Shown here: positions 1-64,000 of the stretch, one piece after another | Position numbering within the stretch: the stretch's first letter is position 1 | Layout: each line of letters begins with the position of its first letter | Assembly (NCBI RefSeq): GCF_034313965.1 | Contig: NZ_JAVIWQ010000002.1 | Span: 1,488,001-1,552,000, forward strand | Length of the DNA stretch: 64,000 nucleotides | Source: Herbaspirillum sp. RTI4 | Lineage (GTDB): Bacteria; Pseudomonadota; Gammaproteobacteria; Burkholderiales; Burkholderiaceae_D | Reading direction: 5' to 3' | Program-made: the position numbers and the translations under genes | Notes under the pieces: generated by a model | The model's input: only the letters and a program-made list of their open reading frames with translations | What the model was told of the DNA's origin: nothing | The model's database searches: none

Positions 1-2
1 TA

Positions 3-317
3 GGCTGGATTCTCGGTGCGGGCGGCATAGCGGTGATTGCGCATCCGGGGCGCTACAAATTCAGTCTGGTGGAATTCGGTGCTTTGTTCGATTGCTTCCG
101 TGACTATGGCGGAACCGCGATCGAAGTTGTGACGGGCAGTCATTTCCCTAACCAGTACGAGGAATATGCGCGTGTGGCACGTCATTATGGTTTCCTGGCT
201 TCATGCGGTTCCGACTTCCACGGTCCCAGCGAGTCACGCATCGATTTGGGCGGGCTGCCGCCCTTGCCGCCGGGTCTGAAACCGGTCTGGCATGACTGGG
301 ATATGGCGGCGGCTTAG
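3..317 (+). CDS. rnm: PHP-domain phosphoesterase, RNase AM-like (C-terminal part)
   Basis: The gene enters from outside the window; the open frame reads through position 3 with no stop, and the first visible residues are GWILGAGG. The motif IAHPGRY followed later by GSDFHGP is the C-terminal metal-binding part of the PHP family related to E. coli YciV (RNase AM), which trims nucleotides from short RNAs and 5' ends and hydrolyses 3',5'-nucleoside bisphosphates. The His and Asp of these motifs are metal ligands in the family. About 104 codons are visible of a usual 280-290. Its position upstream of yciO, an M50 protease and trpS is a familiar betaproteobacterial arrangement, although htpX lies between here. 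The family call is firm; the exact substrate is inferred. Confidence 0.85.
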   Translation, partial: GWILGAGGIAVIAHPGRYKFSLVEFGALFDCFRDYGGTAIEVVTGSHFPNQYEEYARVARHYGFLASCGSDFHGPSESRIDLGGLPPLPPGLKPVWHDWDMAAA

Positions 318-418
318 CGGTGGCAAGCGCTTCACCGGAAACCCCTTCCTCTTGAAAATGGCCTGATTCGCCGCATCTAAGGTGCTCTTTCATTGAGTGG
401 CCCCAGAGGAGTATTCCC

Positions 419-1291
419 ATGAAACGCATCTTCCTGTTCCTCGCGACCAATATTGCGGTGCTGGTCGTCATGAGTGTTGTCTTGTCACTGCTCGGTGTCG
501 ACCGCTTCCTGACCAGCGCCGGTCTGAATTTGCCGATGTTGCTGGTGTTTTCGCTGGTGGTTGGTTTTACCGGCTCCATTATTTCCTTGCTGATCAGCAA
601 GCCCATGGCCAAATGGTCGACCGGGGCGCAAGTGATCGTCACCCCGGCCAATGCCACCGAAGTCTGGTTGCTCAATACGGTGGCAACACTGGCGCAGCGC
701 GCCGGTATCGCGATGCCGGAAGTGGCCGTCTACGATGGCGAGCCGAATGCTTTCGCTACCGGCGCGTTCAAGGATTCTGCCTTAGTGGCGGTATCGACCG
801 GCTTGCTGCAAGGCATGACCCAGCAGGAAGTGGAGGCCGTGCTCGGCCATGAAATCGCCCACATCGCCAACGGCGACATGGTCACGATGACGCTGGTGCA
901 GGGCGTGGTCAATACCTTCGTGGTCTTTCTGTCACGCGTGGTGGGTTACGCTGTCGATCGCGCCCTGTCGCGCAATGATGATCGTGGGCCGGGCATCGGC
1001 TATATGGTCACGGTGCTGGTGTGCCAGGTCGTTTTCGGTATAGGCGCCTCGATGATCGTTGCGTGGTTTTCGCGGCATAGAGAGTTCCGCGCCGATGCTG
1101 GTTCGGCCCGTTTGTTGGGTTCGCCGCAGCCGATGATGAATGCTCTGGCGCGACTCGGCGGCGTCTCGGCCAGTGGTTTGCCCGAGGCAATGGCGGCGAT
1201 GGGCATTAATGACAAGCCGGGTTTCAGCGCCTTGTTTTCCAGTCATCCGCCGCTGGAAGAGCGGATCGCCGCTTTACGTGGACAAGTCTGA
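419..1291 (+). CDS. htpX: Membrane zinc protease HtpX
   Basis: This 290-residue protein matches the usual length of HtpX (E. coli 293), the inner-membrane M48 metalloprotease that, together with FtsH, degrades misfolded membrane proteins. Two hydrophobic helices lie at about residues 4-25 and 36-58, followed by the zinc motif HEIAH near residue 143, two further hydrophobic segments at about 158-180 and 197-220, and the third ligand Glu in HREFRAD. The active site faces the cytoplasm in the family. The ATG at 419 follows a purine-rich AGAGGAG at good spacing. It stands alone between rnm and yciO with its own terminator at 1334. In many proteobacteria htpX responds to envelope stress; no such site is recognised here. 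Confidence 0.95.
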
Positions 1292-1333
1292 GGACGCACA
1301 GATTCGCTGCTCGGGCGTGACAGAGTAGTAATA

Positions 1334-1359
1334 CGGCGGCATGGCCGCCGTTTTCTTTT
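1334..1359 (+). terminator. Rho-independent terminator after htpX
   Basis: A perfect 7-bp GC stem (CGGCGGC/GCCGCCG) closes a 3-nt loop and is followed by TTTTCTTTT. It lies 42 bp after the htpX stop codon and separates htpX from yciO. Confidence 0.85.
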
Positions 1360-1362
1360 GCG

Positions 1363-1462
1363 GGACTTACGCAAAAGGGCGCTGGCGTTGTTGCATCGCC
1401 TTGCCGTGCTGTTCGTACTGTCTACGACAATGCGCCTAGCCAGCGGCCTTTTGCCTAAGTCC
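1363..1462. repeat. 100-bp inverted-repeat element (MITE- or REP-like)
   Basis: Two 24-bp arms (1363-1386 and 1439-1462) are inverted copies of each other with 22 of 24 positions matching; the arms start GGACTTA and end GCTGGC. The 52-bp centre holds a weaker dyad (TTGCATCGCC against GGCGCATTGTC). It codes for nothing and sits between the htpX terminator and yciO. The size and symmetric arms suggest a small non-autonomous mobile element or an extragenic palindromic repeat. No second copy was seen in the window, and no clear target duplication was found. Confidence 0.6.
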
Positions 1463-1500
1463 TATTTTTGAAGTATTGAATAAAAGGTTGCGTTAGCACC

Positions 1501-2124
1501 ATGAGTCAATTTTTCCAGATTCACCCCGATAATCCGCAGTCGCGACTGATCAAGCAGGCGGCCCAGATCATCCATAGCGGCGGCATTGTCGCGCTGCCTA
1601 CCGATTCCTGTTACGCGCTGGTTTGCCAGCTTGATAACAAGGACGCGGTGGAACGCGTGCGTCGCCTGCGCGGCGTTGACGACAAGCACCACCTGACGCT
1701 GCTGTGCCGCGATCTGAGTGAAATTTCGCAATACGCCAAGGTGGATAATCGTCAGTACCGTCTGCTCAAAGTGGGTACGCCGGGACCTTATACCTTCATT
1801 CTGGAAGCGACCAAGGAAGTGCCGCGTCGCCTGAGCCATCCGTCGCGTAAAACCATCGGTTTGCGCGTGCCGGAAAGCGCCGTGGCGCTGGCCTTGCTGG
1901 AGGAGCTGGGCCAGCCGTTGATCGGCACCACGCTGATCCTGCCGGGCGAGGAGATGGCGCTCAGCGATGCGGAGGATATCCGCGTCAGATTGGAGCGTCA
2001 GATTGAACTGGTCATCGACAGCGGCGCGGGCAGTCTGGAGCCGACTACCGTGATCGACATGAGCGGCGATCTGCCGCTGCTGATCCGCCAGGGACGTGGT
2101 GCCGCTGCGCTCTTCGGCTTGTGA
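1501..2124 (+). CDS. yciO: YciO/Sua5/YrdC-family protein
   Basis: This 207-residue protein has the YrdC fold signature near the N-terminus (IVALPTDSCYAL) and the family landmarks TPGPYTFIL and KTIGLRVP. It opens MSQFFQIHPDNPQSR, which resembles E. coli YciO closely. Relatives TsaC/Sua5 make threonylcarbamoyl-AMP for tRNA t6A; YciO is a paralogue whose activity is weak or different, so a direct t6A role should not be assumed. The ATG at 1501 has only a weak purine tract upstream, and the inverted-repeat element ends 38 bp before it. It is followed by the M50 protease gene after 73 bp, which has its own promoter-like sequence. Confidence 0.9.
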   Translation: MSQFFQIHPDNPQSRLIKQAAQIIHSGGIVALPTDSCYALVCQLDNKDAVERVRRLRGVDDKHHLTLLCRDLSEISQYAKVDNRQYRLLKVGTPGPYTFILEATKEVPRRLSHPSRKTIGLRVPESAVALALLEELGQPLIGTTLILPGEEMALSDAEDIRVRLERQIELVIDSGAGSLEPTTVIDMSGDLPLLIRQGRGAAALFGL

Positions 2125-2180
2125 AAATGCCCCTCCGGTTTGCTTTTCGGCATGACATTTTCCGGGCCGACGCCTCCCTC

Positions 2181-2189
2181 TGCTAGAAT
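2181..2189 (+). promoter_or_regulatory. Extended -10 promoter element of the M50 protease gene
   Basis: The sequence TGCTAGAAT (TGn plus TAGAAT) is a good extended -10. The expected transcription start is about 2196, one or two bases before the ATG at 2198, so the mRNA is probably leaderless. No convincing -35 is present, as is usual for extended -10 promoters. Confidence 0.5.
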
Positions 2190-2197
2190 TCGACCCC

Positions 2198-2860
2198 ATG
2201 AACGATCTTATTCAGACGGTTGCCGTCTATGCCTTGCCCGTCCTGTTTGCAATTACCTTGCATGAAGCGGCGCATGCGTATGCCGCCAAATATTTCGGCG
2301 ACAACACTGCCTACATGCTGGGGCGCATGAGTCTCAACCCCCTCAAACACATCGACCCCTTCGGGACTATCGCCATTCCGATAGTGCTGTACTTTGCCAC
2401 TGGCGGTGCTTTCCTGTTCGGTTATGCCAAGCCGGTGCCGCTGGATTTCGGCAAGCTGCGCAAACCCAAGCGCGACATGGCCTGGGTTGCCCTGGCAGGG
2501 CCGATGGCCAACTTCGTCATGGCGCTGATCTGGACGCTGGTGATTTATGCCTTGTTCATTTTCGATGTAAGCGAAGACTTCTTCATGCTGATGGCCAAAG
2601 CCGGCGTGCTGACCAATCTGGTGATGCTGGCATTCAACCTGTTTCCCATACCCCCGCTCGACGGCGGTCGGATTCTGACCAGCTTGCTTCCCCCTAAATA
2701 CGCTTACAAATTTGCCCAGATTGAACCCTACGGTTTTTTCATCGTTATGGCGCTGGTCATGCTGAAGGTTATCTACTTCTGGTGGATGGCGCCTGTCATG
2801 TACCTGGCAAATAGCTTGCTTCAGCTGATTACCTATCCACTCACTTTTCTTTTTAATTGA
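2198..2860 (+). CDS. Site-2 protease family (M50) membrane metalloprotease
   Basis: This 220-residue polytopic membrane protein carries the zinc motif HEAAHA (residues 22-27) inside the first transmembrane helix and the distal ligand motif NLFPIPPLDGGR near residue 148. These are the two active-site signatures of M50 site-2 proteases, which cut substrates within the membrane. It is the short single-domain type without PDZ, so it is not RseP; its substrate is unknown. The start is set by an extended -10 immediately upstream and there is no Shine-Dalgarno. trpS begins 12 bp after the stop, so the two are probably co-transcribed. The same pair next to yciO occurs in many beta- and gammaproteobacteria (established gene-order knowledge, not checked here). 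Confidence 0.9.
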   Translation: MNDLIQTVAVYALPVLFAITLHEAAHAYAAKYFGDNTAYMLGRMSLNPLKHIDPFGTIAIPIVLYFATGGAFLFGYAKPVPLDFGKLRKPKRDMAWVALAGPMANFVMALIWTLVIYALFIFDVSEDFFMLMAKAGVLTNLVMLAFNLFPIPPLDGGRILTSLLPPKYAYKFAQIEPYGFFIVMALVMLKVIYFWWMAPVMYLANSLLQLITYPLTFLFN

Positions 2861-2872
2861 CCACTTCCCACT

Positions 2873-4072
2873 ATGTATCCTGACCGCGTCGTTTCCGGCA
2901 TGCGCCCCACGGGCGCACTGCACCTTGGCCACTATCACGGCGCGCTGAAAAACTGGGTCAGGCTGCAATCCGAATTGCCTTGCCTGTTTTTCGTTGCCGA
3001 CTGGCATGCGCTGACCACGCATTACGACGATCCTAGCGTGATCGAACACAGTACCTGGGAAATGGTGATCGACTGGCTGGCCTCGGGCGTCGATCCGTCG
3101 CAATCCACCTTATTCATCCAGTCGCGGATACCGGAGCATGCGGAGCTGCATTTGCTGCTGTCCATGGCCACGCCATTGGGCTGGCTGGAACGGGTGCCGA
3201 CTTACAAGGATCAGCAGGAAAAACTGGCTGACCGTGATCTGGCCACTTACGGCTTTCTTGGTTATCCCTTGCTGCAGGCTGCGGATGTGCTGATTTATCG
3301 CGCTAGCCAGGTGCCTGTGGGCGACGACCAGATTCCGCATATCGAAATGATGCGCGAAATTTCGCGCCGGTTTAATCATTTGTACGGCAAGGAAAAAGGC
3401 TTCGAGGAAAAAGCACGGGAAGCCGTCAGAAAACTCGGTGGCAAGCGCGCCAAGTTGTATCTGGAGCTGCGCACGCAGTTTCAGGAGCAGGGCGATGACG
3501 AAGCATTGGCGCAGGCCAAGGCCATGCTCGATGAAGCGCAAAACCTGTCGATGATCGACCGCGAGCGTTTGTTCGGTTATCTGGAAGGCAGCCGCAAGCT
3601 GATTCTGACCGAGCCTCAGGCCTTGCTGACGGAAGCATCGCGTCTGCCGGGACTGGATGGCGCCAAGATGTCCAAGAGTTACGGTAACGCGATTGCCTTG
3701 CGCGAAGACGCGGACAGCGTTACCCGCAAGATACGCACTATGCCGACGGACCCGGCGCGGGTGCGCCGCGCCGATCCTGGCGATCCGGCAAAATGCCCGG
3801 TCTGGCAATTTCATCTGGTGTATTCGGATCTGGCTGTCAGGGAGTGGGCTGACAAGGGATGTCGCTCGGCCGGTATCGGTTGTCTGGAATGCAAGCAACC
3901 GGTGATCGACAGCATCCTGAAAGAACAGCAACCGATGCTTGAGCGCGCTCAGCAGTATATTGATGATCCTAGTCTGGTGCGGGCAATCATCGCGGACGGT
4001 TGCGATACCGCCCGCAAGCTGGCGCAGGATACGATGCGCGATGTGCGCGAAGCCATGGGCCTTGGTTATTAA
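2873..4072 (+). CDS. trpS: Tryptophanyl-tRNA synthetase, long form
   Basis: This class I aminoacyl-tRNA synthetase charges tRNA-Trp. The HIGH motif reads HLGH at residues 17-20 and the KMSKS motif is exact at residues 265-269, followed by YGNAI. The GDDQIPHIEMMREI block is the tryptophan and adenylate binding region. The protein is 399 residues, about 65 more than the E. coli enzyme; the extra length is a charged, probably helical, insert at about residues 175-255 between the Rossmann halves, a feature of the long TrpRS type found in Burkholderiales. The ATG at 2873 lies 12 bp after the M50 protease stop. Confidence 0.96.
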   Translation: MYPDRVVSGMRPTGALHLGHYHGALKNWVRLQSELPCLFFVADWHALTTHYDDPSVIEHSTWEMVIDWLASGVDPSQSTLFIQSRIPEHAELHLLLSMATPLGWLERVPTYKDQQEKLADRDLATYGFLGYPLLQAADVLIYRASQVPVGDDQIPHIEMMREISRRFNHLYGKEKGFEEKAREAVRKLGGKRAKLYLELRTQFQEQGDDEALAQAKAMLDEAQNLSMIDRERLFGYLEGSRKLILTEPQALLTEASRLPGLDGAKMSKSYGNAIALREDADSVTRKIRTMPTDPARVRRADPGDPAKCPVWQFHLVYSDLAVREWADKGCRSAGIGCLECKQPVIDSILKEQQPMLERAQQYIDDPSLVRAIIADGCDTARKLAQDTMRDVREAMGLGY

Positions 4073-4120
4073 GCAATGTAAGCTCTGGTGAACATTCGCC
4101 CAACGGGAGCGGCTATCCGC

Positions 4121-4126
4121 TACAAT
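4121..4126 (+). promoter_or_regulatory. Probable -10 box of dapA
   Basis: TACAAT lies 33 bp upstream of the dapA ATG in the trpS-dapA spacer; no strong -35 is seen. It would give a leader of roughly 25 nt. Confidence 0.4.
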
Positions 4127-4158
4127 CATTCTTTTAACGTTCACATGATGGCCTCAAC

Positions 4159-5037
4159 ATGATTAACGGCAGCATAGTCGCCATCGTCACGCCCATGCAC
4201 CCTGATGGCAGTCTCGATTTCCCAGGTTTGCGCAAGCTGATTGATTGGCATATTACGGAAGGAACCGACGGCATCGTGATTGTCGGTACTACGGGCGAGT
4301 CGCCAACGGTTTCCGTAGAAGAGCATTCCGAACTGATCAAAGTCGCCGTGGAGCATGTCGCCGGGCGGATTCCGGTCATTGCCGGCACTGGTGGCAATTC
4401 CACTGCGGAAGCGGTCGAGCTGACCGCTTACGCCAAACGTGTCGGCGCTGACGCATCGCTGCAAGTGGTGCCGTATTACAACCGGCCGACACAGGAAGGC
4501 ATGTACCGGCACTTCGTGAAAATCGCCGAGTCAGTCGATTTGCCGGTCATTTTGTACAATGTGCCAGGTCGTACCGTGGCCGACATGAGCAACGACACCA
4601 TCCTGCGTCTGGCCAAGGTGCCAGGCATTGTCGGCGTCAAGGACGCTACCGGCAATATCGGGCGCGGTACCGACCTGATCCGTCTTGCTCCGGCATCGTT
4701 TGCCGTGTACTCGGGCGACGATCCGACTGCATTCGCATTAATGCTGTACGGTGGCAAGGGAAATATCTCGGTTACGGCCAATGTTATGCCGCGTCTCATG
4801 CATGAAATGTGCGTGGCGGCTATGTCCGGTAATGTTGCTCGCACTATCGAACTGAATAATCGCATGCTGCCTTTGCATGTGAATTTGTTTGTCGAACCCA
4901 ATCCTGTGCCTTTGAAATGGGCCATGGTTGAAATGGGTTTGATCGAAGACGGTATGCGTTTGCCGCTGGCACCGTTGGGTGAGGCGTTTCACGCGGTCGT
5001 GCGCGCAGCAATGCGCGAATCCGGGGTATTAAAATAA
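4159..5037 (+). CDS. dapA: 4-hydroxy-tetrahydrodipicolinate synthase
   Basis: DapA condenses pyruvate with aspartate semialdehyde, the committed step of lysine and diaminopimelate synthesis in the cytoplasm. The length (292 residues) equals that of E. coli DapA. The Schiff-base lysine is K161 in GVKDATG, the catalytic tyrosine lies in LYNVPGRT, and the substrate loop reads GTTGESPT. The lysine feedback site cannot be judged with confidence. bamC follows after 73 bp, the pairing known from E. coli, where bamC was once called dapX. Confidence 0.97.
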
Positions 5038-5110
5038 TCGAGCGTTGATGTTGCGGTGATGTTCATTCGCTCTCAATGCGCTTCCTTTTGACTGTTTTTA
5101 TAGCAACGAT

Positions 5111-6283
5111 ATGACTATTCGCAAGAACGCTGATTTTCACCTACATGCGATACCCGTACGCTCCATTGCTGCCGCGCTTGCTCTTGCCGGACTGGCAGGG
5201 TGCACCTCCGTCGGCAATCTGCTTGAGGGAGAGCGCATCGACTATAAAAGCGCGACTGAAAAAAGTAAGACGCCGCGGCTCGAAATTCCGCCCGATCTGA
5301 CCAAGTTGCAACGCGATAATCGCTACGCTATCCCCGAGTCTAACAAGGGCGTGGCAACGGCTTCCGGCTACAGCCTGGACCAAGCGACAAAGCCGGTTGA
5401 GACGGCCGCAGCGATTGCGCCGAAAACGAACGGCGATATCCGCGTCGAACGCGATGGTTCGCAGCGTTGGCTGGTAGTCAAGCTGGCACCTGAAGTCCTG
5501 TGGCCTCAAATCAAGGATTTCTGGCAGGATGCCGGTTTTGTCGTCAATATCGATTCGCCCGAAACCGGCGTGATGGAAACCGATTGGGCGGAAAACCGCG
5601 CCAAGATTCCACAAGATTTTATTCGCAATGCCTTGGGTAGCGTGCTCGATTCACTGTATTCGACCGGTGAGCGCGATAAATTCCGCACGCGTCTGGAGCG
5701 TAATGCAGATGGCTCGACCGATATTTTCATCAGTCATCGTGGCGCGGAAGAAGTCCTGACCGGGTCTCAGAAAGATAGCTCGGTATGGACCGCACGTCCT
5801 TCTGATCCAGGACTGGAGGCAGAATTTCTGTCGCGTCTGATGCAGCGTCTGGGTACTGAAGAAGCCAAGGCCAAGGTTGCCGTGGCGACGGCGCCGACCT
5901 TGCAGGCACGGTCTAAGCTGGTTAAAAATCCAGCGGGGAACTCCGTGCAGGTCGATGAAAGTTTCGAACGTTCATGGCGTCGTGTGGGCTTGGCGCTGGA
6001 CCGCGTCGGTTTCACTGTTGAAGATCGCGACCGTTCGCAAGGGGTGTATTTTGTGCGTTACGTCGATCAGGCGGTGGAAGCCAAGGATAAAGAATCCAGT
6101 GGCTGGTTATCGAACATCTTCTCCCGCAGCAAAGACAAGGACAAGAGCGCAGTGCGATATCGTATTGCGATCAAGGCTAGCGGCGACGGTAGCGTGATTA
6201 CTGTGCAAAACAATAACGGCCAGCCGGAAATCTCCTCTTCCGCTGACAAAATACTGGGCTTGCTGAACGATCAGCTGAAGTAA
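5111..6283 (+). CDS. bamC: Outer membrane assembly lipoprotein BamC
   Basis: BamC is an accessory lipoprotein of the Bam complex that inserts beta-barrel proteins in the outer membrane. The signal peptide ends in the lipobox LAGC with Cys31 as the lipidation site. Next is the unstructured stretch with IDYKSA and LEIPPDLT, which in the family lies across BamD, then two helix-grip domains (about residues 115-225 and 265-385). At 390 residues it is somewhat longer than E. coli BamC (344) but typical for betaproteobacteria. It sits between dapA and the MBL hydrolase gene, all in one direction with short gaps. Confidence 0.92.
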   Translation: MTIRKNADFHLHAIPVRSIAAALALAGLAGCTSVGNLLEGERIDYKSATEKSKTPRLEIPPDLTKLQRDNRYAIPESNKGVATASGYSLDQATKPVETAAAIAPKTNGDIRVERDGSQRWLVVKLAPEVLWPQIKDFWQDAGFVVNIDSPETGVMETDWAENRAKIPQDFIRNALGSVLDSLYSTGERDKFRTRLERNADGSTDIFISHRGAEEVLTGSQKDSSVWTARPSDPGLEAEFLSRLMQRLGTEEAKAKVAVATAPTLQARSKLVKNPAGNSVQVDESFERSWRRVGLALDRVGFTVEDRDRSQGVYFVRYVDQAVEAKDKESSGWLSNIFSRSKDKDKSAVRYRIAIKASGDGSVITVQNNNGQPEISSSADKILGLLNDQLK

Positions 6284-6318
6284 GTCCTGCTCGCCATCTT
6301 GCAATCACCGGGCGGCTG

Positions 6319-7092
6319 TTGAAGTTCGCCAGCCTCGGTAGCGGCAGCGAAGGCAACGCTCTGCTCATTTCCACCACATCCGGCATGACCGCAACAACGG
6401 TCATGCTGGATTGTGGTTTTGGTATTCGCGAAACTGAGCGGCGTTTGTTGCGACTCGGTAAAACTCCTGCAGACATTACCGGCATTGTCCTTACCCACGA
6501 ACATTCGGATCATGTCGGCGGAGCGTTTAAATTCGCCCGTCGGCATAAAATCCCGGTCTGGCTTAGTTATGGCACCTATCAGGCAGTCGGCGAGGCCAGC
6601 AAGGGTGTAGAGCTGCATTTTTGCCGCGACGGTGATCAGCTGGCTATTGGAGGCCTGGAGTTTTTCCCTTATACCGTTCCTCACGATGCCCGGGAGCCAT
6701 TGCAATATGCCGCGAGCGACGGTGTGCTCAAGTTAGGAGTGCTGACCGATGCGGGACAAGCGACGGCGCATCTGATTGCTGCATTGGGTGCTTGCGATGC
6801 TTTGGTTCTGGAGTGCAACCACGATAGAAAAATGCTCGAAGATTCGGTTTATCCCGCTTCTTTGAAGCGTCGTATCGGCGGTGCTTACGGGCACTTGTCG
6901 AACGATTCCAGTGAGGCTATTCTCCGCGCACTGGATAGATCCCGGCTCAAGATGGTGATCGGTGCGCATCTGAGTCAGCAGAACAACACGCCGGAACTGG
7001 CTGGGCAAGCGCTATCGCGGGCCTTGCAGTCGACTACGGTGGAGGTGAGGATTGCGTGTCAGGAGCAGGGATTTGACTGGGTCGCTATGTGA
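6319..7092 (+). CDS. MBL-fold metallohydrolase, YycJ/VicX-like
   Basis: This 257-residue metallo-beta-lactamase fold protein begins KFASLGSGSEGNALL, the signature of the YycJ/WalJ-like group, and has the metal motif HEHSDH at residues 60-65. Later metal-binding points are VPHDA, LTDAG and ECNHD. Group members act on nucleic acid ends in some bacteria; the role here is unproved. The start is a TTG at 6319; the reading from this codon gives the canonical N-terminus, while no in-frame ATG would. It follows bamC by 35 bp and ends upstream of a bidirectional terminator. Confidence 0.85.
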   Translation: MKFASLGSGSEGNALLISTTSGMTATTVMLDCGFGIRETERRLLRLGKTPADITGIVLTHEHSDHVGGAFKFARRHKIPVWLSYGTYQAVGEASKGVELHFCRDGDQLAIGGLEFFPYTVPHDAREPLQYAASDGVLKLGVLTDAGQATAHLIAALGACDALVLECNHDRKMLEDSVYPASLKRRIGGAYGHLSNDSSEAILRALDRSRLKMVIGAHLSQQNNTPELAGQALSRALQSTTVEVRIACQEQGFDWVAM

Positions 7093-7153
7093 GCGGGCTG
7101 ACGAAGAGCATGAATGATTACTCTGGGTGTAGTAATGGATTTGCTAAGGACAT

Positions 7154-7183
7154 AAAAAAAGCCGACTCGAAAGTCGGCTTTTT
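7154..7183. terminator. Bidirectional terminator between MBL gene and lipoprotein gene
   Basis: The 7-bp stem GCCGACT/AGTCGGC with loop CGAA is flanked by A7 on one side and T5 on the other, so it can stop transcription from both converging genes. Confidence 0.85.
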
Positions 7184-7199
7184 AAATAATCGGTAAAGA

Positions 7200-7415
7200 T
7201 TATTTTGCAGGTGCGGCTTCAGCTGGAGCTGCTGCTGGTGCAGGAGCTGCTTCAGCAGGAGCTGCTGCTGGTGCTGGAGTTGCTTCTGCAGCTGGAGTAG
7301 CAGCTGGAGCTGGAGTTTCAACAACTGGTGCAGGTGCAGCAGCTTCTTCTTTTTTGCCGCAAGCAGCCAGGGTAACAACAGCCAACAACGATGCTATCAA
7401 CAGAGTCTTTTTCAT
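7200..7415 (-). CDS. Small Ala/Pro-rich lipoprotein
   Basis: This 71-residue protein has a clear lipoprotein signal (KKTLLIASLLAVVTLAAC) with lipobox LAAC, followed by GKKEE and a low-complexity tail made only of Ala, Pro, Glu, Thr and Val ending in Lys. Such proteins are common in Burkholderiales and have no assigned role; a flexible envelope-anchored spacer is one guess. The ATG at 7415 is preferred over an in-frame one 24 bp upstream because AAGGAA lies just ahead of it. The gene ends at a terminator. The tail is encoded by 33-bp tandem repeats. Confidence 0.75.
   Translation of the reverse strand: MKKTLLIASLLAVVTLAACGKKEEAAAPAPVVETPAPAATPAAEATPAPAAAPAEAAPAPAAAPAEAAPAK
7216..7281. repeat. 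33-bp tandem repeat in the lipoprotein gene
   Basis: Two near-identical 33-bp units (7216-7248 and 7249-7281) encode an 11-residue Ala/Pro/Glu unit, with a third, degenerate unit beyond. Unit gain or loss would stay in frame. Confidence 0.7.
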
Positions 7416-7452
7416 GGAATTTCCTTCAATTGTAATCAAAATTTTGCGATGA

Positions 7453-7470
7453 ATAATTACCGGTAATTAT
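7453..7470. promoter_or_regulatory. Perfect 18-bp palindrome upstream of the lipoprotein gene
   Basis: ATAATTACCGGTAATTAT is a perfect dyad 38 bp ahead of the lipoprotein ATG, a typical place for an operator. The binding protein is unknown. Confidence 0.4.
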
Positions 7471-7723
7471 CGCTCTAGAGAATGAATTCGCCGACTTTGC
7501 AACGATAAGACCTGTTGCACAAACGACGAAAGCTTTCCAGCCCAATAGTATAGCGATTTTTGGGAAAATTCACAGATGAATTTGCCGTAATGGTAAGTAT
7601 ATGTAACACAATCCTGTATTCATCCTCTTTCATCCGCCCCATTACGGGCTTCGGCGGCCGTATTCTCTGCAAACCGGCCGCCATGCAAGGTCTTGTATGT
7701 TTTGCATCTCTTTGTACGAGGCG
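7471..7723. other. Spacer between lipoprotein gene and roxA-like gene
   Basis: Together with the palindrome this completes a gap of about 300 bp upstream of the lipoprotein gene and downstream of the oxygenase gene. Short open frames here have no ribosome site or recognisable product. A promoter for the lipoprotein gene must lie here, but no box pair stands out. Confidence 0.4.
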
Positions 7724-8863
7724 TCAAGGCCAGATCAACCATCCATCGTGGTACCACTCAAGCAGGGCGTCCAGCACGTCTGTGGAGCCGGCAGAAGCCA
7801 GCTCCGGGGCCAGGCGACGGGTGTCGGCCAACACAGTCAGAACAGCGCGGTCCTCGCGGCTGAGCGCAAACGACTCACCGTTAATGAACAGATGACGGTT
7901 GCGGTAAAGCATGAGCGTGCGTGGCGACAGCGCTATTCCGGTCTTGCCCAATTTTTGCAGAAACGCAGCGCGTGGAATCGTGCGCCGTGGTGGATCGAAG
8001 AAAACGGATGCTTTGGGTTCCGACAAATGCTGTCCGAGAAAAATGGTGATGTCTTCTTCGGTAAATTGCAATTTATTGAGTTCGGCCGTTACTTGCTCCA
8101 GCATGGGCTTGCCAATCTCGGCCGGATGTTTGCTCAGTGTCAGATCGGGATCGGCATAACGACCCGGTAAATCGATGGTGTCGGCCATGAATTGCAGGAA
8201 TGCCACGCCCAGCTCCTGGAATGTGGGTGCCCGGAAACCGATTGAATACGTCATGCACTCGCCGAGGGCCACTCCCTCATGCGCATAATCGGGTGGCAAA
8301 TAGAGCATGTCGCCGGGTTCGAGAACGTATTCCTCTTCAGGCTGGAAGTTCTTCAGTATTTTTAGCGGCGCGCCTTCTATGAAGCTTTGATCTTTTTGAG
8401 CGCTGATGCGCCAGCGACGTTGTCCCTGAGCCTGGAGCAAAAAAACATCGTAAGAATCGACATGCGGGCCAACGCCGCCGCCGTCAGTCGCGTAGCTGAT
8501 CATCAAGTCGTCCAACCGCGCATCGGGCAGGAAGCGGAATTGCCGCAATAAGGCATCTGCAGCCGGAAGATGCAGGTTGACGCCCTGGAGCAGCATGGTC
8601 CAGCGTTTTTGCGTTATCGGAGGTAAAGAGGTCAACGGACCGTTCTGCATGTCCCACTGGCGAGCGGTACGGGTAACCAGTCTGGATTCGATCGCATCAT
8701 CAGCCGCCATGGCAAACAAGGCGTCTCTATCCAGAATGGGGGCAAATGCAGGAAAGGCTTGTCGAATCAGTAGGGGTTTTTTATGCCAGTAATCGCGCAG
8801 GAATACGGCGGGCGTAATCGCCCCGAGGAGGGAATGTTTTTTCATGCCGCTATTAGACCGCAT
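7724..8863 (-). CDS. roxA: JmjC/cupin 2-oxoglutarate oxygenase, RoxA (YcfD)-like
   Basis: The protein is a cupin-4/JmjC oxygenase similar to E. coli RoxA/YcfD, which hydroxylates an arginine of ribosomal protein L16 using Fe(II), O2 and 2-oxoglutarate. Landmarks are the N-terminal FLRDYWHKKPLLIRQAF, the iron triad start HVDSYD (His and Asp), the distal His in DYAHEG, and the C-terminal dimer and winged-helix part with PPRRTIPRA. The length of 379 fits the family. The start is uncertain: the ATG at 8863 has AGGAA touching it, while the ATG at 8845, giving MKKHSLLG, aligns better with the family but has poor spacing. It diverges from slyD. Confidence 0.85.
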   Translation of the reverse strand: MRSNSGMKKHSLLGAITPAVFLRDYWHKKPLLIRQAFPAFAPILDRDALFAMAADDAIESRLVTRTARQWDMQNGPLTSLPPITQKRWTMLLQGVNLHLPAADALLRQFRFLPDARLDDLMISYATDGGGVGPHVDSYDVFLLQAQGQRRWRISAQKDQSFIEGAPLKILKNFQPEEEYVLEPGDMLYLPPDYAHEGVALGECMTYSIGFRAPTFQELGVAFLQFMADTIDLPGRYADPDLTLSKHPAEIGKPMLEQVTAELNKLQFTEEDITIFLGQHLSEPKASVFFDPPRRTIPRAAFLQKLGKTGIALSPRTLMLYRNRHLFINGESFALSREDRAVLTVLADTRRLAPELASAGSTDVLDALLEWYHDGWLIWP

Positions 8864-8963
8864 TTCCTGTGCTGCGGCGAGTGGGGCGAGGGCGGATTGG
8901 TTGAGCAGATAGCAAAACGGAGAAACATTATGCTGCGAGTCGGGGTGGTGAATCTGGAAAAGG

Positions 8964-8969
8964 TATAAT
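8964..8969 (+). promoter_or_regulatory. -10 box of slyD
   Basis: TATAAT is an exact consensus -10 located 29 bp before the preferred slyD ATG. No good -35 is visible at 16-18 bp. Confidence 0.5.
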
Positions 8970-8998
8970 TCCGGCCTCCGTCAAAGAAAGGAATGATC

Positions 8999-9541
8999 AT
9001 GAAAATTGCCAAGAACACCGTCGTCACTGTGCATTACAAATTATCCGATGCGCAGGGCAACATGATCGAGGAAAGCAGCGAGCCGATGGTCTATCTGCAT
9101 GGTGGATATGAAAACACGCTGCTCAAAATTGAAGAAGAACTCGACGGCAAGGCTGTCGGATATAAAAACACGATCCAGGTCGAACCGGACGACGCCTTTG
9201 GCGAGTACGATGCCGCCCTGGTGAAAATCGAAGAGCGCAGCCATTTGCCGACACCGCTGGAAGTGGGCATGCAATTCGAAGGCACACCGGATGGCGCCGA
9301 TGAGGAATCGCTGCTGTTTACCGTCACCGACATTACGGACGATAAAGTCGTCCTTGATGGCAATCATCCGCTGGCCGGCATGGCTTTACGTTTCGAGCTG
9401 ACGGTGAGCGAAGTGCGCGCAGCAACAGAGGAAGAAATCACACATGAGCATGTCCACGGTGCGCACGGTCATCACCATGGTCATGACCACGATGATGATG
9501 ACGCTATGGGAGATGAATTCCGCAGCCATCCCCTGCACTAA
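8999..9541 (+). CDS. slyD: FKBP-type peptidyl-prolyl isomerase SlyD
   Basis: SlyD is a cytoplasmic prolyl isomerase and chaperone with a metal-binding tail that helps nickel delivery to hydrogenases and urease in some bacteria. The FKBP core starts with VTVHYKLSDAQG; the inserted chaperone flap spans about residues 68-125; and the tail is rich in His and Asp (HGHHHGHDHDDDD). The ATG at 8999 is preferred over one 6 bp upstream because AAGGA sits 6 bp before it. Length 180. It is monocistronic, ending at the terminator at 9601. Confidence 0.93.
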   Translation: MKIAKNTVVTVHYKLSDAQGNMIEESSEPMVYLHGGYENTLLKIEEELDGKAVGYKNTIQVEPDDAFGEYDAALVKIEERSHLPTPLEVGMQFEGTPDGADEESLLFTVTDITDDKVVLDGNHPLAGMALRFELTVSEVRAATEEEITHEHVHGAHGHHHGHDHDDDDAMGDEFRSHPLH

Positions 9542-9600
9542 TCAGCAAGGAACTGCTGGTCAAGTGTACTGACCGGCGCAGGCGAAACTGCCGCTGTCCT

Positions 9601-9630
9601 AACCCACCTTTGCGGTGGGTTTTTCTTTTT
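9601..9630 (+). terminator. Rho-independent terminator of slyD
   Basis: The 8-bp stem AACCCACC/GGTGGGTT with a 5-nt loop is followed by TTTCTTTTT. Confidence 0.85.
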
Positions 9631-9652
9631 AAAGAGCGCTAGTGTCAGCCAA

Positions 9653-10585
9653 CTAAGGTCTTGCATTAGTAGTGGCAGGTTTGGCTACCGAAAACAAGCC
9701 TGGCGATGTCGGGTCAACCTGCACACTGATCCAGCCAGGCCCGATACCAAGTTCGCCCAGATTCCGGCGCCAGACGATACCGGCAGGTGGCAATGACTTG
9801 TCCGTTTTCCCATGTATGAGCATGACCCGGCCGTGAAACTCTCCAGAAAATTTCAGCAAATTCTGTCGTAAGCTCGCGAAACCGTCGCGCTGCCCACGCT
9901 GAAGTTCGTGTGCCGTCGGGGTCTCCCAGGGATCGCCGTCACTAAAAAGCACGATGCCGTGCAGTTTTTTGAGCGCGGCCAGCGCGAACAAGCGTTGCAG
10001 CCACTCGTGATTGGCGATTTGGCGATCTTCAAATTCGCTGTTGCGTCCACCAGCGGAAAGGTAATGGTTATTGTCGGAGGGCAAATGAATCGTTGCAAAC
10101 AGGACTCCACCGACTTCCCATCGGGCATTTTCCGCATAGGCCCGGAATTTCGGGGTGGCCGACTGCCGAATGAGCGGCAACCTGCTTGCTCCCAGCGAAA
10201 ACGAATCGGCAAATAATAATTCGCGCAACTGGTTCAGACGCTCAATCGCCGCCGGTTTTCCTTCGCTGTTTTTGCAAGTGGTCCAATCGCTTGCGGCAAT
10301 CGACACAATTAAACCGTTCTGCGCTTCTTGCAGCAGAGCGAGTCGCTGCTGGTACAGGGCATCGCTGCAGTCTTCGCTACGCGCCTTGATGCCATTGACG
10401 ACGACGAAAGCCAGATTGGCGGCATCGCTTGCTGCGATCGCGTTGCGCAACACGATTTCTCCCTTGGCGGAGGAGGCATGGCCGATGACGCCGAAGCGGA
10501 ATGCCTCTGCCTGTGCTGCCGTCATGATGGTTGCCGTTATCGCTGCCAGCAGGCCAGCAGCGAGGCTATGCTGCCAGCGTCTCAT
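9653..10585 (-). CDS. Secreted protein of unknown function downstream of mutS
   Basis: This 310-residue protein has a signal peptide (hydrophobic residues 8-24, likely cut after AQA) and so should act in the periplasm. The body begins [10 protein letters not shown] and contains [24 protein letters not shown] and VLFSDGDPW, a layout reminiscent of calcineurin-like phosphoesterases, but the usual metal-binding GDxxDRG and GNHE motifs are absent, so enzyme activity is doubtful. Its ATG overlaps the mutS stop by 4 bp (ATGA), which implies translational coupling. I recognise it only as a conserved Burkholderiales hypothetical. Confidence 0.7.
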
Positions 10586-13305
10586 ACAATACTCGCGCGT
10601 TCGCTCAACTGTTTCAGGTGATACAGCGCCTCCAGTGCCTGGCGCGGCGAGAGGGCGTCAGGATCGAGCTCTTCCAATGCCTGTTGCAGCGCCGGCGAGA
10701 GGGTCTTGCTGTCCTCTGCAAAAACAGGTGATGGATTTTCTGCGTGTGCTGCGAATAAATCGAATTGCGGTGTCGCTTGCAGCGATTGGGTTTCAAGCAT
10801 GGTCAGATGCTTGCGTGCGGCGCGGATCACGGAAGGCGGCACACCGGCCAGCTGCGCTACTTGCAAGCCGTAGCTTTGCGAGGCCGGTCCCGGTTGCACG
10901 GCATGCAAAAAGACAATGCTGTCCTTATGCTCGACTGCCGACAAGTGCACATTGCGCGCGCTGGGCGTCGATTCCGGCAATTGCGTGAGTTCAAAATAAT
11001 GGGTGGCAAACAGCGTGAAGCTGCGCGTATTGTCGAGCAGATGACGGGCGATTGCCCACGCCAGTGCCAGGCCGTCGAAAGTCGAGGTGCCACGCCCGAC
11101 TTCATCCATCAATACCAGGGAATGTTCGGTGGCATTGTTGAGGATGGCGGCCGATTCGGTCATTTCCACCATGAAGGTCGAGCGGCCGCCGGCCAGATCG
11201 TCGGCCGCACCGATACGCGTAAAGATACGGTCGATTGGCCCGATGACGGCGCGGGCAGCGGGGACATAACTGCCGATATACGCCAGCAAGGTAATGAGCG
11301 CCACTTGCCGCATGAACGTCGATTTACCGCCCATGTTGGGGCCGGTGATCAGCAGTAGTTTGTGTTCAGCGTCCAGTTCGCAATCGTTGGCGATGAAACG
11401 CTCTATCTGATTTTCAACGACCGGATGACGGCCTTGCTCGATCAGAATGCTCGGCTCGCTGACCAGTTGTGGCGCGCACCAGTTATGACGCGCCGCATGG
11501 GCCGCCAGTGCCGTTAGCGTATCGATCTGCGCCAGCGCGCCGGCAATGGTTTGCAGCGTTCCTATATGCGCAGCCAGTTCCAGTAGCAACAAATCGTACA
11601 GGCGTCTTTCGCGTGACAGAGCGCGGTCTTGCGCGGACAAGGCTTTGTCTTCGAAGGCCTTGAGTTCCGGTGTGATGTAACGCTCAGCATTTTTCAGCGT
11701 CTGGCGGCGTCGATAATCGTCCGGTACTTTATCGGTCTGACCATGCGTGACTTCGATGTAAAAGCCATGCACCTTGTTGTATTCGACGCGCAGGTTGGCG
11801 ATGCCGGTACGTGCGCGTTCGCGCAATTCGAGGTCGCTGAGATACTGCCCGGCGTTTTCCGATAAGCCGCGCAATTCATCCAGCTCGGCGTCATAGCCGC
11901 GTGCAATCACGCCGCCATCGCGTGCCAGTGCTGCCGGTTCCAGTTGCACCGCCCGTTCCAGCAGGTCCAGACAATCGGTCGGTGTGGCCAGCATCTGTTG
12001 CAGACTTGCCAGCAGCGGCGCGCGATCATCGTGTGCATCGTGTGCATCGTGTGCATCGCGCGCGGCGACCGCGACATATTCTCGCAAGGAACCGAGCTGT
12101 TGCAAACCGCCGCGCAATCCTGCCAAATCACGCGGACGTGCCGATTGCAGTGCGATGCGGGTGGCGATGCGTTCGATGTCGGGTACGGCGGCTAAGGTAA
12201 TCGCCAGTCCTGCGCAAACATCATTGCGTAACAGCGCGTCAATTGCGGCATGACGTTGCCGTGCGATATTTTGGTCACGACGCGCATGGTGCAGCCAGTG
12301 GCGCAATAGTCGGGAGCCCATTGACGTGCGGCAATGGTCGAGCAGCGAAAACAGGGTCGGCGCGTTGGTGGACGAATCCTGTGCGCGCAGCGTTTCTGTT
12401 AACTCAAGATTGCGGCGGGTGGAAGCGTCGAGGCCGATGAATTCATTTTCTGATTCGACTGTCAGCATCCTGACATGCTGCAATCCCTTGCCCTGCGTCG
12501 CTTGGGCATAACGTAGTAGTGCTCCGGCGGCACCTAATGCGGCGCTCAGGCCGTCGGCACCGAAACCGCTTAATGTTGCTACCGACAATTGCTCCAGCAA
12601 GGTTTTTTTGCCGTGGGCAAGATCGAAGTGCCAGTCAGGTAACGCAGTGGGGGAGGGCGTTGTCAGCGGTATGCGGTCGCGCGTTTCGCTTTGCAATATT
12701 TCAGCAGGAGCGATTCTTTCGAGTTCCTGTTTCAGGCGCGTATCGAGGTCGGCAGCGTCGACCGTAAACTCCATCAGCTTCAGTGCGCCGCTGGCCATCG
12801 ATAACCACGCCAGACCGACCGTCACGTTTTTACGATGGCTGACTGCATGGAGGGCCAGCAGCGGGCGTTCCGATTTTTCCGGTAACAGATCGGTATCGGT
12901 CAGCGTACCCGGTGTAATGACGCGGACTACTTTGCGTTCTACCGGCCCTTTGCTGGTGGCAGGATCGCCGATCTGTTCGCAGATGGCGACCGATTCACCC
13001 AGCTTGATGAGTTTCGCCAGGTAAGTTTCCAGCGAGTGGAATGGCACGCCGGCCATCTTGATCGGCGTGCCGTTGGAAGTGCCGCGTTGCGTCAGGGTGA
13101 TGCCTAATTGCCGCGATGCCTGTTCGGCATCCTCGAAAAAAAGTTCGTAAAAATCTCCCATCCGGTAAAACACGAGTGTGTCAGGATGATCGGCTTTGAT
13201 GCCGAGATATTGCTGCATCATCGGCGTGTGACCAGCTGGTGCTGCAATGGCGCGCGTCGGTTTTTCTGCGGATGATTTGATAGGCTTGATATTGTTCGGG
13301 GGCAT
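10582..13305 (-). CDS. mutS: DNA mismatch repair protein MutS
   Basis: MutS recognises mismatches and starts methyl-directed repair. The mismatch-reading Phe-x-Glu occurs in MGDFYELF at about residues 49-56, the Walker A is [13 protein letters not shown], the Walker B is [15 protein letters not shown], and the C-terminus ends in the short dimer/tetramer helices. At 907 residues it is longer than E. coli MutS (853), through an N-terminal extension of about 20 residues and a D-A-H repeat near residue 420 in the core domain, encoded by a 9-bp tandem repeat. It is co-transcribed with a downstream secreted-protein gene that overlaps it by 4 bp. Confidence 0.97.
12027..12062. repeat. 9-bp tandem repeat within mutS
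   Basis: Three exact copies of CATCGTGTG plus one variant (CATCGCGCG) run in a row. On the coding strand they encode repeated Asp-Ala-His, in frame, at about residue 420. Confidence 0.85.
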
Positions 13306-13596
13306 GATCGACTAGATTGTTGCAGGCGTGTCGTGCATAGGCACGATGGCGCACTGGAGGTGTTGGTGCGATGGCGGGAGATTGCTCTGCGCCGGATCGA
13401 GTGGAATGGTGACTAGTCTACCAGTGTAGAGGGCGATCCCATTACTGAGGTCGATTGAATTTGAGTTTCATTTAAGTTGCCATCGTCGCCTGGGGTTGTT
13501 GCGACTCCTTGGGGGAACCTACGCGACGACGCATCGCTGCGCGAGGTAGTCAAGGTCTGCTGCGCATTGGTGCTTGCAATGGAAGGTCAACAGCTA
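13306..13596. other. Spacer upstream of mutS
   Basis: This 290-bp gap must hold the mutS promoter and the end of the histidine kinase transcript. Short imperfect dyads occur around 13520-13550 but none is followed by a T tract. No gene is supported. Confidence 0.4.
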
Positions 13597-15111
13597 CTAG
13601 GAGCATTGACGGTCGATTGTTGACGTTAGTGGGACTTCTCGATGCGATTTGGGTAAATCGATGATGATTCTGGTGCCGTGCTTTTTATCGCTTTCGATAT
13701 GTAATTGCCCCCCTGCGCCATGTACGCGCTCTTTCATGCCGATCAGGCCGATGCCTGAGCCGGTCTGATCGGGGTTGAAACCTTGTCCGTTATCGCCGAT
13801 ATGGATACGTACTTTGCTGACCTCAGGCAAGCATTCAATATGGATGAGGCAGAGGGTGGCGCCGGCGTGCTTCACGATATTGGATAAGCCCTCCTGAATC
13901 AGTCGGTAGATGGTGATTAATATATCGCCTGCACAAGCTGAAAAATCTCCCTCGGATGTCAAGCTGAAATGGCATTCCGGATGGAGGGCATCATAGTTTT
14001 GCACCATCTCTTCAACCGCCGCCTGCAATCCCAGTGTGTCGATAATTTCCGGACGCAGGCGTCTGACGATGTTGCGACCCATGACATATAAATCGGCGGT
14101 TAAGCGAATGATGGCGTGGGCTTTTTCCTGGATTGCTTGCTTTGCTGCGCCGGCTTGTTCGGCCAGACTGAGGATGTATTGTGACTCTAGCCGTACGACT
14201 ATGAGAGAGGCGTTGATATGGTCGTGCAATTCGATAGCGATGCTTTTTCTTTCTTCTTCCACAACGGAGTTCAGTTTTTTAATTAATTTCTTTTTTTCTT
14301 CATTGGATTTTTCGGACTCTTTTTTGGCAATCTCGAGGTCTTGCGTGCGTGCGGATACTTTGGCTTCCAGATTGATTTTCGCCTGTTGCAGGCTGTCGAC
14401 CATTTGTCTGATCGAGGCCTGTAGTTCGCCAATCTCCCCGCCCGTAGTGACGTCCAGCTTGACGCCATAGTTACCTGCCCGGATCTGACGCAAATTCCCA
14501 ATTGCCTGTGCCAGTGGTTTGGTAAAGGTCAGTGCCATCATCAATCCCAGTGCCACGCTGAGGAATAAGACCACTGCAGAAATAACCGAGCCGAGAATGA
14601 TGCGTTGATATTCCTTGCGAATGGCGACCGACGGTGACATTTCAATCAGGATGTAGCCGATGACGTCGATGCCTGACTCAAGTGCAGGATGTGCTGAACT
14701 AGGCTGTTTTTTATTATCAGAATAATCGTAGTAATCAATGGGTATGCGTTCCTGCTGAATAGCTTTTTCAAAAATAATTATATTTTTTTCGGGTGCGTTC
14801 TTTTCCTCTGTATCAACCAGAACTTTTCTTGTTTTATCCAATATGATGATTCTGTGTATGCTTTTATCCAAATGCAAAAACTCCCGGGCAGTACGCTCCA
14901 TATATCCGGTGTTTCCGGAAATGACCCCGTAGAGACTACTTTCAGCCAGGGTGTGTACCAGGAAATCTCCGCGTTCTTTCAGCTCTCTTTGTACTTCTGC
15001 ATCGCGTGAGTAACAGGAATAGAAAATTTCAGAGAAAAACATCAGTATGACGGGGATCACCGCCATAAAAATAAGGCGATATTTAATGTCCCACTTTTTC
15101 CAGGTCAGCAT
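13597..15111 (-). CDS. Membrane histidine kinase, NarL-partner (HisKA_3) type
   Basis: This 504-residue sensor kinase has a transmembrane helix at about residues 11-29, an extracytoplasmic domain to about 170, a second helix (about 172-197), a HAMP linker, a coiled coil, and the HisKA_3 phospho-acceptor box ELHDHINASL near residue 293. The ATPase part has the N-box EGLSNIVKHA, DNGQGF and GIGLIGMKER. This type pairs with LuxR-type regulators, one of which heads the same operon. Its start lies 2 bp after the binding-protein stop, pointing to coupled synthesis. The signal is unknown; the neighbour suggests a ligand sensed by a periplasmic binding protein. Confidence 0.9.
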   Translation of the reverse strand: MLTWKKWDIKYRLIFMAVIPVILMFFSEIFYSCYSRDAEVQRELKERGDFLVHTLAESSLYGVISGNTGYMERTAREFLHLDKSIHRIIILDKTRKVLVDTEEKNAPEKNIIIFEKAIQQERIPIDYYDYSDNKKQPSSAHPALESGIDVIGYILIEMSPSVAIRKEYQRIILGSVISAVVLFLSVALGLMMALTFTKPLAQAIGNLRQIRAGNYGVKLDVTTGGEIGELQASIRQMVDSLQQAKINLEAKVSARTQDLEIAKKESEKSNEEKKKLIKKLNSVVEEERKSIAIELHDHINASLIVVRLESQYILSLAEQAGAAKQAIQEKAHAIIRLTADLYVMGRNIVRRLRPEIIDTLGLQAAVEEMVQNYDALHPECHFSLTSEGDFSACAGDILITIYRLIQEGLSNIVKHAGATLCLIHIECLPEVSKVRIHIGDNGQGFNPDQTGSGIGLIGMKERVHGAGGQLHIESDKKHGTRIIIDLPKSHREVPLTSTIDRQCS

Positions 15112-15113
15112 GT

Positions 15114-16061
15114 TTACGACTCGTCAGAAGGGGGCGGATAGCTAAATTTTCTGACATCGTTTTCGATGGTGATGTTGAACGATCTGGCGACGTCCTCATT
15201 AACGACAACATGAAAATATTTGGGGAATTGGGGTGCTGGCCATTTTCCTGTCTTATCGTACTCAGTCAATTGCTCATCCATTTGCGTAATGATTTCGGAA
15301 ATGTCTGAATGTATGGAGGCCAGGGCCCCCGCTTTTACTAGCGCACTGGAGTAGCCAATCATTGGCTGATTATGTCTGTAAGTTGTTATCAGTATGTTTT
15401 TTATTGATTCCGGGCTGTAAATATTCTCATCGGGAATGGCTAATAAAAAAGGGATATATTTTATGTTATTAAGTGCATAGTTAATATTATTTCTTCCGGA
15501 AATATTTTCCAAAATAAGAGATAGAGAATTCTTTTCCGCAGCCTGAATCAGCGCCGGACGTAAATATTCTGTTTCATCGCTGATCAGAACGGCAGCGCTC
15601 AGTATTTTTTTATGGAGAATTGAAATCAGTTTGAATTGATTTTCTGGTGCTGGATCAGCGTAGATGGCGGTAATAGACGATATATTTTTTTCATTTTCAT
15701 TATGGATAATTCTTCTAAAATTATCGCTAGTAATGTAAATGGAAAAGATAGGCGCGCTTACATTTTTTTCATACAAAAATTTTAGCGCGAAAGGGCCTAT
15801 GGCCAGATAAATTGGTTTCAGTTTTTCCGTTGGTGGGAGGTTGGTACTATCGATTGTTTTTGCAGATGGAAAATAAAACTGTATTTTTTTTATTATATTT
15901 TTGGTGAAGTCATTATCGTCTGTTGCCACGATGTAGACGTCATGATTTTTCAAGTCTGAGGCAAGACAATTCACCATGCCTAAGGTGTAGCAGGTGGTTG
16001 CTACAACTACGATCAGATAAAAGATTAAATTAATTTTTATTGAACAAGAATGGGGAGGCAT
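15114..16061 (-). CDS. Periplasmic ABC-substrate-binding-like protein
   Basis: This 315-residue protein has one N-terminal hydrophobic segment (about residues 10-33), either signal peptide or anchor, followed by a two-lobed fold resembling the ABC_sub_bind family (TrpX-like): phrases such as PIFSIYITSDNFRRII, SITAIYADPAPENQFKLI and PMIGYSSALVKAGALAS follow the family order. No permease or ATPase gene is nearby. It is directly coupled to the histidine kinase, so it may present a ligand to the kinase rather than feed a transporter. The gene is AT-rich, with many Ile, Asn and Lys codons unlike its neighbours, suggesting transfer. The fold is a moderate call and the role is inference. Confidence 0.7.
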   Translation of the reverse strand: MPPHSCSIKINLIFYLIVVVATTCYTLGMVNCLASDLKNHDVYIVATDDNDFTKNIIKKIQFYFPSAKTIDSTNLPPTEKLKPIYLAIGPFALKFLYEKNVSAPIFSIYITSDNFRRIIHNENEKNISSITAIYADPAPENQFKLISILHKKILSAAVLISDETEYLRPALIQAAEKNSLSLILENISGRNNINYALNNIKYIPFLLAIPDENIYSPESIKNILITTYRHNQPMIGYSSALVKAGALASIHSDISEIITQMDEQLTEYDKTGKWPAPQFPKYFHVVVNEDVARSFNITIENDVRKFSYPPPSDES

Positions 16062-16286
16062 GGGACTCGAGGAACAATTTCACAGCCAGAAAAACTACAG
16101 CAAGTTGTTATAGATGCGATCTCCGGGACTGTTGGTAGAACTGAACCAGTGAATCAATTTTTTTACCTGAGTATGAGGTGATGAAGTGATGCAACTCCGC
16201 TTGGTTGCTATCAAGTAACTGGCGATCTGATGTTATTTTATTTATTAAAGGAAATTCGCCAATCTATGGCGAAAGTGAGTATTTTT

Positions 16287-17048
16287 TTAAATGTCACCTG
16301 GATTCGCGGAATTGTTATTCAGTCCAAGCTGGTGATAAAGCCAATACCGTCCAATCCCTGCGTATTCATGAAGTGCCAGATCGGTTACCAGGAAATTATA
16401 GGAAATGGGTACCCACGACATGATTGCCGATATATAGTCGGCGCGTACCGGAATAGGTGTTTTTCCGTAATGAGAAAAATACAGAAGACTGCGTCGCAAG
16501 TGAAGGCCGGAAGTCACCAGCCAGAGATTGTTCCAATCGTCGCGGGGAAGCATTCTGGCAATGTTTTTTGCGTTTTGCCAAGTGTTCATGCTTTCGGTGT
16601 CGAGTATCAGGTCACTTTGTTTGATACCCAGATTTTGCAGGTATTTCCCATATACAGCAGCTTCCGATATGCCGTGATGCTGTGGATCTCCCCCGGAAAT
16701 AAAGATGCTGCAATCGCCCCCACTTTTTTTGCAGGACGTATAAAGTGCGGCAGTTTTGGCGATGCGTCCATATCCGAATGTACCTGCCTCAACTTTGCCC
16801 GTACTCAATAATTTTTCCGTGCCTCCACCCAGCAGAATAATGTTACTCACGCTGCCCCATCGGATGGGTGGCATTTCTTCAATGGGAGATTGGAGCTCTT
16901 CGAGCAGCCACTGTGGCACGATGCCACAGCCGATCCCCATGAATAAAATGAAGATGCTGGCGAAGAGAGTCCGACTGACAAATCGCCATTTCATGGTATG
17001 GAATATCGTGGCAAAAAATGTGAGCAGGAGAAAAAAAATAGTGGTCAT
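16287..17048 (-). CDS. YdcF-like (DUF218) membrane protein
   Basis: This 253-residue protein has two hydrophobic helices at the N-terminus (about residues 2-18 and 27-46), then a DUF218 domain beginning IILLGGGTEK and including ISGGDPQ, SMNTWQNAKN and WLVTSGLHLRRS. DUF218 proteins such as YdcF, SanA and ElyC act in envelope functions in enterobacteria, and YdcF binds SAM; the substrate here is unknown. It lies between the response regulator and the binding protein on the same strand, 72 bp and 225 bp away, so it belongs to the same cluster. The start at 17048 has no strong ribosome site. Confidence 0.8.
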   Translation of the reverse strand: MTTIFFLLLTFFATIFHTMKWRFVSRTLFASIFILFMGIGCGIVPQWLLEELQSPIEEMPPIRWGSVSNIILLGGGTEKLLSTGKVEAGTFGYGRIAKTAALYTSCKKSGGDCSIFISGGDPQHHGISEAAVYGKYLQNLGIKQSDLILDTESMNTWQNAKNIARMLPRDDWNNLWLVTSGLHLRRSLLYFSHYGKTPIPVRADYISAIMSWVPISYNFLVTDLALHEYAGIGRYWLYHQLGLNNNSANPGDI

Positions 17049-17120
17049 GTTGTCGGATCGGCTTGTCGGTCGGGAGTGGCTTGTGCGCTCATTTTTTCTG
17101 GAAGCATTATTTTTATTGGC

Positions 17121-17774
17121 CTATGGCTCAACCAGTCCATATCTGACCGCGAGTTTAGTGATGTCGGCTGATCGGTAAATATCGAGTTTCTCTTTGATTG
17201 TTTGGCTGATATGGCTGATCGTTCTTGGCGATAAACTGAGTCTGTCTGCCATTTCGGCGTTGGTAAGTCCTTCTGCCATCAGCGTAAAAATATCGATTTC
17301 CCTCGCATCGAGCAGAGTTTGTGGCGCCTTGTCTCCTTTGATCGCGATTGTTGCCAGGCGCTCTGCAATCTCCGGGAGGAAGTAAGAGGCACCTTTGGCG
17401 GCTGCTTTTATTGCGTTCGCCAGATCGACTGCATCACAATCTTTAGTGATGAACGCTTTTGCTCCGATTTTGTAGCATTCTTTCACCAGTGAATTTTGAT
17501 CGAACTGCGATAGAAAAATAATCCTGGCATCCGGGTATTGACTGAGCAATTCTCTTGCCACATCCAGGCCGGTCAGTTTCCCGCCAAACCGGATATCGAG
17601 AATAACAACCTGTGGATTACATTTTTCGTATTCGGGCAGGACGGATTCCGCTGTCTTAACTTGTGCAGCAATACTGATGTGATGTTTTTCCAGGGAGGCA
17701 GAAAATCCTTGCATGACAATGGGGTGATCGTCTGCCATCAATATACGAATTTTCTCTGTCTCGTCTGTCTGCAT
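17121..17774 (-). CDS. LuxR/NarL-type response regulator
   Basis: This 217-residue regulator has a receiver domain (MADDHPIVMQG at the start, phospho-acceptor Asp in VILDIRF, Lys in FITKD) and a C-terminal LuxR helix-turn-helix (EGLTNAEMADRLSLSPRTISHI). The ATG at 17774 is chosen over an upstream in-frame codon because AGGA precedes it by 4 bp and the family N-terminus begins just after. It heads the minus-strand cluster with ydcF-like, binding-protein and kinase genes, and presumably is phosphorylated by that kinase. Targets are unknown. Confidence 0.9.
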   Translation of the reverse strand: MQTDETEKIRILMADDHPIVMQGFSASLEKHHISIAAQVKTAESVLPEYEKCNPQVVILDIRFGGKLTGLDVARELLSQYPDARIIFLSQFDQNSLVKECYKIGAKAFITKDCDAVDLANAIKAAAKGASYFLPEIAERLATIAIKGDKAPQTLLDAREIDIFTLMAEGLTNAEMADRLSLSPRTISHISQTIKEKLDIYRSADITKLAVRYGLVEP

Positions 17775-18692
17775 GTTCCTGCTCCCAAAGCATCTCGTTG
17801 TTACTTTCACCACTGCACTAAAAATTCGTTTTCTTGCCCGTAGTCAATAAGGACTATTAAGGAAATTGCAGGGAGCGTTCGTTTTTTCTTTCCAATACAT
17901 CGGACGAACGTATCCAGCGTATTTCCTGTCAGCGATGCGGATGGAATTTTACATTCCATTAAGTAGTTAAAACAACGTATATATATGTGTAATTAAAAGT
18001 GTTATTCACAATGTCGTTCTTGTACCAAATAAATACATAATTTCTCAGACTGTGAAATTGCATTTTTATGATGCACGCCACATTTATTTATCTATTTATT
18101 TTTATAGTTTTAATTTAATTTAATTTATAAAAATAATTGCATTGGATCATTATTAATGAATAAGCATTGTCGCCAAATTGATGTGATTGGCTCATGTACT
18201 TAGTCAGTAAAGAGGGCAGGTTTTGATTGTGAATGTCAATCATTGATGGGGTGATGGAGAAATGCTGGGAATGCGGTCGTCCGATAATGTTTTCGGATGG
18301 ATGCGTTATCTAGCGATCACGGTGATTGATGCGCACAAGCGTCGCGATAATGCCTCTCGGTGAAAGGGAATTATGGCTCGCGAATGGCATTATTTTTCAG
18401 ATCGGGGGGACGTCTGTGAAACCAGATCGCAAAGAACGGCAGGTTTTGGCGAACATGGCTTTCCGGCAGGTCGCTGATGCGTTGAATCTTGAGTTGATAT
18501 GCGATGGCGAACAGTCAACTGCCGGTCCATAAAATGAAGGCTGGTGCGAAAGGGCTTTGCATTGGATCTAAGAACGCGCTGACTTTTTTTATTTTGAGTC
18601 TGCGAGTTGTTCTGCATGCAGTGAGTCTGAAGCTGGATCAGGTGCGGTGTGCCGCACCCAATCCCTGGGGACTATCGACTATCGACTATCGC
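17775..18692. other. AT-rich 0.9-kb region without a supported gene
   Basis: The part from about 17940 to 18180 is very AT-rich with runs such as TTTAATTTAATTTAATTTA. It probably contains the promoter of the response regulator cluster. A 68-codon frame at 18326-18532 lacks a ribosome site and matches nothing I know. A perfect 7-bp hairpin (GGTGCGG/CCGCACC, 18641-18658) lies past the tal stop but lacks a T tract, and a 7-bp tandem GACTATC x3 lies at about 18670-18690. Confidence 0.5.
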
Positions 18693-19628
18693 CTAGCGGG
18701 CAGCATCAATCAACTGTTCCAATTTAACTGAATCAGCACAAAACAGGCGTATGCCCTCCGCCAGTTTTTCAGTTGCCATTGCATCGGTGTTCAGCTGAAA
18801 GCGAAACTGTTTTTCGTCCAGCGTGATTTGTTGGATGTCGGCTGCTTGCGCATGCTCCTGGCTGAGTTTGCGTTCTACCGTTGCATCGCTTTGCGCGAGC
18901 TTTTGTAACAAATCAGGGCTGATGGTCAGCAGGTCACAGCCCGCCAGTTCAAGGATTTGCGAAGTATTGCGGAAACTCGCGCCCATCACTTCAGTGGAAT
19001 GCCCGAACTTGCGGTAATAGTTGTAGATAGCTTTGACTGATTGCACGCCAGGATCGTCCGGGCCGGTATAGTCCAGGCCGCTGGATTTTTTATGCCAGTC
19101 GTAGATGCGACCGACAAATGGCGAGATCAGTTGCACCCTGGCTTGCGCGCAGGCAATCGCCTGGGGCAGCGAAAACAGCAGAGTCATGTTGCAGCGTATC
19201 CCTTCCTGTTGCAGCACCTCCGCTGCGCATATGCCTTCCCAAGTGGCGGCGATTTTGATCAAAATACGCTCGCGCGCAACGCCGGCCGCTTCATACAGTG
19301 CAATCAAGGTGCGACCCTTGGCGATCGTACCTGCGGTGTCGAATGACAGTCGGGCATCCGTTTCAGTAGAGACCCGTCCCGGCACCAGCTTGAGGATTTC
19401 CAGCCCGAACGCGACCAGGATGCGGTCGGTAATATCAGCAGTCGTCGACTGGCGATGATCGCGCACGGCTTGTTCCAGCAGGGGCTTGTATTCGTCTTTT
19501 TGCACCGCCTTCAGGATCAGCGAAGGATTGGTAGTCGCATCGCGCGGAGTAAATGCCTTCATCGTCTGGAAATCGCCGGTGTCGGCGACGATGGTGGTGT
19601 ATTGCTTTAATTGATCCAGCTGGTTCAT
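18693..19628 (-). CDS. tal: Transaldolase
   Basis: Transaldolase moves a dihydroxyacetone unit between sugar phosphates in the non-oxidative pentose phosphate pathway. The Schiff-base lysine is in [11 protein letters not shown] near residue 130, and the active-site start reads DTGDF and DATTNPSLI. The 311-residue length fits the TalB class. The ATG at 19628 is used because the reading from it ([10 protein letters not shown]) is the family N-terminus; the upstream in-frame ATG adds 12 unrelated residues. It is the last gene of the pgi-zwf-hexR-tal run, 71 bp after hexR. Confidence 0.96.
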
Positions 19629-19699
19629 AGGAAAACCTCGACAGTGGTGGAAGGGGATAGCCAAAGCGACAGGGGAAAATGTCTGTCCGGGAAAAATTT

Positions 19700-20554
19700 T
19701 TAGCGAAAGAAAGAATCGAACTGCATATCGAATTTTTGCAGCGCTTTTTGTGCTTTTTGCATTTTCTTGCGGAATTCAGGTCCACGCTTGAGTGCCAGTC
19801 CGACCGCCAGAATATCGATCACAACCAGGTGCGCCAGACGAGCCGAAATCGGCGTATAGGGGTCAATATTAAAACTGAGATCGATAGGCACCAGCACCGT
19901 CGCCAATTCGGCCAGCGGTGTGCCGCTGGGACCCAGCACGATGATATCCGCGCCGCTCTTGCGCGCCAGTTGCACACTGCGCAACAGCGCCGCATTGCCG
20001 CCGCGCTGAGAAATGGCGACAACAGCATCTCCCGGTTGCAGCAACGTGGCCGCAATACTGTGGATATGCGGATCGGAATAGGCCACCGTCGGCACGCCGG
20101 AACGGAAAAATTTATGTTGCGCATCAATGGCGACGATGCCAGACGTGCCTTGTCCATAAAACTCGATCTTCTTAGCCAGGGTCAGCACTTCCAGCGCTTT
20201 CTGGATTGCTTCCGGTTTCAAATGATTGCGCAGTTCAAGCAGCGTATTGATGGAGCGGCCGCAAATCTTCCCGATCAATTCCTCCGCCAGATCATCCTGA
20301 TCGGGCGACTGGTCGGCACCGGTCATGGCCAGCGCCAGACTTTGCGCCAGTTTCATCTTGAAATCCTGCCAGCCTTCGTAACCCAGTGCGCGGCAGAAAC
20401 GAATGACAGTCGGTTCAGAGACCTGCGAGTTGCGGGCCAGCGTCGCAATATTTTCCGATAAGGTGAGTTGCGGATTGGCAAGGATGGTAACGGCCACTTT
20501 TTTCTCGGATTTCGAGAGCGAACCGAGATTGGCGCGGAGCGAATCGATCAACAT
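19700..20554 (-). CDS. hexR: RpiR-family transcriptional regulator HexR
   Basis: HexR represses Entner-Doudoroff and related genes and is released by 2-keto-3-deoxy-6-phosphogluconate. The 284-residue protein has the RpiR helix-turn-helix at residues 1-77 ([21 protein letters not shown]) and a SIS sugar-phosphate domain from about 125 ([20 protein letters not shown]). Its ATG shares one base with the zwf stop (TAATG), a coupled start; an upstream in-frame ATG inside zwf is rejected. Its location inside the glucose operon, and the HexR-like operator at 23822, support the assignment. Confidence 0.93.
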
Positions 20555-22026
20555 TACAGCTCCGGCAGCGCTTCTTCGCGCCATTGCAAACCGTCGCGTC
20601 CGATCAGGGCGTTGGCGGCGGCAGGGCCCCAGGTGCCGGCGTTATAGGGGAAGGGATCGCTGTCTTGATGGTCCCAATGATCAAGCACCGGCTCTATCCA
20701 CTCCCACGCGGCTTCCAGTTCATCGCTGCGCATGAAGAGCGTCAGTTGTCCGCGCAGCACATCGAGTAACAGTCGCTCGTAGGCATCCATGCGCGCCGCC
20801 TTGAATTTTTCGCGGAAGTCCAGTTCCAGTTCGACCGGTTTGAGACGCATGCCATCGCCCGGCATTTTGGCCATCAGATTCATGTGCAGGCCTTCGTCCG
20901 GTTGCAAGCGAATCACCACGCAGTTAGGCGCAGAGTGGCTGTTATTTTGCGCGAAAATCGAATGCGGCACCGATTTGAAACGCACCACGATTTCGGCTAG
21001 AGAGTCCGCCATGCGCTTACCTGTGCGCAGATAAAACGGCACACCGGCCCAGCGCCAGGTATCGATTTCCGCTTTCAGTGCGACGAAAGTTTCGGTGCGC
21101 GACTCTGGATTGGCGTCAGCTTCCTTGCGATAGCCGGGAACGGCAACGCCATCGACGTGGCCGCCGCGATACTGACCGCGCACTACATTGAGGCCTAATG
21201 TCGTGGGCGTGAAGCGTTTGAGCGAACGCAATACCTTGAGTTTTTCATCGCGCACCGCATCGCCGGAATTGGAGACGGGCGGTTCCATCGCCACGATGCA
21301 TAGCAGTTGCAGCAAGTGGTTTTGCAGCATGTCGCGCAGCGCGCCGGAGTTGTCGTAATAACCGAAGCGGCCGCCTACACCGAGTTCTTCGGCAATGGTG
21401 ATTTGCACATCTGAAATCCATTCGCGCCGCCACAGTGGTTCAAACAGGATATTGCCAAAGCGCAGTGCCAGCAGGTTTTGCACTGCTTCCTTGCCCAGGT
21501 AATGATCGATGCGAAAAATTTGCGATTCCGTAAACACCCTGCCAACTTGCGCATTGATTTCTTTGGCGCTGGCCAGATCGCGGCCCAGCGGTTTTTCCAG
21601 TACCACGCGGGAATGCGGCGTGGCCAGACCATTGGCTTGCAAATTTTTGCAGATGGTGGAAAACAGGCTGGGCGGTGTCGCCAGATAAAAAATATGGTTG
21701 ATTTCACCGCTGCCGCGCAAGGCCGCCTTCAGAGCCTGATAGCTGTCGGCCTGACTCGCATCCAGCGTGACATAAGCAATGCGTGCGCAAAACCGTACCC
21801 AGGCAGCCGATTCCAGCGAGTTTGCCGTGATATGCGGACGCGCTTTTTCTTCGATCAGAGCGCGAAAGTCTTCCTGACTTTTCTTATCCCGACCCAGGCA
21901 TAGAATGCGTGCTGTGTCGGGCAGATCGCCAGCGCGGTCGCGCGCGTACAGCGCCGGCAGTAGCTTGCGCATTGCCAGGTCGCCGGTGCCACCGAATAAA
22001 ACCAGATCGAAATCGGTAATCGTCAT
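20554..22026 (-). CDS. zwf: Glucose-6-phosphate 1-dehydrogenase
   Basis: Zwf oxidises glucose-6-phosphate with NAD(P)+ to 6-phosphogluconolactone. The Rossmann motif is FGGTGDLAMRKLLPALY at the N-terminus and the active-site signature is RIDHYLGKE near residue 175. Length 490 is standard. AAGGAG precedes the ATG by 5 bp. pgi ends 9 bp upstream and hexR starts on the stop codon, so all are one transcript. A 6-phosphogluconolactonase gene, often adjacent, is not in the window. Confidence 0.97.
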   Translation of the reverse strand: MTITDFDLVLFGGTGDLAMRKLLPALYARDRAGDLPDTARILCLGRDKKSQEDFRALIEEKARPHITANSLESAAWVRFCARIAYVTLDASQADSYQALKAALRGSGEINHIFYLATPPSLFSTICKNLQANGLATPHSRVVLEKPLGRDLASAKEINAQVGRVFTESQIFRIDHYLGKEAVQNLLALRFGNILFEPLWRREWISDVQITIAEELGVGGRFGYYDNSGALRDMLQNHLLQLLCIVAMEPPVSNSGDAVRDEKLKVLRSLKRFTPTTLGLNVVRGQYRGGHVDGVAVPGYRKEADANPESRTETFVALKAEIDTWRWAGVPFYLRTGKRMADSLAEIVVRFKSVPHSIFAQNNSHSAPNCVVIRLQPDEGLHMNLMAKMPGDGMRLKPVELELDFREKFKAARMDAYERLLLDVLRGQLTLFMRSDELEAAWEWIEPVLDHWDHQDSDPFPYNAGTWGPAAANALIGRDGLQWREEALPEL

Positions 22027-22035
22027 TGCATCTCC

Positions 22036-23712
22036 TTATGGGATGGCGGGACCTGCCGCCAGAGCCTTGCGTGCGCGCGCGATCAGCGCATTGGTCGAGG
22101 CGTCGTGATCTGCCGGGCGAGCGCCGGTTAGTAGTTCCGATTCAATATTTTTAGCCAGTACTTTGCCAAACTCCACGCCCCACTGATCGAAGCTATTGAC
22201 GTTCCAGATCACGCCTTGTACGAAGGTCTTGTGCTCGTAGAGCGCGATCAGCGCGCCCAGCGTGGCTGGCGTCATCGCTTCCATCGCAATGGTATTGCTG
22301 GGGCGATTGCCGGTAAAAGTCTTGTGCGGCAGAAGGGCTTTCAGTTCGGCGTCGCTGATTCCTTGTGCTTGCAGTTCGGTACGCGCTTCGTCGGGCTGTT
22401 TGCCGCGCATGAACGCTTCTGACTGGGCGAAACAATTGGCCAGCAGGATGGCCTGATGTCCCGGTAGCGCATGTGTTGGTCGCAGCACGGCGATGAAATC
22501 GATGGGCGTGATATCCGAACCCTGATGCAGTAACTGAAAAAAAGCATGTTGACCATTGGTGCCGACTTCGCCCCAGATGAAGGGGCAAGTTACCACCGAC
22601 ACGACCTCACCGTCTTTGGTGATGCGCTTGCCGTTGCTTTCCATTTCCAGCTGTTGCAGGTAAGCAGTGAAGTGGCGCAGGTCCTGATGATAGGGGGCGA
22701 TTGACAAGGATTCACTGTTGAAGAAATTACGGTTCCAGATGCCGATCAGGGCTTGAATAACCGGCATGTTACGTTCCAGCGGAGTGTCGCGGAAATGCGT
22801 ATCCATGGCATGTGCGCCGGCCAGGAAATCACTGAAGTGGTCGAAACCGACGGCCAGCGCGATGGGCAGCCCGATGGCCGACCAGACCGAATAACGGCCG
22901 CCGACCCAGTCCCAGAAGGGAAACATATTGTCGGTATCGATGCCGAAGGCGCTCACCGCTTCCTTATTCGTCGAGACCGCGACGAAGTGTCGCGCCAGAT
23001 CGGGCACGGTGCCTTGTTGCAGGAACCAGTTGCGCGCCGATTGCGCGTTCATCATCGTTTCGCGCGTGGTGAATGTTTTGGAGGCAACGATGAACAAGGT
23101 GGTGGCCGGATTGAGTCCGTGCAGCGCTTCTTGCAGATCGTGGCCATCGACATTCGAGACAAAATGCATGTGCAGACGCGGATGCAAAAAGCTGCGCAGC
23201 GCCGTGCAGACCATTTGCGGCCCGAGATGGGAGCCGCCTATACCCAGGTTGACGATATCGGTAATCGGCAGGCCGGTATAGCCTAGCCAGCGACCATCGC
23301 GCACACGGTCGACGAAATCTTTCATCTGGTCCAGCACCGCATGCACGTCATGGCCGACATCCTGTCCATCTAGCAACAGTGCCGGAGCGCCAGGTGACTT
23401 AGGAGGGGCGCGCAAGGCAGTGTGTAATACCGCACGATGTTCTGTGGAGTTGATTTTTTCACCGCGAAACATGGCGTCGCGCTGGGCTTCGACGCCGCGT
23501 TCACGGGCCAGATTCAGTAGCAGCGCCACACTGTCGCTGGTAATGCGGTTCTTTGAATAGTCGAAAAGCAGACCGGCAGCTTCGAGCGAAAAAGCATCGA
23601 AGCGCTGTGGATTGGCCGCGAACAGATCGCGCATGTGCCAGTTTTTTGCAGCGGCGTGATGATGTTGCAAGGCGCGATAAGCGGCAGTGTCGTTGAGAGC
23701 AGTCAAAGGCAT
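22036..23712 (-). CDS. pgi: Glucose-6-phosphate isomerase
   Basis: Pgi interconverts glucose- and fructose-6-phosphate. The 558-residue protein shows the family blocks LGIGGSHLGPQMV, SKTFTTRETMMNA, GGRYSVWSAIGLP and GTNGQHAFFQLLHQG, the last carrying the catalytic His, plus a C-terminal Lys in the family position. It is the first gene of the minus-strand operon, divergent from edd, with the HexR operator 110 bp upstream of its start. No strong Shine-Dalgarno is seen before the ATG. Confidence 0.97.
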   Translation of the reverse strand: MPLTALNDTAAYRALQHHHAAAKNWHMRDLFAANPQRFDAFSLEAAGLLFDYSKNRITSDSVALLLNLARERGVEAQRDAMFRGEKINSTEHRAVLHTALRAPPKSPGAPALLLDGQDVGHDVHAVLDQMKDFVDRVRDGRWLGYTGLPITDIVNLGIGGSHLGPQMVCTALRSFLHPRLHMHFVSNVDGHDLQEALHGLNPATTLFIVASKTFTTRETMMNAQSARNWFLQQGTVPDLARHFVAVSTNKEAVSAFGIDTDNMFPFWDWVGGRYSVWSAIGLPIALAVGFDHFSDFLAGAHAMDTHFRDTPLERNMPVIQALIGIWNRNFFNSESLSIAPYHQDLRHFTAYLQQLEMESNGKRITKDGEVVSVVTCPFIWGEVGTNGQHAFFQLLHQGSDITPIDFIAVLRPTHALPGHQAILLANCFAQSEAFMRGKQPDEARTELQAQGISDAELKALLPHKTFTGNRPSNTIAMEAMTPATLGALIALYEHKTFVQGVIWNVNSFDQWGVEFGKVLAKNIESELLTGARPADHDASTNALIARARKALAAGPAIP

Positions 23713-24118
23713 GGGCGATCGGTAAGTTGAACGTAAGCAGAAAAGGCGGGGAGGCAGCCTTGGCGCGGCAAATGGACCAGCAGATTCAAAATAAAACTAT
23801 ACAGTATTTATAAACATTTAACGTAGTTTAACTACAAATTGCTAATGAGGCAGTCTGCAATTTGTCCGGACTTCTCCCCTCTGTATTTTCGCCTTAGCCA
23901 TTGAAAAACAAAGAAAACGTGTTCTTTTGCGATTGAAAACAAGCCGTTTCGATAGCGGTTAATTGTTCCTTTTTTTTATTGCTCTTTCAGAATAGGTAGT
24001 AAAATTACATTTTGGAGGGCGAAAGCTTGTTCGGTCACGCTCTCAAATCCAACTGGCAAGCGCTATGTGCCCTGGTTAGCGGCACCGACACGCATTCCCT
24101 ATCACTCAGGATTTCACT
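23713..24118. promoter_or_regulatory. Divergent pgi/edd control region
   Basis: This 406-bp region separates two divergent sugar operons and carries a HexR-like operator (23822-23836), AT-rich stretches that should hold both promoters, a second shorter dyad GTAAAATTAC at 23999-24008, and AGGA 7 bp before the edd ATG. No gene is supported. Confidence 0.6.
23822..23836. promoter_or_regulatory. HexR operator
   Basis: CGTAGTTTAACTACA matches the proteobacterial HexR consensus TGTARTWWWAYTACA at 14 of 15 positions and contains a 13-bp perfect dyad. It lies between the pgi and edd starts, and hexR itself is in the pgi operon, so autoregulation is expected. Confidence 0.75.
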
Positions 24119-25969
24119 ATGTCTATTCACCCCACCGTGGACGCTGTCACGCGTCGCATCATTTCCCGCAGCCAAGCTTATCGCCACGCCTATCTGACCC
24201 GACTGGAGCGCGCACGTCATGCCGGGGTACAGCGCACAGCCCTGTCCTGCACGAATCTGGCGCACGGTTTCGCGGCATTTCCTGCCAATGACAAATTAAA
24301 ACTCAAACAGGACCGCGCCCCCTCGATAGCGATCGTTTCCGCCTATAACGACATGCTGTCGGCGCATCAGCCGTTTCAGGGATTTCCCGACATCATTCGC
24401 AAAGCGGTGCGCGACGCAGGCGGCGTGGCTCAGTTTGCCGGCGGCGTGCCGGCCATGTGCGACGGGGTCACGCAAGGTCAGCCGGGCATGGAGTTGTCGC
24501 TTTTCTCCCGCGATACCATCGCCATGGCGACCGCGGTCGCCTTGTCGCATAACATGTTCGACGCCGGGCTTTATCTGGGTGTGTGCGACAAAATCGTGCC
24601 GGGTCTGTTGATCGGGGCGCTGCATTTTGGCCATCTGCCCGCCGTGTTTGTGCCGGCCGGACCGATGACCAGCGGCATGAGTAATGGCGAAAAAGTCAGA
24701 ATTCGCCAGTTGTACGCCGAAGGCAAGCTGAGTCGCGCCGATCTGTTGGAAGCTGAATCGCAGTCCTACCACGGTGCAGGCACCTGCACGTTTTACGGCA
24801 CAGCCAACAGCAATCAGATGCTGATGGAAGCGATGGGACTCCATCTTCCCGGCGCGGCCTTCATTACTCCCGGCACACCGCTGCGTGATGCACTGACCGC
24901 AGCCGCCGCGCGGCAAGCGCTGAAAATAGCCAGTGGCGAGGACTACACCCCGGTCGGTCGTCTGGTCGATGAAAAAACCATCGTCAACGCCATCGTTGCA
25001 CTGCTGTCCACCGGCGGCTCCACCAATCACACGCTGCATCTTGTGGCAATTGCCAAAGCGGCCGGGATCGTCATCGACTGGGATGATTTTTCCGCGCTGT
25101 CTTCTGCCGTGCCACTGATTGCCCGCATTTATCCCAATGGCGGCGCTGACGTCAATCATTTCCACGCCGCCGGCGGCACCGGGCTGGTGCTGCGCGAATT
25201 GCTCGACGCCGGATTTATGCACGACGATGTGGCGACCATCCTCGGTCGCGGTTTGCGCGCCCATTGCGCCGAGCCTTTTCTGGAAAACGGCGCAGCGGCA
25301 TGGCGTCCTGCGCCTGCGGTCAGCGGCGATGCCGCAGTGTTGTCGACCGTGGCGGCTCCTTTTTCCATTGATGGCGGATTGAAACTGCTGCAAGGTAATC
25401 TGGGCCGGGCAGTGATCAAGACTTCGGCGGTCAAGCCGGAACATCGCAAGGTACAGGCACCGGCGCTGGTATTCCATTCGCAGGAAGCGTTCATGCAGGC
25501 GTTCAAGGCAGGAGAGCTGGAACGCGACTTTATTGCGGTCCTGATGCATCAGGGTCCCCGCGCTAACGGTATGCCGGAGTTGCATGCGCTGACACCGGCG
25601 TTGGGCGTCCTGCAGGATCAGGGGCATCATGTGGCCTTGGTCACCGATGGACGCATGTCGGGCGCATCGGGCAAAGTCCCGGCAGCGATCCATGTGACGC
25701 CGGAAGTGCTGGCAGGTGGCCCGCTAGGATTGCTGCGTGACGGCGACATGATGCTGCTCGATGCCGAGGCCGGTATTCTGGAAGCGCAAGTGCCTGCCGA
25801 AGAATGGGCGTTGCGTCAGCCTTTGCCAGTCGTTCTCCCGGTACAGACCGGTATGGGACGCGAATTGTTTGCGATGTTCCGTGCCACGACTGGACCGGCA
25901 GAGGAGGGCGCCGCCACGTTCAGCTTGCCGCCGTTGCTGCAAGAGCATGAAGTGCAGCACGCGCCATGA
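24119..25969 (+). CDS. edd: Phosphogluconate dehydratase
   Basis: Edd converts 6-phosphogluconate to KDPG, the first dedicated Entner-Doudoroff step, using an iron-sulfur cluster. Of 616 residues, the conserved cysteine regions are [20 protein letters not shown] and [14 protein letters not shown]; other blocks are [11 protein letters not shown] and [12 protein letters not shown], shared with IlvD, also in this window. AGGA lies 7 bp before the ATG. eda follows after about 90 bp on the same strand, and both are presumably under HexR control. Confidence 0.97.
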
Positions 25970-26062
25970 GCGACAATAGTGCTGATAGCGACAATAGCGG
26001 CACCTCTAAAAACGACAACTGAACACCTATCTCATCGAAGCAAACCAAAAGCGAATCGCCCA

Positions 26063-26692
26063 ATGAAAACTATTTTAGAAATCATGCGTACCTCCGCAGT
26101 CATCCCTGTCATTGCCATTGAGGACATCGACCATGCCGTGCCATTGGCCAGGGCGCTGGTCGCCGGCGGCATTCGGGTACTGGAAGTCACTTTGCGCACG
26201 CGCCACGGGCTGGCCGCGATTCGCGCGATGGCAGAGCAGGTGCCGGAAGCGATTGTGGGTGTCGGTACGCTGACGGCACCGGAAGAATTCAAGGCGGCGC
26301 GTGATGCCGGTGCCGTATTCGGCGTCTCGCCCGGATTGACTGCGGCGCTGATCGAGGCCGCCAGAAGCAGCGGTTTGCCCTTGCTGCCCGGCGTCATGAC
26401 ACCGTCCGAAGTGATGGTGGCGCGCGAGGCGGGCTTTCGTCAACTGAAACTGTTTCCGGCTGTGCCGGCCGGCGGCGTCGGCATGCTCAATGCGCTGGCA
26501 GGGCCTTTGGCCGACGTGATGTTTTGTCCGACTGGCGGGATTTCACTGGCGACCGCACCGCAGTTCCTTGCCTGCAAAAACGTGGCTTGCGTGGGCGGTT
26601 CCTGGCTGACGCCGGCGGACGCGCTGCAAAGCGGCGACTGGGCGCGGATTACTGCGCTGGCTACTGCTGCCAGCGCATTGCGCAATAGTTGA
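26063..26692 (+). CDS. eda: KDPG/KHG aldolase
   Basis: Eda cleaves KDPG to pyruvate and glyceraldehyde-3-phosphate. The 209-residue protein has the Schiff-base Lys in QLKLFPA and the phosphate loop PTGGIS; the catalytic Glu lies in LEVTLRT. The ATG at 26063 gives the normal family N-terminus (KTILEIMRTSAVIPV); an upstream in-frame codon would add 28 low-complexity residues and is rejected. The spacer from edd holds two AGCGACAATAG repeats. It ends before a strong terminator. Confidence 0.95.
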   Translation: MKTILEIMRTSAVIPVIAIEDIDHAVPLARALVAGGIRVLEVTLRTRHGLAAIRAMAEQVPEAIVGVGTLTAPEEFKAARDAGAVFGVSPGLTAALIEAARSSGLPLLPGVMTPSEVMVAREAGFRQLKLFPAVPAGGVGMLNALAGPLADVMFCPTGGISLATAPQFLACKNVACVGGSWLTPADALQSGDWARITALATAASALRNS

Positions 26693-26755
26693 GCAGAGGA
26701 TGAAATGAGAGGGTGAAACCAGATGGCGAAACCAGAGGATGAAGTGAGACAGTAA

Positions 26756-26789
26756 AACGCGACGAAGCCGTCGCGTTATCTGTTCTTTT
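26756..26789 (+). terminator. Terminator of edd-eda
   Basis: A perfect 9-bp stem AACGCGACG/CGTCGCGTT with loop AAGC is followed by a T-rich run ending TTCTTTTT. With a T4 run on the other strand it may also serve the converging gene. Confidence 0.85.
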
Positions 26790-28597
26790 TATAGCAGGGT
26801 GACTGTCATCCCGGTCTCGACCAGCAACTGCGCCGACAGGCTGCCGAAGTCGTAAACCTGATAATTCACGCCATCGATATGCAGGAGATCATCCTGCGAT
26901 TGCCAATGTTCCATACCGATTTCATTACCCTTGTCATCCAGCAAGCCTTGCAAACACACCGTGTCATCGCCATCGCCGTGCACAGCGATTTGTAGCTTGC
27001 CATCGTTGCTGAACGCGTTGCGGGAGCCGATGCTTAGCACGTCGTTGGCCGACAGCGTGAGCTGGTTCGCTCCCTGTCCCTGCATCTCGACTATTTCGAT
27101 TGAATGCAGGACATTGCCGTAAGTCGATTCATCAGTCCGTGTGCTCAGATCGAGCTGCATACCGGCAGCATTGAATTTCAGCGTGTCTATTCCCTCTCCT
27201 CCGTAAATGCCGGCGCTCGACTCGGTAAAGTAATAAGGATCCGACAAGGTGAAGACATCGTCGCCGGCGGTGCCCGCTATCGTGTGGAATTGCGCTATGC
27301 CGATATCCAGATCCGGTGCTGCGACGGGCAAATGCGGTGAGTTGTCGGTGAAGGTCAGGTTATCTAGCGCCACGCCGGAGGTGAATACGCGCAGCTCCAT
27401 TGCGGTAAAACCTTTCATCTCGGCGGGCAGGGTGTATTCATAATGTGACACAGCGTAGGCGGCTCCGTGATCGTTCAGGGTGTGGCTTTCCTTCATGATG
27501 TGTTGACCTGCATCGAGGTAGGAATAATTGACCTCGATTGTTGTGGCAATCGTGTCCTTTCCATGGGGCCGCAGGTTGATGAGATCGAAATTAAACTGAT
27601 TTTCCGTCCCGGATAGCTGCATGCTCATGAGGACTCCGCCATCGTCCATCTGGGCACTGGGTTCGGAGGTCGCAGTGGCAATGTTGTTTTCAACACGGCT
27701 AGCTGGTACCGCCATGGTCTGGTCGCTGAAATAGAGTTTGCTATCTCCATCATCCCAGAGCATTACTTTGGGTAAGTAGCTTGCGGGATTGGTGTTAGCG
27801 GTGGTCAAGGTAATCCACTCCGGGATTTTCTCATCGTCGAAAGTGACTACACGTTGCGGCAGGCGCACATCCTTGTACTGCGGTGCCGAGACATTCCCTT
27901 CGGTATCAATGTGTTGCGCACTCAGCGATATGCTGCTGGCGTTCGCATAGCTGCTGGTGGCCAGAGGAACGATCATCGTAGTTTCGCCGGCATTGTCGGC
28001 CATGACGATGCGCTCGAAGGTCTTGGTTTCACCCTCCTTGAGTACGGTGACGCGCACGATATCGCCCTCAAGCGCGACCTCTTTGGACCCCAGCGTGACG
28101 AGGGCTTCAGCGCTACCGTCTGCCGGGTTGACGCACAAGCTCACGCTGGAAGGTGCCGCCAAGGCTTTCTTCAGCCTCACTTCTTGCATCGCGATGAAGG
28201 CGCCAATGTCGCCTGCGCTATTGACTGTGCGCGCCAGGATGAGCCAGTCGCTGGTATGTTCCAACTGATCGAGCGCGACCCATTTTCCATCCTTGCTAGT
28301 GGCATCAATCCAACTGATGCCGCCATCGCAGCTGCATTGCAATTGCTCGCCCGGAGGTAGCGGCTCGACAAAACTGCCGTACACCAGCCGTCCTGATGCG
28401 CCGTCTGCGGTGAAAAAATCGGCCGGCGAGCCGGTGTTTCTCGACATGCTGTCTATTGTTTGCGAGGCGTTCGACAAACTGACTGAGGAAAGAGATGAGA
28501 GGGGAAGAGCGTCGCGAGAGGCGGACGACATTGTCGCCAGTTCTGAGTAAAAAAAATGAGGGGTAGTTTTTTCAATGCGGGAAGCAGGAGTTGTCAT
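26789..28597 (-). CDS. Large secreted protein with RTX/type I secretion style C-terminus
   Basis: This is a protein of about 602 residues with no classical signal peptide at the chosen start. The middle is beta-rich with Ig-like features (IVRVTVLKEGETKTF, SISLSAQHIDTEGNVS). The last 150 residues resemble C-termini of type I secreted adhesins: HTIAGTAGDDVFTL, GIYGGEGIDTLKF, LHSIEIVEMQGQGANQLTLS, then HGDGDDTV. Only one or two RTX nonamer-like units exist. No ABC/MFP/OMP exporter genes are in the window. The ATG at 28597 was preferred because upstream codons encode unrelated sequence, but no good ribosome site precedes either. Function is unknown; adhesion or biofilm is inference. Confidence 0.65.
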   Translation of the reverse strand: MTTPASRIEKTTPHFFYSELATMSSASRDALPLSSLSSVSLSNASQTIDSMSRNTGSPADFFTADGASGRLVYGSFVEPLPPGEQLQCSCDGGISWIDATSKDGKWVALDQLEHTSDWLILARTVNSAGDIGAFIAMQEVRLKKALAAPSSVSLCVNPADGSAEALVTLGSKEVALEGDIVRVTVLKEGETKTFERIVMADNAGETTMIVPLATSSYANASSISLSAQHIDTEGNVSAPQYKDVRLPQRVVTFDDEKIPEWITLTTANTNPASYLPKVMLWDDGDSKLYFSDQTMAVPASRVENNIATATSEPSAQMDDGGVLMSMQLSGTENQFNFDLINLRPHGKDTIATTIEVNYSYLDAGQHIMKESHTLNDHGAAYAVSHYEYTLPAEMKGFTAMELRVFTSGVALDNLTFTDNSPHLPVAAPDLDIGIAQFHTIAGTAGDDVFTLSDPYYFTESSAGIYGGEGIDTLKFNAAGMQLDLSTRTDESTYGNVLHSIEIVEMQGQGANQLTLSANDVLSIGSRNAFSNDGKLQIAVHGDGDDTVCLQGLLDDKGNEIGMEHWQSQDDLLHIDGVNYQVYDFGSLSAQLLVETGMTVTLL

Positions 28598-28980
28598 GGG
28601 AAGCTTTCTGAAAGGAAAACACAGATTGAGGAACCGCCCGGGTGCCGCAAAAAACGCCATGAGAAAACGGCACCAGGGCAAGGGCGTGTTGACGTTTGAT
28701 TTGGGAAATGGGTTCGACCCGGAAAGCACGCCCTGGTACGATAATCTGGGAGATTGATTCCGCTGGCAACGAAATTAAAGCTTCGCTTGTTAAAACGGAA
28801 GTCCTTCTATCGCGATGTCGTCAATAGTGTGGAGTCCACATTTTCTGTGCTGATGTGCAGACTTTAAAATTGACATGGGGAAGCCGCAATTGAGGCTTGC
28901 GCTGTCGTGCAGGGATATTAAAAATCACATCGATTTGACCGGTGCCATCCTGTTTTTGTCCTGTTTTTATGCTGTCCATG
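28598..28980. other. Spacer between the two large surface-protein genes
   Basis: A gap of 380 bp that should contain the promoter of the RTX-like gene and the end of the exoprotein transcript. A short dyad AAGCC/GGCTT at 28881-28898 has no T tract. No gene or known element is seen. Confidence 0.4.
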
Positions 28981-31900
28981 TCATGGAGAATTCAAGTCAT
29001 TACTGATAATAATCACTTCATCCTGTACGGAAAAAAGCCGATTACCGTCTCCGCCACGGCCTTCTGCTACCGAATTTTTGAGTAAGGAAGGCGACGTCAT
29101 GCCGTCGCTTATTTTAATGACCAGCAGATTGACATCTCCCGCTAATTTTGTCGTCAGCGCATCCGTATTCGTCCGCGTAATTCCCTCAAATCCTTGTTGT
29201 ATAGACAGCCCAATTACCTCCCCGATTGCCACGCTGCTGAGGGTAGTCGCCGGGGCGGTGCCAATAACCGGAGGGGCATTAATGAAACTCGCAACAGTAA
29301 GCTCCTGAGGTGTCGCCATCACGGTGACGGTGTCGTTCTGCATATTGATGACGAGGTTATCGGCACCATTCACAATCGCTACGCCGTTGGCGCTGACATT
29401 GACCGTAGTCAGACCTGCCAAATAGTTAGTCAAGCCCGGTAAATTGACCCCGCCTTGCATCGCGTTGAGATTGCTATTGCCGGTCACCATCAAACTACTG
29501 CCAAGCGACCCCGTAATATTTCCTGTCGTGCTGTTGAGCACTAACTGTCCGGCGCTCAAATTTCCATTGAGCGCCACGCTACCGTTCGCAGACAAGGTCG
29601 CGTTGCCGGCCACCTGCGCATTGCCGATCATGTTCAAAGCTTTGTTCGTCACCACGTTGAGGTCGAGGGTACTGACATTGCCGATCGTCAGGTTGCTCAC
29701 CGCATTGAACGCGGCCGAACCGCTGTTACTGGTGCAAAGATTGACGGTGCCATTAAGTAGGTTGCCGCCGAGCAGATTAAGGCTGCCATTTGGTGCCATC
29801 GCATCCAGCACAGCAGCGATGTTCAGCGTGCCGTTTGCCAGTTGCGTGACATTCGCAAAGATACTGAGAAGCGACAGGTTGCCCGCGCTAAGATTACCGC
29901 CCAGGCTCAAATTCCCGCCGGCAATCAGACTGGTGTTGCCACTGCTGGTCAGGTTCCCCGCAGTGACCAGAGTCCCGTTGGAAGAAATCGTCAGATTGCC
30001 AGTGCTGATATTGGCGACCGTCAAATTACCGTTACTCGCCAGAGTCAGCTGATTCGCTGCGCTGAAATTGCCGTTGAAATTGAGTGATCCGTTACTCGAA
30101 TGCAGGCTTAAATTCGGCGCAGATATATTGCCCCCCAAGCTTAAATTACCTCCAGACGATAAATTAATACTGCTCCCAGCCGTCAAATTTCCTGTCGTTG
30201 TTAAGGTCGTGTTCGACGTTACCGTCAAATTGCCAGTACTAATATCGCCAATCGTCAAATTGCCATTACTTGCCAGATTCAGGCTGACCGGCCCACTGAA
30301 ATTCGCACCTGGATTCAATGAGCCGTTAATCGAACTGAGGCTCAGATTCGGCGCACGGACATTGCTCCCCAACGTCACATTGCCGCTGGCGGACAAGCGT
30401 GCATTATTGCCAGCAGTCACATTCCACGCCGTGTCCAGTGTCCCATTGCTCGTCACATTCAGATTAGCGGTACTTACATTACCCAGCGTCAGATTGCTGG
30501 CACTGGCGATAGAGGCCGAACCGCTGCTGCCGGTATTCAGATTAACGAGACCGTTGAGCGTATTGCTGGCGCCCGTCAGATTGACGCTACCGTTACCGGC
30601 AGTGGCATTGAGCATCCCGCTGAGATTCAAGGGGCCAGTTGCCAGTTGCGTCACATTGGCCGTCGTACTGACCAGACTCAGGTTGCCGGTGGCGAGTGTG
30701 CCGTTGAGCGTCAAGTCGCCATTTGTGTTCAAGGCCGTACTGCCCACGGCCACGATTACGCCGTTAGTGGTCAGAGTCGCATTACTGGTTGCCGTCAGGT
30801 TCCCCGTGCTGATACTGCCCAGCGTCAGGTTACTGGCACTGGCGATAGAGGCTGACCCGCTGCTGCTGGTGTTCAGATTAATGAGACCGTTGAGCGTATT
30901 GCTGGCGCCCGTCAGATTGACGCTACCGTTACCGGCAGTGGCATTGAGCATCCCGCTGAGGTTCAAGGGGCCTGCCGCCAGTTGCGTCACATTGGCCGTC
31001 GTACTGACCAGATTCAGGTTGCCGGTGGCGAGTGTGCCGTTGAGGTTCAAGCCGCCATTCGCGTTCAAGGCCGTACTGCCCGTCGCCACGATTGCGCCGT
31101 TAGTGGTCAGAGTCGCATTACTGGTTGCCGTCAGGTTACCTGTGCTGATACTGCCCAGCGAGAGGTTGCTGGCGCTGGCGATGGTCACGTTGCCACTCGC
31201 GCCGGTATTCAGATTGGCCGCACCATTGAACGTGTTGCTACCTACCAGATTGATGCTGCCGTTGCTGGCCGTGGCGTTGAGTGTGCCGCTGACGTTTAAT
31301 ACTCCCGTCGCCAGTTGCGTCACATTGGCCGTCGTACTGACCAGATTCAGGTTGCCGGTGGCGAGTGTGCCGTTGAGGTTCAAGTCGCCATTCGCATTCA
31401 AGGCCGTACTGCCTACGGCCACGCTTGCTCCATTAGTAGTCAGCGTTCCATTACTCGTTGCTGACAGGTTAACGGTACTGATATTGCCTATCGTCAAACT
31501 GCCATTGCTGGCCAGCGTCAGACTCGTTGGCGCACTAAAATTTGTCGCGAGATTCAATGATCCGTTACTCGAACTGAGGCTTAGATTCGGCGCACTGACA
31601 TTACCCCCCAGCGTCACATTAGCGCGGGCAGACAAGCTGGCGTTGCTACCCGCAGTCACATTCCCCGCTGTGCTCAGGGTCCCGTTTGAAAATGCCGTCA
31701 GATTGCCAGTGCTGACATTGCCCAGCGTGAGGTTGCTGGCGCTGATGAGGGCTGCGCTGCCATTAGCGCTGGTATTCAGATTGGCCGCAGCATTGAACGT
31801 GTTGCTACCCACCAGATTGATGCTGCCGTTACTGGCCGTGGCGCGGAGTGTGCCGCTGACGTTTAATACTCCCGTCGCCAGTTGCGTCACATTGGTCATG

Positions 31901-34900
31901 GTGCTGAGCAGATTGAGGTTGCTGGTGGCGAGTGTGCCGTTGAGTGTCAGGTCGGCGTTCGCGTTCAGGGAAGTACTGCCCGTGGCCAAGATTGCGCCGC
32001 TGGAGATTAGCGTGCCATTACTCGTGACGTTCAGATTGCTGGTGCTGATATTGCCCAGGGTCAGATTGCTGAAGGTATTGATGGCAGCCGAACCGCTGCC
32101 GCCGGTGTTCAGATTGACGAGGCCGTTGAGCGTGTTGTTGCCGGACAAATTCACGCTGCCGTTAGCTGCCGTGGCGTTGAGCGTGCCGCTGACGTTCAAC
32201 ATCCCTGCCGCCAGTTCCGCGACGCTAGCCGTGGTACTGAGCAGACTCAGGTTGCTGCTGGTGAGCGTGCTGTTGACTGTCAGATTACCGTTTGCGCTCA
32301 GGGCGGAAGCCCCCGTCGTCACGATCACGCCGCTGGTAGTGAGCGAGCCATTGCTGCTGGCATTCAGAGTGCCGGCACTGACATTGCCCAGTGTCAGACT
32401 GCTGAAATCATTGAGGAAAGCCGAACCGCTGGCGTTGATACTGACCAGTCCGTTGAACGTATTGTTGCCGGTCAAATTAATACTGCCGTTACCTGTCGCG
32501 ACGTTGAGTACGCCGCTGATGTTCAACACTGCCGCGGCCAGTTCAGTGACCATGCCTGCCGTACTACCCAGACTGAGATTGCCGGTGCTGAGCGTGCCGT
32601 TCAGTGTCAGGTTGCTATTGCCGTTGAATGTGGCACTGCCGGTTGCCGCGATCGTGCCGGTGGTGGTCAGCGTGCCATTACTCGTCGCCGACAAATTAAC
32701 GGTAGTGATATTGCCTATCGTCAGATCGCTATTGCTTGCCAGGGTCAGACTCGTCGGGGCGCTGAAACTGGTACCGAGATTCAATGCGCCGTTGCTGGAA
32801 CTCACGCTCAGATTCGGTGCGCTGATAGTGCTCCCCAGCGTCACATTACCGCTGGCGGACAGGCTCGCATTACTGCCTATCGTCAGATTTCCGGTCGTGG
32901 TCAGCGTGCCATTACTCGTCGCGGACAAATTGACGGTAGTGATATTGCCTATCGTCAGATCGCCATTACTCGCCAGGGTCAGGCTGGTCGGGGCGCTGAA
33001 ACTGGTACCGAGATTCAGTGAGCCGTTGCTGGAACTGATGCTCAGATTGGGCGCGCTGACAGTGCTCCCCAGCGTCACATTAGCACTGGCAGAGAGGCTG
33101 GCATTGCTGCCCGCAGTCACACTTCCCGTCGTGTTCAGCGTTCCGTTCGACAGCACCGCCAGATTGCCCGCGCTGATAATGCCTAGTGTCAGGTTACTCA
33201 AATTATTCAGTGCGACCGAACCGCTGCCGGTGGTGTTAATGCTCACTACGCCGTTGAGCGTATTGTTGCCGGTCAGGCTGACGTTGTTACTGGTCACGAC
33301 GATAGTGGTAGTGCCAGTGACATTCATTTGTGCGGTGGATAGCTCGGTGATGCCGGACGCATTACTCGTCATGCTCAGGTTGCCGACGCTCAGATTGGCG
33401 GTGATATTGATGTAGCCGTTGCTGTTCAGGTTCAGATTGCCGGAGCCGCCGCTCAGGTTTCCGCCTAAGTTACCGCCTAAGTCGAGGTTGCCGGTATCGC
33501 TGATGTTGAGGCTGCCTGTCAGCGCAAGTGCATTGTTGCTGCTGAGGAGCACATTGCCGGAGGCGTTGAGTGTCGTCGTGCCGGCCAGAGAGGAGCTGTT
33601 GGCGCTTGCCAGCAGGATGGCGGGTGCGTTGAGGCTGACGTTGCTGTTGGTGCCGGTGATATTTAAAACGCCGGTCGCATTCTGGGTAATGTTCGCTGTC
33701 CCCGTCAGTTGCACCCCGATGCCCGAAGTGGCGACCCCCGTCAGGTCTATCTCGCTGGTGCTGTTTTGCGTCAGCGGGGCGGTGACGCTCACCCCTGCGC
33801 CGGTCGCGCTATTGCCTGTGACCTGCAAGGTGCTTCCGGCGCCCACCGTCATGGGCGCGCTAATCAATACGCCTGCGCCATTCGCGGTGGAGCCATTGAT
33901 GCTGATGAGGCTGCCGGTGCCGCTCTGTGTCACCGCGGCCGCAATTTCCACGCCGTCGCCGCTCCCGCCGGTGGTGCCATTGATGACGATGCTTCCCCCA
34001 CCGCTCTGCGTCAATGCCCCTTCTATCCTGGTTCCTGCATTGGCCACACTGGTCCCGTTGAGCGTGATATGGCTCAGGTTGCCAGTTTGCGTCAACGACC
34101 CTGCGATATCCAGTCCGACATTGCCGGAACTCTTTCCGAGGATGTTAACCGTGCTGTTATTGACCGTGAGACTGGCGTTGCTGCCCAGGATGAATCCGGG
34201 GGAAGTGCTTGCGTTGGCGCTTGAATTGAAGCTGCCTGAACCGTTCATAGTGAGGCTGCTATTGCCTGCAAAGATGACGGCGCCCGGCCCGGTACCATTA
34301 ATCACCAGCAGGCTTGAACCGGTCTGGTTCAGGTTCGCGTTATTCAAGTACACCCCGGCCAGGGAGGACACATTATGCGCAACGCCATTGAGTACCAGCG
34401 ACCCGCTGCCCGTTTGAAGCAGGCTGGCGCCAGTATCGGCATAGATGCCTGCGGTGCTGGTGGTATTGGTGCCAAAGGCGTCGCCAGTCATTGTCACGCT
34501 GCCACTGCCGCTGAGGAGCAAGCTCCCCTGCATATACACGCCCTGATCGAGGCCGGTCGCAGCGATGATCAGGACGGAGGAAGAGGATTGGTTAATCGAT
34601 CCGGAAATGTTGATTCCCATGCCTGCGCTGGAGCTGGCATTCAAGGTCACGCAGCCAGTGCCCGATTTGCTCAGATTGCCGGCCATCAACAAGGCGGTGG
34701 AAACTGCGTTGGCAGAGATCGTGATGTTGCGCGTCCCCAATTCCTGCACATTGACACCGGCTGCAATCGATATCCCATAAGGACCGCTTGCGGTGGCGTT
34801 GCCGATCAGGTTGAGTGTTCCGGTGCCGTTTTCCACAATATTGCCGGAACTTACCAGAACTGCATCGTTTGTACCGCTGATGTTGCCGGTGCTGACGCCG

Positions 34901-36870
34901 CTGATATTTAAGATATTTAATACACCGACGGCCGTACGGGTAAAGGCGGTACTCGCATTGCCATAAAAGGCCACGCCATTTGCCGCAGAGCTGTTGCCGT
35001 TGATAACACCGTTGGAATTGCTGAAAGTATTGTTGTTGTAAAAAACCACCCCATCACCACCACTGTTGCCGTTGCCGTTCACAACCACATTACCGCCATT
35101 GAGGTTCACCACGGAATTGTTGAACGTGATGGTGCCGGACGCATTCATAAACAGGTTTATTCTGTTGGAGCTAGACGTGATGCTGGCGGTTTCGGTGATG
35201 TTGTTGCCGGCGGTGAACGACAGAGTAGTGCTCACCCCTGCGGACTTGATGATGTCGGCGTTGATGATGATGTTGCCGGCTCCACTGCCACTGGAATTGG
35301 CGGTACTGAGGATGACGCCGGTACCGGCGTTGAGAGAAGTCTGGATGGTGGCGTTGTTGACCGTCGCGCTGCTATTGGCTCCAGCGGTGAAACTGCCGCT
35401 GACGCCGCCGGTGTAATTGGCATTGCTCCCCGAACTGATGGTGATGTCGACCGGGTCCAGTAACCAGCTACCGGCATTGCCCATCGCTGCGCTGGCATCT
35501 ACCAGGCCGAAGGCTTGCAGGTTGTTGTGGCTCGACGTTTCAACCGTGCCGCCGTCACCGCCCTGCGGGCCGCCATGCGCCGTAATGTTGCCGTAAAAAC
35601 CTGTGAAATTATCCGACCACAGCACCACTCTGCCGCCATTGCCGGTATCAGTGGCAGAGGCGTCAATGCTGGCGCTGGCCGCCATGACCGTGGCCTGTGC
35701 GTGCGCAACCTTGCCAGCGTTACTGCCCTGATAATCGCCGCCGATCAGCACCGTGCCGCCGCCAGTAGTGCCGCTGGCATCGATGAAGGTTTGACCGAAT
35801 AATCCGACCTGTTGCCCGGTCAGTGTCACGTTGCCGCCGACGCCGTTGGGATTGGCCACACTAATCGTGGCGCCCGATAAATTCACGGTCCCTGCCGCAC
35901 CGCCATCGACAATCACGCTGCCCTGACTGCCGGAGACATTCATCACGCCGGTCAGATTGATGACGTCGTTGAGCAGGGCATTGGCCGATTGCGCGGTAAT
36001 CAAGACCTGCCCGTTGGCAGCGTTAATCGTGCCGCTTTGTTCGACTAAAGCATTGGCGCTGGCGTTGGTCAGGATGAAATTGATCAGTTGCCCGTTCGAC
36101 AAACTGATGGTGGCCTGATCGCCCGCCGCCAACACCACGCGGCCAGCAGCGGCATTGATGACGCCACTGTTCCTGACCTGATCGCCCATCAGGACGACAT
36201 AGCCGCCTGCCGCATTGAGACTGCCACTATTTTGGATTAAGCCATTGCTGGTGCCGGCACCGCCGAAAATCAGATCCTGATTGCCGCTCATGAATGCGGC
36301 ATTGCCAATGTCCTTGGTAGACGCCATCAGCCCTGCGACATTGACCATCGCGCCATTGCCAAAGACGATGCCTTGCGGATTGACCAGGAATACCTGACCG
36401 TTGGCGGTGAGCGTGCCCATAATCTGGCTGCTGCCGGTCAGTCCGGTGACGCGATTGAGTACCGCTGCGCTGCTGCCCGGTTGCTGGAATTGCACGCTGT
36501 TGCCTGCGCCGATATTGAAACTGTTCCAGTTAAGGACGGCGCGGTTGCTGCTCTGATTGATGAGGAGGGAATTGGCATTGGTTTGCGCGATGCTGGCGGC
36601 ACCGGCGGCCACCACGCCGCCTTGCGGCAAGGTTTGCGCGAATGCTCTGGAGGCTTCGGGCAGCAACAGCGCTGAGCCGGTCAGTACTGCGCTGGCAAGA
36701 GCAATGTTGCGCATGGAAACGAAGAAAATATCCCACACGGGACCGCGATGAATACTACTGGCGCTGCCATTGCCTCTGCCGGCCTTGCTGTCACTGGTTG
36801 CGTTTTCCGCCACCACCATCAGCATGCCGCGTTTTTGATTAAAAATAATCCGATAAAGAAGCTGGTTCAT
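28981..36870 (-). CDS. Two-partner secretion exoprotein (filamentous haemagglutinin/HMW-like adhesin)
   Basis: This 2629-residue TpsA-type protein has an extended signal peptide region (NQLLYRIIFNQKRGMLMVVAE, then a hydrophobic segment, cut near AFA at residue 78) and a TPS secretion domain (about residues 79-340) with SVQFQQPGSSAAVLNRV and the NPQGI motif at 164-168. The rest is predicted beta-helix, dominated by tandem repeats of about 112 residues rich in Ser, Asn, Leu, Gly and Thr with phrases such as LTLGNISTGNLT. Such proteins cross the outer membrane through a TpsB/FhaC pore and act in adhesion or contact inhibition. No TpsB gene and no C-terminal toxin/immunity pair is visible. Very many N-x-S/T triplets occur. 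Confidence 0.9.
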   Translation of the reverse strand: MNQLLYRIIFNQKRGMLMVVAENATSDSKAGRGNGSASSIHRGPVWDIFFVSMRNIALASAVLTGSALLLPEASRAFAQTLPQGGVVAAGAASIAQTNANSLLINQSSNRAVLNWNSFNIGAGNSVQFQQPGSSAAVLNRVTGLTGSSQIMGTLTANGQVFLVNPQGIVFGNGAMVNVAGLMASTKDIGNAAFMSGNQDLIFGGAGTSNGLIQNSGSLNAAGGYVVLMGDQVRNSGVINAAAGRVVLAAGDQATISLSNGQLINFILTNASANALVEQSGTINAANGQVLITAQSANALLNDVINLTGVMNVSGSQGSVIVDGGAAGTVNLSGATISVANPNGVGGNVTLTGQQVGLFGQTFIDASGTTGGGTVLIGGDYQGSNAGKVAHAQATVMAASASIDASATDTGNGGRVVLWSDNFTGFYGNITAHGGPQGGDGGTVETSSHNNLQAFGLVDASAAMGNAGSWLLDPVDITISSGSNANYTGGVSGSFTAGANSSATVNNATIQTSLNAGTGVILSTANSSGSGAGNIIINADIIKSAGVSTTLSFTAGNNITETASITSSSNRINLFMNASGTITFNNSVVNLNGGNVVVNGNGNSGGDGVVFYNNNTFSNSNGVINGNSSAANGVAFYGNASTAFTRTAVGVLNILNISGVSTGNISGTNDAVLVSSGNIVENGTGTLNLIGNATASGPYGISIAAGVNVQELGTRNITISANAVSTALLMAGNLSKSGTGCVTLNASSSAGMGINISGSINQSSSSVLIIAATGLDQGVYMQGSLLLSGSGSVTMTGDAFGTNTTSTAGIYADTGASLLQTGSGSLVLNGVAHNVSSLAGVYLNNANLNQTGSSLLVINGTGPGAVIFAGNSSLTMNGSGSFNSSANASTSPGFILGSNASLTVNNSTVNILGKSSGNVGLDIAGSLTQTGNLSHITLNGTSVANAGTRIEGALTQSGGGSIVINGTTGGSGDGVEIAAAVTQSGTGSLISINGSTANGAGVLISAPMTVGAGSTLQVTGNSATGAGVSVTAPLTQNSTSEIDLTGVATSGIGVQLTGTANITQNATGVLNITGTNSNVSLNAPAILLASANSSSLAGTTTLNASGNVLLSSNNALALTGSLNISDTGNLDLGGNLGGNLSGGSGNLNLNSNGYINITANLSVGNLSMTSNASGITELSTAQMNVTGTTTIVVTSNNVSLTGNNTLNGVVSINTTGSGSVALNNLSNLTLGIISAGNLAVLSNGTLNTTGSVTAGSNASLSASANVTLGSTVSAPNLSISSSNGSLNLGTSFSAPTSLTLASNGDLTIGNITTVNLSATSNGTLTTTGNLTIGSNASLSASGNVTLGSTISAPNLSVSSSNGALNLGTSFSAPTSLTLASNSDLTIGNITTVNLSATSNGTLTTTGTIAATGSATFNGNSNLTLNGTLSTGNLSLGSTAGMVTELAAAVLNISGVLNVATGNGSINLTGNNTFNGLVSINASGSAFLNDFSSLTLGNVSAGTLNASSNGSLTTSGVIVTTGASALSANGNLTVNSTLTSSNLSLLSTTASVAELAAGMLNVSGTLNATAANGSVNLSGNNTLNGLVNLNTGGSGSAAINTFSNLTLGNISTSNLNVTSNGTLISSGAILATGSTSLNANADLTLNGTLATSNLNLLSTMTNVTQLATGVLNVSGTLRATASNGSINLVGSNTFNAAANLNTSANGSAALISASNLTLGNVSTGNLTAFSNGTLSTAGNVTAGSNASLSARANVTLGGNVSAPNLSLSSSNGSLNLATNFSAPTSLTLASNGSLTIGNISTVNLSATSNGTLTTNGASVAVGSTALNANGDLNLNGTLATGNLNLVSTTANVTQLATGVLNVSGTLNATASNGSINLVGSNTFNGAANLNTGASGNVTIASASNLSLGSISTGNLTATSNATLTTNGAIVATGSTALNANGGLNLNGTLATGNLNLVSTTANVTQLAAGPLNLSGMLNATAGNGSVNLTGASNTLNGLINLNTSSSGSASIASASNLTLGSISTGNLTATSNATLTTNGVIVAVGSTALNTNGDLTLNGTLATGNLSLVSTTANVTQLATGPLNLSGMLNATAGNGSVNLTGASNTLNGLVNLNTGSSGSASIASASNLTLGNVSTANLNVTSNGTLDTAWNVTAGNNARLSASGNVTLGSNVRAPNLSLSSINGSLNPGANFSGPVSLNLASNGNLTIGDISTGNLTVTSNTTLTTTGNLTAGSSINLSSGGNLSLGGNISAPNLSLHSSNGSLNFNGNFSAANQLTLASNGNLTVANISTGNLTISSNGTLVTAGNLTSSGNTSLIAGGNLSLGGNLSAGNLSLLSIFANVTQLANGTLNIAAVLDAMAPNGSLNLLGGNLLNGTVNLCTSNSGSAAFNAVSNLTIGNVSTLDLNVVTNKALNMIGNAQVAGNATLSANGSVALNGNLSAGQLVLNSTTGNITGSLGSSLMVTGNSNLNAMQGGVNLPGLTNYLAGLTTVNVSANGVAIVNGADNLVINMQNDTVTVMATPQELTVASFINAPPVIGTAPATTLSSVAIGEVIGLSIQQGFEGITRTNTDALTTKLAGDVNLLVIKISDGMTSPSLLKNSVAEGRGGDGNRLFSVQDEVIIISNDLNSP
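30300..33250. repeat. Tandem and interspersed repeats in the exoprotein gene
   Basis: DNA units of about 333-336 bp recur: the phrase GCCAGTTGCG(T) restarts at 30641, 30977, 31310 and 31877, with flanking sequence nearly identical over tens of bases. Shorter units around GTCACATT and CTCCCCAGCG are interspersed. Units are multiples of three and keep the frame open. Borders are approximate. Confidence 0.8.
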
Positions 36871-37405
36871 GCGCGCCCTGTATCTGAAAATAATCAGCCT
36901 GTATTTTTGAAAATCAGCGATACGCTTCAGATGGAACCTATTGCGTTCGAGATTTATTTCTCTCTTATAAATTATTAAAAATAACAGGTGGGCTGGGTGG
37001 TTTCATGAGGACTTGCGTTATCTTTAAACGCTTATTTCACAAATCAGGATTCGTTTCCGTGAGGGTCTGTTCCAGTGAGGTATCGTCGAGAGAAAATGCC
37101 ATGGAGTATCCCTTCTGAAAGATGAAGAATATTATGGTTGAATTAATGAAACACTAAAACACTAAATGAGAAAATACAATTATTTATTAAATATATAATT
37201 TATGGATAGAAATATTATTAAATATAAATTTAATTGAATAATTTTTTAAAAATAAAATTTATTGTTTTTAGTTAATATTATTTTCTCGTATTCAATTAAA
37301 CATGAGTAATTAATAAGATTATTCGTGCAGTTTATTTTGCAATATTGGGTTGTCAGAAGTCGGTACGGTGATCCGGTGAGATGGCGTCTGTGGCGGGCGC
37401 ACATG
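36871..37405. other. Upstream region of the exoprotein gene, AT-rich
   Basis: About 530 bp with a very AT-rich stretch from 37130 to 37330. It lies upstream of the exoprotein on the minus strand, so promoter and possibly silencer binding (for example an H-NS-like protein) would be here. No box pair or gene is convincing. Confidence 0.5.
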
Positions 37406-37443
37406 AAAAATGCCGTTCGACGCAAGGTCAAACGGCATTTTTT
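37406..37443. terminator. Terminator after lgt
   Basis: The 12-bp stem AAAAATGCCGTT/AACGGCATTTTT with a 13-nt loop is followed by T's on both strands. It lies about 40 bp beyond the lgt stop and shields the exoprotein promoter region. Confidence 0.8.
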
Positions 37444-37484
37444 CTGCCGGCGCATGAGCGGCCGGAGAGAGGGAGTGCTGCTGG

Positions 37485-38312
37485 TTATTTGGCCGCTACG
37501 ACGGGGGGTGTCGTATCAAATTTCGGATTCCTGTAGGCCACGATCAGCAAGACAATACCCAGCACGATCATGGGCACCGACAGCATTTGCCCGGCTGAAA
37601 TGGTGATGCCGCCGAAACTGACGTTGTAATCCGGCACGCGGAAATATTCGGTGAAAAAGCGGGCGCATCCGTAGAGCAGCGAAAACATGCCGGACACGGC
37701 CATGCGTGGCCGTGGATGACGTGCGTATAGCCACAGCAGAATGAAGAGCAGGATGCCATCCACCAGCATCTGATAAATCGGCGAGGGGTGGCGCGGCAGG
37801 TTATCGACATTGGGCCAGATCATGGCCCAAGGCAGCGAGGCATCGGCCACCCGGCCCGGCAATTCGGCGTTGATGAAATTGCCCAGACGTCCGGCGGCAT
37901 AGCCCAGCGGTACCAGCGGCGCGATGAAATCCATAATCTGCATCAGCGGACGTCCCTTCTTGCGGCCCCACCAGTACATGGCGACCAGTACGCCGAGAAA
38001 TCCGCCGTGAAATGACATGCCGCCTTTCCATACCGCGAAGATATCGGCTGGATTGTGAAAATAGTAGACCGGGTTATAAAACAGCACTTCGCCCAGACGA
38101 CCGCCCAGGACGACTCCCAGTACGCCGTAAAACAGCATGTCGTCGAGGTCTTCCTTTTTCCATCCGGCGGCGGCGATATGCGCTTGCCGGATGCGCACGC
38201 GTCCCAGCGCGATGAAGAAGACAAACGCTAGCAGGTACATCAGACCGTACCAGTGCACGGCCAGCGGACCGATGGATATGGCGATCGGATTGGGCATCGG
38301 GTGTATCAGCAT
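37485..38312 (-). CDS. lgt: Prolipoprotein diacylglyceryl transferase
   Basis: Lgt attaches diacylglycerol to the lipobox cysteine of prolipoproteins in the inner membrane. The 275-residue protein has about seven hydrophobic segments, the HGGFLG motif, and the signature region [16 protein letters not shown] with essential Arg and Asn. It is needed for BamC and the small lipoprotein in this window. It lies 41 bp downstream of the LysR regulator gene on the same strand and ends at a strong terminator. Confidence 0.96.
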
Positions 38313-38353
38313 GAGAGGGGCTTTCTAATGTATATGAAGGGGGCTGGAGGAGC

Positions 38354-39304
38354 CTAGGGAGAATCGGAGAGGACGTCAGGGGGTGTGGCGGCTTGTTCTG
38401 CGGGAGAGGGCGGGATGGCTTGCTCCCGGATCAGGTCAAGGAAGGCGCGCAGCACGGGTGAGGGGTTGTCGCGTCGCCAGGCCAGTCCGGTTTCTATCAG
38501 CGGCGTTGCCCCGCGCAAGCTGCGATAGTCGACTCCCGGACGGCGCAAGTTGGACACAGATTGTGGCACAAGTGCCATGCCCATGCCGGCCGATACCAGA
38601 CCGACGATGGTTTGCATCTGGATCGCTTCCTGGCCGATGTCCGGCACTACATCGGCGTCGCGGAAGCAACTCATGATGGTGTCGTGGAAGCCGGGCGCGA
38701 TCCGGCGCGGAAAAATAATCAGCGGCAGGTCAGCCAGTTGTCTGAGCGCAATCGGGCCTGTGCCGGGCAGCGCGCCGGTGGGAACGACGGCGATCAGCGG
38801 TTCTGACAGTACGGGCAGGTAGTCCAGGGTGCGCTTGATTTTGTCCGACAGGGGCGGCAGCAGCAGACCGGCGTCGATCTTGCCTTCGCCCAGCTGATCG
38901 AGCTGCACATCGCTGGTGGCTTCGCGCAGTTCGATGCGGACTTGGGGGTAGCGCGCCCGGAACTGTTGCAGCAGCGGCGGCAGGATGCTGTAGTCGGCGC
39001 TGGAAATGAAGGCCAGCGAGAGTACGCCGGCCGCTCCGCCAGCGGCGCGGCGCACCAGATCGGGCAGGGCGGCGGTTTGCAGCAGCAGGCGCTGCGCCTC
39101 CGGTAGCAGTGCTTCACCCGCAGCGGTGAGGCTGACGCTGCGTTTGGTGCGGGTAAATAACAGCGTCCCCAGCGCGTCTTCCAGCGCCTGAATGGTTTGC
39201 GACAGCGGCGGTTGGGTCATGTGCAGGCGCACGGCGGCGCGGCCGAAGTGTTTTTCTTCGGCGACGGCAATGAAGTAACGCAGCTGACGCAGGTCGATTT
39301 GCAT
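38354..39304 (-). CDS. LysR-family transcriptional regulator
   Basis: This 316-residue regulator has the winged helix-turn-helix at residues 1-62 (LRQLRYFIAVAEEKHFGRAA, MTQPPLSQTIQALED) and a substrate domain from about 90. The recognition motif PPLSQTI resembles the CbnR/BenM branch. The region upstream of its start carries TCATAT-N7-ATATGA, a LysR-type box, and an almost equal copy lies before ilvD. It likely controls itself and ilvD and/or the hydrolase gene between. lgt is 41 bp downstream. The effector is unknown. Confidence 0.9.
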   Translation of the reverse strand: MQIDLRQLRYFIAVAEEKHFGRAAVRLHMTQPPLSQTIQALEDALGTLLFTRTKRSVSLTAAGEALLPEAQRLLLQTAALPDLVRRAAGGAAGVLSLAFISSADYSILPPLLQQFRARYPQVRIELREATSDVQLDQLGEGKIDAGLLLPPLSDKIKRTLDYLPVLSEPLIAVVPTGALPGTGPIALRQLADLPLIIFPRRIAPGFHDTIMSCFRDADVVPDIGQEAIQMQTIVGLVSAGMGMALVPQSVSNLRRPGVDYRSLRGATPLIETGLAWRRDNPSPVLRAFLDLIREQAIPPSPAEQAATPPDVLSDSP

Positions 39305-39380
39305 GGCGGTGCATCAACGTAAAAGAGATGGAAAAGGAGGGGTAGTGAAAAAGGCGCTTGGGCCAGTCAATCGGATTATA

Positions 39381-39460
39381 GATGAATCATATGCAAAAAA
39401 TATGAATTGCCGCTGAGTCATATATTTAACCGCCGGTAAGTGGCAATGCACTTTGCGCGG
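39381..39460. repeat. Promoter-like direct repeat, copy 1
   Basis: 80 bp that match 41041-41120 at 64 of 80 positions by hand count, in the same orientation. It contains the dyad TCATAT-N7-ATATGA (39387-39405), a LysR-type box, and lies 76 bp upstream of the LysR gene start. Confidence 0.8.
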
Positions 39461-39607
39461 CATTTTTCTGTATCAAGCGATGGCTTCGCTGCTCTTGCTG
39501 GAAAAAAAAGGGGAGGGCCCGGCAGGTCGTCGTTGCAAGGGACATGGGTGAAAGATCGACATACCGACTCCCCTTGCTGATCTCACTGCCCGGCATTCAG
39601 CCTGCCG
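39461..39607 (-). other. 3' end of the hydrolase gene transcript
   Basis: Between the repeat and the hydrolase stop. A long-range 8-bp pairing AAGGGGAG/CTCCCCTT (39508-39515 with 39568-39575) followed by T8 on the minus strand may be a weak terminator. Confidence 0.35.
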
Positions 39608-40813
39608 TCATTTCATCAAGGTGTTGGACGGCAGTGTTTCATCGAGGAGTTTTTTGGCAGTGTTGATGCCGACCACGGGCAAGGTGTTTTCATCGAGCAA
39701 ACCCACTTGCACCAGTACGGACGCCTGATCCCAGTAAATATGTTCGTGGTAGAGCTTATCGCCACGGAAATTGACGATGGCAATCAACGGAATTTCGACA
39801 TATTTGCCGGTGGGTTTAATCCCCGGAAGCATCCAGTCGATTTCGCAGGTGTGGGTGAAGCAAAACAGGCATTCATCCACAATCTGGGAGGCCCCTTCGG
39901 TGCGGGAAATCGGAATCAGACGGGTATCCGGCGGATTGCTGTGGACGAAGTGATTGGTATAGAAATGATGCAAGTTTTTATACCCTACGCCACCCGTCAT
40001 GGTGGGGATATGGTTGACATAGGGTTCGGCCACCATCGTCGCCATCGTGTCATCCACGTTGCGGGTCGTAAATTCATATTCACAATGCTTATCCCACAAG
40101 GCGGAAAGATTGTAGTGCGGGCCGATGGCCTTGCGGAAGGCGTCGATCGATCGGCCATGCGCCATTAAGGCGGAGGATTTGTCGTAGTGTTCTGAAACGG
40201 GGCGGGCAAAGGCGTGATCCACATCAGGATACAAGTACATTCTGACGTTCGGCTTATCCTGCAAGCCAGCGACTATTTTCTCTCGCACTGCTGCGGGCGA
40301 AAAATGATCCAGGGCCGCGAAGTGCAATACCAAATTGCCTTTTATATGGTTTGCTTCATTCAGGTTTTCTTCGATGCCGACGCCGTAATAGGCGACCGCT
40401 ACATCGATATCGCAACGACATGCGGCCAGATAAGCCAACTTCCCGCCGAGGTAATAACCCAGCACACCGGCTTTGCCCTCAAATTGCGGAAGCTGACGTA
40501 AGACCTGTAAGGTGGCATCAATGTCTTCAACGGCCAGATCCTGATCGCAGCCGGTAAAGAGGGCGAAAGCGCGCTCCAGGTCTGCCGGCGTATAGCCCAG
40601 TTGCACTCCCGGTTCCTGCCGCCAGAACAGATCGGGTGCCAGCACGACATAGCCTTCCTCTGCGTAATGATCGGCAACTTCACGGACGAAATCATTAACC
40701 CCGAAAATTTCTTGCGCCAGCACAATGCCAGGCCCCTTGCCGGAGGCCGGTACCGCTAAATAGGCGCTAAATGTTCTACCGTCTGCGGCCTTGATGCTGA
40801 TATAGCTTCCCAT
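39608..40813 (-). CDS. Dienelactone hydrolase-like protein fused to an NTF2/SnoaL-like domain
   Basis: This 401-residue protein has an alpha/beta-hydrolase domain of the dienelactone hydrolase family (residues 1-235, GPGIVLAQEIFGVN, LGYYLGGKLAYLAACR, DVDHAFARP) and a C-terminal SnoaL/NTF2-like domain (about 245-385, WDKHCEYEFTTRNVDDTM). Dienelactone hydrolases use Cys-Asp-His; here the nucleophile elbow reads G-Y-Y-L-G-G, so the cysteine codon is tyrosine (TAC), while Asp (ALDHFSP) and His remain. It may be inactive, use another residue, or have a new function. AGAAGGAA precedes the ATG at 40813. Its upstream and downstream flanks carry two copies of a LysR-type promoter sequence. Confidence 0.85.
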   Translation of the reverse strand: MGSYISIKAADGRTFSAYLAVPASGKGPGIVLAQEIFGVNDFVREVADHYAEEGYVVLAPDLFWRQEPGVQLGYTPADLERAFALFTGCDQDLAVEDIDATLQVLRQLPQFEGKAGVLGYYLGGKLAYLAACRCDIDVAVAYYGVGIEENLNEANHIKGNLVLHFAALDHFSPAAVREKIVAGLQDKPNVRMYLYPDVDHAFARPVSEHYDKSSALMAHGRSIDAFRKAIGPHYNLSALWDKHCEYEFTTRNVDDTMATMVAEPYVNHIPTMTGGVGYKNLHHFYTNHFVHSNPPDTRLIPISRTEGASQIVDECLFCFTHTCEIDWMLPGIKPTGKYVEIPLIAIVNFRGDKLYHEHIYWDQASVLVQVGLLDENTLPVVGINTAKKLLDETLPSNTLMK

Positions 40814-41193
40814 TTGCGTTCCTTCTGAGGTGATGAAGAGGGGTATGTCCCTTCTGAAAATAGCCGCTGGCACAGGGGGATGTTGCCCGGAGACAACCAC
40901 TATAGTCGGTAGCAACTTCCCCTACTATCCGGATCTGGCAATTTATGCGTCGGTCGGGAGATTAAATTCGCCGGCGGCAAGATATGGATAGTGGCGGACA
41001 GGGACGCCCCTTATTGCTGCCGCCAGTCAATGAACAGAGCGATGAGTCATATCTAAAAAATATGAATTGCGTCTGAATCATATATTTGACAGCAGGTTGG
41101 AGGCAAGGCACTCTACGCGCACGCATTTGTCATCCGCATACCATTCGCCACTCATTTAGTTGCTCACTTAGCCCCACCCCTACGGAGATCGCC
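40814..41193. promoter_or_regulatory. Divergent hydrolase/ilvD control region
   Basis: 380 bp between two divergent starts. It contains repeat copy 2 (41041-41120), GGAG before the ilvD ATG and AGAAGGAA before the hydrolase ATG. No gene is supported. Confidence 0.6.
41041..41120. repeat. Promoter-like direct repeat, copy 2
   Basis: Partner of 39381-39460, with the same LysR-type dyad TCATAT-N7-ATATGA (41047-41065), about 75 bp upstream of the ilvD start. Confidence 0.8.
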
Positions 41194-42867
41194 ATGTCCT
41201 TCAACCGCCGTTCCAAAAATATCACTCAGGGCATCTCACGCAGCCCTAACCGCTCCATGTATTACGCCATGGGATATGAGAAGAAAGACTTCGACAATCC
41301 GATGATCGGCGTGGCGAACGGGCATTCCACCATTACTCCTTGCAATTCCGGTTTGCAGAAGCTGGCGGACATCGTGATTTCTACGATTAAAGCAGAAGGC
41401 GCCAATCCGCAAGTGTTCGGCACACCGACCATTTCCGACGGGATGTCGATGGGGACGGAAGGCATGAAGTATTCGCTGGTGTCGCGCGAAGTGATTGCCG
41501 ACTGCATCGAAACCGCCGTCATGGGGCAGTGGATGGATGGCGTGGTCGTCATCGGTGGTTGCGATAAAAACATGCCGGGCGGCATGATCGGCATGGCGCG
41601 CAGCAATGTGCCCGGCATCTACGTCTATGGCGGCACCATCAAGCCGGGCAAATGGAAGGGCAAAGACCTGACCATCGTGTCCTCATTTGAAGCGGTGGGT
41701 GAATTTTCGGCGGGCCGCATGTCGCAGGAAGATTTCGACGGCATCGAAAAAAATGCCTGTCCTTCGTCCGGTTCGTGCGGCGGGATGTACACGGCCAACA
41801 CCATGTCTTCTTCGTTCGAGGCGCTGGGCATGGCACTGATGTACTCCTCCACCATGGCCAATCCTGACGATGAAAAAGTCGGCTCCGCTGCTGAATCGGC
41901 GCGCGTGCTGGTCGAAGCCGTTAAGCGCGACCTCAAGCCGCGTGACATCATCACCCGCAAGTCGATCGAAAATGCCGTCGCGCTGATCATGGCGACCGGC
42001 GGCTCCACCAACGCCGTGTTGCATTACCTGGCGATTGCCCATGCCGCAGAAGTCGAATGGACCATCGATGACTTTGAGCGCGTGCGTCAGCAAGTGCCTG
42101 TCATTTGCAATCTCAAGCCTTCCGGCCAATATGTGGCGACCGACCTGCATCAGGCCGGCGGCATTCCGCAAGTCTTGAAAATCTTATTGAACGCCGGCCA
42201 CATCCACGGCGATTGCATCACCATTACCGGCCGCACTTTGGCGGAAGAACTGGCAGGCATTCCCGATCTGCCACGCGCCGATCAAAAAGTGATTCATACC
42301 ATCGACAAGGCTCTGTACGCGCAAGGCCATCTGGCGATCCTGAAGGGCAATCTGGCACCGGAAGGCTGCGTGGCCAAGATTACCGGTCTCAAGAATCCGG
42401 TCATCACCGGCCCGGCCCGGGTGTTTGACGATGAGTACACCGCGATGGATGCCATCCTGGCCGATCAGATCAAGCCCGGCGATGTGCTGGTGATGCGTTA
42501 CCTCGGCCCTAAGGGTGGCCCTGGCATGCCGGAAATGCTGGCACCGACTTCGGCGCTGATCGGCAAGGGTCTGGGCGAATCAGTGGGTCTGGTGACCGAT
42601 GGCCGTTTCTCCGGCGGCACCTGGGGCATGGTGGTGGGTCACGTTGCACCGGAAGCGTATGTCGGCGGACTCATTGCACTGGTCGAGGAAGGTGATTCGG
42701 TCACGATCGATGCGCATCAGCAGTTGCTGCAACTGAACGTGGCGGACGAGGAAATCGCTCGTCGTCGTGCCTTGTGGAAGCAGCCTGCACCGCGTTATAC
42801 GAGTGGCATTCTGTACAAATTCGGCGTACTGGTTTCATCGGCCAGTAAAGGCGCGGTGACCTGCTAG
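41194..42867 (+). CDS. ilvD: Dihydroxy-acid dehydratase
   Basis: IlvD performs the third common step of valine, isoleucine and leucine synthesis with an iron-sulfur cluster. The 557-residue protein shows the cysteine motifs [10 protein letters not shown] and [18 protein letters not shown], plus [14 protein letters not shown] and [12 protein letters not shown]. The ATG at 41194 follows ACGGAG and gives the family N-terminus; the more upstream in-frame ATG adds 36 unrelated residues. It is divergent from the hydrolase and LysR genes, and a LysR box lies about 130 bp upstream. Confidence 0.97.
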
Positions 42868-42941
42868 TATCTGGCTGCTATCCGGTGTGGTGATGTGCTT
42901 GCCGGATAGTTGCTGCGGGTCTGGATTTTATGGAGGGCAAG

Positions 42942-43265
42942 ATGAAACAATCGATATTGCAAGGCATGTTGCTGACCGGCGCATTGACGTTGGTGTCGGG
43001 CGCAGTCATGGCGCAGGCCTCGTCACTTGATCTGGCGCGGACTAAAAATTGCATGGCGTGCCATGCGATTGGCAATAAGGTGGTCGGTCCGGCGTATAAG
43101 GATGTCGCTAAAAAATATGCCGGACAAAAAGGCGCTGAGGATATGTTGGTGCAGAAGGTCATGAAGGGTGGCGGTGGCGTGTGGGGTGCAGTGCCGATGC
43201 CAGCCAATACCCAGGTTTCTGCGGCTCAAGCGCACACACTGGTCAAATGGGTGCTGTCACAGTAA
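42942..43265 (+). CDS. Small class I cytochrome c
   Basis: This 107-residue periplasmic cytochrome has a signal peptide cut near VMAQA, one haem site CMACH at residues 37-41, and an axial Met in VPMPAN near residue 86, resembling c551/c552-type electron carriers. The ATG at 42942 is preferred to one 12 bp upstream because GGAGG precedes it at 5-6 bp. It follows ilvD by 74 bp on the same strand and may be read through from it or have its own promoter. Its redox partner is not in the window. Confidence 0.93.
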   Translation: MKQSILQGMLLTGALTLVSGAVMAQASSLDLARTKNCMACHAIGNKVVGPAYKDVAKKYAGQKGAEDMLVQKVMKGGGGVWGAVPMPANTQVSAAQAHTLVKWVLSQ

Positions 43266-43298
43266 GTCGGCTGAACCAGAAGCAAGTAATGAGAATGA

Positions 43299-43332
43299 AA
43301 AAAACGCCACGTATATTTTACGTGGCGTTTTT
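43299..43332. terminator. Bidirectional terminator
   Basis: The stem AAAAACGCCACG/CGTGGCGTTTTT with a 9-nt loop has A- and T-runs on either side, ending both the cytochrome gene and the converging binding-protein gene. Confidence 0.9.
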
Positions 43333-43364
43333 CATTACAGCATTGGTTTGCCGTTGCGTAGTAC

Positions 43365-44510
43365 TTACTTGACGACTTCCAGCAAAGTACGGATGCCTGC
43401 CTTGTAAGTGTAGAGCGTCAGGGAACCGTCCTTGATATCGCCCTTGGCATCGAATGCGATCATGCCGGTAATGCCCTTGTAGTGGGTCTTGGCGATTTCA
43501 GGCAGGAATTTCGCAGGGACGGTGGAGTTGGCTTTCTTCATTGCCTCAGCAACGACCATGGTGGCGTCGTAAGCATAGGCAGCGTTATAGACAACGTCGA
43601 TACCGAAGCGTTTCTTGTACGAAACCTTGAAGTCTTCCATGGCTTTCTTGCCCGCTTCAGGGACGCCGCCTGCTTCAGCGCAGACGACCTGATCGTCACG
43701 CAAGCCATCGCCGGCCAGTGAGGCCAGTGAGCCGGTACAGATACCGTCGCCGCCCATGAACTTGGCGTCGATGCCGAGCTGTTTCATTTGACGCAGCATC
43801 GGGCCGCCGACTGCATCCATGCCGCCGAAGAAAATCACATCCGGTTTCTTGGATTTGATCGAGGTCAGGATGGCGTTGAAATCGGTAGCCTTGTCGTTGG
43901 TGTATTGCTTGGAGACGATAGTCGCGCCGGCTGCCTTGGCACCCTTGGCAAATTCTTCGGCGACGCCCTGGCCATAGGCGGTGCGGTCATCAATGACAGC
44001 GATATTCTTGCCCTTGAGATTCTTGACGGCATATTTGCCCAGCACGCTGCCGAGCTGCGCATCGTTGGCGACTACGCGGAAGGCGGTCTTGAAACCTTGC
44101 TGCGTGTACTTCGGATTGGTGGCGGAAGGCGAAATTTGCGGAATGCCTGCATCGCTGTAAATTTTTGAAGCCGGGATGGTGGTGCCTGAATTGAGGTGGC
44201 CGATCACTGCGGCGACTTTAGCGTCAACCAGCTTGGTGGCGACTGCGGTAGCTTGCTTCGGATCGGAAGCATCGTCTTCCGCCTGAAGGTCCAGTTTGAT
44301 TTTCTTGCCGCCGACAGTAAAACCCTTCTGGTTCAACTCTTCGATGGCCATGCGGGCGCCGTTTTCATTATCTTTGCCCATGTGCGCGTTCGGACCCGAG
44401 ATCGGGCCTACGTGACCAATGGTGACGGAGGACTCCTGCGCATAGGTTGCGCCGGCAAACATCAATGCAATAGCGCCAGCGAGGGGGATAATTTTGCTCT
44501 TGAGTTTCAT
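43365..44510 (-). CDS. Branched-chain amino acid ABC transporter binding protein (LivK-like)
   Basis: This 381-residue periplasmic binding protein has a signal peptide (IIPLAGAIALMFAGATYAQ) and the type I binding fold: VTIGHVGPISGPNAHMGKD at the start, YSDAGIPQISPSATNP, RVVANDAQLGSVLGKY, VYNAAYAYDATMV. It would deliver Leu, Ile, Val or a related amino acid to an ABC importer. No permease or ATPase gene adjoins it, so the transporter parts are elsewhere or shared. AAGGAC lies 8 bp before the ATG. High codon adaptation and a strong terminator suggest strong expression. Confidence 0.92.
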   Translation of the reverse strand: MKLKSKIIPLAGAIALMFAGATYAQESSVTIGHVGPISGPNAHMGKDNENGARMAIEELNQKGFTVGGKKIKLDLQAEDDASDPKQATAVATKLVDAKVAAVIGHLNSGTTIPASKIYSDAGIPQISPSATNPKYTQQGFKTAFRVVANDAQLGSVLGKYAVKNLKGKNIAVIDDRTAYGQGVAEEFAKGAKAAGATIVSKQYTNDKATDFNAILTSIKSKKPDVIFFGGMDAVGGPMLRQMKQLGIDAKFMGGDGICTGSLASLAGDGLRDDQVVCAEAGGVPEAGKKAMEDFKVSYKKRFGIDVVYNAAYAYDATMVVAEAMKKANSTVPAKFLPEIAKTHYKGITGMIAFDAKGDIKDGSLTLYTYKAGIRTLLEVVK

Positions 44511-45005
44511 TACTGAGGTCCTTTGTGTGAAAGAAAAATGGTGGGTGTGAAAGCTTGCTGTTGATGATTGTTATTTTCTGTTGGTACCGATCAGCGTCAT
44601 CCAATATCGACAAAGAAGGTAACGGTCAAACCTGCATCGGACAACCCTGAGGGATCAGGTTACAAAAGGTACAACATAAAAAACCTGCGTGCAAAGTATA
44701 TTTTGCCGTTGCCGGGATCAGTGAGGGACGGCGGTAAGCAATGCTGTGTGACAAGGCTGAGGTGCTGCGCAGTAGTGGGGCGAAGCGAGTGAAATAAGAC
44801 GACGTAATGCGCGGTAACGGTGCAGATATGGTGCAGATATCGGCTCTAAGCGCCGTTTTGGATCGTCATACCGCTTGTAAAAATATGTCGATGGGGCTGC
44901 GTGTGTTATTTTCCACGGGGTTCAACAGGCGTTCTTTGTTCAAGGCCACAGGTCCAACGCAATGAGGGCACTGCCGCCAATTTTATTTTTTCGGGATAGC
45001 GCTTT
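44511..45005. other. Divergent spacer between binding-protein and antiporter genes
   Basis: 495 bp upstream of both genes, so two promoters are expected. It holds a tandem pair of GGTGCAGATAT (44819-44840). A 74-codon frame at 44568 shows no ribosome site or known product. Confidence 0.4.
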
Positions 45006-46766
45006 ATGGATGCAGTGGAACTATTTATTCAGGATCTGGCCGTCATCATGCTGGTGGCGGGTGTCGTGACGGTGGTGTTTACCCGTTTCCGGCAACCGTT
45101 AGTGTTGGGTTACATCGTCGCCGGCGTACTCATAGGGCCGCACACGCCGCCTTTCGCGCTGATCCAGGATTTGCATACCGTTCATATTCTGTCCGAGCTG
45201 GGGGTGATTTTTCTGCTGTTTTCTCTGGGACTTGAGTTCAGTTTAAAAAAACTGGCCCGCGTCGGTGCGACTGCGCTGATCACGGCGATGGCGGAAATCG
45301 CCATGATGATCTGGCTCGGTTACGAAATCGGCGTGTACTTCGGCTGGAAACCGATGGATGCTGTTTTCCTGGGCGCGATGCTGGCCGTTTCCTCGACCAC
45401 CATTATCGTTAAAGCGCTCAATGAACTCGGCTTGAAAAACGAAAAATTTTCTCAAATCATTTTCGGCATTCTGATCGTTGAGGACATCCTCGCCATCGGC
45501 ATGATTGCTTTGCTCTCCGGCATTGCCACCAGCGGCTCGGTGGCGCCGGCAGAAGTGGCGGGAACCATAGGCAAACTGCTGCTCTTTATGACCGTGTCGC
45601 TGGTGGTAGGCATTGTTGTGGTGCCGCGCTTGCTGAGTTATGTCGCCCGTTTTCGCAGTAATGAAATGCTGCTGGTGAGCGTGCTCGCTATCTTGTTCGG
45701 ATTTTGCCTGCTGGTGATGAAATTGCAATACAGCGTTGCGCTGGGGGCCTTCCTGGTGGGCGCAATAATGGCCGAAGCGCGCCAGATTCATCGTATCGAA
45801 CGTGTGATCGAACCGCTACGCGATATGTTCAGCGCAATTTTCTTCGTCGCAATCGGCCTGCTGTTTGACCCGACTGTCCTCAAGGATTATTGGCTTCCGA
45901 TTACCGTGATTACGATAGCGGTGGTGTTCGGCAAGTTGGTCAGTTGCACTATCGGTGCGTTTCTTTCCGGCGAAACGGGCCGCACGCCGATGCGAGTGGG
46001 TATGGGGCTGGCGCAGATCGGTGAGTTTTCTTTCATCATCGCCGCGCTCGGCGTGAGTCTGAAAGTCACCAGCGACTTTCTTTACCCGATGGTGGTGGCG
46101 GTATCGGCCATTACGGCTTTGCTGACCCCCTACCTGATTCGTGCCGCCGATCCGTTGTCGAGCAAAGCCGCCAGCGTCTTGCCGTTAAAGCTCAGCAAGG
46201 CGCTGGGCCAGTATTCGACCTGGCTGCACAGTCTCCAACCGCAAGGCGATAAGGCAGCTCTGCGCAAAATCATCCTGCGCATTGTGCTGCAAGTCCTGGT
46301 GAATTTTGCGCTGATGATTGCCATCTTCATGTGCGCCTCGTTTTTCGAGAAAATCATCAGCGATAAAATGGTCGGCTGGGTGGATGATGTTGACCTCAAA
46401 AAGGCGCTGATCTGGGGCGGGGCTTTGGTGTTGTCGTTACCGTTTCTTATCGCGACCTATCACAAGTTGCAAGCGCTGAGCATGTTGCTGGCCGAAGTGA
46501 TCGTCGGGCCGGAGTTCAACAGTGTCCGCGCCAAGCGCATGCGCCAAGTGATTTCGGAAGCAGTGCCAGCATTGTCGATCGTATTTTTTATGGTACTGAT
46601 TTTCGGCTTGAGCGCGAATATCCTGCCGCCTTTGAAGTTGCTGCTCGTGGTGTTGCTGAGCGTTGCAGGTTTGTTGGCGCTGCTGTGGCAGCGGCTGATT
46701 AAATTGCATTCCCGCTTGCAGATCGCCTTGTTTGAAACCTTGAACGAGCAGCCGGAAGAGCATTGA
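45006..46766 (+). CDS. CPA2 cation:proton antiporter (KefB-like, no RCK domain)
   Basis: This 586-residue membrane protein has a CPA2 exchanger core of about 12 helices (residues 1-385; GYIVAGVLIGPHTPP, LLFSLGLEFSLKKL, VLGAMLAVSSTTIIVKAL-type region, QIIFGILIVEDILAI with the ion-binding Asp, and MGLAQIGEFSFIIAALG). Unlike KefB/KefC it has no C-terminal TrkA-N/RCK nucleotide domain; instead the last 170 residues contain about four further hydrophobic helices. It presumably exchanges K+ or Na+ for protons. rpiA starts 21 bp later and is probably co-transcribed. Confidence 0.88.
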   Translation: MDAVELFIQDLAVIMLVAGVVTVVFTRFRQPLVLGYIVAGVLIGPHTPPFALIQDLHTVHILSELGVIFLLFSLGLEFSLKKLARVGATALITAMAEIAMMIWLGYEIGVYFGWKPMDAVFLGAMLAVSSTTIIVKALNELGLKNEKFSQIIFGILIVEDILAIGMIALLSGIATSGSVAPAEVAGTIGKLLLFMTVSLVVGIVVVPRLLSYVARFRSNEMLLVSVLAILFGFCLLVMKLQYSVALGAFLVGAIMAEARQIHRIERVIEPLRDMFSAIFFVAIGLLFDPTVLKDYWLPITVITIAVVFGKLVSCTIGAFLSGETGRTPMRVGMGLAQIGEFSFIIAALGVSLKVTSDFLYPMVVAVSAITALLTPYLIRAADPLSSKAASVLPLKLSKALGQYSTWLHSLQPQGDKAALRKIILRIVLQVLVNFALMIAIFMCASFFEKIISDKMVGWVDDVDLKKALIWGGALVLSLPFLIATYHKLQALSMLLAEVIVGPEFNSVRAKRMRQVISEAVPALSIVFFMVLIFGLSANILPPLKLLLVVLLSVAGLLALLWQRLIKLHSRLQIALFETLNEQPEEH

Positions 46767-46787
46767 ATTATTTTTTAAGGCACTGAC

Positions 46788-47471
46788 ATGACACAAATGA
46801 CACAAGATGAATTGAAACAGGCAGTCGCCAGAGCGGCCATTGAGTACGTGGTGGCGGGGGAGATTGTCGGCGTGGGGACCGGATCGACCGCCAATTTTTT
46901 CATTGATGAACTGGCCAAGATCAAAGATCGCATTATCGGTGCCGTAGCTTCGTCCGATGCCAGCGCGGCGCGCTTGCGCGGCCATGGCATTGCCGTTCTG
47001 GATTTGAATCAGGTCGAATCGATGCCGGTGTATATCGACGGCGCAGATGAAATCACGGCGCAGGGTGCCATGATCAAGGGCGGTGGCGCAGCGTTGACAC
47101 GCGAAAAAATTGTGGCTTCTGTCGCCAGGAAATTCATCTGCATTGCGGATGGTTCCAAGCTGGTGGAGCGACTTGGACAATTTCCTTTGCCGGTGGAAGT
47201 GATTCCGATGGCGCATGCAAGCGTCAGTCGCAAGCTGGCGGCTCTCGGCGGTGAACCGCGTCTGCGCTTGAAAGACGGGCAGCCGCTGCTGACCGACAAC
47301 GGCTGCTGCATCCTTGACGTATTCGGTTTGCAAATCGAAGATCCGCAAGCGCTGGAGCGGGAAATCAATCAGATCGCTGGCGTGGTGACGGTTGGCCTGT
47401 TTGCGCAGCAAGGCGCGACGGTGTGCTTGCTGGGAACGGCAGAGGGAGTGCGGCGGCTGGAGTTTGCGTAA
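46788..47471 (+). CDS. rpiA: Ribose-5-phosphate isomerase A
   Basis: RpiA interconverts ribose- and ribulose-5-phosphate. The 227-residue protein carries [25 protein letters not shown] and [14 protein letters not shown] with the catalytic Asp, Glu and Lys positions of the family. An upstream AAGGCA stands 5-6 bp before the ATG. It links to the transaldolase and Zwf reactions encoded 20 kb away. Confidence 0.96.
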
Positions 47472-48676
47472 AACCAGCCACAGCAGGCCTCAGAATCGAC
47501 GAAACCATAAGGGCTGTTGCTTCCCAACTGACGTTGACCGCGCATGTTCAGTTCGTCCCCATCTTTCTTAGATTCCATGATGGAGCCAGCTATTGGCTGG
47601 CCGCAGCCCGTTAATGCAGTCGTGCGTGTTTGAGGCGATTGGCATAAGAAATAACTCTAAGAGCCGTGCGATGATTTTGCTTCATCGCATGGTCGTAATG
47701 GCGATCATTTTTCTCGACGAATGAATGATCCCGATCCTGCTTAATTTCATCGGCGCCACGCCGAATAAGCTCGAAATATCAGGATTTTCTCCCAAATATT
47801 TTTATTTTAAATGCCAATAATTTTTTTATTTATTTGTATATAGATAAATGACGATTAATTGAATTATATAAATTATTATTTAATTGGCGTAACCTTGTTT
47901 TTCCTGCAATTTAAAATCAGTAGGTACAATAACTAAATAATGATCGTTTTGACTCTATCTGTTACTTTGATTATTCATTAAATTAATATAAACAATAGCA
48001 GTATTGGTTGTGAAAATTATTTTCATAAATAATATTTTTTAAGCTGGTGAATTGGCTTGATCGTTAGTATTTTCATAGTAAAAATTCCTATGAAAGAGAT
48101 GATGATTTAAAAAAACTGAGGATGTTTTTTTGATAAAGAAAATAAATTTAATCAAAAATAATTGTTATGAAGAAATTTGCATGCTATTGTAAATAAAGCC
48201 AACCAAAATATAAAAACTGCTAGCAGTTAATATTTTTATGCGGATGAAAAATGCCAAGTAAATCTACGTGCAATAAGTCAGAAGCCGACAGAGTTTTTAT
48301 CTGCTTCCTTTCGATCATTTTATTCGGTTGTTTCTTTCCAATACTGCGCCGACTAAGGCGCGTCATAAGCTGCACTAATCAATGGTTCTTCATTGACACG
48401 ATGGGCTGCCGAAATCGCCTGTTCGCTGACCGTGCCACTCATTTCTAATGTGATGCCGGCCTGACTCCTGTTTCCGTATATTTTCATTCGCAAGCGTTGC
48501 ATGAATGCGCGCTGTTCACTTTTTTAAAAAATCATCAGAGTACGTGCAGGGAGGCATGCAAGAAAAAATAAGGCTGCAATGCACAGACCGCATTACAGCG
48601 GCTAAAAATGTAGACCGATGCACTGGCATTGAGCATCAGTTCCATAGCGGATTTATTTCAGGGAGTGCCGGACAAC
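47472..48676. other. 1.2-kb AT-rich gap before the chemosensory operon
   Basis: The section 47760-48250 is extremely AT-rich with long runs of A and T and no credible coding frame. A 65-codon frame at 48251 shows a hydrophobic stretch but no ribosome site. GCCGAAAT at 48408 is one part of a flagellar sigma-28 box but the -35 is poor. A promoter for the Che operon should lie near 48400-48650. Confidence 0.5.
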
Positions 48677-49840
48677 ATGGCATCAAGCACCTCGCCCCGC
48701 GTGAATATTCCGCGTCAACAGATACGTATCGCCCTCATGCTTTGCGCTGCTGCTACCGCTCTCTCGGGATTACCATTGCTGGAGCATACGGGCGTCTTGC
48801 AGATCCTTGTTTTCGTCAGCGTCGCACTTGCCGCGGGCAGTGTGGCATGGCTTGTCATCGGAGATTTCCGGACTGCGAATAAAGACCAGGCGGTCAGTGT
48901 TGATCCAAGTCCCTCGCAGCTTAGGGAGTTGGTCATCAGTGTCCTTGCGATCTGGCAACCGCAGACGGGATCAGTAAAGACGCAGACGGAGGCCGCAGGC
49001 CTGCAAATGGTGGAGCATTTCAGTTCCATTATCAAAGAATTCGATACCGCCGGATTCGGTGGTGTCAGCGGCACGAAAGATTCCAGCGCGGAAGATTCAA
49101 CGCGCAATTTGCTTTCCCTTTGTGACAGGGAATTGAAGCCGCTCATTGAGTCACTCGGAGACATCGTCATAAGCAAGGACGCCTTACTTGGCAGCGTGCG
49201 TGAGTTGGTGAAGGCAACACTGGAATTGAAGGAAATGGCATCAGAAGTCAGCATGATTGCCGCGCATACCAATCTGCTGGCCATCAATGCCTCGATTGAA
49301 GCGGCCCGCGCTGGTACGGCCGGGCGCGGTTTTGCCGTCGTCGCAGCAGAGGTGCGCAAGCTGTCGCTTCTCTCGGCGGATACGGGGAAACATATCAGTC
49401 AACGAGTGCAGCAGATCGGCGTCATCATGGAGTCCACACTCAAATCAGCAACCGACTCCGCTGAGTCGGATAAAAAAGCAATAACAGAAGTGGGAGAAGT
49501 CGTCGGCCATGTGCTGACGCATGTCCGCACATTAGGCGGTTCAGTCGACAACATGCGGCAGCACGGCAATGGTATTCGTAGTGCGGTAGAAGAGGTCATG
49601 GTCACCCTGCAATACCAGGACCGGGTCTCGCAAATTCTCGAAGTGCTCAATGTGGACATGACGCGTTTGCGAGAAGTTCTGCTCAAACCCGATGCCATCT
49701 TACCCAATGCAGATGAGTGGATGCATGGCAGCGGCAGTTCATACAAACGCAGGGAAGGCATCATGCACGATGCGCCGGTAGCCAAAAAGGCCCGCCAGGA
49801 ATCGATCAGCACAGATGATGGAGACGTCACTTTTTTCTAG
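48677..49840 (+). CDS. Short methyl-accepting chemotaxis protein
   Basis: This 387-residue receptor has two adjacent hydrophobic helices at about residues 15-55 with only a tiny loop, so no periplasmic sensor domain. The signalling tip reads IAAHTNLLAINASIEAARAG, with [12 protein letters not shown] following. After the tip comes VTLQYQDRVSQILEVLN, a feature of cytoplasmic-sensing receptors. The ATG at 48677 is preferred to a TTG at 48629 in the same frame; GGGAG lies upstream but rather far. It is the first gene of the Che operon. Confidence 0.85.
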   Translation: MASSTSPRVNIPRQQIRIALMLCAAATALSGLPLLEHTGVLQILVFVSVALAAGSVAWLVIGDFRTANKDQAVSVDPSPSQLRELVISVLAIWQPQTGSVKTQTEAAGLQMVEHFSSIIKEFDTAGFGGVSGTKDSSAEDSTRNLLSLCDRELKPLIESLGDIVISKDALLGSVRELVKATLELKEMASEVSMIAAHTNLLAINASIEAARAGTAGRGFAVVAAEVRKLSLLSADTGKHISQRVQQIGVIMESTLKSATDSAESDKKAITEVGEVVGHVLTHVRTLGGSVDNMRQHGNGIRSAVEEVMVTLQYQDRVSQILEVLNVDMTRLREVLLKPDAILPNADEWMHGSGSSYKRREGIMHDAPVAKKARQESISTDDGDVTFF

Positions 49841-49866
49841 TTCACTTCTCTTTAAGGGCGGGTTGC

Positions 49867-50244
49867 ATGGCGAAACTTATTTTGATCGTAGACGATTCCG
49901 CATCACTCCGACGCGTGGTCAACCTGGCGCTGAGCGCAGCGGGGTACGAAGTGATCGAAGCGGAAGACGGTCTCGATGGCCTGTCTAAACTGGATCAACT
50001 GGCAGGGAAAAAAGTCCACCTCATCATCAGTGACGTCAACATGCCACGCATGGACGGCATTGAATTTGTGACCCAGCTCAAGCAAAAAGTCGCTTTCAAA
50101 TTCACTCCGGTAATTATGCTGACGACCGAAGGTGACGATGAAGTCAAAGCCGCAGGACGGACAGCAGGTGCCAAAGCCTGGATTATCAAACCGTTCAATC
50201 CGCCGCAAATGCTCAATGCGGTCTCCAAACTGATTCTCCCTTAA
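49867..50244 (+). CDS. cheY: CheY-like single-domain response regulator
   Basis: This 125-residue receiver-only protein has acidic pocket DD (IVDDSAS), phospho-acceptor Asp in ISDVNMPRMDG, Thr in MLTTEG and Lys in IIKPFN. It should be phosphorylated by the CheA encoded downstream. No flagellar switch genes are near, so the target may be the motor or another process. Confidence 0.93.
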   Translation: MAKLILIVDDSASLRRVVNLALSAAGYEVIEAEDGLDGLSKLDQLAGKKVHLIISDVNMPRMDGIEFVTQLKQKVAFKFTPVIMLTTEGDDEVKAAGRTAGAKAWIIKPFNPPQMLNAVSKLILP

Positions 50245-50264
50245 CCAGCGTGAACGGAGCAGTC

Positions 50265-50558
50265 ATGACGATGCAAACAGTTACTTTAAACGGGTCGCTG
50301 ACGATCGAACGGGTCGCTGAGATAAAGGCACTCATGCAGATCGCATTAACTGACCATACTGGGACCGAGGCGATAGAAGTAGACCTTGCGACGGTAGGGG
50401 AATTTGACGCTGCAGGCTTGCAATTGTTGATGGCATTTGCGCTTGCGGCAAAGAGTGCAGGAACGTATGTGAAATTATGCAATACGTCTGATGCCATCGA
50501 TGCAGTGCTGACCTTGTATGGCGTGCGAAATCGCTTTGCAGAGGAGGAGGCGGCATGA
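50265..50558 (+). CDS. STAS-domain protein
   Basis: This 97-residue protein is a single STAS domain like anti-anti-sigma factors (VDLATVGEFDAAGLQLLMAFALAAK), but the usual phosphorylatable Ser after Asp is Ala (D-A-A-G-L), so it may not be a classical kinase switch. The start at 50265 follows GGAG by 5 bp; a GTG 15 bp upstream is rejected. It overlaps cheA by 4 bp. Comparable STAS proteins occur in some alternative Che clusters, where their role is unknown. Confidence 0.85.
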   Translation: MTMQTVTLNGSLTIERVAEIKALMQIALTDHTGTEAIEVDLATVGEFDAAGLQLLMAFALAAKSAGTYVKLCNTSDAIDAVLTLYGVRNRFAEEEAA

Positions 50559-52816
50559 GTCAACAGGACAGCATGTTCGACGAAGCACTTCTGATTTTCT
50601 TTGATGAAGCGCGTGAAATGCTGCAGCAAATGGAAGATTCTTTGCTGTGCCTGGAGCAGAAACCGCAAGACCAGGAGGCAGTCCACGCCTTATTCCGCGC
50701 GGCGCATACGATCAAGGGTACCAGTGGAATTTTCAATCTCACCCGCGTAGTCAACTTCACGCATCAACTGGAAAGCGTGCTTGACCGGTTGCGCAAGGGA
50801 GGTCTCGCTATCGATACCTCCCTGAGCGAAGTATTGTTCGCCAGTTGCGACATGATGGCCAAGCTCCTGGAACAGACTGAGCAGCATTGCGAGGCAGAAG
50901 ACGAGCTGGCGGAATGTGATCGTGTTGCTGAGGCGCTGAAAGAAAAACTCTCCGGCTTCATGGGCAATGTTCCCGCACGTGCCGTTCCCTCAGTCGATGT
51001 TTCTGCCGGTGCCGACCTGAAAAATTCCGGTGCGGAGAGCGTATGGCATCTGTCGCTTCGATTTCATGGGGATACCTTTCGTAATGGATTTGATCCGCTG
51101 ACAGTCATCGAATATCTCAAAACAATCGGCGAGATAAAAACCATTGCAACGGTCGACGAAGTTGTGCCGGAATGGAGTGTATTTGATCCTGAAACCTGTT
51201 CGCTCGGTTTTGAAATCCGCTTAAAAACGGATGCCGGTAAATCAGACATTGAGGCCGCGTTTGAATTCGTAGGGGACGATTGCGAGGTGCATATCATTGC
51301 GCCCACCCGCCGCGCAGCCGACTTCATCCAACTGATCCATGACTTGCCACATGAACAACGTCTGGGCGATATTCTGGTCGCTTGTGGTGCTGTGACACGC
51401 GAAGATATTAACGAAGCCCTGGCGCAACAGGAAGAATCGGAAGATGGCACACCGCGATTGGCATCGCAAGCGGTGGGTCAGATATTAGTGGCGAACGACA
51501 AAGTCGCCAGTGAAGTGGTGGATGCCGCTGTAGAGCGGCAAAGCAACAATGCTGCATCCCGCCATGAAGGAGGCTCGTTTGTCCGGGTGCCGTCCGACAA
51601 ACTCGATGAACTGATCAATCTGGTTGGCGAGCTGGTGATTTGTGGTGCCAGCGCCAGTTTGCAGGCGGTCAAATCACGCGATCCGGGCCTGATCGGTACC
51701 ACTGAACAGTTGAGTCATCTGGTCGAGGAAATTCGTAATGGCGCGCTTGGTTTGCGCATGGTTCGCATCGGAGAAACCTTTGTGCGCTACCGGCGCGTGG
51801 TGCATGACATATCGAGCGAGCTGGGTAAAAAAGTCAGCCTGGAAATTCAGGGTGCGGACACCGAACTCGACAAATCTGTAGTGGAAAAAATTGGCGATCC
51901 TCTGATGCATCTGGTGCGTAATGCCCTCGATCACGGGATTGAAATGCCAGCGGTACGACAGGCTCTGGGCAAACCTGCCGATGGCACCATTCGACTTTCG
52001 GCGCGGCATGATTCCGGCAATATTGTGATTGAAGTCAGTGATGACGGACGCGGGCTTGATGGAGACATGCTGCTTTCTAAAGCACGTGAGCGTGGTCTGG
52101 TCAGTGAAACGCAGACATTCAGCGAGACGGAAAAATTCGACCTGATATTTACCCCTGGATTTTCCACGGCAGAGAAAGTCACTAACCTTTCCGGGCGCGG
52201 CGTCGGTATGGATGTCGTCCGCAAAAATATTGAAGCCCTGCGCGGTTCGATCAAAATTCACAGCGTGTTGGGACATGGCACGACGATGGAAATCCGACTG
52301 CCGCTGACGCTGGCGATCATCGATGGATTCCTGGTCAAAATTGGTGATGGCACCTTTGTGATCCCCTTGCATGCGGTGCTGGAGTGCATCGACGCGGATC
52401 CTGATCGCATGAACCTCAACGACAAATCGGCCGGTTTCATTAAATTGCGCGGCGAAGTCTTGCCGCTGCTGGATTTACGCTCCGTCTTCGCATGCGATGG
52501 GCCGCCACCCGACAAGCGTCGTATCGTCGTGATACAGAGCGGTGGTGATGACAAGGCTGGCATGGTGGTCGATTTTCTTGAAGGTGAGTATCAGACCGTC
52601 ATCAAACCATTGGGAAAGTTATTCCGCTATTTGCGCGGTATCAGCGGATCGACGGTGCTCGGTTCGGGGGAGGTGGCGTTGATATTGGATGTTGGCGCGC
52701 TGGTCAAACTGGCGGTGAATCAAAAAACCGATGAGGCAATCGACAGGCAAAAGGCCCTGCAGCGTGATTTGCAGGCAATCGGCATGGGGCAGGGCAATGT
52801 TAACCGGGAGATATGA
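50555..52816 (+). CDS. cheA: Chemotaxis histidine kinase CheA
   Basis: This 753-residue kinase has a P1 HPt domain with His51 ([14 protein letters not shown]), a middle region of about 190 residues with no clear CheY-binding P2 match, P3 dimerisation ([20 protein letters not shown]), P4 ATPase with [22 protein letters not shown] and [16 protein letters not shown], and a C-terminal CheW-like P5. It phosphorylates CheY and CheB. It overlaps the STAS gene and the following receptor gene by 4 bp each, a sign of tight stoichiometry. Confidence 0.96.
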
Positions 52817-55257
52817 TGTTGAAACGATTTGGCGTAGCGGAAAAGACGATGGTGTCAATGATTGCACTGATCGCAATGGGATTGAGCCTGGCCGTGCTGG
52901 AACCGGGCCGTCCTGGTGTGCTGCATGGTGTTTTTCTTGTCGCAGGAGTCGCTCTGGCGGGTTGGACTTTTTATGCGCAACGAGCAGTTCTCAACGACAT
53001 TTTGTCGGTAGCACAGGCGCTGGCGAGTGGTAATTTTTCGCTTCGCTGCAAGGATGGTGATGGCAATGGTGGTCGCGCTGGAATTGCCGGTGCCTTGAAT
53101 GGCATCGGGATCACCTTGCAACGCCTAAGCACCGCGCAACAGACGATGATTGAGCGCCATTCTGAAGGATGGATTGATGATCATATCGATACTGCCGGGC
53201 TGGCCGGTGGCTTTGGCGAAATTGGTGATGCGATCAATCGTCTGGTCCGTTCGCATATTGACGTCAAGATGCAAATTGTTGATGTGGTGACCGCCTATGC
53301 CAGAGAAGATTTCTCACGCGATATAGAGCGTTTCCCGGGCAAGAAGGCGGTCATTACGACAGCAATCGACATGGTGCGTGACCGGTTTCAGGCAACGATC
53401 AAGTCGAACGTCATTAACTCGCGCATTAAGTTGGCGCTCGACGCCACCTCGACTTCGGCCATGATCGCCGACGCTGACGGACAGATTCTCTATATGAATA
53501 AATCTGTCACCACGCTGCTGAGCGAAGCCGAAAACGATATCCGTAAGGATTTGCCCGACTTTCGTGTCGACGATGTGGTCGGCGGCAGTTTTGATCGCTT
53601 CCACAAAAATCCGGCGCATCAGCGCAACATGCTGGGCCGACTGCACAATTCTCACGCCGTCGATATCAAGGTGGGTGGCCGTACCTTCGGTCTGATTGCC
53701 ACGCCGATGCTGAATGATAAAAATGAACGGCTTGGAACGGTCGTTGAATGGAAAGACCGTGAAGCGGAAATAACGGCCGAGCTGGTTGCCAACGATAATG
53801 CGCGCGTACGTCAGGCGCTGGACAAATGTTCAACCTCGGTCATGATTGCCAATATCGACGGCGATATTATTTACATGAATGATTCTGTTTTTGGCATGAT
53901 GAAAAACGCCGAGAACGATTTCCGCAAAGACCTGCCACAGTTCCGCGCCGATCAGATTCTGGGTGGCAGCTTTGACCGCTTCCATAGGCATCCGCCGCAT
54001 CAACGCAATATGCTGTCATCACTGAGTAGTCTGTACCGGACGCAGATCAAGGTGGGCGGCCGCACCATGGCTTTGTTCGCTAGTCCGATTATTTCCAAAG
54101 ATGGCACGCGGCTTGGCACGGTGGTCGAATGGAAAGATCGCACCAATGAAGTTGCCGTCGAAGTGGAAATTGCCAGTGTGGTGGAGGGGGCGGTCAACGG
54201 TGATTTCACACGACGTATCGATCCGGCAGGCAAGGAGGAATTTTTTGCTGTACTGGCAGCCGGCATGAACAGTCTGATGATGACTAGCGAAACCGGTTTG
54301 AGCGAAGTAGTCAGCGTACTCAAAGCGCTTTCTAACGGTGATCTGACGCAGCGTATTACCACTGAATATGCTGGTACTTTCGGTGAACTCAAAGAATATA
54401 CAAATACAACGAACGAAAAATTATCCGACATCATTTGCGAAGTATTAAATGCGGCAGAGGCGCTCACCTCGGCTTCTGCGCAGGTGAGTTCAACGGCGCA
54501 GAGTCTATCGCAGTCTGCCTCTGAGCAAGCGGCGGGTGTGGAGCGCACTAGCAGTTCGGTGGAAGAACTGTCCAGTTCGGTCATCCAGAATACAGAGAAT
54601 GCCAAGGTCACCGATAGCATGGCCAGCCAATCGGCGACTGAAGCAGTGGAGGGCGGTGATGCTGTCAAACGCACTGCCGACGCCATGAAACAGATTGCTA
54701 ATAAAGTCGGCATCATTGATGACATTGCAGACCAGACTAATTTGCTGGCCCTGAATGCGGCGATTGAGGCGGCACGCGCAGGTGCTTCCGGCAAGGGTTT
54801 TGCGGTGGTCGCGGCGGAAGTGCGCAAGTTGGCGGAGCGCAGTCAGGTGGCATCGAGAGAAATCGGCGAGCTGGCCGCTAACAGTGTGGCCATGTCGGAT
54901 ACGGCGGGGCGTTTGCTTACCGCAATGATTCCTTCCATTCGCAAAACCTCGGATCTGGTGCAGGAAATTACGGCTGCATCGGAAGAGCAAACCAGTGGTC
55001 TGGCGCATATTAGCACGGCGATGAATCAGTTGAATCAGGCGACGCAGCAAAACGCTGCCGCGTCGGAGCAACTGGCGGCAACGGCAGAGGAAATGTCCGG
55101 GCAAGCCGGAGCGCTGCAGCAGCTGATGGACTTCTTCAAGGTCGATGGTCCGGTTCAGCACAAGGTGATACGTGAACCGGTTCCGCAAAAGATCGTCGGC
55201 CCGCGCAAAGCGCCGCCGGTTGCGCTGCTCGATGAGTCGCAATTCAAGCGTTTCTGA
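52813..55257 (+). CDS. Methyl-accepting chemotaxis protein with tandem PAS domains
   Basis: This 814-residue receptor has two N-terminal hydrophobic helices (about 14-30 and 38-56) with almost no periplasmic part, two closely similar PAS domains (about 202-315 and 330-440), HAMP-like segments ([28 protein letters not shown]) and a signalling hairpin with [18 protein letters not shown] near residue 640. Sensing is therefore cytoplasmic, perhaps of redox, energy or a small ligand. GGGAG precedes the ATGs at 52813 and 52816; either could be used. The tail has no xWxxF CheR-tether motif. Confidence 0.93.
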
Positions 55258-55260
55258 TCC

Positions 55261-55800
55261 ATGATGACCTCCACCACAACACAGCTGTCGCACGGACGAT
55301 CTGCGGCCGACGGCGACGATGAAGAGGGCAGGGAAGACGCGAAGCAGTACTTGACGTTTTCTCTGGGAAAAGAGGTTTTCGCTTTGGAAATTTCCTCGAT
55401 CAAGGAAATTCTGAGGAATGTTCAGTTGGCTACGGTGCCACTGATGCCGGCGCACATGCGTGGTGTCATTAATTTGCGCGGGGCAGTGGTGCCGGTGATT
55501 GATCTGGCCGTGCTGTTTGGACGAGATGCTCTTGAAGTCAGTAAACGCACTTCGGTCATCGTTCTGGAAATTACGGATGCCGGTGATGTGCTGGATATTG
55601 GCATCATGGTCGATGCCGTATCGGCGGTCATCGAAATAGGTGCAGAGCTGATCGAGCCTGCGCCGGGTTTTGGCACGCCGGTCCGGGCAGAGTTCATTGA
55701 TGGATTGGGAAAACTGGAAGATGGTTTTGTCATCATCCTTAACGCCGAGCGTACTTTCTCCTTACATCAGATGGCACCGGAACAGACGGAAACGCCATGA
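55261..55800 (+). CDS. cheW: Coupling protein CheW
   Basis: This 179-residue CheW has an acidic N-terminal extension and then the fold KQYLTFSLGKEVFALEIS, VPLMPAHMRGVINLRGAVVPVIDL and the end region with FVIILNAERTFS. It links CheA to the two receptors. It starts 3 bp after the PAS receptor gene stop. Confidence 0.94.
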   Translation: MMTSTTTQLSHGRSAADGDDEEGREDAKQYLTFSLGKEVFALEISSIKEILRNVQLATVPLMPAHMRGVINLRGAVVPVIDLAVLFGRDALEVSKRTSVIVLEITDAGDVLDIGIMVDAVSAVIEIGAELIEPAPGFGTPVRAEFIDGLGKLEDGFVIILNAERTFSLHQMAPEQTETP

Positions 55801-55896
55801 GAAGAGAGGGAGTCGCCGAAATCGAAAATGCAGGTGGCTTCGATTAAGTGTTGATGCTTGTTGCGACTTTCTTTCTCTATTTTTTGGTATCGCCGC

Positions 55897-56718
55897 ATGG
55901 AATTAAATAGCCTCGATGAGCTGGAATTTGCCACGATCCGTGATTGGCTGTTTGACAAGGTCGGCATTGCGCTGACCTCCTCCAAAAAAGCATTGATCTG
56001 TAGCCGCCTGTTCAAGCGGGTGCAGACGGCAGGGCTTGATTCTTACGGGGCGTATTTCGCACAACTTGTGTCGGACCAGTTTCCTGAGGAAGCGCAGGTC
56101 GCGATTAATCTTTTGACGACCAATGAAACGTATTTCTTTCGTGAGCCTAAGCACTTCGACATGCTGTCCGAGATTGTGGAGAAGGCGCCAAGAAGCAGCA
56201 TTTTCCGCGTATGGAGCGCGGCCTGTTCTACCGGCGAAGAGGTGTATTCGATCGCGATGACGCTGGCCGAATTGCAGCGTGTGGCGCGTGCGCCGAAATG
56301 GGAGGTGCGCGGATCAGATGTCAGTACCCGTGTGCTGGAAGTGGCTCAGGGCGGGCATTACGGACTTGAGCGAACGGAGAGTATTTCTCCCACCATGCTC
56401 AAGCGTTATTGCCTTAGTGGTACCGGCCCTTATGAAGGGACCTTACTGATTGATCGCAGCCTGCGCGACAAAACCGCATTTGCGCAGATCAATCTGATTG
56501 AACCTTTGCCCCATCTGATTCCCTTCAATGTCATTTTCTTGCGCAACGTGCTGATTTATTTCGATCCGCCGGTCAAGCGCAAGATCGTGACCCAGTTGCT
56601 TGACAGCCTGACCCCGGATGGGGTGTTGTTCGTGGGCATGGCGGAAACATTGAATGGGCTGATTGACGGTCTGGTTACGGTAGGGCCGGGTGCTTACCGG
56701 CGCGACCGTCGCGGATGA
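55897..56718 (+). CDS. cheR: Receptor methyltransferase CheR
   Basis: CheR methylates receptor glutamates using SAM. The 273-residue protein has the N-terminal helical part and the catalytic domain with TNETYFFREPKHF, WSAACSTGEEVYSIAMTL (SAM loop) and FLRNVLIYFD. The ATG at 55897 gives the family N-terminus; a TTG at 55858 in frame would add 13 unlike residues. No tight ribosome site is seen. It overlaps cheD by 4 bp. Confidence 0.93.
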   Translation: MELNSLDELEFATIRDWLFDKVGIALTSSKKALICSRLFKRVQTAGLDSYGAYFAQLVSDQFPEEAQVAINLLTTNETYFFREPKHFDMLSEIVEKAPRSSIFRVWSAACSTGEEVYSIAMTLAELQRVARAPKWEVRGSDVSTRVLEVAQGGHYGLERTESISPTMLKRYCLSGTGPYEGTLLIDRSLRDKTAFAQINLIEPLPHLIPFNVIFLRNVLIYFDPPVKRKIVTQLLDSLTPDGVLFVGMAETLNGLIDGLVTVGPGAYRRDRRG

Positions 56719-57221
56719 ACAAACCCTGCTTCAAAGATTTGGTGGCCCGCGAACTGTTTCTTAACCCCGGAGATACTGGAGTTGGTTTTCGTGGAGAAGT
56801 ATTCGGAACCCTGCTCGGCTCCTGCGTTGCCATTACCTTGTGGCATCCGCGCCGGCGTTTAGGCACGATCTGTCATTTTGTTTTTCCTTTTGCTCCCGGA
56901 TTGAGTGACCGCGATGGGCGCTACGGCATCAGCGCTTTTGCCAGGATGCAATCCGACCTGATTCGCAATGGGGTGCATTTGCATGAATGCACCGCCAAAA
57001 TATTTGGAGGTGGTCGTATGTTCGCCAGCTCATCGAGTCAGGATATCGGTGCGCGCAATATCGCTATGGCACGCCAGCTTGTAGCAGATGCAGGCTTGAC
57101 AGTGGCGGCAGAGAACGTAGGAAAGGATGGTTATCGGCGCCTGTATTTCGATGTGGAAAGTGGCGATGTCTGGGTGAAATTCGATTGGCTTGACGGTGAA
57201 CAGGAAGATGAAATTTTATGA
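56715..57221 (+). CDS. cheD: Receptor glutamine deamidase CheD
   Basis: CheD deamidates receptor glutamines. The 168-residue protein has the catalytic Cys in [11 protein letters not shown] and the His in GTICHFVFP, plus GGGRMF. It is translationally coupled on both sides (ATGA overlaps with cheR and cheB). Confidence 0.93.
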
Positions 57222-58276
57222 GCAAACCCATCAAGGTTTTGATTGTGGATGACTCCGCCGTTGTGCGGCAGGTGCTGACAACAATCTTTTCTGCTGATCC
57301 GCAATTGGAGGTGATCGGCGCTGCAGCCGATCCCATTCTTGCCCAGGAAAAAATGGCGCTTGAATGGCCGGATGTGATTGTTCTCGATGTAGAAATGCCG
57401 CGGATGGACGGCATCACCTTTCTTAAAAAAATCATGGCCGAGCGACCCACGCGGGTGCTGATCTGTTCCACTTTGACGGAAAACGGAGCAGCCACGACCA
57501 TGCAGGCGCTGGCAGCCGGCGCGGTCGGTTATGTCACCAAGCCCAAGCTGGGACTCAAAACTTTTCTGTCGGACTCTGCGGCAGAGCTGATTCGCGACGT
57601 GAAGCAAGCGGCACTGGCGACACCACGTGATTTTGGCCGGGTTGCCAGTCCGGGCGTGGCGACTGCCCGGCCGGTTCATTCGGTACCGGGATTATCGATG
57701 GCGGAATCGTCGAATAAAATTGTGGCGATTGGCACTTCAACCGGAGGCACTCAGGCACTCGAGATCCTTCTGACAGCCTTGCCAAGAGTGTGTGCGGGGA
57801 TCGTCATCGTGCAGCACATGCCTGAAAAATTTACCGCGCTGTTTGCTGAGCGCCTGAACGGTTTGTGCGCGATTGAAGTGCGGGAGGCGCGTAATGGTGA
57901 TCGCGTATCGATAGGACGCGCCTTGATTGCGCCGGGAGGCATGCATATGCGTCTGGTGCGCAGCGGCGCATTTTTCGCTGTAGAAGTGTTCGATGGACCG
58001 CCGGTCAATCGGCATAAACCATCGGTGGATGTGTTGTTCCGCTCAGTTGCCACGGTATCGCGGGACAATGCCATGGGCATCATCATGACCGGGATGGGCG
58101 ACGACGGCGCACGCGGTTTGCGTGAAATGCACGACGCTGGCGCGCAGACGGTTGCTCAGGATGAAGCCAGTTGCGTGGTGTTTGGTATGCCCAAGGAGGC
58201 GATCCGGCACGGTGCGGTTGATCGTGTCGTGCCGCTGGACCGGATAGCGTCTGAAGTCATTGGATTCAGACATTGA
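57218..58276 (+). CDS. cheB: Receptor methylesterase CheB
   Basis: CheB removes methyl groups when phosphorylated by CheA. The 352-residue protein has a receiver ([30 protein letters not shown]) and a methylesterase with Ser in [11 protein letters not shown], His in [16 protein letters not shown] and Asp in [12 protein letters not shown]. It ends the operon. Confidence 0.95.
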
Positions 58277-58300
58277 ACTGATTGTTCGTCATGAATGGAG

Positions 58301-58319
58301 GCGGTAGCTGCACTACCGC
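58301..58319. other. Hairpin after cheB
   Basis: A perfect 7-bp stem GCGGTAG/CTACCGC with loop CTGCA lies 25 bp past cheB. There is no T tract, so it is at best a weak or RNA-protecting terminator. Confidence 0.35.
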
Positions 58320-58387
58320 AGGGCGTTCAAATTGCTCAATCGGCCCACTCCACTCAATTATGAAACGATAGAGTCGATTGCCTCGAA

Positions 58388-58660
58388 TCAATCTGCCGGC
58401 GGCACATACCCTTGCGCGGCATCGGCACCTTCGCCGAAGAAATGCTTTTCCATTTGCGTTGCCAGATACTTGCGAGCGCGGGCATCGGCCAGCATCAGCC
58501 GGTTTTCATTGACCAGCATGGTTTGATGCTTGAGCCACGCCGCCCAGGCTTCTTTGGAAACGCTTTCGTAAATGCGCTTGCCCAACTCACCTGGGTACGG
58601 TGCAAAATCCAGTCCTTCGGCTTCTTTGTTCAGTTTGATGCAATGGACCATGCGAGCCAT
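58388..58660 (-). CDS. yggX: Fe(II)-trafficking / oxidative damage protection protein
   Basis: YggX helps protect iron-sulfur clusters and handles labile iron. The 90-residue protein starts [23 protein letters not shown], carrying the family's essential Cys, and ends [14 protein letters not shown]. The ATG at 58660 follows AAGGAA by 6 bp; more upstream in-frame starts give unrelated residues. It lies 157 bp after argA on the same strand. Confidence 0.95.
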
Positions 58661-58817
58661 GAGAATTCCTTCAAGGGTGTGTCGATCAAGATGATCGATG
58701 AAAAGTAGCAATGAAAAGCAGCGATAAAAATACCTGGCCATGCCGCTGCACGGCAATCCATGCAAACCTTGCGGTATGACTGGGCGGGAAGAGTTACAGA
58801 TTCTTTTACAGTTTTTT

Positions 58818-60128
58818 TTATAGATTCTTGATCAGTACCAGCGATTTGCGTTGCCAGTTGTACAGATGCTGGCGATCCTTTGGCAAGGCATCCACGCCGG
58901 CAAGCGTGAAGCCGCGTCGCAAGAACCAGTGCGAGGTGCGGGTAGTCAGCACGAATAGTTTGGTCAGCCCGGCTTCGCGCGCGCGTGCTTCCAGATGTTT
59001 CAGGATGCGCTCGCCGTCGCCCTGTGCCTGCACTTCTGGATTGACGGTCAGGCAGGCCATTTCGCCCATTTTTTCTTGCGGGAATGGGTACAGTGCCGCG
59101 CAGCCGAAAATCACCCCGTCATGCTCGATGACCGAAAAATAATGAATTTCGCGTTCGAGCAGCTCGCGCCCGCGCTTGACCAGTGTGCCGTCCGCTTCCA
59201 GTGGTTCGATCAGCTTCAGAATGCCGCCCACGTCTTCGATGGTGGCCACACGCAGGCTTTCCACGTTTTCGTAAGTGAGCATGGTGCCGATGCCATCATG
59301 CGTAAACAATTCCAGCAGCACCGAACCGTCGGTCTGGAACGGAACCATGTGCGCGCGCGAAACCCCGGCATTACAGGCCTTGATCGTGCTGCGCAGATAG
59401 AACGCCGCCTCTGGCGAGAGAAAGCCGGCTTGCAGCACGGCTTCGGCCTGATGCGAGGCCAGTTCGCGGATAGGCACATCGGCAGCGTCGCTCATGAGCG
59501 GCGTTTCCGTCAGGAAGATCAGTTTCTCGGCGTGCAGCGCGATGGCGGCTGAAACAGCGACGTCTTCCATCGTCAGATTGAATGCTTCGCCGGTCGGCGA
59601 AAAACCGAGCGGCGAGAGCAGCACAATACCGCCGGCTTGCAGAATCGGGTGGATGGTGTCGCTGTCGATCTTGCGCACCTGTCCGGTCAGTTGCAGATCG
59701 ACGCCATCAATCACACCCAACGGACGGGCAGTGACGAAATTGCCGGAAATGACACGAATGGTGGCGTGCGCCATCGGCGTGTTCGGCAAACCCTGGCTGA
59801 AAGCGGCTTCGATATCGAGTCGCAGTTCGCCAGAAGCTTCTTTCGCGCATTCGAGCGCGGCGCTATCGGTGATGCGCAAACCGTTATGAAAGCGCGCCTC
59901 GACATTGCGCAGCGCCAATTGTTCTTCCACCTGTGGCCGCGAACCATGCACCACGACAATACGGATGCCCAGCGCGTGCAGCAGCGACACATCCTGCGCC
60001 AGAACAGTCAGATCGCCGGCCGTGACGAGTTCGCCGGGAAAGGCGACCACGAAGATTTTTCCGCGAAACGCGTGGATATACGGCGCGACAGAGCGCAGCC
60101 ATTGAACGAAGTCGGTCGAGTTTTCCAT
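58818..60128 (-). CDS. argA: N-acetylglutamate synthase
   Basis: ArgA makes N-acetylglutamate for arginine synthesis. The 436-residue protein has an N-terminal amino-acid-kinase-like domain ([42 protein letters not shown]), involved in arginine feedback in the family, and a C-terminal GNAT acetyltransferase domain ([17 protein letters not shown]). A -10 box overlaps the more upstream ATG at 60137, so the ATG at 60128 is taken as the start, with a likely leaderless mRNA. It is divergent from hrpA. Confidence 0.94.
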
Positions 60129-60135
60129 GTCGGGC

Positions 60136-60141
60136 ATTATA
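60136..60141 (-). promoter_or_regulatory. -10 box of argA
   Basis: TATAAT on the minus strand overlaps the ATG at 60137 and would start transcription at or next to the ATG at 60128. It argues for the downstream start. Confidence 0.5.
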
Positions 60142-60254
60142 TAGGTGTGCGCTCGTATGCGGGGAGCGTGTGCAGATGCGTGTTCGCCCTCAGTCCGCGT
60201 TGCTGCTTGCCTTTGATCTGGCTGAGGCTCGCCTTCCTATTGGCGCAAGGCCGG

Positions 60255-60260
60255 TATAAT
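60255..60260 (+). promoter_or_regulatory. -10 box of hrpA
   Basis: TATAAT with expected start near 60267, only about 4 bp before the hrpA ATG at 60271. No good -35 and no Shine-Dalgarno are seen, so translation is probably leaderless. Confidence 0.5.
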
Positions 60261-60270
60261 GCGACCCTCC

Positions 60271-63200
60271 ATGCCCGACTCCACATCCCCCCCCCATCCC
60301 CCGCGCCAGCCAGGCGCTCCACGCAATCCACGCAACCCACGTGCTACAGGCGCGCCAGCGAGTAGTGGCGGAAAGAGCGGTGGCGGAAAGAGCAGTGCGG
60401 GAAATTCGGGTGCTGCATCCCATGTGTCTGTGCGGCCGTCTCGTCCTCCGCGCGAGGCATCTGCGCCATCGACAGCGCCTGCGCTGCCTTTTCGCAATCC
60501 CTTGCCGACCATCACTTATCCCGAGGATTTACCGGTTTCGGGACGCCGTGAGGAAATCGCAGCGGCGCTGCGCGCGCATCAGGTCTTGATTCTCAGCGGC
60601 GAAACAGGCTCAGGCAAGACCACGCAGCTACCCAAGATTTGCCTGGAACTGGGACGCGGAGTGACCGGACTGATCGGACATACCCAGCCGCGCCGGATTG
60701 CCGCTTCTTCGACCGCCAAGCGCATCGCGTTTGAACTGGGATCGCCGGCGGGCGAGCATGTCGGTTTCAAGGTGCGATTCAACGACACCCTTTCCAGGGG
60801 CGCGTGGATCAAGCTGATGACCGACGGCATCTTGCTGGCCGAAACGCAGTCCGATCCGCTCTTGCGGCAGTACGACACCATCATCATCGATGAAGCGCAC
60901 GAACGCAGTCTCAACATCGACTTCCTGCTCGGCTATCTGAAGCAATTGCTGCCGCGCCGCCCGGATCTGAAAGTCATCATCACCTCGGCCACTATTGATG
61001 CGGAGCGCTTTGCCCGTCACTTTGGCAAGGAAGTGGGCGGCGTGCTGCAACCGGCGCCGGTGATTGAGGTGTCGGGTCGTCTGTATCCGGTTGAAGTGCG
61101 TTACCGTCCGGTCGATTCCATCGACCGCAGCGGTGTAACGCCGCCTGCCGCAGCCAAACCTGCGGCACCCACTGCCGGACAAAAAGCCCGCGAGCAGCGC
61201 GATCTGATGGATGCAGTAGTCGATGCCGTTGATGAGTTAGCGCGAGTGGGCAGTGGCGATGTGCTGGTATTTTTACCTGGCGAACGCGAAATCCGCGACG
61301 CCGCCGAAGCGCTGCGCAAGCACCATCCGCCGCATGTGGAAATTCTGCCGCTGTTTGCCCGCCTCTCGGCGCAAGAGCAGGAACGGGTATTCAAGATATC
61401 CAATGCCCGTCGCATCGTGCTGGCCACCAATGTCGCGGAAACTTCGCTGACGGTGCCGGGGATTCGCTACGTGGTCGATGCCGGACTGGCACGCGTCAAA
61501 CGCTATAGCTACCGCAACAAGGTCGAACAATTGCAGGTCGAGCCGATCGCACAGTCGGCAGCTAACCAGCGGGCAGGGCGTTGCGGTCGGGTCGCTGCCG
61601 GGGTGTGCATACGCCTTTACGAGGAACAGGATTTTTTAAAACGTCCCGCTTTTACCGAGCCGGAAATTTTGCGTTCCTCGCTGGCCGCTGTCATTTTGCG
61701 CATGAAAACGCTGCATCTGGCCGACGTGGAAACCTTCCCGTTCATCGAACCGCCACCCGGCCGCGCCATCGCCGACGGTTATCAGTTGTTGCAGGAACTG
61801 GGCGCGATGGACGAGGCCAACGCACTCACGCCGCTGGGCAATAAGCTGGCGCGTTTGCCGCTCGATCCCCGCGTGGGACGCATGATTCTGGCCGGACTCG
61901 ATAACGCCTGCCTGACCGAATTGCTGATTATTGCCGCCGCCTTGTCGGTGCAAGACCCGCGTGACCGGCCCATGGAAGCGCAAAGCGCTGCCGACGCCGC
62001 GCACAAAAAATTTGCCGATGAAAAATCGGAATTCCAGAGCTATCTGAAAATCTGGAAATGGTTTGAAGACGCTATCGCGCATAAGAAAACCAACCGCCAG
62101 TTGCAGGACGATTGCCGTGGCAATTTCCTGTCGCAAATGCGCTTGCGTGAATGGCGCGACGTGCACAGCCAGTTGCTGACCATCGTGCGCGAGCAGGGCT
62201 GGCGGCTCAACGAAGCCCCTGCCACCTACGAACAATTGCATACCGCCTTGCTCACCGGCCTGCTGGGCAACGTCGGTTTCAAGGCGGAAGACGAGCCGCA
62301 ATACCTCGGGCCGCGCGGCATCAAATTCCATATCTGGCCCGGTTCCTCGTTGATCAAGAAACCCGGTAAGTGGATTACGGCGGCGGAACTGGTCGATACC
62401 AGCCGTCTTTTTGCGCGCTGCGTGGCGCAGATTCAGCCGGAATGGCTGGAACGCGTCGGCGCGCATCTGCTCAAGAAAACCTGGGGCGAGCCGCGCTGGG
62501 AAAAACGCGGTGCGCAAGTTACCGCCTCCGAGCGCGCCACGCTGTACGGGCTGGTGGTGTACAGCCAGCGGCGGATTCATTTCGGCCAGATCGATCCCGA
62601 GCAGGCGCGGGAAATTTTTATCCGCGATGCCTTGGTCGGCGGCGAATACGACACCCGCGCCCCGTTTTTTGCGCACAACCAGAAGCTGATACGCGAAATC
62701 GAAAACCTGGAACACAAGTCGCGTCGCCTCGATGTGCTGGTTGACGATGAGTTGATTGCCGCCTTTTACGACAAGCTGATTCCGGCCGATGTCTGCAACG
62801 GACTGGGCTTTGAAAAATGGCTCAAGGACGCCACGGCGCGTGAGCCGCGCCTGCTGTTCCTGGATCGCGACGACCTGATGCGGCACGAAGCGGCCGGTAT
62901 CACCACCGACCTGTTCCCCAAAGTGCTGCGCATGGCCAGTATCGAAATGGGACTGAGCTATCACTTCGAACCGGGCGCGCCGCGCGATGGTGCGACCCTG
63001 ACGGTGCCGCTGTATGCGCTCAATCAGGTCTCGGCCGATCGTTGCGAATGGCTGGTGCCGGGGATGTTGAAAGAAAAAGTGCAGTTGCTGCTGAAATCGC
63101 TGCCGCAAAAAATACGTCGTCACTGCGTGCCCTTGCCCGATTACGCGGCCGGATTTTGCGAGCGCGTGCAGACCAGCCAGACCTTCGGGCGAGGCAGTCT

Positions 63201-64000
63201 GGGCGAGGCGATCATTGCCGATATCCGCGAGCAATTGACGCAGCAGGTCAAACTCAGCGATTTCAAACAGGAAACGCTGCCGGCGCATCTGGCGATGAAT
63301 TTCAAGATCGTCGATGAGCATGGACGGCAACTGGAGCTGGGGCGCAATCTGGCAGCCTTGCAAGCGGAATTCGGCGGGCAGGCGCGGGAAAGTTTCCAGA
63401 AGCTGGCCGATCTGAGCGTGAGTGTGAATGCGAATGCGAATGCCGAAAGCGGCACTACTTCCCCGGCTGTCGCGCCGGTGGGTGCCGGTTCACGTCCTGC
63501 CGCTCCGGCGATGGGGGCAAGCAGCACGGCCAAGACGGGTAGCACGTCCTTTTCTGGTTTGCAGGACTGGACCTTCGGCGCTTTGCCGGAACTGCTCGAA
63601 ATCCAGCAGGGCAAGCAAACCCTGATCGGTTTTCCGGCGTTAGTCGATCGCGGCGCGCATTGCGATCTGGAAGTGTTCGACGATCCGGCCGAAGCGGCGC
63701 GCTTTCACCGGCTCGGTTTGCGCCGCCTGTTTTCCTTGCAAATGAAAGAGCAGCTGAAGTATCTGGAGAAAAATATTCCCGGCTTGCAGCAGATGGGCAT
63801 GCAATTCATGGCGCTGGGGTCGCAGGAGGAATTGCGCGATCAGATCATCGCTGCCGGACTCGAACGCGCTTTTTTACAAGCACCGCTGCCGACCGACGCC
63901 GCGCAGTTCGCCCGTCGCAAGGAAGAGGGCAAGGCCCGTCTCGGTTTGCTGGTCAATGAGCTGGCGCGGCTGACGGCGCAGATACTGGCCGAGCACGCCA
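60271..64000 (+). CDS. hrpA: ATP-dependent RNA helicase HrpA (runs past window end)
   Basis: The frame stays open from the ATG at 60271 to the window end, over 1240 codons. After a low-complexity, Pro/Arg/Gly-rich N-terminus of about 85 residues with a GGKSGGGKS repeat, it shows DEAH-box motifs: LSGETGSGKTTQ (Walker A), IIDEAHERS (motif II), TSATID (III), and QRAGRCGR (VI). The later part with the HA2/OB and C-terminal DUF3418 domains matches HrpA, a DEAH-box helicase that in E. coli acts on stalled or collided ribosomes. Low-complexity linkers such as VNANANAES also occur near residue 1055. Translation was derived directly from the sequence. Confidence 0.93.
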   Translation, partial: MPDSTSPPHPPRQPGAPRNPRNPRATGAPASSGGKSGGGKSSAGNSGAASHVSVRPSRPPREASAPSTAPALPFRNPLPTITYPEDLPVSGRREEIAAALRAHQVLILSGETGSGKTTQLPKICLELGRGVTGLIGHTQPRRIAASSTAKRIAFELGSPAGEHVGFKVRFNDTLSRGAWIKLMTDGILLAETQSDPLLRQYDTIIIDEAHERSLNIDFLLGYLKQLLPRRPDLKVIITSATIDAERFARHFGKEVGGVLQPAPVIEVSGRLYPVEVRYRPVDSIDRSGVTPPAAAKPAAPTAGQKAREQRDLMDAVVDAVDELARVGSGDVLVFLPGEREIRDAAEALRKHHPPHVEILPLFARLSAQEQERVFKISNARRIVLATNVAETSLTVPGIRYVVDAGLARVKRYSYRNKVEQLQVEPIAQSAANQRAGRCGRVAAGVCIRLYEEQDFLKRPAFTEPEILRSSLAAVILRMKTLHLADVETFPFIEPPPGRAIADGYQLLQELGAMDEANALTPLGNKLARLPLDPRVGRMILAGLDNACLTELLIIAAALSVQDPRDRPMEAQSAADAAHKKFADEKSEFQSYLKIWKWFEDAIAHKKTNRQLQDDCRGNFLSQMRLREWRDVHSQLLTIVREQGWRLNEAPATYEQLHTALLTGLLGNVGFKAEDEPQYLGPRGIKFHIWPGSSLIKKPGKWITAAELVDTSRLFARCVAQIQPEWLERVGAHLLKKTWGEPRWEKRGAQVTASERATLYGLVVYSQRRIHFGQIDPEQAREIFIRDALVGGEYDTRAPFFAHNQKLIREIENLEHKSRRLDVLVDDELIAAFYDKLIPADVCNGLGFEKWLKDATAREPRLLFLDRDDLMRHEAAGITTDLFPKVLRMASIEMGLSYHFEPGAPRDGATLTVPLYALNQVSADRCEWLVPGMLKEKVQLLLKSLPQKIRRHCVPLPDYAAGFCERVQTSQTFGRGSLGEAIIADIREQLTQQVKLSDFKQETLPAHLAMNFKIVDEHGRQLELGRNLAALQAEFGGQARESFQKLADLSVSVNANANAESGTTSPAVAPVGAGSRPAAPAMGASSTAKTGSTSFSGLQDWTFGALPELLEIQQGKQTLIGFPALVDRGAHCDLEVFDDPAEAARFHRLGLRRLFSLQMKEQLKYLEKNIPGLQQMGMQFMALGSQEELRDQIIAAGLERAFLQAPLPTDAAQFARRKEEGKARLGLLVNELARLTAQILAEHA

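Follow-up and report, generated by a model that had tools for sequence, protein, structure and literature searches.

An apparently duplicated lysR-ilvD operator-promoter on either side of a hydrolase gene in Herbaspirillum sp. RTI4

In Herbaspirillum sp. RTI4, a lysR gene and a divergent ilvD gene are held apart by a hydrolase gene, on each side of which lies a copy of the same promoter-like sequence. This raises the question of how one regulatory element came to be present twice around another gene, and what each copy may now do. The window, i.e., the whole stretch of DNA analysed here, covers 64,000 nucleotides of contig NZ_JAVIWQ010000002.1 (assembly GCF_034313965.1), and the locus within it consists of lgt, lysR (minus strand), the lysR-side copy of the element (referred to as boxL), the hydrolase gene (minus strand), the ilvD-side copy (boxI), ilvD (plus strand), and a cytochrome c-like gene (plus strand), in that order.

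Downstream of lysR is lgt (37485..38312, minus strand), which encodes prolipoprotein diacylglyceryl transferase (TIGR00544, 258.5 bits, cut-off 118.9) and was matched as the neighbour of lysR in 30/30 loci compared (L001-L030). The lysR gene itself (38354..39304, minus strand) encodes a LysR-type regulator with HTH_1 (85 bits) and LysR_substrate (158 bits) domains, both above cut-off. Against NCBIfam, its product reached the cut-off of none of the 25 models listed (of 54 matched), scoring for instance 264 bits with AlsR (NF045775, cut-off 430); we consider it the probable regulator of ilvD (IlvR-like). On the other side of the hydrolase gene, ilvD (41194..42867, plus strand) encodes dihydroxy-acid dehydratase (TIGR00110, 733 bits, cut-off 618), and the small cytochrome c-like gene (42930..43265, plus strand), recognized from a motif by eye and a weak NCBIfam match, lies at the far side of the locus. 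Elsewhere in the window, a repetitive ORF of 2,629 aa (28981-36870) resembles, by eye, an adhesin of the filamentous-haemagglutinin type.

The two copies form a direct repeat (39381-39459 and 41041-41119) with 81% identity over 79 bp at an offset of 1660 bp, and their local alignment score of 49 compares with a maximum of 18.5 among 500 dinucleotide shuffles. An initial annotation of this DNA had counted 64 identical positions over 80 bp (39381-39460 and 41041-41120), and our recount gives the same figure. It had also described the motif TCATAT-N7-ATATGA as perfect in both copies; we found it exact in boxL and boxI and nowhere else in the 3.99-Mb genome (being palindromic, each genomic site is listed on both strands). 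The longest exact run common to both copies is 16 bp. Further to the left, the block GCCAGTCAAT is shared at 10/10 positions in the same register (39362-39371 and 41022-41031), and on the basis of this register the repeat probably starts 19 bp before the start first reported, giving an extended repeat of 39362-39460 and 41022-41120 with 75/99 identical positions. When the flanks are compared free of position, neither side exceeds chance, as the score of the left flanks, GCCAGTCAAT included, was reached by 81/500 shuffles and that of the right flanks by 205/500. The spacing is nearly as annotated (76 bp before lysR and about 75 bp before ilvD), the lysR-side copy being 76 bp away from where lysR starts (39304) and the ilvD-side copy 73 bp away from the ilvD ATG (41194). 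What the annotation called a 1.6-kb hydrolase gene does lie between the copies, but its ORF is 1.2 kb long, and 1.6 kb is the length of the whole inter-copy segment. A duplication of the whole locus was rejected, since an ilvD remnant sought after boxL gave a local score of 14.5 (reached by 16/500 shuffles, slightly raised yet unconvincing) and a lysR remnant sought before boxI gave 11.5 (reached by 187/500).

We read the repeated sequence as a compact two-way operator-promoter, predicted to serve the LysR-type regulator and the divergent ilvD. Its lysR-side part, TCATAT-N7-ATATGA, contains T-N11-A and would be the site of recognition and autorepression, and its other part, the activation half TCATATATTTGACA, would overlap the -35 of ilvD as well as the -10 of lysR. 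In the latter half, TTGACA fits the ilvD -35, with a per-position conservation of 82-98% in relatives, and would form with a weak -10 (CACTCT, 17 nt away) the putative ilvD promoter (41086..41114, plus strand), which is absent from the sites listed by a consensus promoter scan. The opposite strand of the activation half carries the lysR -10, TATGAT, with TTGC upstream; in boxI, the scan lists this lysR-direction promoter as TTGCCT-18-TATGAT (41077..41106, minus strand), where it faces the hydrolase gene, and the last base of its -10 is kept in 98% of relatives' sites. As the scan found 2 promoter-like sites compared with 2.8 expected in shuffles, and promoter and terminator sites across the window were no more numerous than in shuffles, all promoter assignments in the locus should be taken as predicted. 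From the palindrome centre (41056) and the predicted ilvD start (~41121), the palindrome would be centred near -65 of ilvD, which is the classical LysR-type position for a palindrome with T-N11-A, as given in PMC4834489. Because the two promoters are interleaved, an insertion could not separate them without cutting off one gene.

The arrangement in relatives was examined at 114 of 115 lysR loci (L182 has no lysR start and was left out); a few of these are from outside the family, and one genome, G484, is counted twice (L178 and L240). An orthologous ilvD diverges from lysR at 68 of the 114 loci, 67 of them with a gap of 92-327 bp. At 17 more (L176 and 16 within L215-L261), a paralogous ilvD with 34-38% identity takes the same place; the one scanned, that of L216, is a PRK12448-type dihydroxy-acid dehydratase. 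The other 29/114 have no ilvD within the 1-3 kb examined beyond lysR. Unlike the 68 orthologous and 17 paralogous loci, the window has its lysR-ilvD adjacency interrupted. In an alignment of the first 25 relatives' intergenic regions, a comparison that the initial annotation had proposed, each region has a single conserved box; together with the 67/68 loci at 92-327 bp, this agrees with its suggestion of an ancestral divergent lysR-ilvD region with one element. The pattern TCATATATTTRAC is present in 109/245 genomes of the family (the reversed pattern, used as a control, matched ~11 genomes), with two copies in 5 genomes, and among these 5 only the window's genome has the pair in one locus. 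One locus of another family, L047, also has a widened lysR-ilvD gap (1,098 bp) with a transporter-like gene within it (2402-3505, EamA-like by eye); no doubled box was found there, and its repeats of 18 and 23 nt are unrelated to the box. The comparison supports the interpretation that the ancestral element has been doubled here, with a gene that this lineage acquired lying between the copies. In the literature that we searched (titles and abstract openings, few subscription papers), we found no case of a LysR operator duplicated on both sides of an inserted gene.

To compare the two copies, we used a profile seeded with the boxI sequence and trained on relatives only, built from 66 of 84 ilvD-adjacent loci. 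It has two parts, the palindrome (RBS) and GAATCATATATTTGACA (the activation half, ABS). The remaining 18 loci did not align at the threshold; 15 of them have a strong activation half (at least 25 bits) and were apparently missed because the palindrome runs into the lysR start and was clipped in extraction, and the other three (L044, L045, and L049) are weaker. Over the whole core, boxI (41022..41120, plus strand; core 41047-41091) scores 46.9 bits and boxL (39362..39460, plus strand; core 39387-39431, palindrome 39387-39405) 26.7 bits, and any other site in the window scores at most 12 bits. The two halves have fared differently. The RBS of boxL (15.3 bits, compared with 13.9 in boxI) is ordinary among the 66 aligned relatives' sites, and its ABS has 9.9 bits, compared with 30.8 in boxI and a median of 30.6 in the 66. 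As 3/66 of these ilvD-adjacent relatives also score no more than 9.9 bits, and the ABS of L045 is at -2.2, a low ABS score alone is no proof of lost function. Among the bases lost from boxL are the A that ends the lysR -10 (98% conservation; TATGAT in boxI, TATGAC in boxL) and, within the ilvD -35, a G (95%) and an A (82%). Thus, the palindrome survives in boxL, but little remains there of the activation half or the predicted promoter hexamers; boxI is intact.

Between boxL and lysR, an exact TATAAT on the lysR strand (39375..39380, minus strand) is a candidate replacement -10 for lysR. The promoter scan gave no matching -35 for it; among relatives, 2/114 loci have a TATAAT on the same strand no more than 80 bp away from the start of lysR. 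The stretch from the palindrome to lysR (39305-39386) is 82 bp long in the window, compared with a median of 20 in the 66 relatives' loci, which indicates that the lysR side was altered in other ways too.

The gene between the boxes (39608..40813, minus strand) encodes a protein of 401 aa, matching dienelactone hydrolase in its first part (PF01738, 145 bits, gathering cut-off 21) and SnoaL-like in its second half, where the SnoaL matches are below Pfam cut-offs; with the YghX family (NF041440) it scores 83.1 bits (cut-off 460). Among 34 genomes of the genus, none of the other 33 has the gene at E<=1e-100, and hence we consider that it came from outside. A stricter search of the order (E<=1e-200) gave no match in 398 further genomes, although homologs with 64-66% identity, which occur in two other families, escape this threshold. 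Its closest homolog is 80% identical and the next are 74-77% identical, a Telluria MAG and Polaromonas among them; the homolog in Massilia eurypsychrophila (76%) lies beside a gene that is Rieske oxygenase-like by eye. DNA similarity to 80 homolog loci stops within ~50 bp of the gene. A donor carrying the gene beside a matching box was sought and rejected, as ilvD or lgt is near the homolog at 0/80 of these loci (flanks up to 6 kb). Third-position GC is 62% in the hydrolase gene and 71-76% in lysR, ilvD, and lgt.

The predicted protein itself is unusual at one position. Codon 121 (window 40451-40453, minus strand) places a Tyr at the nucleophile position (G-Y-Y-L-G-G), where 119/120 aligned proteins (the best 120 of 4,894 matches) have a Cys in the motif G-[FY]-C-[LM]-G, the window's protein being the exception. 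In the dienelactone hydrolase of PDB entry 1din, with which the DLH domain aligns over residues 5-225 (E 3e-49), the residue opposite Tyr121 is a Cys, which we take to be its nucleophile; unlike 1din, the window's protein thus has Tyr for Cys, as well as the SnoaL-like C-terminal half. D169 and H200, presumably the Asp and His of the catalytic triad, are invariant in 12 aligned proteins. Since Tyr121 is the single unique change across 119 otherwise invariant columns, the gene is not decaying generally, and we rejected a reading of it as a decaying pseudogene. Tyr121 may come from a sequencing error.

The sequences show directly that the element is repeated here and single in relatives, that its two copies are unequally eroded, and that the sampled congeners do not have the gene. 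The best explanation, which we hold to be fairly probable, combines the gain of a foreign hydrolase gene, a doubled two-way element, and copies that have since divided their tasks. In this reading, a foreign gene of the dienelactone-hydrolase/SnoaL-like type would have come between lysR and ilvD, and a segment of ~100 bp with the whole element would have been doubled, leaving one copy to each of the old genes. The copies would then have diverged because each had one job only after the doubling, the ilvD-side copy staying intact and the lysR-side copy keeping its recognition palindrome while shedding most of the activation half. Transcription of lysR would now probably start from the new -10 TATAAT close by, continue into lysR from the hydrolase gene, or do both, and the lysR-direction promoter of boxI, which faces the hydrolase gene, may drive the latter. 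In effect, one shared switch would have become two, with one part for lysR and another for ilvD. That LysR binds and activates, in which order the events took place, and that the hydrolase gene is transcribed are inferences from the sequence; neither a donor of the hydrolase gene nor an intermediate state was found, and copying before, with, or after the arrival of the gene would all be compatible with the present arrangement. It seems rather improbable that the split went as far as an autoregulatory-only copy and a full activation copy, with the lysR promoter moved to the new -10 and a catalytically altered hydrolase-like protein wired into the circuit of the ilvD regulator.

Other readings of the locus were considered. 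boxI might work fully in both directions, as the promoter of ilvD and of a hydrolase-lysR transcript, which would place the hydrolase gene under LysR control and make boxL a relic; we think this possible, though on balance doubtful. It would account for the lysR-direction -10 that is TATGAT in boxI and TATGAC in boxL, and no minus-strand terminator-like site is listed between 39608 and 39304. However, 233 bp separate the boxI core from the hydrolase ATG, so the gene could have its own promoter, a weak terminator-like site (40980-40968, at chance level) lies in between, and boxL has retained its palindrome. Moreover, the lysR-direction -10 shares bases with the activation half for ilvD, and therefore its conservation would be explicable without the hydrolase gene. 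LysR control of the hydrolase gene is, as such, plausible from the layout. A very unlikely alternative to descent from one element is that two LysR operators, sharing the same binding palindrome, have been kept alike by selection. Against it, 9 of the 45 core columns have the same non-consensus letter in both copies (consensus is found in boxI only at 5, in boxL only at 1, and all differ at 1), and of 13 columns under weak constraint the copies agree at 9, where relatives agree with boxI at a mean of 4 and the best relative at 9, equal to boxL; they also share the in-register 10-bp block outside the core.

Other explanations concern the way in which the gene arrived. One accessory gene flanked by direct repeats could be a mobile or recombination-prone cassette, excisable across the boxes, as the initial annotation proposed. 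This proposal was not supported, and we regard it as highly improbable: the copies are 81% identical and their longest exact run of 16 bp falls short of the length required for RecA-dependent exchange, no recombinase was recognized by eye among the ORFs of 34000-47000, the hydrolase gene is in no other of the 34 genus genomes, and the repeat unit is the operator itself in relatives. A circular DNA with the hydrolase gene beside a related box, integrated by a single crossover, would also be expected to leave direct copies on either side, as seen here, since the exchange would take place at a common stretch. We consider it unlikely, because neither ilvD nor lgt is near the gene at any of the 80 homolog loci, DNA homology beyond the gene stops within ~50 bp, the LysR gene found just downstream of the hydrolase homolog at L120 and L134 is on the opposite strand and has 34% identity, and the sister-copy pattern of the boxes favours a local origin.

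The favoured reading, a doubled element whose copies have divided the work, can be set beside known systems. In Caulobacter crescentus, the LysR-type IlvR and ilvD diverge from one bidirectional promoter, according to PMC12340889. The window is likened to it by gene layout, i.e., a regulator divergent from ilvD, and differs in having a foreign gene between regulator and target and two copies of the promoter. Escherichia coli IlvY is also of LysR type, with divergent ilvY-ilvC promoters (PMC4834489). The target in the window is ilvD instead of ilvC, and its LysR scores 126.7 bits with the IlvY model (NF008722), whose cut-off is 246. The role of ilvC is in branched-chain amino acids. In the classical LysR-type operator, the palindrome also covers the regulator's own promoter and a second site lies by the -35 (PMC4834489). 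The predicted layout in the window matches this except that the element is present as two copies, worn to different degrees and held apart by a gene. A further case is ThnR, one LysR-type protein with two divergent promoters, both of which are activated and cooperate via a DNA loop (PMC4834489); there the promoters are close together, whereas in the window the boxes are spaced by 1.66 kb, and little is left of the activation half in one of them. The locus suggests a route by which interleaved divergent promoters may be parted, namely by copying the whole element and letting each copy drop the part that it does not need.

Relatives that have lysR without an adjacent ilvD bear on what such a lone copy may look like. 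Twelve congeners are of this kind (L005, L011-L014, L019, and L021-L026; wider stretches L031-L041), with a cytochrome gene 238-338 bp from lysR. Beside lysR, 11/12 have an RBS scoring at least 9 bits, where in each case no more than 1/200 shuffles matched the observed score, and 11/12 have an ABS below 15 bits, the exceptions being L011, without both halves, and L005, with both; as the 12 are related to each other, the 11 are not independent events. In its sequence, boxL looks like these lysR-side boxes. At 17 loci of other genera without a lysR-adjacent ilvD, an RBS of at least 9 bits beside lysR was found in 0/17, so that lysR has retained nothing of the box at these loci, indicating that retention of the palindrome only is not the general fate. 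The converse case is given by L183-L200, which were chosen because they contain the box pattern: in 18/18 the box lies before a distantly related ilvD (33-35% identity), and no lysR was found within 1.5 kb on either side. Judging from these loci, the box follows ilvD function. Together, the congeners without an adjacent ilvD and the distant-ilvD loci offer a natural dissection of the LysR operator into its autoregulation half and its activation half. A distantly related ilvD (33-38% identity) may stand behind the same LysR operator either in place of the usual ilvD or far from lysR, such that the operator outlives the gene.
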